Assembly (NCBI GenBank): GCA_963969495.1
Contig: OZ018321.1
Coordinates: forward strand, 67,097,035 to 67,161,034
DNA length: 64,000 nt
Direction: 5' to 3'
DNA from: Ceratothoa steindachneri
Lineage: Eukaryota > Arthropoda > Malacostraca > Isopoda > Cymothoidae
The translations under genes were made by a program, and so were the position numbers. The notes beneath the pieces are model-generated. The model worked only from the letters and a program-made list of their open reading frames with translations. It was not told where the DNA came from and made no database searches. The first letter of the stretch is position 1, and every line of letters begins with the position of its first letter. Positions 1 through 64,000 of the stretch are shown piece after piece.

Positions 1-250
1 CCGTTTGTTCTCCTTGAGGCCAGAGTGTGTTCTCACTTAGGTATTAGTAATAGGACTGGCAAATTTTTGAACCATAAAGAAACACCAGCCATAAGATCTC
101 ACATTGTACATACTGTGTAAAACTGATGGCGTTCCTGAAAACTTTAAAATCCTTGAACAATGTAACAATGAGCTTTCTTTCGCATTTTAGAGTCCATCTA
201 TATTAAAATTCTAAAACCTTCCCTTAACAACGACACGGGTGCGGTTCAAC
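1..250 (+). pseudogene. 3' end of a Penelope-like element, GIY-YIG domain remnant
   Basis: Penelope-like retroelements encode a reverse transcriptase followed by a GIY-YIG endonuclease. Only the C-terminal part of the endonuclease lies in the window; the RT would be to the left. Seen across shifted frames: an 'RTGKFLNHKETPAIRSHI' stretch (about 50-105), then 'FKILEQCNNE' (about 143-175), then 'ESIYIKILKPSLNNDTGAV' (about 191-245). The order and spacing fit the end of PLE GIY-YIG domains, where the glutamate in an E-S-I/L-Y-I motif is a conserved active-site position. At least two frame changes and in-frame stops make it a pseudogene. The family match is from memory of PLE proteins. The hammerhead-like core 230 bp downstream on the same strand independently supports the call. 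Confidence 0.7.
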
Positions 251-480
251 TCCACTTAGTTTAACTACTCCTACAACCACAGCGCTTTCTTCCTGCCTCC
301 ATATTCATTTGAGTTTTCCTCACAGTTCAACCCGGTAGGTTCCATACTCTGCCTTTTTTCTTCCCAATTCTCCTCTTAAATTTAAATAATGTTTTGTATA
401 TCTAAATTGAATTTCACTTTCTGCCAATATGAAATATGTCAGAATTTTTTTTTCTTGCTAATTATCTCCCTTTGTCAGGC
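251..480. other. PLE 3' untranslated region, no gene
   Basis: AT-rich sequence between the GIY-YIG remnant and the hammerhead core, presumably the 3' UTR of the same element. No ORF of note is visible. Confidence 0.4.
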
Positions 481-512
481 CTGATGATAGGCATGGAGCC
501 TGAAACGTTGTC
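481..512 (+). ncRNA. Hammerhead-type self-cleaving ribozyme core (PLE 3' region)
   Basis: The core reads CTGATGA (481-487), then a four-pair stem II AGGC (489-492)/GCCT (498-501) with a five-base loop, then GAAA (502-505), then a minimal stem III C-GTT-G (506-510) followed by TC, where cleavage would be expected after the C at 512. CUGANGA...GAAA is the invariant hammerhead core, and a one- or two-pair stem III is typical of hammerheads in Penelope-like elements. Stem I is not convincing in this copy, so it may be catalytically weak or dead. It lies downstream of the PLE endonuclease remnant, as expected for that element type. Confidence 0.6.
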
Positions 513-602
513 ATTAAACAATCAGTATAATGTAAACTACTTTCTTTTTTATCCGTGGATTCATTCTTAAGATTAAATTATCTTTCGTTCGAAGAAACTA
601 CT

Positions 603-606
<4 letters not shown>

Positions 607-671
<65 letters not shown>

Positions 672-720
672 TAGACAGACAGACAGACAGACAGACAGCC
701 AGAGAGAAATAGATAGATAG
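607..720. repeat. Compound microsatellite (TA)n-(GA)n-(GACA)n-(GATA)n
   Basis: About 48 bp of alternating AT is followed by GAGAGA, then six to seven GACA units (672-698) and a short GATA run. It gives rise to spurious Tyr-Ile and Ser-Leu repeat ORFs that are not genes. Confidence 0.97.
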
Positions 721-1730
721 CGATACCCGTTGAAAGTGATGATAAATCGAACGTGTATTGTCAAACACTTATCCCTTATCTCCCTTAATCACAATCCGCA
801 TCCGCGATAAAGGACGTTTACTAGGATTAGAAGCAAAGCCCTGTGGGTATGGGCTGGAGGAAGAGGGAAAAAATAAGCCAACGGTATAATAGTATAGAGA
901 TTTGAAATAAACTAAACAACTATCATAAAAATTATTATATACGTTTAAAAGTAATGGAGATTTGAGCACGTACTGTCTACCGAATAGCGTTTTTCGATTG
1001 ATAAAGATTCCGTTTCCTTCCCATTTCTTCCCATCATGTCGCTCAATAGTATGTACATTGACGTCGATTTCTCGACAAGCGGTAGTTTATTTAGGAGGCA
1101 TTTATATATTATTATAGTTTATCCCATGTATTATGAAGGGTATTTACGCCTTATGATCTCATGTACAATTTCCGACTTCTCCTTGTCCCTCACTTTATTC
1201 TTTATTGTTTGTGAGCTGGCGGAGTAATGTGCATGTGGTTTTGCCTCCACTTCACTACCATGGATTTGAAGAAGTCTTGCCCTTCTTTCCGATTTATTCA
1301 CTCTATATGTTAGTGGAACCCACTTTAGTGTATGTTTAACAATGTTCAAGTGGCCGCCTTTTTCAGAGCTTGCATGTGTTTTTCTTCCTCTTCCCTTACT
1401 AGGCTGTGCGTACAGTAATTCGGAGCTATGTGGAAAAGGGTAATTATCTTGCTATAATTTTGTGCTAGATCTTCACATTTCTCGCCTTTACTGCTTCTCG
1501 TGCAGAGAAAAATATTCCTTTGTATAATAATGTTACATATTTATGAGACATGCATTTTCAGGCCCATTCTCTTCAGGGATTTAGATATAGCATTTAAATA
1601 AATACTCACGCTTCTCTGGCCTCATAATTATTTTGTATTCATTCTTAAATATGTTAATTTTAAACGAAAGTACTTATATTTGATACTTTCCTTACTTTAG
1701 GAGAGGTACAGACATATACACCACACACAT
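721..1730. other. Unassigned AT-rich DNA
   Basis: Short ORFs of 60-72 codons overlap on both strands without recognisable motifs. I see no gene, RNA or repeat structure here. Confidence 0.5.
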
Positions 1731-1733
1731 ATA

Positions 1734-2955
1734 CGAGGGGAGGTCATTAAGTTTTGCGAATCGGTAGGGCAAAACAGAGGAAGGGGGATGGCTGTCTGTG
1801 GGGTTGTTACGACAAGTTATGACAATTCAGGTCCTGCAGCCGCACGCTCCTGCCTCGTCTATTTAAGAAGCAGTAACTGATCGCAGATCATCAGTCACAC
1901 ATCTTTCAACAATGGAGAAGGTTTGAGCACCGCGCAGTGATCATATTTTTACCAAGGAAGGCAAGAATGCACAAGAGATCCATGAATGCATGGTTGCAGT
2001 GTACACCGACACCGCCCCTTCCTATGCAACCATTGCTCGTTGGAATAGGGAGTTCGGCCATGGTTGTAAGTCCCTTAAAGATGACTCCCGCCCAGGCCGC
2101 CCTTTAGACGTGAGCAACGAGTAAAATGGGGCCTGTGTGAAGAGGATGATCCTCGAAAATCGACGGGTGAAGATCGAAAAAATCAAGCAAGAATTTGGAA
2201 TATCACATGGAAGTGTTATCAACAGCATTCACGACAATTTGGCCAAGACAAAGTTCTCTGCCCTTTGGGTCTCTAGAAACCTAACGCCCCATGATCCACT
2301 TCAACGTCGTCAAAGTTTGGAGGAGCTGCTGCTCCTGTACAACCAAGACCCGGCGGGATTTTAGTCTCGCATAGGGACAAATGATGAAACGTGGGCTCAC
2401 CACTGGGATTCCGAGACCAACCTTGAAAGCATGGCATGGAAGCACAGGGGCTCTCCGACCCCCATCAAGTTCCAGACCCAGCTCTCATCCGGAAAGATCA
2501 TGGCCACCATCTTTTGGGACTTTGAGTGTTGATGATGGACTATGCGCCTACTGGAAGAACAATCACAGGCCAATATTACGCCAAGGGACTGGCTGGGTTA
2601 AAGAAGTGCATCCGTCAGGAGCGGCGCGGCAAGTTAACACGCAGTGTCCTGCTCCTCCGCGACAATACCCCTGTTCCCAAGGACAGATTTTCACAAGCTG
2701 CCCTGCGCGAGTGCGGATTTGAGGAGCTCAACCACATCCCCTACAGTCCAGTTCTGGCCCATAGCGGCCAATTTTTATTTGCTAGCTCAAGGCTGCACTG
2801 CATGGACGCCGGTTTGGGACAAAGAAGATTTCCAACTCACCGTCCAGGAGTGGATTGAAGAGCAGTCTGGAGATTTCTGGTTGTCGGATATTCAAAGCCT
2901 CAGGGACAAGAGGCGCAAGTGCATTGAAGTGAAGGATAGTTATATTGAAAAACCT
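1734..2955 (+). mobile_element. mariner-family transposon, broken transposase
   Basis: The left end follows TATA and reads CGAGGGGAGGTCATTAAG, typical of a mariner inverted repeat. The transposase start is near 1,913 (MEKV, then a stop). Recognisable mariner pieces follow in order: 'FTKEGKNAQEIHECMVAVY' and 'PSYATIARWNREF' (N-terminal helix-turn-helix, 1,950-2,060), 'RPGRPLD' (AT-hook-like linker, about 2,092-2,112), 'RRVKIEKIKQEFGIS' (2,160-2,205), 'DETWAHHWDSET' with the first catalytic Asp (about 2,385), 'RRGKLTRSVLLLRDN' with the second Asp (about 2,625-2,668), and 'SLRDKRRKCIEVK' then 'YIEK' at the C terminus (to 2,952). The third Asp region ('PYSPVLAHSGQFLF') is mutated. Many frameshifts and stops show it is dead. 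No right inverted repeat is seen, because the element runs directly into the next transposon. Confidence 0.85.
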
Positions 2956-3815
2956 CAGTGTGAACTGTTCAGTAGTTCTTGGCAAGTCGATGGAAAGTTA
3001 TAGCGTTGAACAGCGTGTGCAAATCATCAAATGTTATTATCAAAATCAGTGCTCCGTTCGATAAACGTTCCCCAAAAAATAATCTTCAGTGACGAGGCCC
3101 ATTTTTGGATTAGTGGATTTGTGAACAAGCAGAATTGTCGAATTTGGGAAGAAAACATTTCAGGATGAAATACACCAGAAGCAATTGCACCCCAAAAAAG
3201 TCGCTGTTTGGTGCGGATTTTCGTCTAACGGAATCATGGTCCCTATTTATTTGAGAACGAAGATGGGATTGCCATATATGTCAACGGCGAGACCTACAGA
3301 TCGATCACAAGCAACTTCTTGTGGCCCTTAACTGGATTATATGCCTGATATGGATACCTACGACATGTGATTCCAACAGGACGGCGCTACGTGCCACACT
3401 GCCCACACCACGATAGACATTATGCACCAGCAATTTCAGGCCAGGGTCATCTCGTGCAGCGGCGACGTCAACTGCCAACCAAGATCATGCGATTTAACGC
3501 CATTACACTAGTTTCTTTGTGGCTACCTTACAGCGCAGGTCTATGCGAATAATCTGCCAACAAGTGATGCCCTCAAAGTCAACATAACGAAAACCACCCA
3601 ACAAATTCTGCTAGATTTAAAGGACAAAGTTATCTCAAATTGGGCCTCCCAAATACGCTCCACCAAGCGAAGCCACGGGAGACATTTGAACGACATCATA
3701 TTCCACACTCAATGCCATAAAATGTACTTTCAAATTTAAAATAAATTGAGTGCATATATCACACACAACTTTTTTGTTTACATTTAAAATTTAGCGACCT
3801 TATTGAAAGAACCTA
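2956..3815 (+). mobile_element. DD41D-type Tc1/mariner, internally deleted copy, 5'-truncated
   Basis: Transposase start 'MESYSVEQRVQIIKCYYQNQ' (2,990-3,050) is joined by an internal deletion to the catalytic domain. The codons for the first DE are visible ('FSDEAHFWI', 3,086-3,112), then 'KKVAVWCGFSSNGI' (3,197-3,238) and 'QQDGATCHTAHTTIDIMHQQ' (from about 3,375). There are 41 residues between the second Asp and the position of the third catalytic residue in 'CDLTPLH', where D has become H. That spacing is the one reported for rosa-like (DD41D) elements. The right inverted repeat (about 3,792-3,812) reads, in complement, GGTTCTTTCAATAAGGTCGC and abuts (TA)7. The left end is lost at the join with the preceding mariner; similarity to the sister copy at 23.8-24.5 kb begins at about 2,956. 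Frameshifts and stops show it is inactive. Confidence 0.8.
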
Positions 3816-3971
3816 TATATATATATATTTCTTTCCTCGGCATAGGCGGTTTCGAGGAGTAATTGACGCTGCTCTTAGACAAAGTCAAAAATTTAATGTT
3901 TGTCTCCATTGTGTCCTGTTAACATTTCTTTCTCGCGTTTGTCTCTTTGGAAGTAGAGTTACTAAATCGTA

Positions 3972-3973
<2 letters not shown>

Positions 3974-4036
<63 letters not shown>
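3974..4036. repeat. (TA)n microsatellite
   Basis: About 63 bp of uninterrupted AT alternation. A 14-bp TA tract also lies at 3,815-3,829, beside the transposon end. Confidence 0.98.
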
Positions 4037-4040
<4 letters not shown>

Positions 4041-6870
4041 TTCAATAGGTGTATTTAGAGGGGGGTCATGTGCATGTCTTTGTTTTTTTTATATAATAAG
4101 GCTGTTCCCTAGAGTGTTTTCATTATGTACATATATAAAGGTTTTATGGTGTTTTGTTTATAAGGGTGTAATTATAATCCGTGAGATACTATCATTCTAC
4201 CTTCTTCTTTATAGCAATCTGTACACTTGTGTGTTTCTCTCCCAGTGAGCCGCAAGTGATGTCATGTGGGTCATCGATAGCCTTGCTGTTGCTGACATCT
4301 AGAGGGTTGTTTCTTTTTACGGCCATAATACGGGCAGGAGAATCTCTAACTCTAATATCGTTGAGGCATTAACCCTTATTCAAGCATCACAACATTCTTT
4401 ACAGCCATTTACCCTACAAAACTTCAGGTCACGCACCCTCGTTATTGCTCATTTTGTTTCTAGGGAAAAGATTTGGCCCAGAGAAGCAGTAGGTGAGGCC
4501 CAAACGAGCCAAGTGTTCTGAGCTACCGCGGCTACTATATTTCCCATAGCCATTCTTACTTTCTGACACGGCTTCTGCTCTTCGCATTTCTGCATAGACC
4601 AGAGTCGCATGATTTAACAAATACTTAGGATGCGAACGAACACAAAGTTAACGCAGAAACTGAGGAGAAGTCAGAGAAACACACAACGAGAAATATTACG
4701 AATAAGACACAGGGCGCATAAGCTAAATACATGGAAAAAGAAAAAGGCAGTTGAGAGATATAGTAAAAAAAATACAAGTTCGTAATTTGAAATGGGCAGG
4801 ATATATTGCTTGAAGAAACGACAAATGAAGGAAAACCTAAAGTGGTCACCTTCACACATAGAGCAACCTAAAAGAAAATCACGACAAGAGAGGGAGAAAT
4901 AAATCACTCAATGGCAGGCATAGCGTCGCAAACTACATAGTATGGTGGGGTGAGAGAGACAGTGAGAGAGAGGAAGAAAGAGAAACATACGAGTACATGC
5001 AACACTATAGTTGACATCCAGTTAATTACTGAAATACTTTTATTTAAAAATTTAAAGAATGAAATACATTTTGACCAATGGATATACATAATTAATATTT
5101 TGTCGTCCTATTTAGCGGTTTTTGGAGCTGCAGCGACCCTAAGCATAGATTAATACGTTTTGGAAATACACTTTGTAGTATCTCTGACCATGTTTAGAGT
5201 ATGACGTTCATCAATTCTGACCGAGTTTCTGGTTTTGGAGACTGATTCTGTAAACTCCTGCTTTCTATTTCGTATACGTTTTTGGGGCATTTTTTTAGAT
5301 TCAGTTAGTTAAAGACAATTTAAATTTTATAAAATCTACTAAGTTTATTTCATGCGAATGATTAGGACAAAGACGTCGTTTGATGCTGATTTGGTCCTCC
5401 CATTTACGTGTTATTTCCAGTATTACAACAAGACCCATCTCTCACGAATTGGCAACTTTCTTTATCAATCTGACCTGTGCAAACAATGGCATATATGCCT
5501 AGATACGTATTTTCCTGAGTTCAAATTGCCAACCCACCTAACTAAATCTAACCTTCCATCATTCTGAATCTCTATTCACACTATAACAGAAAAGCCACCA
5601 TGTTTCCCTGTTGGTTGTAACCTGTTTATGTCAAGCTCCTGAAAAGTTAAACTCATATATCCGTCTACTGTATGAAAATTGAGCAACCCTCAGAAAATTA
5701 CACTGAAAGATTCAAAGGGTTGTCACTTTCTTTTTTAGCCTATTATTTCCTCTTCTTAATATTACTCAGGTAAAAGAGGTTCCTTCCTAGCTATAGGACC
5801 ATAATATCCAATAGAGAAAATATTTTACTTTAGTAGTCTACTTGGACTGATTTGACTCTTCTACTACATCAGAAGCAATTAACTTAGAGTTTTTCTCATT
5901 GGATCTTTGAACCGCACGAACGCATCCTTCCAAAGGCGCAGGACTACCAGGTCGTGACTTCGCTAATGTTTTAGCCTTTTTAAAATTGACCCATAAATCT
6001 TTTAATGGAAGAAAGTGATATTCTAAATTATTTTCTACTCAATTGTTTTCAATACAATCAAGCCTCAATTTGACTATAAATTCGTCCTCCTTGAAAAACT
6101 TAAATATCCTTGAAGTATTTCTTTCTAAGCATCTTTAATAAATACGCTCTTATATTCTGTGAGGATTGAAACAAATACTAGTCATAAGAATGGCAACATA
6201 TCGGTGTGAAGACTTTTTATTATAAAACTGTGTGAATCCATTCACTTCATACTTATCTATTTATATTGTTTTTAGTCTATAATTTTAATCTTAATTTGTC
6301 TTTATTTAACATCTATACGCTCGGTAAACTTTAGATTTGTTATATTGTTATGCATACTACCTATTGTATTTTCTAAGAGTTTTTAGACTACTAGAGTTAC
6401 CTTCAGTCACCAATGAGAAGACCTGTACGGTATGTCTCTACCCAAGCTCATTCTTATTTTAATTAAATCTCGCAAACAAGGGCTTATTACTATTTTGAAT
6501 TAATGGATTATCTTTCTGACAGATATTCAGTACTCTTTACTATAGTTTAAATGCGATTTCAATTCTTCCAACGGCACAATATTCCATCTTTCACTTCGAG
6601 CACTTTTCCATATTCATGATGATCTTATTTCTGGTTGCTCTCTCACGTGTCTTTATAAAATATAGTATTTTTTTTTATTTTTATTTAAGTGTGGATGAGA
6701 GCTAATCTGTTTCAACGTACTTCTTTGCCCAGAAAACAGGAAAAGTATTATAATGGAAAAACTGGAGTTAGTAAGTTAGGAAATACTCAATATTTGTAAG
6801 CTTCAAAGTCTTTTACAGAAACTCAATCCTTCTTTTTAAAAAGATCATTGATATAAAACTCTAAAGTCGA

Positions 6871-6878
<8 letters not shown>
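4037..6878. other. Unassigned AT-rich DNA
   Basis: Scattered ORFs of 60-78 codons occur on both strands (for example minus-strand 4,625-4,907, hydrophobic, Phe/Ser-rich) but show no family motif. Overlapping frames and composition suggest chance ORFs. I find no repeat pair or RNA structure. Confidence 0.45.

Positions 6879-6916
<38 letters not shown>
6879..6916. repeat. (AT)n microsatellite
   Basis: An A9 run is followed by about 38 bp of alternating AT. Confidence 0.97.
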
Positions 6917-6921
<5 letters not shown>

Positions 6922-9900
6922 ATCGAGTTTTATATCTATTTGCTCTCGTATTCTTCGAATATTTCTCAAATAAAAAATTCGAGTTCAACTTTCAAGTCTT
7001 AGATAACTTTAATTTGAAGCTCAATAAAGCAATCAAATTTTAGATTTCAACCGATTCTTTGTAACAATTTTATGTAGAGTTTTGTAGAATCTAAATTCGT
7101 AGTATTTGCGTATTTTCAAGTGAGTCACAAATTTGCGGAATTCTCTATTCAAATATAGTGGTTCGAGAATTAATCTTTTCAGGGAATTTCCATTTTCCCT
7201 TGACCTACGAGCTTTTCATCGAATTGTTCAATCGATATGCATTATTTTACGACTCTTTCGTAAAAAAGTAGTTTTTGAGACTTTATATTTGACAAAAAAA
7301 GAGTAATAGCCAAAGGGAATGTAATAATATCCACAAAAAAATAGCAATTCTAAATTGTTAAGGAACGCAGAGAGTTGTTCAAACTTTCAAGACAAAAATG
7401 GGTCAAAATAAATAATTTGCTAGGGCCTTGACCATCGACCTACACTAGATTTGATACCTTTTAATTCATATCGCCACCTACAGTTTATCATTGATCGAAA
7501 CCACCATGAATTCCCTGCAACAAAAGCTCCATTCGATGACTTATCACATCCTATGTGACTTAATTTTGCTTAAATCGGAAATGGTGTTTTCACTTGACTG
7601 GGCCCTAGCCCAAAGGCGTCCAAAATATTCTTAAAAATTGGGAGCAATTTCATGCGAGGTACTTTAGTTTCTCTTTATAGAACCTATATGATCTTTTTAG
7701 TAGATATATGAAATAGAGATATAAACAGCATTTAGATATATCGATTCTTACATAAAAATATGTAGAAGTGAGTAAAAGGACATTGTCTCTGCTCTCTGTG
7801 GGGATCGTAGACCATGCGTTCGCAATTGTCCGGATCAGGGTCTTTTTCCATTTCGAATGGATTACGAAATAGATCATCGCGATTTTTCATAAAATTCATA
7901 AAATAGAAACTACACAGAAATATTTAGAAATCATTCATTGAAATCTTTATAGGAATAATGAAGTTATTTCCAGCGTGCTTATAATTGTCGGCGATAAATA
8001 CTTATATCGTGTTTCTTATGATTTTTATACATATCACGTTATTGACATTTATTAATCCTTTCCATTATCTACTCAAATAATGAGCAGTTCTACTTGTTTT
8101 TTACAGTCTGAAAAATGGATTTCCAAATTAGATTGAATCCGCAAGGGGCGTGGATGCTGTAAGGGGGGCGATGCCACTGCTATAAGTGAAATCTAGAGGA
8201 GCGGCACCCCCTCTCACGCCCAAGCACCCAAGAGATACTGGTGATCATTCTCCTCTCGTCTTTTGCACCTCTTTTAAATCACCCATTCTCTTTTCCACTT
8301 CTGTATAGACCCAACAAAGGGTGAAAGAGGGTATTAAACATTCTATTAACAGCAAGTGAATTTCATTTTACCTTACTGGTGGACTAGTTAATTAGTATCC
8401 AACACTAAGGTGCGCATGAAAAAAATTCAATTTTAGTGGGCATTAGCTATTTAGGATTACGTATCGACTAACAAATAAGGAGGAATTGACAAAATTAATA
8501 ACTCTTGATTCGTAGGCGAACTTCCTTTCAACGCAATTTCCTTTATATTGAGCTCGGAATATATGAAAGAAGAGTTCATTAAAGGAAGAGTAATAGGCCA
8601 AACTTGTACAGAAATACGTTATAAATTCTTAATGACCGTGTTAACGGGTAAGGAAATTTCAGAAACCTATTTTGACTTTAAGAGTGTAAAAACAAGCACA
8701 AAAGTTCGTAAGAGCCTATTTATGATGGTATTGGCGATAGCAATTTCGAAATTTTCACGTTCCTAAAAGAAATCCATAACAAACAAAACTTTAACCTCTC
8801 CATACAGAGCTCTGTAATTATAAATAGGAATATTTAGAATGAGAATGACAAGTGTGTCTAGGTCAAAATACTGTCATTTTCTTAACAAACGCTTCGAAAT
8901 TGATAACTAGTGATCCAATATGATCTGAGTAAATGAGAACGGCCATTCAAAATGGATATCTTCTAATTATAATAATTGCCGTAAAGGATAGTCTTTAATT
9001 ATCTATGAGGAGATTTAATAAGTATAGGAATTTCCAAATACACTTTAAAACAATACCTTTATACGATTATCAACGATGTATGAAAGGGGACAACTTTAAT
9101 TCTAAACAATTATAGACTAATTTACGAGGATGAGCTTTGAGGGTTAAACTACAAGTCGCTATTATACTCTGGGATTGAGGTCATTTAACTTAGCAGAAGA
9201 ATTTGAAACAACAAAAGTCAGACTTGCTTGAATGAAGGATGGAAAATTAGTGGAATTAGGATTGAGAAGACATGTAAATAACTTTGCTACGACTCAATCC
9301 ATCAATGAACGTTTCACATTTTCTAAACATTTAAAAGATTACGGAAGTAACGCAGGACGTTTCATTATATATACTTATTTTACATTGATATTTTTTTTTT
9401 CTTGTAACCTCATACTCCTATTTCAGGTTACTACTTCGTTTTTAAATCTTTATCCCATAGTAAAATGGGATTTTTGAGTCTTGTACTCCATGCTCTTAAT
9501 TACTTGTATTCTACCATTTAATCTTTAAAATTGGTTGTTCTTTTATATTGATGTTTCAGTAATTATTTATCCAGTCAGTTAACTGACTGCTAGCGAAAAC
9601 CATTATTAATTTCCTTTTTACAATTTTTATTTTGCTAATCTCTCTAATCATCATATCCTTCCGCAACCAGTTCCATTGCAAGCTAATGGCAATGTTAATT
9701 AGTGTTGACTATTTTGTCCTTGTAAAGAGCCAGAATTAACATCGTTGAAGAGACGAAAGGGTAAGAAGCTTGAAGAACCTTGAATTTAAATACACATGGA
9801 TGTGTTTAGTTTGCATTAATGAGTTAAGCGGATAAGTTCATAGGTTTTATAAGGTTTGAAAATTAGCATAAGATAGAAAATAGCATATAGAGGAAAGAGA

Positions 9901-11188
9901 ATAAATAAATAAGGTAAAGAAATAAGAATGAATAAAGATGCATATATAAAGAAATAGATAAAGACTAATAAAATGTCAGGCAGGGTGAAAATTTCTCTGT
10001 CTCAGTATGAATTGCAATATCTTTTAAGGTACTCCTATTCCTTGTGACGTTCTTTTGTTAGGAATTCACCGTGTTTGCATCTAAAGGGTTAGAGCAATAC
10101 AGATTCTTGCCATAATAGCTTTGATGCGAAAACCTGAACTTGATGAAGACAAGAGAAAAATTAATTGGATTTGATCAAAGAAAAGATTCTATGACCTCTC
10201 TAGTTACCTTAATATACCTTAGTCTAGATTAATGCAGCAAAGGACATATGAAATGAGATTTAATATTAAAATCAAAGACCCTCTTTACCTGAAAACTAAA
10301 CAATTTTTGTGTAGTATAATAAATATGCCAACATCAAAAATAAAGTACTAAATTAAAAAATGTAATAATTAGGCTTTATATTTGAAAAGAGATTAACGTG
10401 TGATTACATATCTAAAACGCAGATTAGATCTAAACCAATGGAATTATTTTCGACGGGGTAGAAACAAAGGAGGAAGGGAAGCATAGGAGTATGCATAAGC
10501 AATTCGACAGCTGAAAGGCAGCTTGGAATAGGGCTTTCTTTAGTGCAGAGGTGAATCAATATAGGAACAGGAGAATCCATACAGATTTCATCTTGGAGCC
10601 CAATGCAGCAAATAATAAGGCACGTTCATCCTTAAAAGGCAGACATGTTCTAGAGTGTAGCTATGAAAAATGATTACTAATCCTTGAGAAAAATTCAGAG
10701 AAAAATTAATTAAAAAGTGATAAGATCTTTTAAAAAAAAACCTCCTCTTTTTAATCTTTACATTAAGTGCAGAAATAATTTAGAAGCATCGCGCTCCATA
10801 CTTAAGCTCTACATCTACATAAAATATTTCTTATAAAAGAAATAAAAAAAACAGACAAAAACTAAAATTAATAATAATAAAAATTTATAACACCTATGAG
10901 AAAGCGAGAAATAGTAAAACGGATGAAGAGAAAGAATCCGTAGAGCGACTGGCTCATACTAATGGTCAGCTGATTCCTTTCTAGGAGGACATAAATGACC
11001 TAATGACTTGGATAACTCGAAATTCCCATTAAAGAGATGTAAATTTGTGAAGAAATCAATTAAAGTGCCTTAACTACCTGCCTCTTCAGCAAGTCAGTGG
11101 CGGTCTAAATATGTAAACATTCCCAGACATAGTCTGGCCATATCAACTTAGTATATGGCCTCGAGATCATTTAATCAGTTCGAAACCC
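6917..11188. other. Unassigned AT-rich DNA
   Basis: No recognisable gene. The longest ORFs (8,548-8,766 plus, 72 codons; 9,232-9,477 plus, 81 codons; 7,650-7,877 minus, 75 codons) match nothing I know. A GC-richer patch at 8,140-8,225 contains imperfect inverted segments (GGGGCGTG near 8,146 against CACGCCC near 8,215). 9,898-9,965 is A-rich low complexity with AATA/AAT units. Confidence 0.45.
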
Positions 11189-12160
11189 TGTCTGGAAACC
11201 ACCCCCTCAATTGTGCTCGATTATCACCCTCCAGTTGAAAGTGGAAAACGAGATCTATCCACTCCCCCGTCCTCCAGTTGCTGTGAGGCGCCAGTGACTT
11301 GGGGCTGTTTACACGGCTACATTCCAAATCTTCCATGGGACGCCTGGTGTCTTACGCCTCTCTTGCTAACCCCGTCCCTCACAGAAACACGCCGTATTTA
11401 TGCGAGCGACTCCATTCATTGTCAGCGAGAGTTCTTCCGAAGTCCGTCCGTCACCTTCCCCTTCGAGTCGCCGTGTCGACGCCTATGATCCCTTGCGCGG
11501 ATCTTACCTTCTTAATCTTTTAGGTCAGAGACAGATTACTCTCCTTTGTTATTCCCAATTCGGAGGGCTAACCAAGATCAACTCCCTGCTCATTCTCTCC
11601 AATCTACATGGTCCGTGTAGCTTAACCTCGACCGTGATACAAGTTCAAGGAAGTGCGAGAAGTCCTTCCGTGCAGATTCCCATCTGGTCGCCGAGCCGAC
11701 ACCAGGCCCTGGAGCGGAATCCCCTCCCCCTTCGTAAATCCCATTTGGAGGACAACTTGGAACCTGATTTATGCACATCTTCCGCCCTACGAATTCCTCC
11801 CGAGGCCTCATCGAATTCCCTGCCGCTGAGGTAAACCGAGGTCCCACTCCAGTGATTTTTCCTCCACTTAATTCACTTCCCGAAAACTTCCGTAATTCCC
11901 CGCATTTAATTAATATTATCTCAACCCGCGTTTAATAACGGTCTTTTAAGTGATTGTTACTATTCCTGGTCTATTCCCATTTATTCTTTGCCCGCCTGTA
12001 TTAACAAATGGCCACTTATTCATTATTATTTTTGTTTACTTAGTTTTCGTGACTAATAATAATTATATTATTCACTTGTATATTAAAGGTTATTTTTGTA
12101 AGAGGGTTTTATTTCAATAACTCCTGAGCTAAAACGGTAATCTCGATTCCCCCCGTTTTA
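11189..12160. other. GC-richer block, unassigned (possible LTR or lost exon)
   Basis: From 11,189 to about 11,880 base composition rises sharply above the flanks, and then decays into AT-rich sequence with an A-T-rich tail. Plus-strand ORFs of 91, 74 and 144 codons overlap here (the longest 11,400-11,834, Ser/Pro/Arg-rich), but none shows a known domain and the frames compete, so coding is unlikely. A partial internal repeat is visible: GCGAGAG-TTCTTCCG near 11,424 resembles GCGAGAAGTCCTTCCG near 11,655, each followed by TCGCCG and a GTCGACGCC or GCCGACACC. Polypyrimidine runs and a TG start at 11,189 would suit a retrotransposon LTR, but I could not find matching CA ends with a target duplication. 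Confidence 0.35.
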
Positions 12161-12296
12161 TTGGCCAAACTTGGATTAACGCCCTCGAATAAAAATTGGG
12201 CACAAGCCCTTAGCCGGGACTTGCCGGCCTGCTGAATACCTGTAGGTCTGACTCTGTATAGAGCGTGACAGCACCGTATCGTTCCTCGATACCTAA

Positions 12297-12387
<91 letters not shown>

Positions 12388-12540
12388 TATATGTATATAT
12401 ATACTTAGGTGTCGAGGAACGACACGGTGGTGTCCCGTTCTATACAGAGTCGGGTCCACGAGTATTCAATTGGGCCAGCAAGTTCCGATTAAGTGCTTGT
12501 GCTCAATTAATATTCGAGTGCGTTAATCCAAGGTTGCCAA
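12161..12540. repeat. Large imperfect inverted repeat (140-bp arms) centred on (TA)n
   Basis: The left arm (12,161-12,297) and the reverse complement of the right arm (12,401-12,540) align over essentially their full length. Shared blocks include CTTGGATTAACG, CTCGAATA, GCACAAGC, ACTTGC.GGCC, GACTCTGTATAGA and GTTCCTCGA.ACCTAAGTATA. The centre is two (TA)n tracts (12,297-12,354 and 12,357-12,383). The arms are perhaps 80-85% matched by eye. This could be a MITE with long terminal repeats expanded at its centre, or two element ends placed head to head. No ORF is present. Confidence 0.85.
12297..12400. repeat. (TA)n tracts at the palindrome centre
   Basis: Long alternating TA interrupted by a C near 12,356 and by a GTTATATATG segment near 12,384. 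Confidence 0.97.
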
Positions 12541-13880
12541 GATGTTTAAATATGTAAAGCATGACTAGTTGCCTGTGCACACCTTCTGGGATGGGCTACG
12601 TCTAATTTTCCTATGTATATTTTTCATCACAATTTAGGAACACATATACTTTATGAACGGAGGAACATGGTCGAAACAACTAATTTCTATATTGTATCAC
12701 TATTACCAGAGTAGAAGTGTAAATTGGCATTGTGGCATTTGAGTATGTTTAGGTTAAAAAGTAACTAGGAGAGTGTTAAAATCTATATTACGGTGGATGA
12801 ACACATCAAGGAAGGGGAAAATGATATTTGATTTGTAATCATATTTAAATTTAATAGAGACGAAGTTTATGACTTAGCCTTGGAACTAAAATGTTCATTT
12901 CTGGCATAGTAAAAATCGGTCATCTACATAATTTCACGGTTTTATTAGTAAAATATTGGGTCAAACTTCTAATTGAAATTATTCCATGAAGAAGCAAGAA
13001 AGAATAGGGGATAAGAAGCTCGCCAAGGAGAAACTATATTTTTGCATGTAATACTCCCACTTACAGGAGAAAACGTTCTCTTAAAAAACAGCTCTCGTAT
13101 GCACTGAACTATCAAAATGTTTACTACACCAGTACCACGAAGGATAAATAAGGTTTATTGAAGGAATTTGGGGACTTTTATTCATTTGGTGAATAATGAA
13201 TTTTTAAAGGATAACAATGTCACCTGAGAGAATATACTTCTTTGAAAAGGATGACAGACAACATAATTATGGTCCAGAGAGAAGGATGCGATCCTAGAAA
13301 ATGGGAAAAAGATAAAGGGCATAATAAGAATCAATACAAGATTGAGAAGAAAGCATCTATGGCTATATTAAACATATCTCTGTCACATCTTCCTTTCAAA
13401 TATAAAGGAGCCCAAAATGATTAGATGGAATAGATAGTGATGCCATAGAGTTTTACTTAAATAGACTCAGCAAAATGGTGCACAGCCAGGCAAATGAGGA
13501 CCGATATTGAGAAATCTGTCCAAAAGCAAATAAATGATAACGCAATAAACATTTCGGAGAATAATAGATAACAAATTAATAATAGAAGATGGTTTACACG
13601 GAAAATAAATCTACGTATAACACTGGGTAATACTAGTTTTGTTTCTTTAAATATTATAGCGTTTCTAAGGTGGGTTTACCTCCTGGTTCCAAAAATACCA
13701 TTGAAAATTGCAGAGCATTGATATTTTTGGAGATAATTGGAATTTTGTATATAAAACTAACCATAAATAGCTGCGACAGTTCACTTTATTTAGCATATTC
13801 ACATTTTCCATGAATAATAGTTGATAGTATTTTTTCCTTGTATTCCTTTTTAAACTAATGAGAAAATGTGATTATAAGAG
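12541..13880. other. Unassigned AT-rich DNA
   Basis: One 60-codon plus-strand ORF (13,242-13,424, Lys/Asn-rich) has no recognisable motif. Nothing else is supported. Confidence 0.45.
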
Positions 13881-13884
13881 ATAA

Positions 13885-14672
13885 CCTATTAAATGTGCAC
13901 TGAAGAACGTGCTTTCTTACTCTGAGCTCGTTGATCCTTACGCACCAGTGACCATATATAGTCATCCATTATAGTAGTGTGCCATCTTCCTTGGTATCTT
14001 TTCTACACCTTCAGCAATGTCCTGCTGGAACGGCTCACCATGCTTAACACTCACTTCTCGCAAAATGTTCACGAAATAAATCCAAATATGAATGCAAGAT
14101 GTGCACCTTTAGTAACATTCTACATCCTAAATTCTGATAACTTTCTTAAAGTTTTGCTACCAGCTGCTTGTAGTTTGTGTGTTTAGTTTCACCAATGAAT
14201 CTATCAACTATATTTCGAAATGCACAGCACGCCTCACTTTCAAAATCACTCATTGCATTCTCAAGTTGGACTCACTTCAACATTTTCCTTACTTGTGGTC
14301 TAGTAAATATACTACCCTTAACTTTGGCCTCTGATAGCTTTGGAAAGAGTAGGTGAATCGCTTGAAATGCTTCTTGTCCATGAACTACTGCTTTTATAAA
14401 CTGTTTGACCAAACCAAGCTTTATATAAAGTGGAGGTTACAAACCTTTGGCATGCTCTACAAGAGACTGTCTAATAACATTTAGTTTTCCTGGCTACAAG
14501 TCATCTCGAGGGGGCCAGTCAACATTCTGATAATGTTATGTTCATGATCAGCCCTACTGTCCCATCGGCAAAGAAAACATGAATACTTGGTGTACCCACC
14601 CTGTAATCCTAGTAAGAAGGCAAGCATCTTAAAATCACCACAAACATCACATTTAAACTTAGTATGGTTTAC
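13885..14672 (-). pseudogene. C-terminal half of an uncharacterised invertebrate protein family
   Basis: Read on the minus strand, the pieces in order are: 'CGDFKMLAFLLGLQGGYTKY' then 'SCFLCRWDS' (about 14,660-14,570, with the C-x2-C of a possible metal site); 'DWPPRDDL' and 'PGKLNVIRQSLVEHAKGL' (about 14,520-14,450); 'PPLYIKLGLVKQFIKAVVHG' (about 14,440-14,380); 'KLSEAKVKGSIFTRPQVRKM' (about 14,345-14,285); 'DFESEACCAFRNIVDRFIG' (about 14,250-14,190); 'RKLSEF'; 'AHLAFIFGFISCTFC' and 'EKRYQGRWHT' (about 14,005-13,975). I remember this layout from many unnamed proteins in hydrozoans, aphids and sea lice; no function is known to me. Several frameshifts and stops make it a pseudogene. It continues the 5' half at 16,296-17,280, from which it is separated by an insertion. 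The family may itself be transposon-linked, because a second copy lies at 61 kb. Confidence 0.72.
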
Positions 14673-14720
14673 TGTAGGGGAATCGTCACTCCCCCCCTCC
14701 CCCCGTTCACTCTTGGTGGA

Positions 14721-15166
14721 GTCACAAAGCGGTTACCGCAAAGACATCCGGCCCAGGCCTAAGCGGGCCAAACGCGTGACCGCAGCGCTGCACCACTCGG
14801 TGCCATGAAAGACCCTAAGGTTCAAAATGCAAGATCTCCCCCAGGAGAGTGAGATCCAGTTTCACGTCAAATAAGAAATTGAAGACGTGTTTCTCCCAAG
14901 CTCGAAGGCTAACGAGGAGCCGATGTAAGACTCGGTGTGAAAAACCGTTGGGCAAAAGAACTCTCCTGGGGCCGTCCTCCAGCCCCTCCCTCCCTTACCA
15001 CTCCCCCAGTGGGGCGACAAGGTATAAATGAGGAACAATGAGGAAAATCGAGGTAGTATACGTCAGATTTAAGGTGACAAAGTCCTCGATTAAAACCGAG
15101 CTACCTAGACTGGATGGGTAGTGTACTTGGCTCGCCAGACCAAGAAGTACCCTACAAGAGAGGCAG
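14721..15166 (+). ncRNA. Hairpin-rich structured segment, 5' part
   Basis: Inverted pairs follow each other with little space between them: GTCAC (14,721)/GTGAC (14,776) enclosing GCGG-TTA-CCGC (14,729-14,739) and GGCCC/GGGCC (14,750/14,765); GCACC/GGTGC (14,790-14,803); GATCTC/GAGATC (14,833/14,851); CACGTC/GACGTG (14,863/14,884); CCCAA/TTGGG (14,895/14,948) enclosing CTCG/CGAG and CCGA/TCGG; GGGGC/GCCCC (14,968/14,982); CCACT/AGTGG (14,998/15,008); ATCGAGG/CCTCGAT (about 15,047/15,082) enclosing GTCA/TGAC; GTACTTGG/CCAAG-AAGTAC (about 15,123/15,140). It resembles a branched RNA fold. The strand is assumed to be plus from element orientation. No similarity to rRNA, tRNA or a spliceosomal RNA was recognised. 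Confidence 0.55.
15023..15029 (+). promoter_or_regulatory. TATA-box-like site inside the LTR-like insertion
   Basis: TATAAAT stands in a GC-rich setting after the C-rich U3-like segment. If this is the LTR promoter, transcription would start near 15,050-15,060 and the hairpin array would lie in the transcribed R/U5 leader. This is an inference from position only. Confidence 0.35.
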
Positions 15167-15187
15167 GGCTACCTACCTTAAGGGGCT

Positions 15188-15806
15188 AAGAAGAAGCTCA
15201 TCCTCGAGCTAGTCCCTGGTTATCAAACCAAACGATAAGTTAACTTTGTTAAGGTTAACTTACTCTCGCCAGAGAGAATCCTCATATACTGGTGCACCTT
15301 AAACACCAGGAGTATTCCTCGTCCTTGAGGAATTAAGAAAAGAAGAAGGAAAACGATTCCTTCTCGAGCTCGTTACTCGGTGGCCAACCGAACTTCTAAT
15401 TTAACTTGGTAAGGAACCAAGTTTAAATTATTCTCGTTAGAGAAACCCCCCTCCGTTATACTCGCCCTTGAAGAAGACTGGAACTAAGAAGAAGCTCATC
15501 CTCGAGCTAGTTTCTGGTTACCCAACCGAACTTTAAGTAACTTATTCTCGTCAGAGAAATCCCGTCTCATCGATTCTCGCCCTTGAAGAAGACCCTTCCC
15601 GAGTTCAGTCCTCGTCCATGAGGAATTAAGTAACAAAGAAGAAAAGCTCCCCCCCGAGCTCGTTACTCGGTGGTCACACCGCACTCCAAGTTAACTTGGT
15701 TTAAGAACCAAGTTCGACTCCCTCTTGCCAGAGAGACCGCGACTACCTTGGTGTTGCATAAAGCACCGTAGTTGTTCTCGTCCGTGAAGAACTCCCCTCC
15801 CCCCAG
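15188..15806 (+). ncRNA. Four-unit tandem array of covarying hairpins
   Basis: Units A (15,188), B (15,341), C (15,486) and D (15,635) follow an alternating A-B-A'-B' pattern, with A to C 298 bp and B to D 290 bp apart. In each, the order is hairpin 1 (AGCTC/GAGCT in A, C and D; AACGA/TCGTT in B), hairpin 2 (TGGTT/AACCA; TCGGT/ACCGA; TGGTT/AACCG; CGGTG/CACCG), hairpin 3 (TAAGTTAAC/GTTAACTTA; AACTTGGT/ACCAAGTT extended by TAATTT/AAATTA; TAAG/CTTA; AACTTGGT/ACCAAGTT) and hairpin 4 (CTCTC/GAGAG; TTCTC/GAGAA; TTCTC/GAGAA; CTCTT/GAGAG) with loops GCCA, GTTA, GTCA, GCCA. A and D also have hairpin 5 (GGTG/CACC inside ATACT/AGTAT or ACTAC/GTAGT). Hairpin 6 has a GTCC-type loop (ATTCCTC/GAGGAAT in A, TCCTC/GAGGA in C, GTTCT/AGAAC in D). 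Paired substitutions keep the stems. No long ORF spans the array. Function is unknown; it may be part of the leader of an LTR element. Confidence 0.75.
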
Positions 15807-16295
15807 AATACCGTGTTGACCCCCCAGCTGCTACACACGCCAAAACGACCGTGTGATCTCATCCATCTACATCTGGCTAGACGGCACGCGTCCTGAGTCA
15901 ATAACATTCCTGATGCCTTTTAAACTCCAGATGAGTCCGTAAGCCTAATTTTTATATTATTGTCGTGTGTAGAGAAAGTAACCAATTTTTGAGGGTCAAA
16001 CTAATTTAATTAATTCTGATTTATGATAATATTCAGAGTATTGCTGTAGTTAATGTTTAGATGTTGTGTTTTCAATGGTTAAAGTTAAAAATAAGTTTAT
16101 TTTTGGATTATTGTGCGTTTCTATTATATCCTTACGTGTTTCGGAACGGCTCTGTTCTTTAAGATATTCAGATATCAATATATTAGCACTCTTAGCACTC
16201 TTAGAACAAAAAGGGGGGGGGGGCATTCTACGACACACTATTATAAAAGTGGTGTCAAGTTAGTAGGGTTTTTATTAGAAAGAATTCTACGACAT

Positions 16296-17280
16296 TTACC
16301 TTCTCGAAAAGCTTTTTACTTTGTCATATTCTTCCTTCATCTGTACCGAGTAAGTTATAGGCAGAGATGGATACTGAATTTCATTGTGTAGTAAAATAGC
16401 TTTGAGTCTTTTTGTAGAACTATCTATTAAAAGCCGCCATTCTTTAGGGTTCTGATCAATTCCAATAACTGTAAATAATTCATTAATGTCTTTTAAGAAG
16501 CAGAGATCCTCACTTATATCAAAGTATACGTGGAATTCCTCATCTTTCGTCCAGAAAACTGTTGATCTGCCGTCCTTCCTCAACAGATTCCAATCATTAA
16601 GTCTAGATGCCAAAAGCTCAGCTCCTGACTTAGTGACATAGGTCCCTGGTGAGATCATCCAATTCACGTTGATTTGGAAAGTGTGGGCGGGTACTCATTC
16701 TTTGCTCATGCATTTCATTCATTTCTTCATTGTCACAAACTTCCAACTATCCTGATAAGACCTCCATCATGCCCTCTAGCTGAAAAAATTTATATAAAAA
16801 GAGATGCATTTAATAGCTTGAGCATAAATTAGGATTGCATGTGTAATCACATTACAAAATACTTAGCTAATTGTTTTGAATATCTCAGTATTGATTCTGT
16901 TACAAAGACTATACCTTACAATTTGATAGAATTTACTTTCATTTTCTGGCGGCTGTGGAACTAATAAGGTATCATCATGTGACACAGGTGCAATAGAAGA
17001 GGAAATATTGAGATATGTAAGGCATTTTCTTCCCTTAACTTTTATATACTTTGATATGTCAATCATGTAAAAATAGCAATGATCATGATGATTTTGGGGG
17101 GCTGACCAAACTCTTGGACCAGCAAAGGGCATTGCTCTTCTTGCATCTCTCAGCCATGCATCTAAATTTGATCGACAACTTCCAGAAAAACACATGAAAC
17201 GCCCATGGTTTTTCTTGGTCACCCATACTCATTCCAAAGTACAGTCTATAATTAAACCAGTACTTTGCACCTTTCATAAT
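16296..17280 (-). pseudogene. N-terminal half of the uncharacterised invertebrate protein family
   Basis: On the minus strand, 'KGAKYWFNYRLYFGMS' (17,277 down) leads, in a second frame, into 'WLRDARRAMPFAGPRVWSAP' then 'QNHHDHCYFYMIDISKYIKV' (about 17,160-17,040), 'LNISSSIAPVSHDDTLLVPQ' (about 17,016-16,957), then 'AELLASRLNDWNLLRKDGRS' (about 16,617-16,560), 'YFDISEDLCFLKDINELFTV' (about 16,530-16,465), 'EWRLLIDSSTKRLKAILLHN' (about 16,444-16,385) and 'YPSLPITYSVQMKEEYDKVK' (about 16,376-16,317). This is the recognisable N-terminal and central part of the same family as 13,885-14,672. A frameshift near 16,310 (KSFSRR versus KLFEKVN) precedes the insertion point at TTTAC. The interval 16,670-16,860 looks like decayed linker or intron. 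Confidence 0.75.
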
Positions 17281-17567
17281 TTAACGTGATACATGCTTAG
17301 GTACAACATAGAAACCACACACAAAACAGAAGAAATCTGTTGAATTTATGCATCCTCTTGTAGCGATAATTAAGAAATTCAATATTTATCATATTAATCT
17401 AAAAAAGAAAAAAATAAATTAGCGACAAATATGTGTTATTTACCCGTACCCCATACATTTCTTTATATTAGCATAATTTGTTATATCTTTCAAACAGTTA
17501 ATGGTAGAAAAAAAGTAAGAAAATATTGGCAATCAGTGCAAAATATAATATTAAAAAGACTAAAAAA
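17281..17567. other. AT-rich spacer, nothing recognised
   Basis: Short AT-rich interval between the pseudogene and a transposon. No ORF or repeat of note. Confidence 0.5.
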
Positions 17568-17569
17568 TA

Positions 17570-18839
17570 AAGGGTGATCCATTAAGACGGATCGAACTTA
17601 GCAGTAAATAAAACAGTATTATTGGTGATAATTTATTGATTTCACTATTAGATCATGTTATTTGAGTCATGGCAATTATGTACGAAAAATAATATCGCCT
17701 AAATGTCCGCTAAGGCTTCGGCGGCACACCTCCACTCGATGGTCAAAATTTTTGATGACGTCTCTGCATAGTTGCTCCTTGATCTCACCAATATGCCTTA
17801 TTATCTCATCCTTCAGCTGTTGAATTGTTGTTGGCTTGTTGGCATATACCTTACTTTTGAGGTGACCCCAAAGGATGAAATCTAAAGGCGTCAAGTCACA
17901 CGATCCTGGTGGCCAATTAACCTCGCTGTTTCGAGAGATGATGCGACCTGGGAACTTCTCATTCAATAAAGCCATTGTTGCATTGGCTGTGTGGCATGTG
18001 GCGCCGTCCTTTTGAAACGACGAATCTTTGACATTCATAGAATTTAATTCTGGCCATAAAATTTGGTTATTATGGCACGGTATCGCTCGCCTGTCACCGT
18101 AATAGAATTCCCGGCCTTATTTTCGAAGGAATACGGCCCAATGATTCCGCTAGCAAAAAATGCACACCAAACGGTGACCTTTTGTGGATGCGGTGGCTTT
18201 TCAACAATCTTCCTGGGATTTTCGTCAGCCCAAAGGCGACAATTCTACTTATTAACGAATCCACCAGGATGATAATGGGCTTCATCACTAAAGATGATTT
18301 TTGCGAAAAATCATCATCGGCTTGTCTTTGCTCCTGCACCCAAGTGACGAATCTACGGCGCTTCAAATGATCAGCAGTCTTCAGTTATTGTGTCAATTGA
18401 ATTTTGTAAGCGTGTAGAGACCAATCGTTTATCAAAATTTGATGTAACGTTGTTTTCGAGAGGTTCCATTCCTGCGCGCGATGACGAATAAAGGTGTTTG
18501 GATCTTCGTCCACATTCTTGCGCACTGCAGCAATGTTTTCAGCTGAGCGGCGTAAACGAGCACGCAATGGCGTTTTCATATCTGCCACGGAAACCGGTTT
18601 GTTTGAATTTACCAACAATTTTCCCAATTTCACTCTCGGTTGGTCGAAATGTGTTTCTGTTTGAACGTCCATTTTCATAATAGGCTTCGATAACTTTAAA
18701 CACGTTGTTCGATTGTTATCCTTTCCATGGTTGAAATTGCCAAAGACTGTAGTTGTTAAATCTGAAAGAAAGAGAAAAACTTCATTAGATGCTTAAACTT
18801 AACTCCCATTTAAATTCGGTCTAAGTTATTGGAACACTC
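17570..18839 (-). mobile_element. DD41D-type Tc1/mariner transposon, copy 1 (full length, dead)
   Basis: Ends are AAGGGTGATCCATTAAGACG at the left and, in complement, AGAGTGTTCCAATAACTTAG at the right, with TA beside each end. The minus-strand transposase is broken into about three frames: 'LRARLRRSAENIAAVRKNVD' and 'RHRAQEWNLSKTTLHQILIN' (DNA-binding domain, about 18,560-18,420), 'LKRRRFVTWVQEQRQADDDF' (about 18,370-18,305), 'SGIIGPYSFENKAGNSITVT' (about 18,150-18,091), and 'FQKDGATCHTANATMALLNE' to 'CDLTPLDFILWGHLKSKVYA' (18,018-17,840). Counting from the D of DGATCH to the D of PLDF leaves 41 residues between, the spacing reported for rosa-like elements. An approximately 30-base loss near the N terminus is seen relative to the second copy. 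Frameshifts show it is inactive. Confidence 0.88.
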
Positions 18840-19001
18840 TATATATGAGAAACAGCACAGGAATGGAGAACCGAGCTTAGTCGGGGGATGAATTTGGCTA
18901 AATGTAGTTAATGGAAAAAAAATCCAGAACAATTAGTCTTCAGGCCGGAACAAGCAAATATTAAATTAAGTTGAGAAAATTTTAAGAAGTTAGAGCTTAT
19001 A

Positions 19002-19547
19002 CAGGGTGCGGCAGAAAGGTCGGGCCGATTTCGAAGGTTAATACAAAACAAACACATGAGGATACAATAAAAACCTTTCTATTTTTATAAAGTACATTAA
19101 ATGCTATTATGATTTAAATGTTTTTTTAACCTGATATGTGTAAGGCAGCTGCCTGTTTTCCTGCAGAACATATGTAAGATCGCTGTATTCAAGCTGTCAC
19201 ATCTACGACAATACCTGGCCCAGTAGCGATCCTAGGTCGGCCATGACTTTTCTTGTTTAAAGCCGATGATGTTTATCTAAAGGTGGAAACCCACCGACGA
19301 ATTGTTTTTCCATCCGCTATAGGATCATGACGACGAAGCGCTAAGTGCTTGCGGTAGGAACGTTGCGTCCTTACGACGGATTCACACTCTTAACAAAATC
19401 TTCAACAACAAATGGACGATGCAGTCCAATCCAGGCTATGGTGAGTTGCTAGTTGAAGCACAAAATAAATGGCATTTAATCTTCTATCCTCATGTCTTTG
19501 TTTTTTATTAACCTTTAAATTCGTGGCAACCTTTCTGCCGCACCCTG
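19002..19547. mobile_element. MITE with about 65-bp terminal inverted repeats (Tc1/mariner derivative)
   Basis: The left end CAGGGTGCGGCAGAAAGGT and the right end (complement) are the same for 19 bases, and the match continues through AAAGGTTAATA and AAACAAA.ACATGAGGATA, flanked by TA on both sides (19,000-19,001 and 19,548-19,549). The middle has a minus-strand remnant of a transposase DNA-binding region ('KKSHGRPRIATGPG' with GRPR, about 19,255-19,214, then 'KQAAALHIS'). So this is a deletion derivative of a Tc1/mariner element rather than a de novo MITE. No catalytic domain remains. Confidence 0.88.
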
Positions 19548-19549
19548 TA

Positions 19550-22500
19550 CAAAAGAATTCTATAATAATATTTTTTATCTGAGGAGGCAAAAAGGAAGAG
19601 AGATCTAACAATAATAGAATGGATTCAGGTTTTTTATCGGCTGTGCGACACGTCAAAGTCTCAGATATTTATAAACTTGTGATATTGCTGATTCAGTGCC
19701 GTGTCCAAGTTTCAATCTAGATTCGAAAAGCTAATCCAAGTTGTAGTAATCAATGTGTTCGCACAAACTGCCGCCGAGTGACAAGATACTTAGCCATTTT
19801 CGTGATCTAAGGGATAGGCGTTTGCTTTGCTTCTTTAAGGTTTTGCTAATATATATTTAAAAGAGGTTATAACCAAGCCTTATGAAGAGCAATATTTTAT
19901 AGAAGTGTAAGATATGGGAGAATCAAAGAAAAAGTGGATCCTAAGAATTAGGCAGGAAGAAGCTTACAGTTCGCCATTTGTATAGTCGAATCAATCTTAA
20001 AATTTCTTCTTAATTTTAGGAAAATCCTTCTGGCGGCCATCAAAGAGGATTCAGCTAACGATTTTAGATGGATGGGAAAACAAATCATCAATGAAGTTAA
20101 GGAGAAACCGAAAATGTGAGCTTTGGCCTATTTATGTATTCGCTCGCGCATAATTTTGAGGGTTGAATTTTCCTCCATGAGATATCTGAGTTCAGTTAAG
20201 CTTGCTTCGAACTCATTCTCATCTGACTCAGACTATTGTCAAATTAACGCCAATGTTTCATTTTCAAGTGTCATTTTAATATAAAAAAGAAAAGATATCT
20301 GATAAATTTATGTATAATCTAAAATTATTTACACCTTTAGGCAAATCTCTATGGATTATCAGGAATATCGATGTTTGTAAAACTGTGCCGAAAAATAGAT
20401 TCTGAAAATTAAACTGGGCTAAAAAGGAAGATAACATGCAATAGAACAAAGTATTAATGGAGGGAAAGCCGAAGAAAATTGAACAGTTGGCACAATGTGA
20501 GCTTTCATGCTCGATAGGACGAGCTTGAGCTTGGGAATCCCAAAACAGACACTCCATTCTTTGTATTGTGGGCCTGCGAAGTTTCTCAAGTCGTTCTTGT
20601 TATTCGGGCCCCATTTAACTTTGGACTTTTTTTATTCATTCATGTCTGCTCATACGAGCCCTCCTCAAGTACCGGAGGATTGAATATGACCTGAGGCACT
20701 TGTGGTCTTTTTGAGAATTAATTAGCTTTGAAAGTCCCCTTTCGACCCCAGCACTCATAGGTTATAGGCTATACATTTTAAGCCATTTTTAGCATTAATC
20801 CTTACCATTGCTTCTGATCCTTTTCACCATTTACCATTTCATGGTTGGCCCTGTTTCTTGTCCCTCTTCTTTACATATGTCCATCATTTTCCTTTATTTA
20901 TTTGTTTTAACCCTCATTAGTTGCATTAGTACTTTAAATTTATCAACTTAATTAACTCTTATATGAGTGAAACTACCGTAGTTGAAAGGCACAAGCTTCC
21001 TTTGAAGGATTACTATATTAATCTAAAATTTAATAAGTAACGTGATGATCTCTTCCTTAATTTGGTTAGTACCCAAATTTACCATTTCAAAAATGAGAAG
21101 TATAATGTAGAGGAACTGTTGACCAGAACCTCACCCACATTCGAATCCACTTGCAATCTTTTATTATTCAGACCAACACTCATTATGAGCATAAGTGCTC
21201 ACTTAGGCCATATTTACATGAGTACTCTAGGAGGAGTTATATTTACAGTCCCAAAATAACGGCGAATATATGTAAGTTTAAATTTTACTGCAATTTACAT
21301 ACACGTATTTAAAACAGATTTCTACATAAAAATGGCTTCATTTCTACTTATCATTCGTCGTTCAAGCTGGATTTAATTGAATTGTAGGCTGCATTTCTCC
21401 TCGGTCCTAACTCTCCAATGATTTTCAATATTTCTATATACGCGAACAACCATCGAGGGCATTTTCGTCAGATAGTGCTGGTAATGAGTTTGCTAAAGAA
21501 AATGGTAAAATTATGTGAAGTAAAGATTTGAAGGGGGATTGGGATACATAACGAGAGTAGTCCAAAGAGAAGATTACTTGGATCAATGGAGCTCGGAGAA
21601 TTGCGCCATTATCCCTCTTTGTTCTCTCTGAAATGAAGGCAGGCACTCTTCGGGATGTTTCTAAAAGGAAAAATAAAATTTGCACTGATCAACACGATAG
21701 TAGAAAAACAAACCCATAAAGATAAAAATACCTCAAAAGGATAAATATAGAGTAATAATATGAATGACAGAATAATTAATGGCATTTTGGATGTGAGAGG
21801 AAATACTTTAGGTCTTTTGGCAATGGTTTGACGAAAAAAGCGCAATCATTCATTTATAGGACGGAGCAAGAGGAATCAACCTCGATAATGTGTTCGATCA
21901 ATTACGCCTAGGGATCGAACTTGGATCACTCTTTTATCAGCATTCCACGTAAATAGAAACTCGTGACACTTGGTGGTGGAGAAATGCATTTCTTGCATGA
22001 ACTTAATGGGGAAAAAACGAAAAATGGTTTATGGAATTGCATATAATAATCGTCACGGCTTGGTACAACTTATCTTCATAAATCTTTCGCATGTTGCAGG
22101 AAATTATATATGCCAAACCTCATATTGGCAACAAAGCTTTTTAAATTCACTAAATATTATAAGAGGCGTATCGGATTTTTGTCCTCTCGGGAAGTTAGCT
22201 CAATTTCACTATCTTCTTAATTTTTTTTTTAATCGCAGTTGTCAAATATTTCTGTGAGGGGAAATGCCATCACACCTTTACGGAAAACAGAAAATTCAGC
22301 GTCAGATCAAAATAAGCTAAAATGGACTCAAGTTTATTACAGAGAGAGAAGTAAAGAAATAATCGGCAATACCTTTGAACAAATCTATAAATAGATCAAT
22401 AATTATGCAGCAGTATGTCATATATTTTAAATACAAAAGAAAAAATGATTTCGCCCAGTAAATTGTGTCAATTAAAAACAGCAGGGATTGTTCCCATGAA

Positions 22501-22683
22501 ATTTATCATTCAATTTTAGTATTTTATGAAAAATAGAAAGTTTAACCGTCTACTAACTTAGTTTCTTAGTGCCGATGATTAATAAGGTCCTCAAAACGTA
22601 TACTTTTGTCATTTTATCAATAACGTGCTTGGTTTTCACCTTCATATTGAAATTCCGATTTGGAAGAAGTTCAACAGTTCATG

Positions 22684-22685
<2 letters not shown>
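19550..22685. other. Unassigned AT-rich DNA
   Basis: ORFs of 65-95 codons (for example 20,276-20,557 minus; 21,970-22,257 plus) have no recognisable motif. A short box-B-like string (AGTTCGATCCC in complement) is at about 21,910-21,920, without a matching acceptor stem or A box that I can defend. Nothing else is supported. Confidence 0.45.

Positions 22686-22753
<68 letters not shown>
22686..22753. repeat. (TA)n microsatellite
   Basis: About 68 bp of alternating TA; a smaller TA-rich patch follows at 22,803-22,827. Confidence 0.98.
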
Positions 22754-22755
<2 letters not shown>

Positions 22756-22984
22756 GGTGTATTTGCATAACTTTGACTCACGTGCACTTTGTGAGCTTTT
22801 TTCATATATATAAATATATATATATAACCAATTATATTTAGAGGCATTTAGATTCAAAATAAAAGAAGCTGAAATAACAAAAATTGTGAGGTAAATACTC
22901 TCTCTCTTTTCACCTCCTTCCTTATATATTACAGTTTTCTGATGTTTTCCTTAATTCTCTAATCATGAACTTGAAATAGAGTCT

Positions 22985-23748
22985 GAATGTACCTGGTATT
23001 TTTGTTTCATTACTATCTTGCCTATATATGAAGCCACTTTTGACTGCAACAAATCGAAAATAAAGGATTCGGTTCCCAAAGAACATAATAACTGGGGTGT
23101 AGAGGATTGGAAACGTTCATGTCGTTCGATGAATATAGGTTTACCCTCTTGCAGAGTGATGTGCGCATTAGAGTATGGCGAGAACCTCATGAAGCATTGG
23201 ATCCATCATGCATCGTTGCCTCCCTGTAAGCACCTGTAGCTAGTGTAATGGTCTGATGCTGTTTTAACTGAGCTGGACATGGATCTGCAACCCTCTGCAT
23301 CAAGAAGATGAAGTCCCGCTAGTACTTGCAGATCCTGGACGATCAAGTTCGCCACTCAATGGACTTCTTATTTTGGAATGGTAATGGAATGTTTCATGAC
23401 GATAACGCGCGTATCCACCGGTCTAACATCGTCGAAGATTATTTTACTCAGCATAATGGATCATTTCGGCATATTGAATGGCCACAAGAGTCGCCAGATT
23501 TAAATTCCAAGGAGAAGTTATGGAATGAGCGTGAATGAAGCCTGCGTGCCTCATCGTCTCTTCCATCATCATAGAACGATTTGGGGCTACGGCTGCTGGA
23601 ATTGTGGCTAAAATTGAAGCTACAGAAGATTCAAAAGCTTGTAGAATCAATGCCAGATAGGATAAGAGCTGTAATTTTATCGAGAAGAGGTCCAATACTT
23701 TATTAAATAATTATTACACTGAAGGACTTTTACTTTGTCCAGGCAGTG
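22985..23748 (+). mobile_element. Tc1-like (DD36E spacing) transposon fragment, 5'-truncated
   Basis: Catalytic-domain pieces run 'KPLLTATNRK' (about 23,030-23,060), 'WGVEDWKRSCRS' (23,090-23,125), a decayed first-Asp region, 'WIHHASLPPCKH' (23,200-23,238, decayed), 'YLQILDDQVRHSMDFLFWNG' (about 23,323-23,382), 'DDNARIHRSNIVEDYFTQHN' (23,399-23,458) and 'FRHIEWPQESPDLNSKEKLW' (23,464-23,523). From the Asp of DNAR to the Glu of KEKLW there are 36 residues, the DD36E spacing described for 'Incomer' elements. The right end CACTGAAGGACTTTTACTTT with GGCAGTG then TA (to 23,748) matches, in complement, the 41.47-kb end of a sister copy. The left end is missing. Confidence 0.8.
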
Positions 23749-23759
23749 TATATATATAT

Positions 23760-24544
23760 AGGGTCTTTCATTAAGGTCGCTCGATTTTTAAATGTAAACA
23801 AAACAAGTTGTGTGTTATATATGCACTCAATTTATTTTAAATTTGAAGGACATTTTATGGCATTAAGTGTGGAATATGAGATCATTCAAATGTCCACCGC
23901 GGCTTTGCTTGGTGGAACGTATTCAGGAAGCCCAATTTTCGATGACTTTGTCGCATAAATCTGGCTGAATTTGCTGGATGGTGTTCGTTATGATGACTTT
24001 GAGGACATCAACTGTCTATTGTCGCGTGCGCAGTGTGGCACGTAGCGCCGTCCTGTTTGAACCACATCTCGTCAGTATCCATATCAGGCATATAATCCAG
24101 TTGAGGCGACAAAAAGTTGCCTATGATCGATCTGTAGGTCTCGCCGTTGACGGTTATGGCAATCCCATCTTCGTTTTCAAATAAATAGGGACCGATGATT
24201 CCGTTAGATGAAAATCCGCACCAAACAGCGACTTTGTTGGGGTGCAATTGGTGGTGGTGTATTTCATCTGGATTTTTTTCGTCCTAAATCCGACAATTTT
24301 GCTTGTTCACAAATCCATTGATCCAAAGATGGGCCTCGCCACTGAAGATTATTTTGGGGGGAACGTTTATCAAACGGAGCACTGATTTTGATAATAACAT
24401 TTGATGATTTGCACACGCTGTAAACGCTATAACTTTTCATCGACTTGCCAAGAACTATTGAGCAGTTCACACTGAGGTTGCCAGATGTTGCCGTAACAAC
24501 ATCGCCACTATCGCTTGACAAAGCTTGAGCGTCCTTGTTGAAAG

Positions 24545-24549
<5 letters not shown>
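23760..24549 (-). mobile_element. DD41D deletion derivative, second copy, both ends present
   Basis: Ends are AGGGTCTTTCATTAAGGTCG (left) and, in complement, AAAGATCTTTCAACAAGGAC (right), each beside a (TA)n tract. On the minus strand the start region ('RVQIIKCYYQNQ' across 24,430-24,385) is joined to 'PQNNLQWRGPSL', which is a frameshifted 'KIIFSGEAH' catalytic-domain start, at the same point as in the copy at 2,956-3,815. Then come 'HPNKVAVWCGFSSNGIIGPY' (24,244-24,185), 'YRSIIGNFLSPQLDYMPDMD' (24,138-24,079) and 'FKQDGATCHTAHATID' (24,060-24,012). A further deletion removes the third-Asp region. With about 790 bp, intact ends and no usable transposase it is a non-autonomous element. Confidence 0.85.

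Positions 24550-24550
<1 letters not shown>

Positions 24551-24585
<35 letters not shown>
24551..24585. repeat. (TA)n microsatellite
   Basis: About 35 bp of alternating TA at the end of the transposon; together with TA at 23,749-23,760 it shows insertion into a TA tract. Confidence 0.97.
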
Positions 24586-24587
<2 letters not shown>

Positions 24588-24879
24588 CCGTAACTCTCTG
24601 CCACAACCTAAGGGACTAGTAACTGTAGAATTATTAACCAGGTTGCAACTGGCATACATCCTAAGGATCTCGTTCCCTTTTGGCCCCGACCCCCTCAGTT
24701 AGATCAGCTCTTATCATATATTAATACAGTATCATTCATATAATGGAATTAGACATTTGTTGCAAATGAATTGAGTATATCTATTTTAGATTTTTCCTGG
24801 TTTTAATACTTAGTTTGATTCAATTTTTCTTTTATTACAGCCCTGGCATGGAGTTCTGTTTTATTTTTCCTTGTCATTC

Positions 24880-25860
24880 CTTATTTGCTTTTCCAAAGCC
24901 TCCCCACAATTATTATGTTGAATTTAATTTGGGGCTGCGGTGGCCACTCTAGAGGGGTGATCTCCATTTCTCCGAACCAATCTTTGGTGTGGTTATATAT
25001 CATGTTGTTGGCATTGTCCTGCTGAAATATGATTTCATTTATTGGTGTTGTGCAAAGCTATTTCCGGATAAAGAATGCCTTTAAAACCCTAACATCACGG
25101 TGCTATAAGGTGTGGAATTCATTCTTCCCTGGCATAAAAGCCTCTCTTTTTGCTCTGTTAAAGGTATGCAGCTTCATAATATGATGAATCAACCTTTATA
25201 CTTCACACTGTTTACTAGAATAGCAATGTAAAATGCATCCCGAACTCTTTGTTTCATACACATTGCCCCAGAATTGTTAAAAATCTTTAAAATTGTAACA
25301 AAATAGTTAAATGGAATTACAAAAATAGATATACATAGAACAGCAATATAATACTCTTTCTTATATACCTGATATTTACCTTCATCTGACGGAACAACTT
25401 TAGACCATTGTTCATTTGTCCAATTTTTGTCAACTTTGTTACACTGAAGACCTTTTTTTTATCAGCCCTCAAATATCTATGGCTTCTTTCTCGCCATGAA
25501 TCTATTTAGTGCCTGGATGCAAGGACAGTTTCATTCTAACTATTTTGGGTAATATATTTTACCTTAAATCTTCACTGAACTCCCTTACAAGTTCAGTGGA
25601 TATTTATCTGTGAATATTTAGTGTAGCTAGAATGATTGATCTACGTTCAATTTGTGTTGTAAGACATTTTCTGCCACCCCTTTCTTTGATACAGAGCTCT
25701 GTGTCTCTTGACATGGTTTTATAGTGGTTTGGATAGTACCAATTGTAAATATTTTTCAGCAATTTCCACTTTTGAAAACCTTTAGCTATGGATATGTTGG
25801 ATTTGTGCCCTCTTTGCTTTTGTAAGTTCTTTAGATTTAGTCATATTACTTAGTTAGAAC
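24880..25860 (-). mobile_element. Tc-like transposase pseudogene
   Basis: On the minus strand the N-terminal 'MTKSKELTKAKRAQI' (from about 25,840) is followed by decayed helix-turn-helix sequence, 'CNKVDKNWTNEQWSKVVPSD' in pieces (about 25,445-25,385, first Asp region), 'CMKQRVRDAFY' (about 25,262-25,230), 'ISAGQCQQHDI' decay around the second Asp (about 25,030-25,000) and 'WFGEMEITPLEWPPQPQIKF' (about 24,985-24,925), which corresponds to the EWP-x-Q-SPDLN block of Tc1/Tc3 transposases. Stops are frequent. Inverted repeats were not found. The call rests on the order of remnants; the exact Tc lineage is unclear. Confidence 0.6.
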
Positions 25861-27296
25861 GATATTGAATACACAATATTTAAAATTTATTCTCAAACAT
25901 AAAATATCTTTGTAATATTCTGGTTTTAATAAATATAAATTTAATTAATTTCACAGCATTTGGTAAAATATAAATTAATTCAAACTATCAACAGAATATT
26001 CAAGCATATTAGCAAAGTTCACATTATTATCATACATATTCATGAATAATAGGAAAAGTTTTAAAAACTTTAATTAAATATGTTAAATATATGTCTAGGT
26101 GTGGTTATTTATATTTTACCTAGGTTGTACATTCCACTCCTTATACTTTATACATTTTTACTACCTTTTTTAATAATCTTACTCATTAACTTTCTGGCGG
26201 GGATCCTCTTGTTATTTGGCACTTTTTAGTTTTTAAAGTTTTCTTCTTCACTCCATTCTTGCTGCGCTTTTATATTTTAGTTTAGTACTGTTTGAAAATT
26301 AATTTTGATAGGAGGTTAGAATTTACTGTATTGTCAATTCATAGTTTTGAGAAGCAAACTTTTCTTCGTGGTTTTGCACTCTAATCTTTTAACTGGGAGG
26401 GTCGATGGGAACGGTGAAATTTGCTGTGAATAGGAGTAATTTTTATTATTTTCTCCAGTATTTTCCTAATAAGTTTCGCTGTTCTTCTCTCCTAAAATCC
26501 TTCTTCGAGGTAAATGGTTTTTCTAATAAAATTATTATATAGATACTTACCCATTTGGCAGAGAAAAAAAATATCATGCATAAAAAATGCCTGTTAAAAG
26601 TTGTCAGGCTCAGTGTCTCTTCAGACGTGCGTGTAGGTGGTTATGGGTTTTGTCTCTCTCTCATTTCGGTCTGTTTAGAAAATCTGTGTTGCAGATACTG
26701 AGTCAAAAACACTTATTTCTCCACATTAAATAAAGATATCACTGAAGTATTAAAACGTGAACTTTTTTATTTGTTGATATCAACAGTAGTGATTTATATA
26801 TTCTTTTAACAATTAAACAGATGAACTATAGTGTCGTCTACCAGTATTAAAAATAATATTAATAGACCAGGAACAAAAGTGGTTCTGAAAAACAAATGTT
26901 GCTGGCATATCATCAGAATTAAGTTATGGTCTATGATTTGGAGCATTAATATCGTTAAAATAGTTCTGTTCCTCCTCCATGTGGTCGAAGCGACGGGGAT
27001 GAAAGAAAATGCTAATAGAGGTAAAGTGATATCCCAATCATTTGCCATTGCTCTTAAGATTTAGTTACGTTTCGTTTCAATTATCGAGTAATTTTTAAGA
27101 TTATGTCAGAGTGGAAATGCGTATTGTTTTAAAATGAAAAACTTCTAAAATGCCTTAGATGTAATAAAAGAGTATACATCAAGGAAGACTGATCCTCTAT
27201 ATTACTAAAGAAAATTAATTTATTATACATCATTATATTACTACTTTTTGTAATCCTACAAATTAACGCAAAAATACACAAATGATATATCAACAT
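25861..27296. other. Unassigned AT-rich DNA
   Basis: Two overlapping ORFs of 77-80 codons lie on opposite strands at 26,806-27,064, with no motif. No gene supported. Confidence 0.45.
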
Positions 27297-27422
<126 letters not shown>

Positions 27423-27599
27423 AGCCGCAATAGATTCAAATTTACATAAATTTACTTAACTCATGCTAATGAATTTTATATAATGAATGCAATGATCAGA
27501 AAAGTAAAATGGTCAATATGGAAACCTTTATAAGGGCAATAATGACCTTCGACAACGGAAAGGTTTACAAAACATTCATATAAACATAGTTTAGTACTT

Positions 27600-27960
27600 A
27601 ACAACAAAATTTCACAGATGTCAAAAGCTCCAAGGGCCTATCAAATGTCATCCACATCTGTCCAAACCCACCAAAAAAATGCATCCATAGTATTGTGTCA
27701 AATAATGCATCTACAATTAGAACCATCCACAGGAATGTGTTACTTGGTCACATAACTCCTGTTGTCAATTACAGCTTGTAGATGCTTTGAGTAGTCTCCT
27801 AAGATCTTTGTACAGATGCTTGGATTCAGATCAGGAAATTTACTTGGCCATTCCAAAATATTAATTTTACACGTATGCAGCGAATTCTTAGTTACTTTGC
27901 TGAATGCTTGAGGACATTGTCTTGTTGAATTGTTTATCCTGGTTTTAAGTTCAGAGATAG
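27600..27960 (-). mobile_element. Tc-like transposase C-terminal fragment
   Basis: On the minus strand: 'STRQCPQAFSKVTKNSLHTC' (about 27,925-27,870, matching DN-x-PxH region spacing) and 'KINILEWPSKFPDLNPSICT' (27,868-27,810), i.e. the L-EWP-x-x-SPDLNP motif before the catalytic Glu, then 'ILGDYSKHLQAVIDNRSYVT' (about 27,805-27,745). Only this piece is readable, about 120 residues, with stops further on. Confidence 0.6.
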
Positions 27961-28419
27961 ATCTCTACATAGTAACTTTAGTTATAATTTATTATTTTTT
28001 TATCGGGTGCTTAAACTCCTTATAGTAATTGATACCAAATAGAAAGGTCTACGTAGAGATCTTTCTTTCATTTAATTTTCATTTATTAATATTCTTAATC
28101 TTATTGCTAAGTTTTTTGATGATTTATAAACAATCTTATCTTTCTTTATAGCTATATTATAAACGACTATGATAAAAAATACATAAATTCCTGAGGAGAC
28201 CAAAGATTATGTTGTAAGGTTAGGAACAAGAATGAAGAAACTTCATTTGTAGGCTCTTCTCCATAACACTTAAATCATGAAATAAGGAGAAGCCATGTTA
28301 GTATAGAGAGATCTAAGTGTAGCATTCCTCTATATATTAATGACAAAAGCAATAGTTTTAACACAAATTAAGATTCAAGGCAGTTCAGAGGCCTGATAGC
28401 TTAAGGTTATCAAATATAA

Positions 28420-30800
28420 TTGAGAGAGGGAAATCTTTCATAAAGTGTATCTCTCTCGACAGGGTTGATGCATTTTATTCTCATTGTAAGTGAGAGAATT
28501 TCTTGCTCTACTGAGGTTTGTGCATTTAAATATTAGGTGGTGTAGACTCATGTTTTCTCATAATGCTCACAGATTGAAGGAGGGTAGCCTGTAAAGATGT
28601 GTTTGTGAGAGATTAAGCTGACATTAAGTCTAAATCGGATAAGGAGGACTTATTTTTAGTGTTCAAGATAGAGAAGATCAGTGGAAAGTTTTTAGATTAT
28701 ATGTCAGTAAGTTGGAGATATATATCTAAGGTGTTTGTTGTAACCACTTTATTTGGAAGTGTTGTGTCAGGAAATTTAATATTTAGTTCGTAGATTTAGA
28801 AATATTTATAAGATACACGTATATATTGGCTGATTTGGCAATCCTGTCTGCCAGTTCATTGCTTGGGATATCCTTATATCCTGGGATCCAAATGAAGAAA
28901 ATTTGGCATAGGGATTTCAGCTGTAATTGTATATATTAGTCTGACTAAAAAAGATAAGCACTTAATTGAATTGTTAAAATGGATGGCAGGGAATTAAAAC
29001 AAAGATCATTGTTTACTTTGTATTGTTCTGCAGATAAGAGTGCTCCACGATATATAGCACCTAATTCTGCTGTGAGAACTGAGCTATTATAAGGTAACAT
29101 ATATAAGTAATCCATATTGTTAAACATAACTCCTGTACTTGTGTTTCTATCATAGTCTTTAGACCCATCAGAGCAAATTAAACTGTTGGGATGTGGAAGA
29201 GATTCTAGGTATTCCGAGTAGAGCTGATTATAAATGCAGTAGGGTGTTGAGTTTATAAGATATCCAGTTAGCTCAAGATGCAATGTAATATATGATGGTA
29301 GTAATTCGTATAACTTATGGAGTTGATTAGGGGACGACTCCAAAAGGAAGGCTCGATGAGTTCATTTGTTCCTTCTTTCTCTTAATAAAAGCTAAAGGGA
29401 AAGATAGGGCTTATGGGATAGAAATTATAACTATTTGATTTTGAGACTAGGGATCTTACTGTATGATTTTTAATTGAAAAGAAACGGAGAAGTTATCAAC
29501 AGCCGAGTTTACTTCTTATCGCAATGGGCATTACATTGGCTTCAAGTTCTATACTCTTGCTTGGTGTGCATTCGAATGATCCCAATGCTGCATCATCAAA
29601 AAATGAGCAATATTCCATTACAGACCATACAAGAGATGTGTGTAGATGGATAAGGCTTTTTTGCCGGCCCCTTGAGATTTACCTGAAAAAAGTTTCATAA
29701 TATTCATGCCACTTTAAAACCAATTTTTGATCTATGAAAACTATAGGTCACGGGTGGGACTACAGTCTCAAATAATGCCAAGAACCCTTTTTATTAAAGC
29801 TATCTCAATTTTCTCCATATAAAGAGAGGTTTAAGTCTTTGAATAAAGATTATGGATTTTAATTTTTCCTTTTAAATGATTTACCTCCAGTCCACAGACC
29901 AGTATTAAGGGTTTGAAGAGAGGTTTAGAGCATGGTTATACAATCTTCTATATGTTCTCCAGAAACTCAAAGAGCACAATAATCTGCTTAGATTGGTTTG
30001 ATAATACCACTGGATATTGAGTCAATTATATTGTTGATGTAAATTAGGAAAAGTATGGGGCTGAGGATACTTTCTTTGCGTAAACAAGTTTCTATATGGT
30101 ATAACTTTAAAAATATTGTGAGGAGTTTCACTTTTACTTGCCTGTTTTTTTTATAAAGTTTTGTAGGAAAAAAGCAAGATTTCCTCGTAAGTTGGGATCC
30201 TCTATTTTCTGTAGGAGTTATAAATACCAATTCGAATCGTAAACCTTGTTTATGTCCAAAAGATGCAACTGTATATGTAAAATGGAGAAACTTTCTGAGA
30301 CTTGGAATTATAGTGATTTTAATTAATCATAAGACCTCTGACAAAGAGATTTGGGAAGTTTCAGATCAACGAATTTTCAATCACGAAATATAGCAACCTT
30401 CTATTAATCATTTGTTCCATTGTTTTGCATAAAGTGTTGCTTACAGATATTGGGCAATATGACTCCTTTTGTGCGGAAATTTTATCTCGTTTGAGGATGC
30501 AACTTATGAAGTAGATTTTTTATTGGTGGGGAAAAGTATTTGTTTTCCAAAGGAAGTTATAATACTCAAGACTCAAGCAGATTACCAAGTTTCCCTAGTG
30601 GAACATGGAGAAATTCATAGGGATATGTTAATTTTTCCTGGATTTGAAAAAATAACATTGTTTGGTGCATTCAGAAGTTCATTGAATTCAAAGGGGCGAT
30701 TTTACAGATGATATTCTTGTTTTGGAAAATACAGTGTGTTTAATTCTTTTTCTGCGATACGGGAAGCAAAAGGTTGAGTAAAGTTTCCTTTATATATATT
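28420..30800 (-). mobile_element. Non-LTR retrotransposon (LINE) with RT and RNase H remnants
   Basis: Minus strand. The RT palm is decayed from about 30,560, then 'NRGSQLTRKSCFFPTKLYKK' and 'KESILSPILFLIYINNIIDS' (about 30,087-30,028; the QGSVLSPLLFLIYINDI block of jockey/I-type RTs with Q changed). The RNase H domain is clear: 'PNSLICSDGSKDYDRNTSTG' (about 29,190-29,130, catalytic Asp in SDGSK), 'LPYNSSVLTAELGAIYRGAL' (about 29,095-29,036, catalytic Glu in AEL) and, in another frame, 'GYKDIPSNELADRIAKSANI' (about 28,885-28,825, His/Asp end of the domain). Downstream decayed sequence to about 28,420 probably completes ORF2. LINEs with RNase H belong to the I/LOA/Outcast-like groups. Very AT-rich, with frequent stops. 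Confidence 0.75.
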
Positions 30801-30904
30801 CCTCTGTGGAAAGAGATGAGAATCAAGAAATATTTGATTTAAGTGACCATAATCTATTAATAATATATATAAATATAGAAAATAATCTTTTTAGAAAAAC
30901 TAAT

Positions 30905-33397
30905 AAACAACTTTGAAAATAAGTTAAAGCAAGACAAAATAAATAACGTGATGGATTTCAACAATATACTTAAAGCTGCGGCAGATCAAACCATAAAAAC
31001 TCATTATGTTCAGAAAAGAAATAAAAATCGAAGACAATAAATAAAGAAAAACTAAAAATAAAAGATCCTATAGAACTTAAAAAATTAAATGAAAAATATT
31101 ATACTTATAAATACAAAGTTAAACATCTAGTCAAATAGGCAATCACAGAAAATGAAAATAAACTTAGTAGAGAAATAAAGCAATCTGGAACTTTAAATGA
31201 CAAATTTAAATATAAGAGAAATCTTCAAGGAAAATCTTAGATTCTACAAATGAAATAGAAATTTATGATTAAAATGGAAATAAACTAGAAAAAGATAAAG
31301 CATTAAATAAAATTACTGAATTTTGGAATAAAATAAATACAAAAAATGAAAATAACATTGATGCTTCCTGGAATAAATAAATATTTAAACAATACAACCC
31401 CAAAATGATAAAGGAGTATAACAAAGTAATGAATGATTCATAAGCTTAATAACATAAATGTTCAACATGACCATGGAAACTATATAAACAATTTTAATAT
31501 AAGAATTCCGCAAATAGTTCTGAGCACTATAAGTATTGTTTTAAAGTAAATAAACAAATTTCAAAAATGGATAGTTATATAATTACAGAAAAAGAAATGA
31601 AAAAGCTATTGAATAAATAAATAAACAAAAAGGCACCTGGAATAGATAGAATGAAAGTTGAAATATATAAAGCACTTTCAAAAAGTAAAATTTGACTCAA
31701 AGCTTACCAAATATTTAAACATGGAATTTAGAAATGTTGATAAGCAACACAGCTGGAAAGAATGAGCAACTAGAATAATACTAAAACCTAATAAACCAAG
31801 TGTAAAAGAAATTAGACCAATTTCACTTACCAATATCTGATTTAAAATATTTATGCCGGTAATAAAAGATAAAATAGAAGATCATTTGTATATAAACGAT
31901 GAAACACTAAATAATCAAGCAGGCTTTAGCGAAAAAAGAAGGATAGAGGATAATCTGTTTATCTTGAGATCTTTTATAGATGAAGCATCAAAATTAAAAA
32001 TTCCATTTATATTATATCTATAGATATACTATAAAGAGATATAATATAATCAAAAGATAAATATTAATTGAATCTCTAATAGAGTATATAATAGATCCGT
32101 ATATCATAAACAACGTAGCTAGCATCTATAAGAATGATAAAACATAAATAAGAATGAATGATGCTCAAATAGAATTTAAAGTAACAAGTGGAATAAAACA
32201 AGGAGGCAAAGGTTATACAACTTTATTTAAATTAATTACATACATCATTATAAAAAAGATGCAGGAAAAAGGACAATTGTTCACTAATGATAAATTTACT
32301 TTTACACTATTTTATGCAGATGATGGCCTAATTTTAGTTATTTTAAGAGAGGATGCAATATAAATAAAGAAAAGAGTAACATTTTAATTATTAATGAGAA
32401 AGAACCTCCAGATGAATAAGTGGGAATCTAACTAGTCAAGAAGATTAAATATTTTGGTATATTAATAGACAATAAAAAGAACTGTTTCAAACGCCGAAAA
32501 AAGAAAATGCTAAAAAAAGCTCTAAAACTATCAAACTTAATTTATTCAATTCTAGCAAAAAGCTGTAACAAGGTAATGATCGGGAAAACCTTTTTGGAAA
32601 TATATCATTACCAGAGATAGTCTATGGTACAAATATTATAGATCTTACGGAAACAGATATAAATAAGCTACAAAGTTGGGAAAATGCAGTATATAGAAAA
32701 ATATTAGGAGCAACTAGTTACACCCCAAATTGTGTAATAGGATCAGAGATAGGAGCTTCATGATGAAAGAAAGAATAATGAGTGGCAAAATGAATTATGT
32801 AAGCAGTATATATGAAAGAAACAATGAATTACTAGTAGACGTCTATTTACATTATGAAGGCAAGAAAAATAAGTGGTCAAAATATATGAATAATTATTTG
32901 AAAGAATTAAAGATAGATCATAATTCATTAATCAAAATTAATAAAAAGGAGCTAAGAAGAAATAAGGAGAATGAGAAATGGAACAATGGAAAAAGAAATT
33001 AAGGAAAGAAATAGCGCATATATATATATATATATAGAAAGATATAAAAGAAGAAAAAATATATGATAATACACCAGCCTCAATATTACTATTTGAAGCA
33101 AGAACAAATACTTTGAAATTGATGGACCGAAACAGATTTAATAATCAGGAAACTAATTGTCCTTCATGCAACCATGAACTGGAGGATCTTTGCCACTTTA
33201 TTATATATTGCCCAGAGTTGGATTATATAAGAGGAATTATAAAAATAATAAGAAATGAAGAAAATAAGAATCGTAATAAAATAGTGTGTCAATTTATATT
33301 TGAGGAGTTAGAGCAGGAAGACAAAAAGACTGAATTATATAAACTATGGAAAGTGAGAGAAACAAAAATGAAAAGAGATGATTCCCATGAAGAATAG
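30905..33397 (+). mobile_element. Non-LTR retrotransposon (LINE) ORF2 remnant with C-terminal zinc motif
   Basis: A second, different LINE in the opposite direction. Pieces in order: 'NNILKAAADQTIKTHYVQKR' (about 30,960-31,020), a decayed palm to 'INNVASIYKNDK' (about 32,108-32,140), 'IEFKVTSGIKQGGKGYTTLF' (about 32,169-32,228; the G-I-x-QG block), 'FTLFYADDGLILV' with the catalytic YADD at 32,313-32,324, 'NKLQSWENAVYRKILGATSY' (32,665-32,725, one frame shift), 'RNNELLVDVYLHYEGKKNKW' (32,818-32,877), 'LFEARTNTLKLMDRNRFNNQ' (33,092-33,148) and a CX2CX8HX4C zinc motif 'CPSCNHELEDLCHFIIYC' (33,157-33,211). I remember closely similar proteins from crustaceans. Dozens of stops; dead. Confidence 0.8.
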
Positions 33398-33931
33398 CTT
33401 AAATATTCAGATATAATTTAAGTTTAAAAGAAAATGTATCTTTGTTGGGGAAGTCTCACAGTTATAAGACAAATACTCGTACCTCTAATTGAGAGACACA
33501 TAGTGTGTGGAGGCACACTAAAACAATACAGTTTTTACAGTACAAACTAGATTTTATTTCTTTTTATGATTGACAAGCTGAAGGGAGTAATCTCAGCAGC
33601 TAATTTCAAACATGTATTCTAGAAATATATTGCATGAAAAGAAACCGAGAGCTTTGTGGATCAATATTATTTCGAAGTATAATGCAACATGCTGGTGAAT
33701 TGTATCGAGTTGCGACCAAAGCCGTGGCCCATTCTTTGCTATTTTTATTGGCTTTGTTCATAGAAGAGAACTCGTTGAAAAGAGGATTCTCAAACATATC
33801 TGACCTAATCTGATCACTTACTCTTGGTAGCTGAAAAATGGATTGTTAACGCAAGTAAATTCCATTAGCCTGCGTTAAGTAAAGTTAGGTCAATTTGCAT
33901 TTCTAACAGTGTTTTATAAACTTTTGGGGTC
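33398..33931. other. Unassigned DNA
   Basis: A 63-codon minus-strand ORF (33,606-33,797, including 'MFENPLFNEFSSMNKANKNS') is open but unrecognised. (TA)9-10 at 33,018-33,036 belongs to the LINE above. Nothing more is supported. Confidence 0.4.
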
Positions 33932-34038
<107 letters not shown>

Positions 34039-34479
34039 ATTATCAGCATCAATTACTGAAAAATGCGGGTCTAGGCGAATTTACGACAAAAATTCATCAC
34101 CAAGCTCAATTTAGCGATATAAACAATTAAACAACTCACTGATGAGAAATCAAAGAAAAGTAGGAATAATTTTAATTTGAAATCAATATATGACTAGGTC
34201 GTGTTTTAATTCGTGATTTAGCATACATTTATCATTGATATAGGGAATAATTGCTTTCATAGCCTTTATTTGGGATTTTATAAAAGCAAAGTATTATTTT
34301 TTTTCCCAGTATTTATTAAGAATTATTAACATTATTTAATGACATAACTATTAAAAAATGACGAATTTGTTTGAACTAAACTTATACCTAGAAATTGGGG
34401 AATTTAATATCAGAAAGCTAGTTTATGGGCTATTGCTCGCAAATAATCAATGATGAGGCTCTGTGAAAATATCTTTCTA

Positions 34480-35766
34480 AAGGGTGTTCCATTAAGACGG
34501 ATCGAAGTTAGCAGCAAATAAAACAGTGTTATTTATCAATTTCACTATTGGATCATGTTATTTGAGTCATAGTAATTATGTGTGAAAAATAATATCGCCT
34601 AAATATCCGACAAGGCTTCGGCGGCACACCTCCACTCGATGGTCAAAATTTTTGATGACGTCTCTGCATAGTTGCTCCTTGATCTCACCAATATGCCTTA
34701 TTATCTCATCCTTCAGCTGTTGAATTGTTGTTGGCTTGTTGGCGTATACCTTACTTTTGAGGTGACCCCAAAGGATGAAATCTAAAGGCGTCAAGTCACA
34801 CGATCCTGGTGGCCAATTAAACTCGCTGTTTCAAGAGATGATTAGACCTGGGAACTTCTCATTCAATAAAGCCATTGTTGCATTGGCTGTGTGGCATGTG
34901 GCGCCGTCCTTTTGAAACGAAGAATCTTCGACATCCATAGAATTTAATTAAGGCCATAAAATTTGGTTATTATGGCATTGTATCGCTCGCCTGTTACCGT
35001 AAAAGCATTCCCGGCATCATTTACGAAGGAATACGGCCCAATGATTCCGCTAGCAAAAAATGCACACGAAACAGTGACCTTTTGTGGATGCGGTGGCTTT
35101 TCAACAATCTTCCTGGGATTTTCATCAGCCCAAATGCGACAATTCTACTTATTAACGAATCCACCAAGATGAAAATGGGCTTCATCACTAGAGATGATTT
35201 TTTGCGAAAAATCATCATCGGCTTGTGTTTGCTCGTGCACCAAATTGACGAATCTACGGCGCGTCAAATGGTCAGAAGTCTTCAGTTCTTGTCTTAATTG
35301 AATTTTGTAAGCGTGTAGAGACCAATGGTTTATCAAAATTCGAAGTAACATTGTTGTGGAGAGGTTCAATTCCTGCGCGCGATGACGAATAGAGGTGTCT
35401 GGATCTTCGGCCACATTCTCGCGCACTGCAGCAATGTTTTCCGCTGAACGGCGTAAACAAGCACGCAATGGCGTTTTATATCTGCCACCGTCCCAGTTTG
35501 TTTGAATTTACCAACAATTTTCCCAATTGCACTCTCTGTTGGTCGATTATGTTGACCCCAAAAATCGCGAAGTGCCCGAAATGCGTTTCTGTTTGAACGT
35601 CCATTTTCGTAATAGGCTTCGATAACTTTAACACGTTGTTCGATTGTTAATCTTTCCATGGTTGAAATTGCCAAGGACTATATTGGTTAAATCTCGAAGA
35701 AAAAACAAAAAATCATTAGTCACTTAACTTACATTTAAATTCAGGCCAAGTTATTGGAACACCCTT
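34480..35766 (-). mobile_element. DD41D-type Tc1/mariner transposon, copy 2 (full length, dead)
   Basis: A 1,287-bp element with ends AAGGGTGTTCCATTAAG and (complement) AAGGGTGTTCCAATAAC, flanked by TA at 34,478-34,479 and 35,767-35,768. The minus-strand transposase begins MERLTIEQRVKVIEAYYENG (35,659 down; an upstream Met gives MAISTMERL), then 'FRALRDFWGQHNRPTESAIG' (about 35,590-35,531), a frameshift near 35,490, 'LRRSAENIAAVRENVAEDPD', 'RHRAQELNLSTTMLLRILIN', 'DDDFSQKIISSDEAHFHLGG' with the first Asp (about 35,216-35,157), a frame change, a second-Asp region, and 'TPLDFILWGHLKSKVYANKP' (34,791-34,732). It is nearly identical over most of its length to the copy 16.9 kb upstream in the same orientation, so both descend from recent activity, yet both are frameshifted. 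Confidence 0.9.
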
Positions 35767-35768
35767 TA

Positions 35769-36560
35769 TAATGTTTTTTCATCTGTTCAGAGGAGTAACG
35801 ATATATCTTTATATGTGGTTGAGATGAAGTACCAGCCAGATATTGATCGACAATGGCATCATTACCGATTTTTTTTTTTCTTCATGCCATCAGCAACCAG
35901 TGTCTCATATCTCCTATGCTATCCTTCAAGCGAAATATTTGTTTTTGGTAAATAATGTAAGGCGGTTTTATAAACATTTCCTATCCCGAGCTCAAACTTC
36001 AGAGGTTTGCGAGTTTTTTTTTCGAGGAATTGTGTGTCGATGAATGGTGTCTAACGATAAATTGAGCTGGTCTATGAATTATTTTTAATGAATTATTGTC
36101 CGTGAATTGATGTCGGAAAATTTTCCAGTTCCCAAAAACAAAATTACAAAAATCAACAGGTAAAAACTACTTAGAATTTAGATACGCAACGATTTATCCT
36201 CTTCAGAGTTTGAAACGATACTAAACATATACCCAAGAAGGCTACTCTCGTAAAAAATTGAAGTTTACATGAAATAAATATTCAATTGCCGGATAGGAAC
36301 TACTTGGATGCTTGAGACTTAATGATCTACATATGTATATTATGGTGTCTAATTTTCTCAAAGCAATTCTTTTTGAAAATGAAAAATGCTTTCGCTCTTT
36401 GTCTAATTTAAACATCCGTAGATTTGATCATTGCTTTGGAATCCTTCAATGTAATGAGCCTCTTTTTTTCGATGTTTTACTTAAGGTGCTATAAAGGATA
36501 CCTAATTTAAGAGCCTTTTATGTTGTTTAATTTTGTTCACAAAATTTATACTTCCACCAA
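35769..36560. other. Unassigned AT-rich DNA
   Basis: ORFs of 60-66 codons with no motif. Nothing else seen. Confidence 0.45.
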
Positions 36561-36564
36561 AGTA

Positions 36565-38745
36565 TTTTGGAGACAGTCCGCGGAGAGGATTGTTTATACC
36601 TAACGGATTCGGTGTTTAACACCGAGCCCAGGTCCGTTACCATAGTAGATCCTACTCTCTGCGGCTAGGTTGGCTCAGGGAGAATGTTTATCTTAGGGGC
36701 GGCCTCCATGTGGTCATGCCCTCCCCCTCGAGGAAATCATAGGTCCAATTGGATAGAACGTCTTTGGTCGGGAAAGAGAGGGGGGCACGCACGATGACCT
36801 CCTCTAAACTCAATATTTGAACCCGCAGGTTGTCTTATGAGAAAAGGGGTCGAAGCGCATGGTCTTCCCTCCTACACTTATGGGGGAGCGGCTCTATTGT
36901 GCCGCTCCCAATTTGTTGCCGCCTAACTTTCTGGTAGTCCCCTTAGAATGTAAAAGGGTAATTGCCGCTAGAGAAAGGAAATCACTCAAGGGCGGCTCCA
37001 GAGAAGGGGGTGAAGGTGAGTGCCCAAAATCAGTAAGCAAAGGAGAGGACTAAGCCTCCTCTCCGGTTGAAGAGATTTGGATGGTGCCCTCCGAGAACAC
37101 AAGGGAGGTAAGAACCTACATTTTTTCTTTGGATCTGCCCGAAGTCTGCTCCGTCGATGGTGAAGGGGAAAGGAAGAGTGTTTTATTTTTTAAATTCTTT
37201 TCATCGGGCATGGGTCCCTATTTGTTATACGGGAGGTAAACGCTAATCCCCTCGCAGTAGCCCGCTCTACGAGGGTAGAACACGGGCCTGGCAGGACCAG
37301 CTGCCCTCATTTAGGACCACACCTGTCACCTCACTAGACGGACAGCCCTTTGGCATGGCGGCTCCACCTTTGGCTGGGCGTAAAATCAATATATATTGAA
37401 AGGAGAGAGAAAGAGGTAGGTCAGGAAGGTGTGAGTGGGAATAAAACAAATTAACGCTAAGCCCAAGGGGGAGCCGTCATCCAGAATCGCTGCCCGGTCC
37501 TTGGGCAGGAGGAGTGGTCTTGAATGGCCGCAGCCGTCTTACTAGCGGCACATTCCCCATTTACTTCGCCAGGGGATTGCCAAGAAAGCACGCCAGCGGC
37601 CTATAATTAACCGCTTTTGCTGGGAGAGCTTCGATATGGTTAACCCCTTTAGGGAGGCAAGGGATGACAGGGCCCATCGGTCCGTGCCTTCTAAATTCCT
37701 ACTAGCGCAAATTTCAAGTTTATAGCGCGTCAATGTACTTGACTCCCTCTCTTACACAACAAATGCCGGTTCGCTGGCATAAGAAGAGACACAAGGTACC
37801 TTTAAAGGTATCCGTAATGTCTTGGGTGGATTGGGCACATGGAGACTCCTCCTTAAGATGATCCAGCCCCAGACGGTAGGATCTTCCATGGGTTCAAACC
37901 AGGGTTTGGTGCAAATCGCAGAACCCGCGTCCTTCCCTGTGCAAGCTTCCCTTTAGGCGGCTCATACCCCCAAGGATTCGCAGGCAGAAGAGGGACCTCT
38001 TCTCCAGGCTGTCACCCCTTTGAGATCCAAGACCTTCTCCCTTTCAGTAAAGGATCTTGCTGATGACGGTTCATCCGTCCTAAAAGCTCCTGCCGGCGGA
38101 TGCGAGAGTCGAGTTCATTTCCCACTGTCTTCTCCTAAAAATAAAAGAAAATATAGGGCAAAAAGACATTGGGATCCTCTCCCCCTGCCGGAGACAATGA
38201 GACGGACGGGTCTGATTCCGTTTCGGTAAGCGACCAAGCAAAGATCGGCACGTCATGCCCCGGTTCTTCCCCGGTTGGGTCTTCAACGACCGTGACTGAA
38301 CAAGCAGACCACGTTTCGCTTTTATTCACACTGATAACATGGCAGGAATACGGGAAGCCCTCCAGGCTGCTTAGAAGAGTAGATGGAAAACGGTCGAGGG
38401 GAACTTAAAGTTCCGTGTCATTGCGCCACGACTGTTGCCATGGACCTTCCCTACCCCTCAAATGCCACTACGGATTCTTGTTACTTTCTCTCTTCTCCGA
38501 ATTGGATACAGTCGCGGGATGCACCCCCATTGGATAGAATGCTGGCCTGCGCCTTATTGTGATGACTACGTTGTCCCCAGAACTGTGTGGCACATTCTTC
38601 TGAATGTCCCAGTCTGAATGATCTTTGCGCATGTTACCTGTCCTGGTACTGGAATTAGCGGTATCGCTACCGCTTGTCCCTTGTACTCGGGACTGCTTCG
38701 TACAATTCATTTGACTGTTTGTTGTTAGCATACCCTCATCGCTGG
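36565..38745 (+). mobile_element. LINE-A copy 1: ORF1 region fused to the 3' end of ORF2
   Basis: An abrupt rise in GC starts near 36,565. The ORF1-like part (about 36,850-38,280) shares pieces with the copy at 44.4-45.2 kb (for example GGGAGAGCTTCGATA near 37,620 against GGGAGCGTCTAGATA near 44,787, then GGGCCCATCGG against GGGCCCACCGC, and ATCCGTAATG near 37,810 against 44,970). It then passes directly to the ORF2 end: from about 38,325 the sequence (CACTGATAACATGGCAGGAA, CCGAATTGGATACA, CGCTACCGCTTGTCCCTTG) follows the copies at 46.5 and 56.5 kb. Endonuclease, RT and most of RNase H are missing, so there is an internal deletion. No frame is intact. The 3' UTR is interrupted at about 38,745 by the CR1-like element and resumes at about 40,625. 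Confidence 0.65.
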
Positions 38746-38754
38746 AACGGCTAA

Positions 38755-40620
38755 GCGGTCTGAGGAACTCTGAGTTGCGAGGCTATGTAAGGAGAATCCT
38801 AAGAAGTTCTTTGAATATGTAAACAGCCGTAAACCAATCCGTCAAACGATTGGCCCTTTGAAGAATGAGGAGAGGACATTAAAGCATTCAGATAAAGAAA
38901 ATGCTAACCTCCTCAACGACTAATTCTCTTCAGTGTTTACTGAAGTGTGCGGTCCTATCCCCCAGCCGACGGATTCCTACTCGGGGAAAATCTGGAGGAT
39001 TTGGACTTCACCCAAGAAGAAATAAAAAAGAAGATCAGTGACCTAATGACGAATAGGTCACCTGGCCCGGCTGGGTTTCTACCTAAAGTGTTGAGAGAAG
39101 TGCGCGATCAAGTGTTACGACACCTGAGCGCAATCTTTAACATGTCAATTCGGACCGAATGCGTTCCTAGAGACTGGCGTGAAGCGAAGGTGACTCCTAT
39201 CTTCAAGAAAGGAGACCGTAGCTAACCGTCGAACTACCGACCTATCAGTCTAACTTCGATACTCGGTAAACTCATGGAAAGCATCATGGTGGACAAAATG
39301 ACGTCGCATTCAGAGTCAAAGCTGTTACTGAGGAGTTTACAGCACGGCTTCCGAAGGCAACGGTCATGCCTGGCGAATCTTGTGGAATTCTTCCTCTTCG
39401 TCTTCATTGAGCGCGATCGGGACAAGGCGGTGGATGTGGTCTACTTCGACTTTCAGAAAGCCTTTGACAAGGTACCACACTGCCGCCTCCCTCGAAAAGT
39501 GCGAGCGCGGGGCATAGACGGAAAGGTAGCCGACTGGATAGAGAACTGGCTAAATGGCAGATGGTAACGGGTGGTGGTGAATGGGCAGGCTTCTGAGTGG
39601 GTGCCCGTTACTAGCGGAGTCTCTCAAGGTTTTGTCCGAGGACCACTACTATCCATCATCTACGTCAACGACATGGACGGTGACATGGTTGCCAAGATTT
39701 CTAAATTTGCCGACGATACCAAGCTTGGTATAAACGTTGCAAAGGATGGAAATACTGCCCGCCTGCAAGATGATCTTCAAAAGATTGGGAAATGGGCTGA
39801 TACGTGACAAATGCCTTTTAACGTTAACAAATGCAAAGTGATGCATATCGGCAACCGAATCCCCAATTACCTATATCATTCAGGGCACTGCTCTTGAATC
39901 TACCGACACTGAGAAGGACTTGGGTGTAGCTATCACGTGTGACCTCAAGTTCTCGAAACAGTGTATTGAGGTGGAGAAGAAAGCCCAAAGGATGTTAGTG
40001 TATATAAAGCGATAGTTAGGATATCGGAAGAAGGAGATAGTACTGTGTCTGTTCAACTCCCTCGTCCGACCGCACCTGTAGTATGCCGTACAATTTTGCA
40101 GTCTTTCATTTAGAAAGGACATCGCGAGATTGGAACGCGTGCGAGCCAGGGCAACCAAACTGATTCCCTTTATCAGACATAAAAGTTATAAAAATAGATT
40201 AAAGGAATTAGATATGTTCTCGCTGGAGACCCGGAGACAACGTGGTCAGCTTATCGAAGTGTTTAAAATACTTCGAGGCTTCGACGGACTGTACTACGGA
40301 TATATTTTCCAGCTCAGCGAGATGAGAACAAGAAATCACGGCTTCGAACTTAAACTGAAGCCACACCACTATGATTTGTGTGGGAAATTCTTCACTTACA
40401 GTATCTGCGGTAGTTGGAAAGTACTTCCGACGGAAATTATCAACAGTGAATCTGTTGACCAGTTCAAGTCAAGACTAGATAAAGTCTTGCGAAATCACCG
40501 TTAAGATCCTCGCGAGTGATCTTCGAGGTTACAAACGGACACCTTCGAGGATTGCGCCCAAAGTATCCTCCTTGTATGGACCGTAAGGTCTTCTAGGGTA
40601 CTTTTTCCTTGTAACTCCTT
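38755..40620 (+). mobile_element. CR1-like non-LTR retrotransposon, RT domain nearly complete
   Basis: It begins inside ORF2 after the endonuclease ('KKFFEYVNSRKPIRQTIGPL', about 38,800-38,862). RT motifs are in order: 'RSPGPAGFLPKVLREV' (39,055-39,105), 'NYRPISLTSILGKLMES' (39,231-39,282), 'GFRRQRSCLANLVEF' (39,346-39,390), 'YFDFQKAFDKVPHCRLPRKV' (39,441-39,500, first catalytic Asp), 'VTSGVSQGFVRGPLLSIIYV' (39,607-39,666) and 'KISKFADDTKLG' (about 39,694-39,729, catalytic FADD). The thumb is 'LVRPHL' to 'SFRKDIARLERVRARATKLI' (40,058-40,160), and the C terminus ends 'SVDQFKSRLDKVLRNHR' then a stop at 40,502. Only a handful of stops (39,223, 39,565, 39,806) and a frameshift near 39,860 break it, so it is one of the younger elements here. 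The 3' UTR ends near 40,620. Confidence 0.9.
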
Positions 40621-40624
40621 GTAG

Positions 40625-40800
40625 CTCTTTGCTTTCTATTCTTGCTTGATTTGTTGTTGTTGTTTTAGCCTGTGTCTTAGCCTTTTACCTATTTATTTAT
40701 ATATTATTTGTTTTTTAATCAACCTAACATTTGGCTTGGGTGTGAGTATGGCAATTTTTTTCCCTAGTAGGCAGTCACCAGATAGGCTCGCAAAAAAAGA
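40625..40800 (+). mobile_element. LINE-A copy 1, 3' UTR tail beyond the CR1 insertion
   Basis: The end of this stretch (about 40,722-40,800: CAACCTAACATTTGGCTTGG, then CACCAGATAGGCTCGCAAAA) corresponds to the tails of the copies ending at 47.13 and 57.15 kb (GCCAGATAGGCTCCTAAAA in the latter). It therefore belongs to LINE-A, not to CR1. Confidence 0.6.
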
Positions 40801-40860
40801 GAAAAGAGAATAGATTTTTCGGATAAAAGTTTTATCCTAATTGCGAAAAAAATACGCGTA

Positions 40861-40951
40861 AGAGTGAGGATCGAACCAAGTACAACGAGGCAGCGAGCAT
40901 TCGCTTTAATCTCAATTAAAGGAAAACTTTAGAATACTCGGCTACGCAGGA
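40861..40951 (-). repeat. tRNA-like sequence (SINE head or tRNA pseudogene)
   Basis: In complement the sequence carries an A-box-like TAGCCGAGTATTC (40,932-40,944) and a B-box-like GGTTCGATCC (40,868-40,877) about 60 bases apart, in the order of a tRNA with a long variable arm (Leu/Ser type). Acceptor and T-stem pairing is poor, so it is not a working tRNA. Confidence 0.35.
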
Positions 40952-41468
40952 TAAAAAAAGGCGTTTTTTCTTTTTTTGCGGATACACTCATTTATTTTCA
41001 TCCCTCTCTTGCGTTGATGAGCCATATATTGTATAATTGCGCCGCGTTTAACTATATTTCTCAAGTGTACTTTGATTACCCAATAATTTTCTCTCTTTTC
41101 TAGACCAGATCGACATAGTGGAACTCACTTCGAATGGTCGCCTATTCGAGAGATACCACTACTAAAATTACAATTATTGGTAAACACTTTAAGTATCTGG
41201 GAGCAATCTTGGAAGCAAGTTCGAAATCAGACCACAAAATTTTATTCTAATAAAACGATCACTTGCTTCATAACAACAACACTTTAGTCCCTTTGTAACG
41301 TTTTCTACAACGTTTGCAATTAAATCTTATTTTCAGTTATTAAATTTATTGTTAAAAATATGCCTCACAACATAGAATGGTGTATTTATAAAATTACATG
41401 TAAAGATTAGCTAAAATATGTATGTTATCTGCTAAGTTAGCACCTTCCTGAAAAAAACAATTAATATG
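40952..41468. other. Unassigned DNA
   Basis: AT-rich, no ORF, RNA or repeat identified. Confidence 0.45.
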
Positions 41469-42545
41469 CACTATCTGGCCAAAATAAAGGTCGTTCAGTG
41501 CAATAAGTAGTTAATAAGCTAATAATAAGTTAATAATACAGCACTCATCATATCTGGCATTGATTATACAAGTTATACATCTTGTGTAGCTTAAATTTTG
41601 GCCACAATTCCAGAAACCGTAGACCCAAATCTTTCTATGATGATGGAAGTGGTGATGAATCATGCAGGTTCCTCTCATGTTATTCCCATGAATTTTCTAT
41701 GGGATTTAAATCTGGCGACTGTAGTGGCCACTTAATATGCTGAAATAATCCCTCATGCTTGGTGAACCAATCTTTGACGATATTTTCTTTGTGAATGCGC
41801 GTGATATCGTACTAAAATATTCCATCGCCATTATGAAAAAAGAAGTCTATTGAGGGGTGAACTTAATGCTCCAGGATCTGCAAATACTCTCAGGACTTCA
41901 TCATGTTGTGCAGATGGATGCAGATCCATGTCCAGCCCGGGTAAAACAGCCCAAGATTGGCACACCCTCTCCAGAAGCCTGCACGGAGGCGACAATGCAT
42001 GATGTATCTAATGCTCTATGAGGTTCGTGTCATACCCTAATGCGTGCATCGAACTGAAAGAGCGTAAACCTAGATTCATCGAACAACAAGAGATGTTTCC
42101 AATCGTCTAAACTCCAGTTTTTATGTTCTTTGCGAACTGAAGCCTTTTTTTATTTGTTGCAGGCCCAAGTGGCTTCCTGATTGAGGCGTAGCTGCGTACA
42201 TGCATTTTATTTATTTCACGACGCATAGTTCTCTTTGAAATAGTTTTGGGACCTTCATAGAACATGCTGGTTCACTGCTGCGTCGAACACCGCTGATTTT
42301 TCTTGACCAAACGCTTCAAGGAGCGCCTAGCTCTTTCATCAAGAATTTGATACCAACCACATTTGCTTTGAGATGAACAGGCTTCGCCATCTTGTTTCCA
42401 GCGTGTAATGGTTCTCTTATAGTCTTCATGCCTACACCTGTTGCTCTAGAGATATCACGTGTTGATTTGCCACATTCATGGAAGGTGACGATACATCCTT
42501 TGTCAAATAGAGTAGTCTTTTCCACGCGTCTTTATTCTTGCAGCT
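41469..42545 (-). mobile_element. Tc1-like (DD36E spacing) transposon, second copy
   Basis: The minus-strand N terminus 'MEKTTLFDKGCIVTFHECGK' then 'STRDISRATGVGMKTIREPL' (42,525-42,406) is a paired-like helix-turn-helix. Decayed middle pieces include 'SRRISGVRR' and 'LGLQQIKKGF' (about 42,170-42,130). The catalytic domain gives 'YLQILEH.VHPSIDFFFHNG' (about 41,895-41,833), 'DITRIHKENIVKDWFTKHEG' (41,810-41,751) and 'FQHIKWPLQSPDLNPIENSW' (41,744-41,685), with 36 residues between Asp and Glu. The right inverted repeat (41,469-41,500) CACTATCTGGCCAAAATAAA matches the complement of the end at 23,748. The same family as the 23-kb copy, opposite strand. Frameshifts and stops throughout; the left end was not found. 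Confidence 0.8.
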
Positions 42546-43561
42546 CCTCGAAAAATTAGTTCAGTTATAACATAGCATAACATAATTTCACGGATGGCAA
42601 AAGCCACCACGGCCTTTTAAGACAAAATCTATTACCTCACCGGAAAAATATTACTTACCTTTTTTGTTTAAAATAGCTTAAACTGCAGGACCCTGGAGTT
42701 AAAATTAAACGAGGAGATTTGGAAGGTTATTACGCGCTAAGTATGTGACGGTGTCCATATATTTCGCAAAGGTGTTACGGTTCAGTGTCTCTCTCTCTCA
42801 CAGGCTGTATCTAAAATAGGGCGCAAAGCAGATGTTACAGAGTGAGAAACGGAGTGAGTAGCGTCAAAGGCCATCTTGCGTAGTACGTAGCGAAATTTGC
42901 ACGTGTATCTACGCGTACGTACTTCATGGAAAAAATCGTGGGCTAAAGGAAATTCCCGCCAGAATTATGGCTTTGAAAGAGGATAGTGACGGGCTAAGAC
43001 TGTCAGAGTATTTGACGGCTTGCATTTAAAATTCACTTCCCTTTCGAACAGAAAGAGCTACAAGACGTCAACTCTGGCCCTTCGACCCCCATTACTGAAA
43101 GAACACTCTACGGGCCATTGTATAGCATTCAAATATGGTGTAGAATAGGCGCAACAAGCGATTGCGCAATTCTGGCCACAAAGTTACTCGGCCTCGTGTT
43201 CATCGTAAACCTAATGAGATTTTCCCAATTAGGACTGCGTGCTGGATGCAGTTTAAGTTGAAGGCGACTCTGTGTTTTAATTATGAGGAACTGAGTCCTT
43301 TGGTTGATGTGGAAAACAATATAGACCAGTAATGCTAACATCTAGCTGCAGGACGACCAGGTTTTGTCGTTTGCCTTAATCTTAAATGCCTTGCAGAGGA
43401 GTAACTTGTGTAGCCTCTACACTTGGTACCTGCAGGAGCTTCACATCCTCAAGCACTGAGTGCAAATTACGGAAGTTCTGCCGTTGGGTTCATTTTAATT
43501 CTCTGATGGGTCCTGGGAAAGTTGTTTGTGCGCTTTGCCCTTGCCTACTCTCAGCACTACT
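42546..43561. other. Unassigned DNA of mixed composition
   Basis: A 70-codon minus-strand ORF (43,129-43,341) and a 76-codon plus-strand ORF (43,386-43,616) show no motif. Slightly GC-richer than typical background; it may hold old repeat debris. Confidence 0.4.
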
Positions 43562-43788
43562 TTGCTTTTTTATTAATATTATTAGTTATTATTATTCCTA
43601 TCATCTTATTATTTAGTATCATTAATTGTATTATTAGTATTTATTAAGAAATATTATTATTATGATTATTTATTATTATATATAATTATTTTTTATTACT
43701 GTAATTATTATTGGTTTAAGTTAGTATTATCATTTATTAATATTTATCCTAATTTAATGATATTAATTATTATGATTAATACGGCTCT
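43562..43788. repeat. TTA/ATT-rich low-complexity tract
   Basis: About 220 bp composed almost only of A and T with imperfect ATT/TTA triplets; it directly precedes LINE-A copy 2. Confidence 0.9.
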
Positions 43789-43794
43789 ACGTTT

Positions 43795-46700
43795 AACCTT
43801 TTCTACCCGTCCTTTGTACCAGGAGGAGTGTGTCAACCTGGATAGAGTTCGGTCCAGTGGTCAGGGTGGATTGGTGGAATTCATGCCATCCTGAGATTTG
43901 CTGGCACCAAGGTATGATTATAATACGTAATCATACATCGTCTGGTTAAGTGTACCTGCCTCTCTCTACTTTTTTATAATACATACCCTCTGACCCCTTT
44001 CCAAAGTTTCTCTTCTATCCAAAGTGGTTCTGGTTGCCTAGCGAACTTTAGTCCTGTTATGAGCCTTAGTCGAGTGGCAGTGTATACCGTGAGGTCCTTA
44101 CCTACTGCAAGGGCCGAAAGCCTGCTTGCTAAGGGGAGAATTAGGTACGGGGTTGTTTGAGTCGTCGACTGTGCACACCTTGCCATAGTACACATAGAAG
44201 GTGGCTATGCTGGCACCATCCTTTATGGCTAAAGTTTCAGGACAATTTCGCTTAAATGGTGGGCCGGGATGGACTATGTGTAAATGATCAATTTCGGAAA
44301 TTTCTGTTTCTATGGAGACTTTTTTTTAACCTCCCAAGTCATTAGGAGCTCATAGTACCTGCTATTCATAAGTCCTCTATTTTTTTATATTATGGTGACA
44401 AGTGGTAAGGATAGTGGGGTTATGAATGAGGATACGTCTCCAAGCGCGGTCTTTTCTTCTCTATGTGTCGGGGAGGACGAAGTTACACGTGGCATCACTT
44501 AGATCATTGTCAAGACTTCCCTCTCACCATCCGTCTGCAGCAAAGGGGCTTCCCCTTCTTCATCTTTAGAGACGCTCTCGGAAAGCTCCACCTCTGAAAA
44601 GTAGGTTTCCCTCCCTGTGATTTTTTGTCTCCTATGTCTACGGGTGAGGTGGATTCCCCTTTAACCCCCTTATCTGGAAGCGTCTTCGGGCGAAAATATT
44701 TCCCTGCCAGCGGCAGGCCCTCCTTTACTAATACAAGGTGACTGTCAAATGGCCAGGTAGACGGACCACAACAAATGCTTCCGTTGGGAGCGTCTAGATA
44801 GGACCAGCCCCCTTACTGGTGCAAGTGATAGCAGGGCCCACCGCTTCTTGCACCCTACAGTCATGCATTTACAACTTTCAGGGGATCGGTGTGCTTGTGC
44901 CTCTCTCTTCCCTGATAAATATCGAACGCACGCCAGAAACGACACGACAAAAAGTACATCGAATCAGATCCGTAATGCCTTTGGGAAAGTGCCACATGGA
45001 AGCCACCACTGAAATAAACATGGTTGACAGGAGCCTTCTGGCGAATGCGTTTGATCCCTCCAAAGGGGCCATGATTAGTGCCCTTCGGAGAACTTATGGC
45101 GCGCCGGTAAGTGTGAGGCTATAATCTACCATGATTTTTTTTAGTAATTTTCGAGGGAACTCCATATAAAGCATGACATTAGAGCTGTCGACCATGGGGC
45201 GGTCAAGTTTGAAATAATGATAAAAAAACAGGGAAGGACCTCAAGACCCAACTCTACACTCTTCGTTACGTTCTAATATGTCGGGCGTGCGGCTAGATAT
45301 CAATACTGCGGGAAAGTATTTGTGCCATTGCCACTGTGCTACTAATACTGCTACCGACATACGAATCGGTCATGTAGACCTGCGAAGTCAGGTTTATCTG
45401 AAATGTGTCTACGTTGCTCCAAGGCCGTAAAAGATAATACCCTGAGTCCCTATTGTTTATGTACACGTGTGTCAAATACGATGAGCTGCACTCTGCTTCT
45501 TAGAAGCAACGTGAAACGTATCTCCTGGAGAACAAAATCCTGGGCGTTTAGGCTACAAATCCTCTTTCATTTCACGAGGCTTATGACTTGCTCCTATCTT
45601 CCATAAGCTGTTTTTGCTGGAGACCATGCTAGCTAGCCCTTGCCATAGGTATGAGGGTTCGGCAACACCACCTCCACGAGATGCAGACTGGATAGGAGGA
45701 TTCGCTTTTGATACTCGGCATTATGTCTCGGCTGGAAGTGGTGGACTCACCTTGGAGGCTCAAATTCAAACCCTTACTTTTTATCGATCCTTTGTTCGTT
45801 TGAAGCTCGACTACGGATGCGAGTTTTATGCATCCGCAGCCGAGCGTGTATTGCGGAATGTGGACGAGATCCACCGCACTTCACCCGTTGAGAGCCTAGT
45901 TGTCGATCCTGGTGAGATGCCACTCCCTCTGCGCCTTATAAAGTGTATTATCCCCCTGTACGCACGAGCCTGGTTCGTCCCTCAATCGTGAACATCTCTC
46001 ACTCTATTCGCAGCTGATCTCAATGGTGCCTATGCCGCAGGGAGGCTCCATTGATACCCTAAACCCTTTCTAAACCCAAAGGATTTAGGGCTAGGACACT
46101 CCTCCAAAGGTTTAGTATAGCTATCGGGCTGATAGTGCCCCTGGTTCTGCCAAGGACGCCACCCTAGGAGGTACCACCTTTGACTTTTTGGTCTGTTTTC
46201 ACGGTGTGCACAGTCTGTTTGAAGTCAACAGCTCTCATCCAGGCAGTGCGTCTGGCTTCACGGCCTAGCTAGTTTCAATACCCCGCTCGGTACGGGAGAT
46301 AACGCGAAGTGCCCTCTTCGGAGCCCGCATTGTGACTTTTGCGACTCACACAGCACCCTGAGTGCTCTCAGGGCATTTGAATCCCCGCATTTCCTGGTTC
46401 GCGATATCCGTGACACCACGGTTTTGCGAGCCCTTGGATATCGAGATTATCTTCTTCTGGGACTTGTAGCAATTGCGTGGAATGAGCGCACCGATGAGGG
46501 CAACAAATAGTCTGTGAGGCCTCGGCGACCATACCAGCGTTTTGCTCTTCCTCACACTGACTACTTGACAGGAATACGCGCTGCCCTCTGGGCGGCTTTG
46601 CAAATAAATAAGATGGGAGAGGGTCGAAGGGAACTTAAAGTTACGTGTTATTGCGCCGACACTGTTCCCATCGACCTACTCCCAATGCCGCAAAGACTGC

Positions 46701-47135
46701 GCTGTACTACAGACTGTTTTGCACATTCATGTTGAATGTACCAGTCTTGAGGATCTTCTCGTATGATACCATTTCTCTATACCCGGATGAGCGTGGTCGC
46801 TACCGCTTGTTTCTTGTACTTGAGATGGGCTCGTTTGGAGGATGCTGACCTCCTCCTCCTTTATTTGACTGTTGATTTTTTTATTTTTTGTAGGTTGCCT
46901 GTTCCTGCACCTTGGGGAAGCGGGCCAACCCCAGACGCTGGAGCGGACTTCTTTCTTGCCTTTTGCTTTGTTTTCTTGTTGTTTTTAATTTTTTTTGCCT
47001 TTGTCCTTTTTCATCGTTTTTATTGGTTATTTACATAGTGTGATTTGTTTTGTAATGTAGCCTAGTAGTAGGCTGCGTTGTGCACGGGGACCTATGCCCA
47101 AGTATACCTTCGCCAGATGGTCTTCGGAAATGAAT
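43795..47135 (+). mobile_element. LINE-A copy 2: ORF1 region, RT thumb and decayed RNase H
   Basis: The ORF1-like part (about 44,400-45,600) ends in a Cys/His-rich stretch 'CHCHCATNTATDIRIGHVDL' (about 45,330-45,390) resembling a zinc-knuckle region, then a C-terminal segment 'KILGVQATNPLSFHEAYDLL' in shifted frames (about 45,535-45,595). It then jumps to the RT thumb: 'LTFYRSFVRLKLDYGCEFYA' and 'SAAERVLRNVDEIHRTSPVE' (45,774-45,893), and 'SLVVDPGEMPLPLR' (45,893-45,935). RNase H is decayed ('SLFGARIVTFATHTAP', about 46,313-46,360). The 3' part (46,540 on) matches copies at 38.3 and 56.5 kb. The tail is near 47,135. Endonuclease and RT palm are absent. Confidence 0.75.
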
Positions 47136-47139
47136 GTAA

Positions 47140-49059
47140 ATATTTGATTGATTTCATCAATTGACTGTATTTATTAATAAAATGAGTTTTAGTTCTCAAC
47201 TTTTGTTTTATTTCATCTTTAAATTATGATTCAAACATACTAAAATAAAGTGCAGCGTTTGACTAGTTCGAGTAAGTTTCTTATATGAAAATATTTAGTA
47301 GTCTCAACAGCAATTGTGCAACCCTCCCTAATCACCCCTGGTGGGGTGTACTCTTTTCACGTACATCAGAAGTATCTGGATATTAGTAGCTTCATAGGAG
47401 ATACTAGTATTCGAATGAAAGTGAGGAAAGAGTCTTTATGTTCTCCTGGAAACCAGTAAGATATAACAGTAAGTATTAACTTGCGATGGAAATCCTAACA
47501 ATAAAAATTGTTTATATCCTTTAGAGGAACATGAAAATTATGATCGAGATGTAGAACAATTAAGGCAGAAATGGGAAAACTCGAACTCTCTGTAGGGTGA
47601 GGTGGGTTGTAATATATTGTATTAATCCTTTTCACTATGAAAGCTTCAGTTGATTCAGGTTGATATAATTAAGTTAGGTAAAATAAATTAAGTTGAATTA
47701 GATCATTTAACTAGCAAAGAATCTCTTCGTTGCAAATTTTCCACTTTATCTCGCCTATTGATGGCGTAATACACTTACTTGTAGAGCTCACATGAAACTT
47801 GGATCCTTTGGGTAAAGTGCACGTTCCCCGATGTTTTTGAAAATTTGACCACTAATGGAGGCTTTCAGGCAAATGGCAGATAGAAATTTATTTCCCCTTT
47901 TGAGACAATTTTAAAGGTAGGCTAGGGAATTATTAAATTGATTAAAATTATTGAATTCGTTCCTAATGGTGGGTTATTCCGATTTGGATGTCATTTTGAA
48001 ATATATGTAGTATATCGATATTATTAGTTTGTTCCTAGCAAGCCAAATTAAATAATTCTAAGTTAGGTCGGGTCTTTATTAGTTTTATTTATTGTGGTTT
48101 GTAATCACAGGATAGAGTTTTATTGGGTAGCTATTGCCAACTACAGCTATAGGTTCATACACCAGGTGATGTGACACCAAAAAGATCGGAGCAATGTTGT
48201 GTCTGGTAGAGCGAGATTGCCATGCAGTTAATGCCATGAAATTAATGAAGTGGACCTGTTTTATTTCTTAAAAAATCCAATTAAAACAATTAATGGTAGT
48301 TAATAAAATAATAAAGGTGGTGGAATCTGAAAAAGTTGTGATTTCACATGAAAAACTGAGAATGATACGGTCAAGATTTTCCAAGAATAAGACACCAAAT
48401 TCTCGCTTATGCCGCCGTGAGCATTCCATGCCCCCGCAGTGGTGCTAAGCCCATAAGGCGAGCAGGCTATAACAAGACAATGCCCTCTTCATTTGTAAAC
48501 ATTCCGGTCACTAATGTTTGCAGGAGAACCTTCAGCTATATTTCTTCTACACATTTTCACTTTTTATAGCTTTACTTGTTTCTATACGGGGCACTCCTTA
48601 CTAACTTTCTGCGTACTACGTCCTCTTCGCTATTCCGCTTTGCGTTCGAGCACACACCTGAATGGTGCTGCTTGAAATGCATTCGTGACTAGTGGATTTA
48701 TATCAAGAAAAGAAAGCCATTTATAGGTTAATTGCTTCGTTTATCCACCATACTCGTACCTAAGTGTATCTATTCATTTTGTGATGGGGATATAGTGATC
48801 AATGAATGTACGGCAATGACCAACAACAAATAGCTGCGGAAGAAGGGCATTAAAAATAATCGTACTACGCCTCTCTAAATGGAGTCCCTGGAAAAACTGA
48901 TAAAATTACTGAAACATTTTATACACGAAAAAAATATATCAATGGTAGAGTTCTTTTACATGAGTGGATATCTCTCAAATTTAAAAGAATCTATTAAGGA
49001 TATCATTTTACCTGATTCTATACTAATAAATGGCGTAGAGGCGAACCACATATAACATC
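47140..49059. other. Unassigned AT-rich DNA
   Basis: No ORF above background. A perfect small hairpin CACCCC-TGGT-GGGGTG is at about 47,332. Nothing else supported. Confidence 0.45.
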
Positions 49060-49245
49060 TATAATTTAGTATAACTTTGAAATCAAACGCGTCAATTATG
49101 CTGTCTAGTTCATTTCAGACCCTGGGCACCATACTCACCAAACTGTGTGTACTGCGAATTCCCCAAAGTGTCCAAACCGACTTCCTTTAAAGAGTCACCT
49201 GTCTATATTAGATTCAAACTTGCGTAACTTCTTATGGTGGGGAGA
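49060..49245. repeat. Direct repeat, left copy
   Basis: Shares blocks with 50,158-50,325, including AGTATAACTTT.AAAT.AAAC, GTCAATTATGCTGTCTAGTT, ATTTCAGAC.CTGG.CACCA and TTAGATT.AAA.TT...TTCTTATGG. Perhaps 75-80% similar. Confidence 0.75.
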
Positions 49246-50157
49246 GAGAGAGAGAGTCACGCGGACGCAGAGGCCTAAAGAGTATCCTACATAAGAGAAG
49301 CATCCAATCGGCGTCTTTGGTTAAACTTCCGAGGCGATAAGACGAGCTGAGACGACCCAAACTGGAGCCTAGAAAAAGATCAGCGAGAGGGTGCGAAGTT
49401 AACGTCCAAAGTGCCCCTTCGGATGGAGTGGGACCCGCTTTCGTCGGCCAGCGAAATCGCTTCCCACGATCCCATATATAATTCCCAGCACGGGCATGAG
49501 AAAATCGGTATTCTCTATTATTCTCCCGTATTCGCCAGAATCAGCCAAGGACACGAGTCGCAAATTCTCAAGCAACTCCCACATCCTAAGGGCTCGTAGG
49601 CAAGAAACATTGATTCAGAATTAACGATAGTCAAGCAAGGTGAAGACTCTTCCTTCTGCAATAACCAGCTCAGCTTCTTCCTGCGAGAATACTCCCCCAA
49701 TCCACACCCTCGAGGCTGACCACGGAAATTGTAAGACTATTACGTTTTCTCTCTATCAACATCGAAGAGGGCGATGCTATTCGACCTCGAAGATTCACTC
49801 ATGATCACCTCCTCCCGTTTTCTTTAAGTTAGTCGTTTGTGTCTGCTCGCGGCCCGTGCCGAAGCATCCATTTAAATCAATTTTGCTTTCCAATTAGTCT
49901 GGTGTATTTGCCATTGTGTCTCCTTTGTTGTTAAATATTATTGTTTTTAAAGTAGTAAAGATTTTTTTCTCTCCTGTTTGATTACCAGAACCACATAGCA
50001 TTTGACTGAAACCGGCCAAAGGTAGAATAAGCACTCTTATATAATTTCCTTGTGACCCACGCCAAAAAGGGGCATTCCCACGCGCCTGCTTTTTGCCTCA
50101 TTTCCCAGCATCCAAGGAAGCAAGCGAAGGTCAGGGAGCTCATAGCTGACCTAAGAC
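49246..50157. other. GC-richer block between direct repeats, LTR-like
   Basis: About 900 bp of different composition from its flanks. It has a TATATAAT box (about 49,478) in a GC-rich setting and an AT-rich end with AAAGTAGTAAAGATT (about 49,950-49,965), an arrangement reminiscent of an LTR or transposon promoter region. ORFs of 60-62 codons on both strands are not convincing. No TG/CA ends with target duplication were found. Confidence 0.35.
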
Positions 50158-50325
50158 AAACATTTATATTTCAGTATAACTTTAAAATTAAACCAGTCAA
50201 TTATGCTGTCTAGTTTATTTCAGACACTGGACACCACACTCACCACTCACACTCCTAACCATCTTCCTTTAAAGCCATGTTAGATTTAAATTTAAGTGAA
50301 TTCTTATGGCGTAGAAAGACAGACA
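50158..50325. repeat. Direct repeat, right copy
   Basis: Matches 49,060-49,245 in the same order and strand, with a short internal deletion around 50,245. Confidence 0.75.
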
Positions 50326-51499
50326 TATCAACGATTTTGTGTTATAGTTTAGTGTTTAAAGTATTAAACGTAAAGTTTGACTCAGATCTCTTTTAAATAG
50401 GTATTTTGAAATAAATGTTAAAAGAGTAGTGATTAATATTATTAACTCTATTATAATAAGATAACCTAACCTAATTAAAATTAATATTTTTGGACAAAAT
50501 TAAATAAATATTTGCAATTAACGTATAAAACTGCATTAATGGTGGAATTTACCAAAAAATTCAAACACCCTGCAACTGACCAAAGTAGTATCTCAAAATG
50601 AGCCTAACACAATGTATATTGGATCGTGTTAAAAATTGAATCCTACCGTATATATTAAGACATTTGAATCACACCTTGTGACCTTGTTATCATTACGAGA
50701 ATGTGTTTGGAATACGTGGAAGAGTTGGTATTCGTGAAAGAAGGAAAAATATTGAGAAGAGTTTTTCCCTCTCTCTAGCTCTCCATATTGTCTCCTCATA
50801 CATTTACTCAACCTGTAATCCTTACACATCATATGCATTAATTCTCTATGTTCTCTATGTCCATCTTTCAAAACTTACTTAAAAAAAGGGGTCTTCTGAC
50901 TTGTTCTGTCGGAAAGTTTTCTAGGGGCTTATAGATTATAGGCGTTTCAATCGTACCCTGCCACTTCTTAATTAAAAATTAACAAATCGAGAGTGAAAGT
51001 AATTGAACAGCTCCATGACATTGTAATCAGGCAAGGCCGGGTGGAGTCGTATACGAATCGAATATTCACTGGCAATTAAAAATTTCCCGCGTGAAATATT
51101 TCCACCCAGACTTTGGCAAGGGAGGGGAGCAGCATTAGCTGAAGTATTAAAAACATTCTTTAAATTTGTCTCCCGATAAATAAACACTAAAGCGATCGAT
51201 AGAGCGGGAAAATATGTTTTTCAACTTTGATGAAGTTTGGAACAATTTAGTTAAAGAGAGAGGATCAATTAGTTAACGACAATTAGGTATAAACAGATTT
51301 GAAAGGCTTATAGTTATTAGTTTATTCATTTTAATACCGTTACGTAAATGTGGTCTGGTTAAACTTGAATAGAGCAAGCAATAAACTCCCCCTCCGAGAA
51401 GGTTAATTAATAATTATCATTATGCGCGTTGTTTTAAGCATGAAAAATCGACCAGAAATAATCATGTACTCACTCAAATATTATTATAGTCTTCTATAG
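50326..51499. other. Unassigned AT-rich DNA
   Basis: Minus-strand ORFs at 50,629-50,871 and 50,972-51,187 have no motif. No other structure. Confidence 0.45.
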
Positions 51500-54000
51500 T
51501 CTCCACCCCGCAGGGAGGTACCCTTTATAACCTGTTACACTTAGTACTTTCAGGAGTCACACGCCCTTTCGGCCTGAAGTAGGTCCAATCTTGCTCTCTC
51601 GAAGCCCGTTAAGAACACGAAAAGATAAAAGAGGCGCCACTTCAGTTCCCGCCTCACCCTTTTCGGTCAGCTTAGCCACCATAACTACTTAGAGAGGTAA
51701 GAGGCGGCAACATCCCATGGGCCTTATCGACGAACTCGTAGACCCGGGGTTTCTCAGATTTATGCTAGCCAGCATGCCCGCTCCCTCTATCTTCCCAAAA
51801 TGGCTCACCTTATCAGTACTTATTTGATATAGCTGAATATTTGTTGGGGCATGGCAAGTTGAAGGCCCTTTAGGGGTAAATTATAGAGGGCGGTGCCGTA
51901 CTCTCAATTGGCAGGGGTCTCCTCAGTAGCAAACTTTAGTTCACCATTTTGCGAGATCATCCTCAGGCAGCACCAGACATTGGTGCTGCCTGGGAAAGGA
52001 AATCCTGGACGTACAAGTTGCGGATCAGCTTTTATTTCTCAAAGATAATAACTTCTGCCTGACGCGCCCAGCGCTACCTCGGATGTCTTCTACATCAATA
52101 GAAAAAGGATAAACTCTGCCTCTGGCCCTTTCAGGCCTATAGACCCAGTTGTTTCCGAGACTATTCGGAACACTCCTGGCAGCACAAAAGATTCCAACCC
52201 AGCCTCAGCTAAAACCCGAGCTCCAGCTTCGCCCCGAGTGACCTTTGCCCGTAATGCAAAACGCCCAGCAAAAGTTTAGATAAATGAACAATACGTTTAT
52301 TTCATTCCTGTCAGGAGATATTCTCGCTATGATATATGACAATAACTCATTAAGCTGTTTTGGTGCGGACCCGATGCGAATTCTGGATCGTCGACTCCGA
52401 CAGGCTTTGAACCACAACTCTCGCGATGGTGAAACGCAGAGATTTTGGATTTCCTTGGCCAAGACTAAAGTGATACACTTGTTCCTCCATCCACAGATCC
52501 ATACTCGATCTTGACTTGGATAAAAAAGGGTTCAACTGTATGTAGTGAAGTTACACCGTTTCCTTGAACCTTTTTATACTGACACCTAAACTTGGCGTCT
52601 CATATTCGCAGTATCTGGATTTCTGGTACGCACCACATAGACATTAATCGTTCCATTGCGTTCATCACTTGGGGTGCTGATAGTGCTACTGCCATACTTT
52701 CCTACTGATTCTTTATTTGTTCGAAGCTTTATACAACGCATGCGAGTTTTATGCATCTGCTGCCGACCTTACATTACATAAGGTTGAGTCAATCCACCAC
52801 ACCGTTCTCTAATTTGAGCTCGGTGCCTTCCGCCCGGCCCTAATGAAAACCTACTTGTCGATGCTGTGGAGATGTGACCCACTCTTCTCTATGAACAAGG
52901 TATTATTCGCATGTACGCAAGTGCTGATGCCTCCCTCAGTCTCCAACAGTTCTTGCTTCATATGCGAATGATTTGACGGTGCCTATGCTCACGAGAGCTC
53001 CCAGTCATATTCTAAGCCACTTAAGAGAAGTCTAGTAAACTCCGTCGAGAATTCGGTGTATATCTCAGCCGGTGGTGCATTTAGTTATGCCTAAGACGCC
53101 ACCCTAGAAGGTACCACTTCTGACTATTTGTAGCTAGGCCTCTGCAAACAGAGGATCCACACCGTCAGGACTATTGCGTTTGAACTTTTGTGAGGACACC
53201 TCGTGTCACATTAGATGGGTCCCAGTATAAATGAATGGATCCAAATCCCAATACCAAAAGAGGTCGGTTTCTGCGTCTGTATTCTCACCCGAGCTTTTTA
53301 CAATAGATTGCTCGATACGGGAGATAGCGCGTCGTTCCGTGTTCGGAGACCAGATTGTGATCTATAGCGACTCACAAAGCATCCTCAGTGCTCTTCGGGC
53401 ATTAGACTCTCCATATCCATTGGATTGCGGTCTCGGTAATGCCACGCTGGCCGTGACCGGTACGAATATCAAGATTCGATATTATATTCTTCTGGGTTCC
53501 TGGACAACCGGGATTGCAAGGAATAAACACGCTCTTCTTCACAAAGGATATATACATGTCAGGCCCAGAACAATCATGCGGACCGTGACAAACAGTCAGA
53601 ATATCGCATTCTTTTCCGCGATAAGCAAGGGATTTGAATCTCAAACGCGCGCTTTTGTCTTCTCCCAGGGTATTATAAAAAAACCCAGGGGAGTATTTCC
53701 TATCCCTCAAGCGCTGTGCTGGCACGTTGAGAGATTTCCCCACGCCCTTCCCCTTGGCGGAGGCAGTAACGGAACTGGCTGGTCCCTATATAGTGTTAGT
53801 CTCAATAGGGCATCGACAGTATAAGCCTGCCTCTTACAACGAACAGTTCATTCTCAATCGCTGTCCCTTTTCTCGACGAGCTAAAGGTTAGAGTTATACT
53901 GAAGGATCTGAGCCCCAGTCAAGTGGCCCATCTTGGTTTCGGTACATTTCGTTTGGCACGAATACTCCCTCCAGTTAGTGTTACACTTAGAGGTTAAGCT
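51500..54000 (+). mobile_element. LINE-A copy 3: ORF1 region, late RT palm, thumb and RNase H
   Basis: GC-rich from about 51,500. The ORF1-like part is decayed to about 52,270. RT then appears at the catalytic region in decayed form ('GDILAMIYDNNSLSCFGADP', 52,310-52,372, where YADD would stand), followed by 'RILDRRLRQALNHNS' and 'FWISLAKTKVIHLFL' (52,376-52,490). Thumb remnants 'YNACEFYASAADLTLHKVES' (about 52,733-52,792) and 'ELGAFRPAL' follow. RNase H is the best of all copies: 'SIREIARRSVFGDQIVIYSD' (53,311-53,370, Asp in YSDSQS), 'SQSILSALRALDSPYP' and 'TNIKIRYYILLGSWTTGIAR' (53,461-53,521), ending 'NKHALLHKG' (decayed ELAD region). An open frame of 197 codons (53,231-53,824) covers it. 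The end is near 54,000. Confidence 0.75.
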
Positions 54001-54453
54001 CTCCGTGGTTAAAGCCCATTGAATAACCATCCGATCCCCCGTTTGATCTTTTAAGGCCTCGAACTCAAGCCAGTCTGAGACGAATCATCTGTGGTTATCA
54101 GGCCAGACATCGCTGTGTGTGTTTGTACAGAGGCTCGTATCGCCTCTCGACCCCCTTACTATCCATAGAGCCCACTCTGAGTAGCTCGGATACGTTCGGT
54201 TCTTGTATACATAGAGTATTTATTGCCATTTATTTCATTTAATCTATTAATTGTGTATAACATTGTATATATTGAAGTTCAATTTTATACCTACTTTTTC
54301 ATAAGCCTCATAGCCAGAGCATTCATTAGTTAATATCGGCCAACTGCACTTGCTCTTTTGAATGTAAATCATTCGCACTCATCCTACCCCCCATACACAC
54401 TTCTGATCAGAGTTGAGTCAAGGTCACCTGTTTGACCGTGAGCGTCAACAATA
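54001..54453. other. Possible LTR/leader of the gypsy element
   Basis: Sequence between LINE-A copy 3 and the gypsy body. An AT-rich stretch (54,200-54,300) and the motif CATTCTACGACA ending at 54,494, followed by CTGGCGTACGG (a TGGCG start typical of a primer-binding site), suggest an LTR 3' end and leader. No matching left LTR end was found. Confidence 0.35.
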
Positions 54454-55759
54454 TTGGGTAGAAGTGACTTATATTTCGGGGGCATTCTACGACACTGGCG
54501 TACGGAAACCCTACAGCCCACCTTAGTCAGGCTTCTCACTTTCAAAGAAAATATATTCGAAGTCAATCATTGGGATATTGAGGCAGACATTATTGCCAAT
54601 TACTTCCACTTTTCAGGTCCAAGCTCCGTTACATTTTCATTTCCCTTCCCTCGAAAGCCACCATCGACTATTCCACTCACATCTGAGCATTTGGCGGCTT
54701 ACAACATGACCCCCGACTTTTACTGTTTAAAATTTCGACATGCCCGTATCCACCCAGGTCAGACCTTCCATCATTTGGGTTACTCACTCCACCGAAATTT
54801 TAATCTTTGGTTAGATGCTTCACTTTGTCCTTAAGGATCAGTTATTGGGTGCGCTGCTCAGAGAAATTCGCGCATTTGTGAAGGACCGTAAGTGCTACAC
54901 CTTCAGGGAGTGCATTAAAGAGGCTGATGTCTATGCGGCAAGCCATAACCTATAACAAGAGGACAATAAAAAGAGCGCCCTTTCATCTCCCAAGTCTAAG
55001 ATTAATAACGCAAGATTCTGTCCGGGTAACACCACTAAGTTCGTAAGGTATTGGGTCGTTCTAAATCCAGGAGATTTCTCCCATCGGAACCCAGAGATAT
55101 CAAGCCTCGTATTCCCAATTTGCGTGTGTCCCTATTCCCCAAGCTCCGGAATAAATCCGCTTACCAAGTCCACTAAGCGAGCGGCGCTCCTCCTACGCCA
55201 TCAGTTGTCTCTGAAACCCCCACTCCTTTCTAGGCCGTCTGAACGCGACATCACTTTTACCACCCAATTGCCGATCCGTTAGAAGCCGTATCCTCTCCCT
55301 ATTGACTCGAGGCAAGGGATTAATTCTGAGGTTGAAAACTTGCTGAAGCTTAATATCATCAAGCCCTCCAATTCCTGTTACTGATTCCCTATCGTGATGG
55401 TACGCAAGGCTGATTGTACGTACCGTATGTGCGTTAATTTTTGCAAGCTAAATTTATTGACTGTTTCGATGCTGAACCCATTAACCTAATCAACCAAAAC
55501 CTCCAGCTCTTTGAAGAAGCAAAATTTATGTCTAAGCTAGACCTTTGCAAGGCCTATTACCAAATTACCCTTCAGAAGAGCGTATGAAAATATACGCCAT
55601 TTCCGATCGATAAAGGCTTTATGTAGTTCCTTTGACTCCCTTTTGGTTTAATAGTGACCTGCATAAATTATAATATGACGATGGCTAGAATTCTAGGCGG
55701 GTTGTCAAACGTCTCCTTTTATTTCGACAACATATACGTTGCCACCAGCATTTACTCTC
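54454..55759 (+). mobile_element. Ty3/gypsy retrotransposon: gag-like ORF and pol up to the RT active site
   Basis: A 126-codon ORF (54,454-54,834) ends with 'RHARIHPGQTFHHLGYSLHR' and 'NFNLWLDASLC', which I recognise as the gag-type segment found before pol in arthropod gypsy elements. Decayed sequence includes 'KDRKCYTFRECIKEADVYAA' in shifted frames (about 54,880-54,940). Pol: 'KPYPLPIDSRQGINSEVENL' (about 55,281-55,340), 'IVMVRKADCTYRMCVNFCKL' (about 55,390-55,450), 'AKFMSKLDLCKAYYQITLQK' (55,520-55,578, first catalytic Asp), then 'LPFGLIVTC' (about 55,640-55,665) and 'FYFDNIYV' (about 55,718-55,741; YFDD-like active site with D to N). Stops occur throughout. The RT frame is cut at 55,759 by a LINE insertion. 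PBS-like TGGCG lies at 54,496. Annotated as a dead copy. Confidence 0.82.
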
Positions 55760-57153
55760 CCTCCACCCATTGAGAGCCTACAAGTCGATGCTGGGGAGAT
55801 GCCACTCGCTCTACACTGTGTACAGAGCATTATTCGCTTGTATGCGAGAGCCGTGCGCCTCCCTCAGTCGCCAACAGCTCTCACTGCATCCGCAGCTGAT
55901 TTCAACGGTTTCTATGCCGCCGAGAGACGCCAGTCATACCCTAATCCCTTTGGATTTAGGGCTAGGAAACCCCTCCGAGAGCTAAGTATAGCTCTTGGGC
56001 TAAGGGCGCCCATAGTTCTAACCAGGACACCAACCTGCAGGGTACCACATTTGGCTATTTGTTGTCACGCCTCTGCTCCCAAAGCTTGTACAGCGCAGGA
56101 AGTATTGCGTTCGACCTTTTTGGAGCACACCTTGTTTGACGCTGGAACCGTGCAAGTGTATACGGATGGCTCCAAGCCACAAGAGAGGGTCAGCTTCCAC
56201 GCGGTATCTCCTCTGTTTTGGTCAGCAGGGCTCTGCTAGGTGCTGCGTCTGTCGTCACCGGCGAGCTGGTGGCAATACACCACTCGGTACGGGAGATTAC
56301 GCGACGTGCCTGGTTCGGGGTCCGAATTGTCAGCTATAGCGACTCACAAAGCGCCCTGAGTGCTCTCGGGGCATTGGAATCTCCGGATTGCCTGGTTCGC
56401 GATATTCGTGACGCCATGGTTTTGGCAAGCCGGGCTCATGTCGAAATTATCTTCTGTAGAAATTGCGAGGAATGAGCGCACCCTTTTCCTCACACTGACT
56501 ACATGACAGGAATACGGGCATCTTTTCGGGCTGCTTCGCAAATAAGATGGAAGAAGGTAGAAGGGAACTTAAACTTGCGTACCATTGCGCCGTGACTGTT
56601 TCCAATGGACCTACCCCCCAATGCCGCGAAGGCTTCAGCTTGCTTTCTTCGTCTCCGAATTGGACACACTCGTGGGATACACAGCCATTTGATATGGCAC
56701 TCGACAGCACCATACTCTAAAGACTGTTCGGCACATTCTTGTTGAATCGCCCAGTCTGGATGATCTCCGCGCACGTGACCTGTCCCGGTACCGGGATGGT
56801 CTGTGTCGTTACCGCCTGTCCATTGTACTCGAGATGAGTTCGTGCACATTGACCGGTGGAATTATAGACTTTTAAGGGAAGGCTGGCCTTCTCCCCTTTA
56901 TTTACCTAGGATTATTGTTTTTTTTTTGTTGTTTTCTTTGTAGGTCGCACGCTCCTGCGCCGGGCGGAGGCGGCCTTCCCCTCCCCCGACGCAGGAACAT
57001 GCTTCCTAATTGTTGCCATTTTCCCTTTTTATTGTTGTTGTTTTTTTATATTCTTATTTTAAAGTAGCCTTGTGCTAGGCTGTTCTAATGGCGGCGAGTT
57101 ATGCCCAAGTGGGTAATCGCCAGATAGGCTCCTAAAATTAAAAGCAAAAAAAA
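55760..57153 (+). mobile_element. LINE-A copy 4, 5'-truncated, inserted in gypsy RT
   Basis: The insertion is flanked by TACTCTC (55,753-55,759 and 57,154-57,160) and ends in an A-rich tail (about 57,134-57,153), the hallmarks of target-primed LINE integration. Coding content starts in the thumb: 'PIESLQVDAGEMPLALHCVQ' (from about 55,769), 'TALTASAADFNGFYAAERRQ' (about 55,879-55,938), then RNase H 'TVQVYTDGSKPQERVS' (56,148-56,195, catalytic Asp), 'GELVAIHHSVREITRRAWFG' (about 56,260-56,319, catalytic Glu), 'VRIVSYSDSQSALSALGALE' (56,320-56,379, second Asp) and 'DAMVLASRAHVEIIFCRN' (56,410-56,463). The 3' UTR has a conserved ending GCCAGATAGGCTCCTAAAAT. Fewer breaks than the other copies, so it is the youngest LINE-A here. 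Confidence 0.92.
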
Positions 57154-57160
57154 TACTCTC

Positions 57161-57715
57161 GTGGGCTACGCAAGCATAGCCTTAAGATTGGCCCCAACAA
57201 GTGCTACTTTGCCTATGACACGATTAAGTATCTGGGTTTTATTATCGGAAAGGGCACCAAGAGGATAGGATGCTCCCTAATTTAGTGACACTGGCCTCCC
57301 CTTTATGTGCGCTCTTCCAGAAGAATTCTCCGGATCGCATCTTGTAGAATTTGAAGGCTAGTTCTCACTTCCACCATTTTAGGGGGAAATTATTGTCAGC
57401 CTCCTTCCTGAGATTGCCGAACTCTAATGAGCTGTTCGGAATGATGATGGACGCGAGTAAAGAGGGCACTGGTTGTGTGCACTTACAGTATGGGGACAAA
57501 GGTGAAAGCTACCCTGTGGCTTATGCGAGCTATTACCGTGTGAAAGGAATTATGTCGTCATAGAATGGGAAGCTTTGGCTATAGTATAAAGGGTCCAGAA
57601 GTTTAGAATGTATCTGATAGGGAAGGAGTTCATAATCGAGACGGACCACTGCACTCTTGCATACCTTTATAATGTCAAAAGTAATAGCGGGCGCATTATG
57701 CGCTGTATATTTTAT
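57161..57715 (+). mobile_element. Ty3/gypsy pol continuation: RT end and RNase H
   Basis: The RT frame resumes immediately after the right TACTCTC copy and is in phase with the part upstream of the LINE: 'SLKIGPNKCYFAYDTIKYLG' (57,178-57,237; the typical K-C-x-F ... YLG block). Then the connection and RNase H: 'SASFLRLPNSNELFGMMMDA' (57,399-57,458, catalytic Asp of the T-D-A-S position), 'SKEGTGCVHLQYGDKGESYP' (57,459-57,518), 'VAYASYYRVKG' (57,519-57,551), 'WEALAIV' region decayed, 'KFRMYLIGKEFIIETDHCTL' (57,599-57,658, catalytic Asp in TDH) and 'AYLYNVKSNSGRIMR' (57,659-57,703). Integrase is not recognisable downstream. The copy is dead. Confidence 0.85.
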
Positions 57716-58500
57716 CCTGTACTCTTCTGACGTCCAACGTTCCCTTGTGTATATTTATCTTCACTTTTCGTTCGGTCCATTTCCATTTAATTGTGTGTCA
57801 TACTTAATTACGTTTTTTTTATTTACGATATTTTCATTGCCCCTTTGTAAATTAAATTTTTGGGGGGTTTGTTTTTCTCTGATGTATACCTAAACTCGGA
57901 TCAATCGATTTTTAGTTGTGTACACCTCTTCGACACGGGTCAGGATGTCCCTTTAAATTGTTCCCCCTATTGACCGTCCGCGTGGGAAAACGCCTTTCCT
58001 TTTTCCTGATGCCCCTTTTCTTTCCTTAGTCTGCGAAATGTGCCATATTTTGAAAAGGAAGAGATGTACAGGAATAGATTCTAATAGGATCGGGAGGTCC
58101 ACCTTGAACCCATAGAAGAGCCACTTGGCCTTAACCCTGGAACAAAAAGTGTGAAGAGCAAGGAAGGAATCGGGTGAATAGGGCTTTATCATACCATCTG
58201 TGGTTATCTTACGAGGCCTATTCCCCGGCCCCGGGGCGATTTAAGCTCACCTCTCATACTCGTGACGAGAGAAATAACCCGAAGTGCTATTCGACTGGTT
58301 CCTTATCTCTGATTCGCCATCGCTAGAGGAAATTTCGCCGCCCGCCGACCACCTATATAACCGGATATTTCCCGCTGGATAGGCAGTACAGCACGCCCGC
58401 GCACAAAGACACATTACGTTCTCGAGTCGGATCCTCCGTGGCTTATTTGGGTACTGACGCCTAGAATCTCTCCGCAGTAGACGTAAACATTCAAAATGAT
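57716..58500. other. Downstream of gypsy RNase H; promoter-like GC island, no gene
   Basis: 57,716-57,900 is T-rich and unreadable. 58,200-58,480 is GC-rich and contains TATATAA (58,354-58,360) flanked by GCCGACC and CCGG. An open 111-codon minus-strand frame (58,247-58,582) spans it, but I recognise no domain. This could be the 3' LTR of the gypsy or a separate element's promoter region. Confidence 0.35.
58354..58360 (+). promoter_or_regulatory. TATA-box-like site in a GC-rich patch
   Basis: TATATAA stands between GCCGACCACC and CCGGATATTTCCCGC. Its position in the only GC-rich patch downstream of gypsy suggests an LTR promoter; there is no recognised gene downstream to test this. Confidence 0.3.
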
Positions 58501-61029
58501 TTGTAACAGGCACACTACATTTTATAGTTCTACTCAGTATATAACTGCCGTTTTCCTTCATCCCCATTCTCTTATTCATCAATAAGGAAAAAATACCTTC
58601 ATTGGTTACACCATTTTCTTTTTTTCCTTACTCAGGAATATGGAGTGCATTTCCTTATATTTCCTGATTATCTTTCTCTTCAGTAATATTTTTCTTCTCA
58701 GATCTTACTTTTTTGTTGGTTCAAAAGCTTTTCCTCTTCTTTATTGGATACAGCGTCAGGTAATGAGCACGGCCAAGTTTTACACTTTTGTTTTTACTCC
58801 GTCTTCCCTCTTCGCTGTTCAGCCGACCGGATATAATAAGCGAATTGGCCCGATGTTTATCGCTTAATAGGGCGAATTCTGGCTCGATACCGCATTGCGT
58901 AGCATCAGAATTCCGGTTGGTCGCTCGTTCTCTCGTTTTTTACTGAGTTGAAGATAAGTTTTCTTCCCGCCAATCTTCCGTCGAGTTCCTTTTTTTACCA
59001 GTCGTTTCGGGGAGCTAATAAAAGTTTACGATGACTCCACTCAGCCCACGTGATGAGCTTAATTTTCAAACTCAGTTTGTGTATCAAAGTTATATGACTA
59101 TTTGTGGTCATTGTAGGTATACGAAAGAGGATTTGTACTTGATATTCATGTGTATTTTCTATGCGCCAAATATAATTACATAGGCCTTATGTTGTAAAAG
59201 ATTTAATATAATGCTTTGACCCTTTATCTGGTGTGTTTAGGCAGGGGAGAGGAAGTAAACAGGAAAAAGTAAATGTACTTGTGAAATAGATTTAGGGTGA
59301 ACTGGGCTAGAATAGTGAACCTTATAAACCTTCATTGCTGGAACAGAAGGAGGCAGGGACATTATAAAATTTCTAACGACAAATATGTTCAATGAGCAAA
59401 GGTGATTAAAAATAGAAATTTTGTCACAATTTTTAGGGTGGTAGAGAGAGATTTGGTCTGTTTGTTCTGTACTTCATAGAAATTAGTAAAATCACTATAT
59501 TTAAGAAGAGTACCTGAAGGTTGAAAAGGCGATTATTGGGAGTTTTTCGGTGAAGTATATTTAGGGATCCCGATGACTCGATTCTTGCGTTTTCTCTTCC
59601 AAGATTTCTCCGAGCGATCATTTTACCTCAATGTTAATTTGAATTCAATTGATAAACTTTTAAGATTTTTCCTGATCCGCGTCTCAGGGAGTAAAATATG
59701 GATTTTGTACACGTGAATTTGATTTTGAAATTGAGTTAGGACCCCTCCAATAAAACGGCTTTTGAGATTAAATGAATTATCTCGGAGGATTGATTTTCCA
59801 TCGATCCTTCTCTTCCACGATGAGGGTCAAACAAAGATGGCAGTTTACATCCAGATGACCTTTAACATCTTTTTAATCTATATTGGAGTCAATCCAGGTT
59901 TCTGATCCCTAGATATATAATTTAGGGAAGGGAGTTTGGCTTACCGGGGATTATATCTAAGTGAAATATTCGCTCACGTATATGCCTACGCACAATACAT
60001 TTTCGTGGGTATCACGTATTTGCTTGCACACACCAGCTTTAGTGTAAATATACGTGCAATGTAAGGAGCTGGCGAGTGGCCCAGGTTGAAAGAAGAGATG
60101 CAAATATATTCATCTTAACAAAGAGGAAAATTTGAGAGCGGATTCATTGAAAATCGAAAAATCGTGGGTAATTTACATTCCGAATAGGAGTAGCTCAGCA
60201 AATTTAGGAGCTTCTTTTTGGTAAGCGGAGCTCCGAATATTTTGGATTGGTGATAACTTTCCTCAATTTTCCGTGTACGAGGCTTTGTCAGGGCGTCGAA
60301 TTTGAACTTCATTTGTTCGTTTTCGCAGCCATACAACTCTCAACCGACAGACATTTTCTAATTCTGATTAAGACGATTCGTGATTGCAAAATATACATTT
60401 TGCATTATATCTCTTTCCCCTCCATAAGGGTTTGAAAAGCTGGCACGTTTGATTGAATTTACCAACTTGTTTGTGAGGAAATGAAATGTTTTCGTTTCCG
60501 CTTCCCGAGGCACCAAAGCCTAATGATTGATTCCTCACGTGATCAATCTTTGTCAGCCAGAATTTCCTTTACTCTTTTGGCCGGAGTTTGTCCTCCCCAT
60601 TTTTCGCGTCAGTCTCTCAGCACCATTTTTATTCTGGTTTGCAAGCACGAAAGAGGTCACCCTCGTTTACTATGCCCATAAAGAAACTCATATTATTGCA
60701 GAATAAAGGGATTTTTCAAGATACTTGCGTGCTTTTCAGTCCACATTTAGATTCAACTTGACTACTCATCGTATCTCCCACATATTCACTTTCCACTCAT
60801 GAAAAGGATCATTTAGACGAACCACTTTTCAAATTATTTCGGGTGGGGAGGATGCCATCTTGGTCTTAGATGCTTTTAAATGATTATAATAACATTATAT
60901 ACAATCAAAATACTTTAGAAACAAATTCATTTATTTTGATCATTTCTGGCTCGCTTAGGTAAAGAAATTGTTTTAAAAATGTTAATTATAGTTTTGAAGA
61001 TTCGTAAAATATTCGTAAGAGAATTTACG
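58501..61029. other. Unassigned AT-rich DNA
   Basis: ORFs of 62-75 codons (58,640-58,867 plus, hydrophobic; 59,433-59,621 minus; 60,115-60,336 minus; 60,481-60,681 plus) show no motif I know. Some may be chance. No repeat pair seen. Confidence 0.45.
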
Positions 61030-61460
61030 AAACGTCCGAACGACGTATACCAGTCTTCCCAACAATATTATGTAGCAGTCGAATGTCCATGAGTTGAAGA
61101 AAAACAGCATACTATAAAGCAATATTTAGTCTTTTATTATGCCTCCAAATGGAAAAGGTGTCTCAAAGAAGAAAAATTAAACTGCAGAATCCAAACATTC
61201 CATCAGCTATTTGCTCAGTACGACGACTACCCATTCCACATGCGCATGAAACGTTCACATTTGAATCATTTGTAGAAGAAGATGTAAGTATTAGTCCCAG
61301 GCTATCAATGAATTAAGACCAAAACTTTTAACCATTTCACCAATTTTAAGCCACACTTCATACTAAAGGTAAATTTTAAGATCATTTTAGGGATTGGGAG
61401 CTAACCAAGAATAAAAAACAGCTGTTAGGAGCTGGGCTACTTCAAGGTTGTTGATCTTTT
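61030..61460 (+). pseudogene. Second copy of the uncharacterised invertebrate protein family
   Basis: 'MPPNGKGVSKKKN' (61,138-61,176) corresponds to the segment after the C-Y-F-C motif in the family. One frame over, 'KLQNPNIPSAICSVRRLPIP' and 'HAHETFTFESFVEEDVS' (61,180-61,288) match 'LNISSSIAPVSHDDTLLVPQ' of the copy at 16.9-17.3 kb and the family's P-N-I-P-S-A-I-x-P-V block. The reading is followed by GTAAGTA (61,285-61,291), a good splice-donor match. After about 100 bp, 'RDWELTKNKKQLLGAGLLQG' (61,388-61,447) fits the next family block (compare 'AELLASRLNDWNLL'). Frame changes make it a pseudogene, but the donor-like site and the gap suggest an ancestral intron. Confidence 0.62.
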
Positions 61461-61612
61461 GATTAATCTACAAGTTCTAGAGAAGAAGTACTGGTATTTC
61501 CTTTGCAAATGAGACATTCTTGCCAGAAAATAATCTTAGCAATTATACACTGAAATTGCATTCAAGCTTATTAAGGAAAGTTTTATAATATGTCCATTTT
61601 CGAAAAATATCT
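61461..61612. other. AT-rich interval, possibly decayed continuation
   Basis: No clear match to the next family block; nothing else seen. Confidence 0.3.
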
Positions 61613-61655
61613 ATCCTAACCTAACCTAAACTAACCTTAACCTGACCTTAACCTC
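61613..61655. repeat. Short telomere-like CCTAA/TTAGG-type tract
   Basis: CCTAACCTAACCTAAACTAA is followed by degenerate CCTTAACCTGACCTTAACCT. TTAGG is the ancestral arthropod telomere repeat. Only about three perfect units, so it is interstitial and may be accidental. Confidence 0.5.
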
Positions 61656-63251
61656 GAGATAGCCGCGAACGTTTAATTTTCTGCTAGGCCTGTTTCTAAA
61701 AAGAACCCAGATTTATGTTGTCAGAAGAGAAGAAGGGCATGTAGGTAACTTTAAATTGTGGAAAACACGCGTTTTAGCACTAGGGTAGGTTGATTCGCAT
61801 CTCCTTGAGAAGGCTTCCACGGAATATTGAAGGTATGGTTTGAATTTCAAAGTTTATAGAATACAAAGGCCATTCATTCTACGGATTTAGGAGCCGCTTG
61901 ACAGATTAGAGTGCTTGGCTAGGCAATCTGAAAGGGTGTGATTGGCTTAATAAAAGGTTGATGACGAGATGGGAATATTTTGACTTTTTATAGTAAGAGG
62001 ATCATAGCAAAGCTTTCAACGCATGCAATGGCACCCTAATCAATTTCGTTGGGCAAGGAATGAGAAAGCACTATATAAAATTTTCGGAGACTATACTCAA
62101 TTTTATCTATTGAAGGTGCGGGCTCAACAGTATACTCATCCAAGTGCAAGCAAATTACCCTGTTCAAGTTTTAGGATGGACACCGTGACGCTGCCTAAAA
62201 GTAGTTTTGGCTTTATACTCGTCCTTGCAGATAGCAACTCTATTCCTCGGTGAAATGGCAAAGCATTATTCTAGGCATTAAAAGAGCGGTGCTTGTCATC
62301 GGTATTGGGAAAGATAGATAAGTTCGTGAATGTCTCCTGAATTGAGTTCTTAGCTATTCTACCTGTTTACAAGGAGGATGGTATTAAACATCTAGTTTTA
62401 ACACGCTACTGTCCTCAAAGTTTTGTATTTGGGATGATAAATGTTGTGTAGTTTATGGGAAAGGTTGGAGATTGGGTAGATCGGCTTCGGGACGTTGTTC
62501 TTGGAGGTGGGTAGGTAGCGTTATTCGTCTCGCGCAACCTGGATGAAATCCCCTGGCCAAATAAGGTTAATGAAATGCACATAAAGATAATAATGTCAAT
62601 TAATGATGATCTCGAAGGCACCAGTGGTCACTGGGTTCGCTCTTAATAGGGAGGAAAAGTGTATTCTCTTTTTTGTATCTACTATTTATAGTGGGAATCT
62701 TCGTGGCACACTTTGGAGAGGGATCCTCTCATCCTCAGGGTTATGTGGATATGAATGCCCTCATAGGTGACACTATTACTCTATCAGCATGGTACCGAGA
62801 CATAGAAGAAAGTATGTATGTTGTGCAGGAAATATAAGTATGTATGTATGTAATGGTAGCAGTGTTAGTGAATGCGGGTGCCGAGCTCTTAAAGCCACTG
62901 CAAGTTGTGTCCGCGCCAGCTAGATTCAATAACTCTTACCTCGACATCAGAAGTCTACCACCCGATAAGCTCTGCGTAAACGCAAAGGTTGATTTAGAGC
63001 AAAGCTAAAATAGAGGCGAATTAAGTGCATTTATTTTTTTCTTTCGATGTCCCGATGACTCTGGCCTTCCTTAGAAGCCTTTCTGCTGGTGATGGGTGCC
63101 TACCTAACCCGCCTACGTTGTTCTCCTGGAGTCAAGCATATTAACCCGTTTTTTTTCCTTTAACATATTTTGTGACGGATTAGTTACTCTCTAGTACTCT
63201 ATCCCCATTTTTAGCCTGTAGTTGCTTGGATGTTGCCAAGAAAAGCGACGT
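61656..63251. other. Unassigned DNA
   Basis: ORFs at 62,023-62,253 (plus), 62,415-62,621 (minus) and 62,741-62,929 (minus) have no motif. 62,832-62,852 has TATG repeats. Nothing else supported. Confidence 0.45.
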
Positions 63252-63350
63252 CCAAATTATTTATGCAAAGAATAACTATCCCCAAACTACTCATGTTAAT
63301 AATAGCGATACCCAAATTATTCATGTCAAGAATAGTGACCCCAATTTTAA
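63252..63350. repeat. 30-bp minisatellite, about 3.3 units
   Basis: Units start CCAAATTATTTATG (63,252), CCAAACTACTCATG (63,282) and CCAAATTATTCATG (63,312), each 30 bp, with a partial fourth at 63,342. The minus-strand frame reads a ten-residue periodic pattern (NNLGI..., SSLGI..., NNLDV...), which is a by-product of the repeat. Confidence 0.9.
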
Positions 63351-64000
63351 AATAACATGTAAAGGGAAAAGTTAAAAAATATGCAATGTTCATTTTATTG
63401 AATAAAGAATATTATATTATATTGCTCACTTAGTTACCTCCCCCCTTTCTAATGAAACTATTTTAACATATTAGTCTAATATAGTAATTTAACACCCTCT
63501 CCACTAATGTAGCCATTTTATCATAATTCAATGTATAGTTTTAAACAGCAAGAAAGTCCTGCCTCAATTAAGAAACGGAAAGAGAGAATTTAAAGAGCAA
63601 CACTAAAATTTCTTCTTCAAAATAAAGTCCATTATTCTATGCGATCTTCTTACAGTGATGAGCCAACATCCAAATTTGTCCTAGATACCAGTCAGTCGTT
63701 TGAATTGAAAAAATGTAAACAAGCAGCTGCTTCCTATGTGAATCAAGACTTTCTGTATAACCATATATTTATAATGGATAATATTCGTGTCAACACGATT
63801 ACTATACCTTAAATTTCAAAGACAAAAACGACTCTAATTCTTATAAAATGATGCTCACCGATGTCGTTTCAACTTCTGGAACTTAACAATAACGTAGTTG
63901 TGGGGGAATTCCACGTGGAATTTCTTTTCCAGCAGGGAAGTGATGTCCATGCGCTGGAGAAGGCTCTAGAATTTGCTTAGACTTAAATTGGAAAGCCTAT
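63351..64000. other. Unassigned AT-rich DNA
   Basis: No ORF, RNA or repeat recognised to the end of the window. Confidence 0.45.

Follow-up and report, generated by a model that had tools for sequence, protein, structure and literature searches.

The questions raised by this locus were what carries a tandem array of hairpins in the genome of Ceratothoa steindachneri, whether the stems of the array have been kept as RNA structure, and what such a structure may do. The window, i.e., the whole stretch of DNA that was analysed (64,000 nt), contained the array at 15186-15797.

The 1171 bases around the array were matched at 88-100% identity in at least 40 places of the 3.93-Gb genome. Only the best candidates were scored, so that 40 is a lower bound and the 8313 first-look candidates for this query are not a count of copies. 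With a diverged copy (L039) as a second query, there were at least 44 match rows (10591 candidates). Copies aligned with their surroundings had sharp common ends at window positions 14673 and 16235, and the features of the window copy were as follows:

14668..14672, no strand: left copy of the target-site duplication TTTAC, equal to 16295-16299.
14673..16235, + strand: long terminal repeat (LTR), TGTAGGGG...TTCTACGACA, ~87-93% identical to dispersed copies over its full length.
16236..16283, + strand: start of the internal region (48 nt), which contains the primer-binding-site-like TGGTGTCAAGTTAGTA (16250-16265).
16284..16294, + strand: 3' LTR end remnant ATTCTACGACA (11 nt), left by an internal deletion.
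16295..16299, no strand: right copy of the target-site duplication, equal to the left copy.

The window copy, 1622 nt between the two TTTAC, is therefore nearly a solo LTR. Its LTR termini were TG...CA, as in the direct terminal repeats of LTR retrotransposons. Exact 5-bp target duplications were present in 23 of 41 rows, a tally in which L004 and L009, which are one locus, were counted twice; 12 of the 18 rows without exact duplication were LTRs of paired or tandem elements, adjoining an internal region. Paired LTRs occurred in eight elements, with ~1.9-2.1 kb enclosed and an LTR-LTR identity of 90.2-96.5%. Of the 41 rows, 9 had the words TGGTGTCA... after the LTR and GGGAGGTG before it, with an offset of four bases in one of them. 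The site after the LTR (TGGTGTCAAGTTAGTA or TGGTGTCA) would presumably pair with the 3' end of leucine tRNA (tRNA-Leu) and is taken as a candidate only. The TG...CA repeats, the 5-bp duplications and the LTR-internal-LTR pairs identify the element as an LTR retrotransposon, and the host of the hairpin array is the LTR of this many-copy element. Conspicuous hairpins in an unprocessed window may thus belong to one of very many copies of a mobile element. One locus (L009, G000:C7:129121000-129130900) had three LTRs with two internal regions of ~1.9 kb between them, the units being 98-99% identical, in a Cassandra-like tandem.

Between the LTRs of one element there was a 414-codon open frame rich in Glu and Arg (L046:498-1739:-), which was open in some copies only. 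The 414-aa product had no Pfam match, and its 388 residues from the first Met to the stop had no homologue at E 1e-3 among 7996 scored candidates; nothing therefore ties the frame to Gag, and its identity as gag was rejected. A pol gene was not found either. The element would be non-autonomous, because only ~1.9-2.1 kb are enclosed. TRIM and LARD elements do not code for protein, and their internal region is very short (TRIM) or several kb long (LARD). With an internal region of ~2 kb and a frame open in some copies, the present element was placed in neither class.

The sequence-only reading knew of no named RNA family with this architecture, and there were indeed no Rfam 15 matches at gathering thresholds in the window; the one weak match (E 0.35; 14500-14554) was outside the LTR. 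A free-standing RNA gene or a known RNA family was rejected, the array being part of an LTR and without Rfam match. The element was not classed as a retrozyme (no hammerhead ribozyme match at Rfam thresholds) or as Cassandra (no 5S rRNA match in Rfam). A bacterial or phage origin was also rejected: there was no match to phage records, the 21-base H2 pattern was present in 0 viral contigs, and the three prokaryote contigs with this pattern gave unit-model E values of 0.24-5.8, i.e., at chance level.

The orientation of the element is +, since the internal region, with the primer-binding-site-like TGGTGTCA, lies 3' of the LTR on the + strand. Upstream of the array there were two promoter-like features:

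15023..15029, + strand: TATA box TATAAAT, with TATAAA in 38/40 aligned LTRs; its function is presumed.
15063..15067, + strand: TCAGA, a possible initiator, in 32/40 aligned LTRs; a putative start site.

Transcription probably proceeds from the TATA box, and the array, being downstream of the conserved TATAAA, would be carried in the RNA leader. It would be expected at both ends of the RNA if the 3' end falls beyond the array. Among the 40 aligned LTRs no AATAAA was common to at least 10 copies, and AATATA at 16089 (36/40) and at 16177 (33/40) were the only such shared words. The stretch from the possible start site to the array (15055-15190) folded no better than its shuffles (83/200). It included a hairpin at 15120-15155 with CUCGCCAGA, similar to the H4 motif, in its loop region. 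After the array, the splice-donor-like word GTGAGT was present at 15893 in 32/40 copies and absent from the window copy; a leader spliced there would bypass the ATGs shared at 16023-16075.

The order of four units (A-B-A'-B') claimed by the sequence-only reading was borne out at 15186-15797 by the repeat families found, with the boundaries set in the present analysis:

15186..15335, + strand: unit A, with H1 15195-15210, H2 15217-15230, H3 15236-15262, H4 15263-15276, H5 core 15289-15309 and H6 15315-15332.
15336..15483, + strand: unit B, with H2 15377-15391 (one base short in the window copy), H3 15397-15430 and H4 15431-15444; H1 is broken in the window copy and GGCUC/GAGCC in 33/50 copies.
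15484..15627, + strand: unit A', with H1 15493-15508, H2 15515-15528, a short H3 15534-15544, H4 15545-15558 and H6 15609-15624.
15628..15797, + strand: unit B', with H1 15645-15660, H2 15668-15681, H3 15689-15719, H4 15722-15735 and an H6-like hairpin 15774-15792.

Three sets of arrays were used (46, 50 and 82 arrays). L034, L045 and the part-LTR in L048 (same DNA as L036) were dropped at the span filter, and L001 (a duplicate of the window) and L004 (a duplicate of L009) were set aside. With a unit model (R1) applied to 14 loci, all 15 complete LTRs had four units apiece, L045 had three, and the internal regions gave no hit with an E value of 1 or below; R1 was built from such units, so that only position and number are informative. 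The number of units can change, and seldom does so in this sample. The three units of L045 probably resulted from recombination between units.

The H2 and H4 stems of the window copy were as previously written. The H4 pattern YTCTYGYYAGAGAR occurred four times in the window, always inside the array (0/100 shuffles). The H4 stem CTCTT/GAGAG, listed as one of the unit variants, does exist in the window copy but is a minority state (UG in 3/82). A common loop had been noticed in H4 only, as G-Y-Y-A; the feature shared with H2 is RYCA. The commonest loops were AUCA, GCCA, ACCA and GUCA in H2, and GCCA, GUCA, GUCA and GCCA in H4. RYCA was thus the commonest loop in all eight H2 and H4 hairpins, and was present in 5/8 of those of the window copy itself. 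Preceding H2 there was a further hairpin, H1, with AGCUC/GAGCU in A, A' and B'.

Not all the stems first described were retained among copies. The H5 outer stems, to which compensatory change had been ascribed, were not borne out in the other copies: 15288-15313 formed a standard pair in 1/82 copies and 15743-15771 in 3/81, with the inner GGUG/CACC kept. H3, said to stay paired throughout, did so in part. The unit B pair 15400-15427 was U-A in the window copy only, being G.A in 27/50 and G-C in 21/50 copies; H3 length varied, A' kept just the four-pair base, and unit B' had lost two pairs. The H5 outer stems and part of the unit B H3 are accidents of the window copy, and such details, private to one copy, can mimic compensation.

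The array folded better than its shuffles (z -5.26, 0/20). In sliding 150-nt windows on the + strand, z was -5.0 at 15225-15374, -4.1 at 15300-15449, -3.4 at 15600-15749 and -3.8 at 15675-15824. Folding was ordinary at 15450-15599, which contains most of A' (38/100 shuffles as stable). Relative to shuffles, the + strand folded more strongly than the - strand.

A repeated array carries its own paralogues, so that a single molecule is enough for reading covariation. Pairing between units was compared with shuffles on the named structure, using 32 unit cores, 31 of them distinct, taken from 8 copies and giving 805 cells; the unit alignment (A2) used 8/82 copies, and in its H1 columns most B units were shifted by one base. 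The cells paired were 90.9% of 805 vs. 87.1 in shuffles (0/500). Cells changed on both sides were 44 vs. 20.1 in shuffles (0/500), slid controls giving 0-6, and the covariation score was 0.161 vs. 0.103 in shuffles (0/500). Two of the five measures were not above shuffles, namely the number of pairs showing a double change (6 vs. 5.0; 170/500) and the number of additional pair types (18 vs. 18.0; 353/500), and the covariation comes from four unit lineages only. On the same gapped alignment, unconstrained RNAalifold called H4 alone.

Four pairs of H1, H2 and H4 varied between units: A-U/G-C/A-U/A-U, U-A/C-G/U-G/C-G, U-A/G-C/U-A/G-C and C-G/U-A/U-A/C-G. All 16 of their 16 cells were paired (random deal of the 3' letters, P 0.0035); with four H3 pairs added, 28/31 cells of the eight variable pairs were paired (exact deal, P 0.0009), the commonest pair states for this test being entered by hand. 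On the + strand there were G-U intermediates: the outer pair of A'.H2 was UG in 63, CG in 8 and UA in 4 of 82 copies, and the B'.H3 pair 15692-15716 was in the G-U state in 46/50. The proposal that stems are kept through paired changes between units accordingly stands for H1, H2 and H4, partly for H3, and not for H5. These paired changes are suggestive of past conservation of the hairpins at the level of RNA structure.

The comparison among copies bore on the more recent history. The 114 named pairs in 50 copies gave 5689 cells, of which 5468 were standard pairs, and there were three paired and three unpaired double changes between copies; covariation among copies was nearly absent, and the copies differed mostly by private changes. 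Divergence from the column majority was 2.5% in stems vs. 3.75% in the rest of the array (CpG sites and runs excluded). On the tree of 82 arrays, internal-branch changes were under-represented in stems (39 internal and 295 terminal, 39/334) relative to the other array columns (117 internal and 586 terminal, 117/703; P 0.041 filtered, 0.017 unfiltered). For shared vs. rare variants, P was 0.08-0.20 with filtering and 0.007-0.039 without it. Of the changes away from a paired state, 15/51 on internal and 135/373 on terminal branches (doubles included) kept a standard pair, and transitions of the G-U type were less frequent within stems (61:78) than in the rest (185:137; P 0.008). Selection on the present copies was rejected, with as many double changes kept as broken and no G-U enrichment in stems. 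Selection on structure, as originally argued, thus finds support in the source lineage's past, weak support in its more recent history, and none in today's copies. In our reading, the source lineage was constrained while the units diverged, and the inserted copies decay freely.

It is proposed, tentatively and with somewhat less than even confidence, that the array is a stretch of LTR whose predicted leader hairpins are a repeated site for packaging or dimerisation by the Gag of a partner element. The array would be transcribed downstream of the TATA box into the RNA leader, the leader would fold in the cell into four sets of short hairpins, and the partner's Gag would bind the repeated hairpins, with the RNA being packaged or dimerised as a result, and so copied. 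What an element with apparently little coding capacity would mostly need is a promoter, a site for the primer, a purine tract and a means of entering the particle of a partner. The proposal is drawn from the leader position, from the repeated nature of the array, with eight RYCA hairpins in four units, and from the analogy with parasitic LTR elements that depend on a packaging signal. One tetraloop class present eight times in a repeated array may fit multivalent binding by Gag or nucleocapsid better than a single-site function. In the parts available of the source on tapeworm TRIM elements, mobilisation depends on packaging through a PSI element that is conserved in secondary structure only and hard to identify (PMC4558846), and the available account of BARE2 describes a parasitic element that lacks Gag and retains conserved dimerisation and packaging signals (PMC3735527). 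In the same available parts, such signals are located or expected close to gag or within the internal region and not in the LTR, which counts against the proposal. The ordinary fold of A', the calling of H4 alone by RNAalifold and the neutral decay of the present copies were likewise counted against packaging, as were the four unit lineages behind the covariation, the two measures at shuffle level and the lost H3 pairs of B' and G.A state of B.

That the array is instead a structured 5' untranslated leader, by which scanning is slowed or bypassed and translation of a short ORF controlled, with no part in packaging, was considered unlikely. An array placed after the TATA box and before the internal ORF would suit such a role, as would the presence of a single AUG (15618) common to at least 10/40 copies from 15029 to 15930, the mean of 1.8 ATG vs. 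7.1 CAT per copy at 15055-15829, and the splice-donor-like GTGAGT after the array in 32/40 copies. The scarcity of AUG was within the range of dinucleotide shuffles, however (2 seen, 3.4 expected; P 0.29), and was rejected as proof of a scanned leader; several ATGs are shared in the 3' part of the LTR (16023-16075), and only some copies have the ORF open. A regulatory function is common among tandem repeats of LTRs, and the units could be sites with dyad symmetry for factors acting downstream of the promoter, i.e., palindromic binding sites whose folding as RNA is incidental. The arms of H3 are palindromes in their own right (AAGTTAACTT), and among recent changes G-U pairs were not favoured over broken ones. 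This reading at the DNA level was judged improbable: the repeats are downstream of the TATA box, the + strand is the one that folds more strongly relative to shuffles, and loops and stems obey RNA-like rules, with G-U states of A'.H2 (63/82) and of B'.H3 at 15692-15716 (46/50) that the opposite strand would show as mismatches.

Little probability was also given to the view that an inverted-repeat unit pair was duplicated, that young copies make the stems look conserved, and that the paired changes are few and fortuitous. There are only four unit lineages and few informative pairs, fixed breaks are present in stems, and the filtered shared-variant test was not significant; against this view, all 16 cells of the four variable H1, H2 and H4 pairs were paired (P 0.0035), double-changed cells numbered 44 vs. 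20.1 (0/500), and internal-branch changes were fewer in stems (39/334 vs. 117/703; P 0.041). Within the packaging proposal, a stronger form is doubtful, namely that the eight RYCA hairpins in four tandem LTR units are a packaging and dimerisation signal of new design, capturing the Gag of a partner by multivalency. If true, the signal would occupy the two RNA ends and be carried by each solo LTR, and an element coding for little or nothing would have spread to very many copies.

The leader of murine leukaemia virus has paired hairpins with GACG loops. These resemble the present hairpins in being short, repeated in the leader and closed by conserved tetraloops, and differ in their loop (RYCA here) and in that the present hairpins are inside the LTR with about four repeats. 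Among the structured LTRs found in the literature search, as described in the parts of the sources available, all were of other kinds (Cassandra 5S RNA, retrozyme ribozymes) and none had a hairpin array. Cassandra, a plant TRIM, is non-autonomous, as is presumed here, with a structured RNA sequence within each LTR, and forms LTR-internal-LTR tandems as L009 does at C7; it differs in its 5S rRNA and pol III promoter, the present element having a TATA box, a four-unit hairpin array and no Rfam match (PMC7215508, in part). Retrozymes are non-autonomous retroelements with a functional RNA structure in the LTR, both of which are predicted here, but theirs is a hammerhead ribozyme, with none here at Rfam thresholds (PMC9695139, in part). 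The animal elements ta-TRIM (tapeworms, PMC4558846) and PbTRIM (ant, PMC3532108) are, in the available portions of their descriptions, non-autonomous LTR elements with short target duplications as well, much smaller than the present one; the packaging signal of ta-TRIM is supposed to be between its LTRs (PMC4558846). BARE2, parasitic on BARE1, shares the inability to make Gag and the retention of packaging and dimerisation signals, putative in the present case, but is a copia-type plant element with pol, and its signal is not described as a repeated LTR hairpin array in the text available (PMC3735527). An array inside the LTR is a short, movable piece and can be tested.

Other repeats were present in the window. 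Two transposon copies were located at 17568-18845 and 34478-35770, with repeat blocks 83-96% identical, and their reading frames are presumably fragments of a mariner/Tc-like transposase. A dispersed three-copy repeat family with 62-87% identity extended over 38319-56843 (e.g., 38381, 46611 and 56545; also 46224, 53249 and 56221). Two long inverted repeat pairs (3010-3740 with 23835-24421, and 23117-23630 with 41579-42091) were 77-91% complementary, with their arms ~18-21 kb apart, and are probably copies of other mobile elements.
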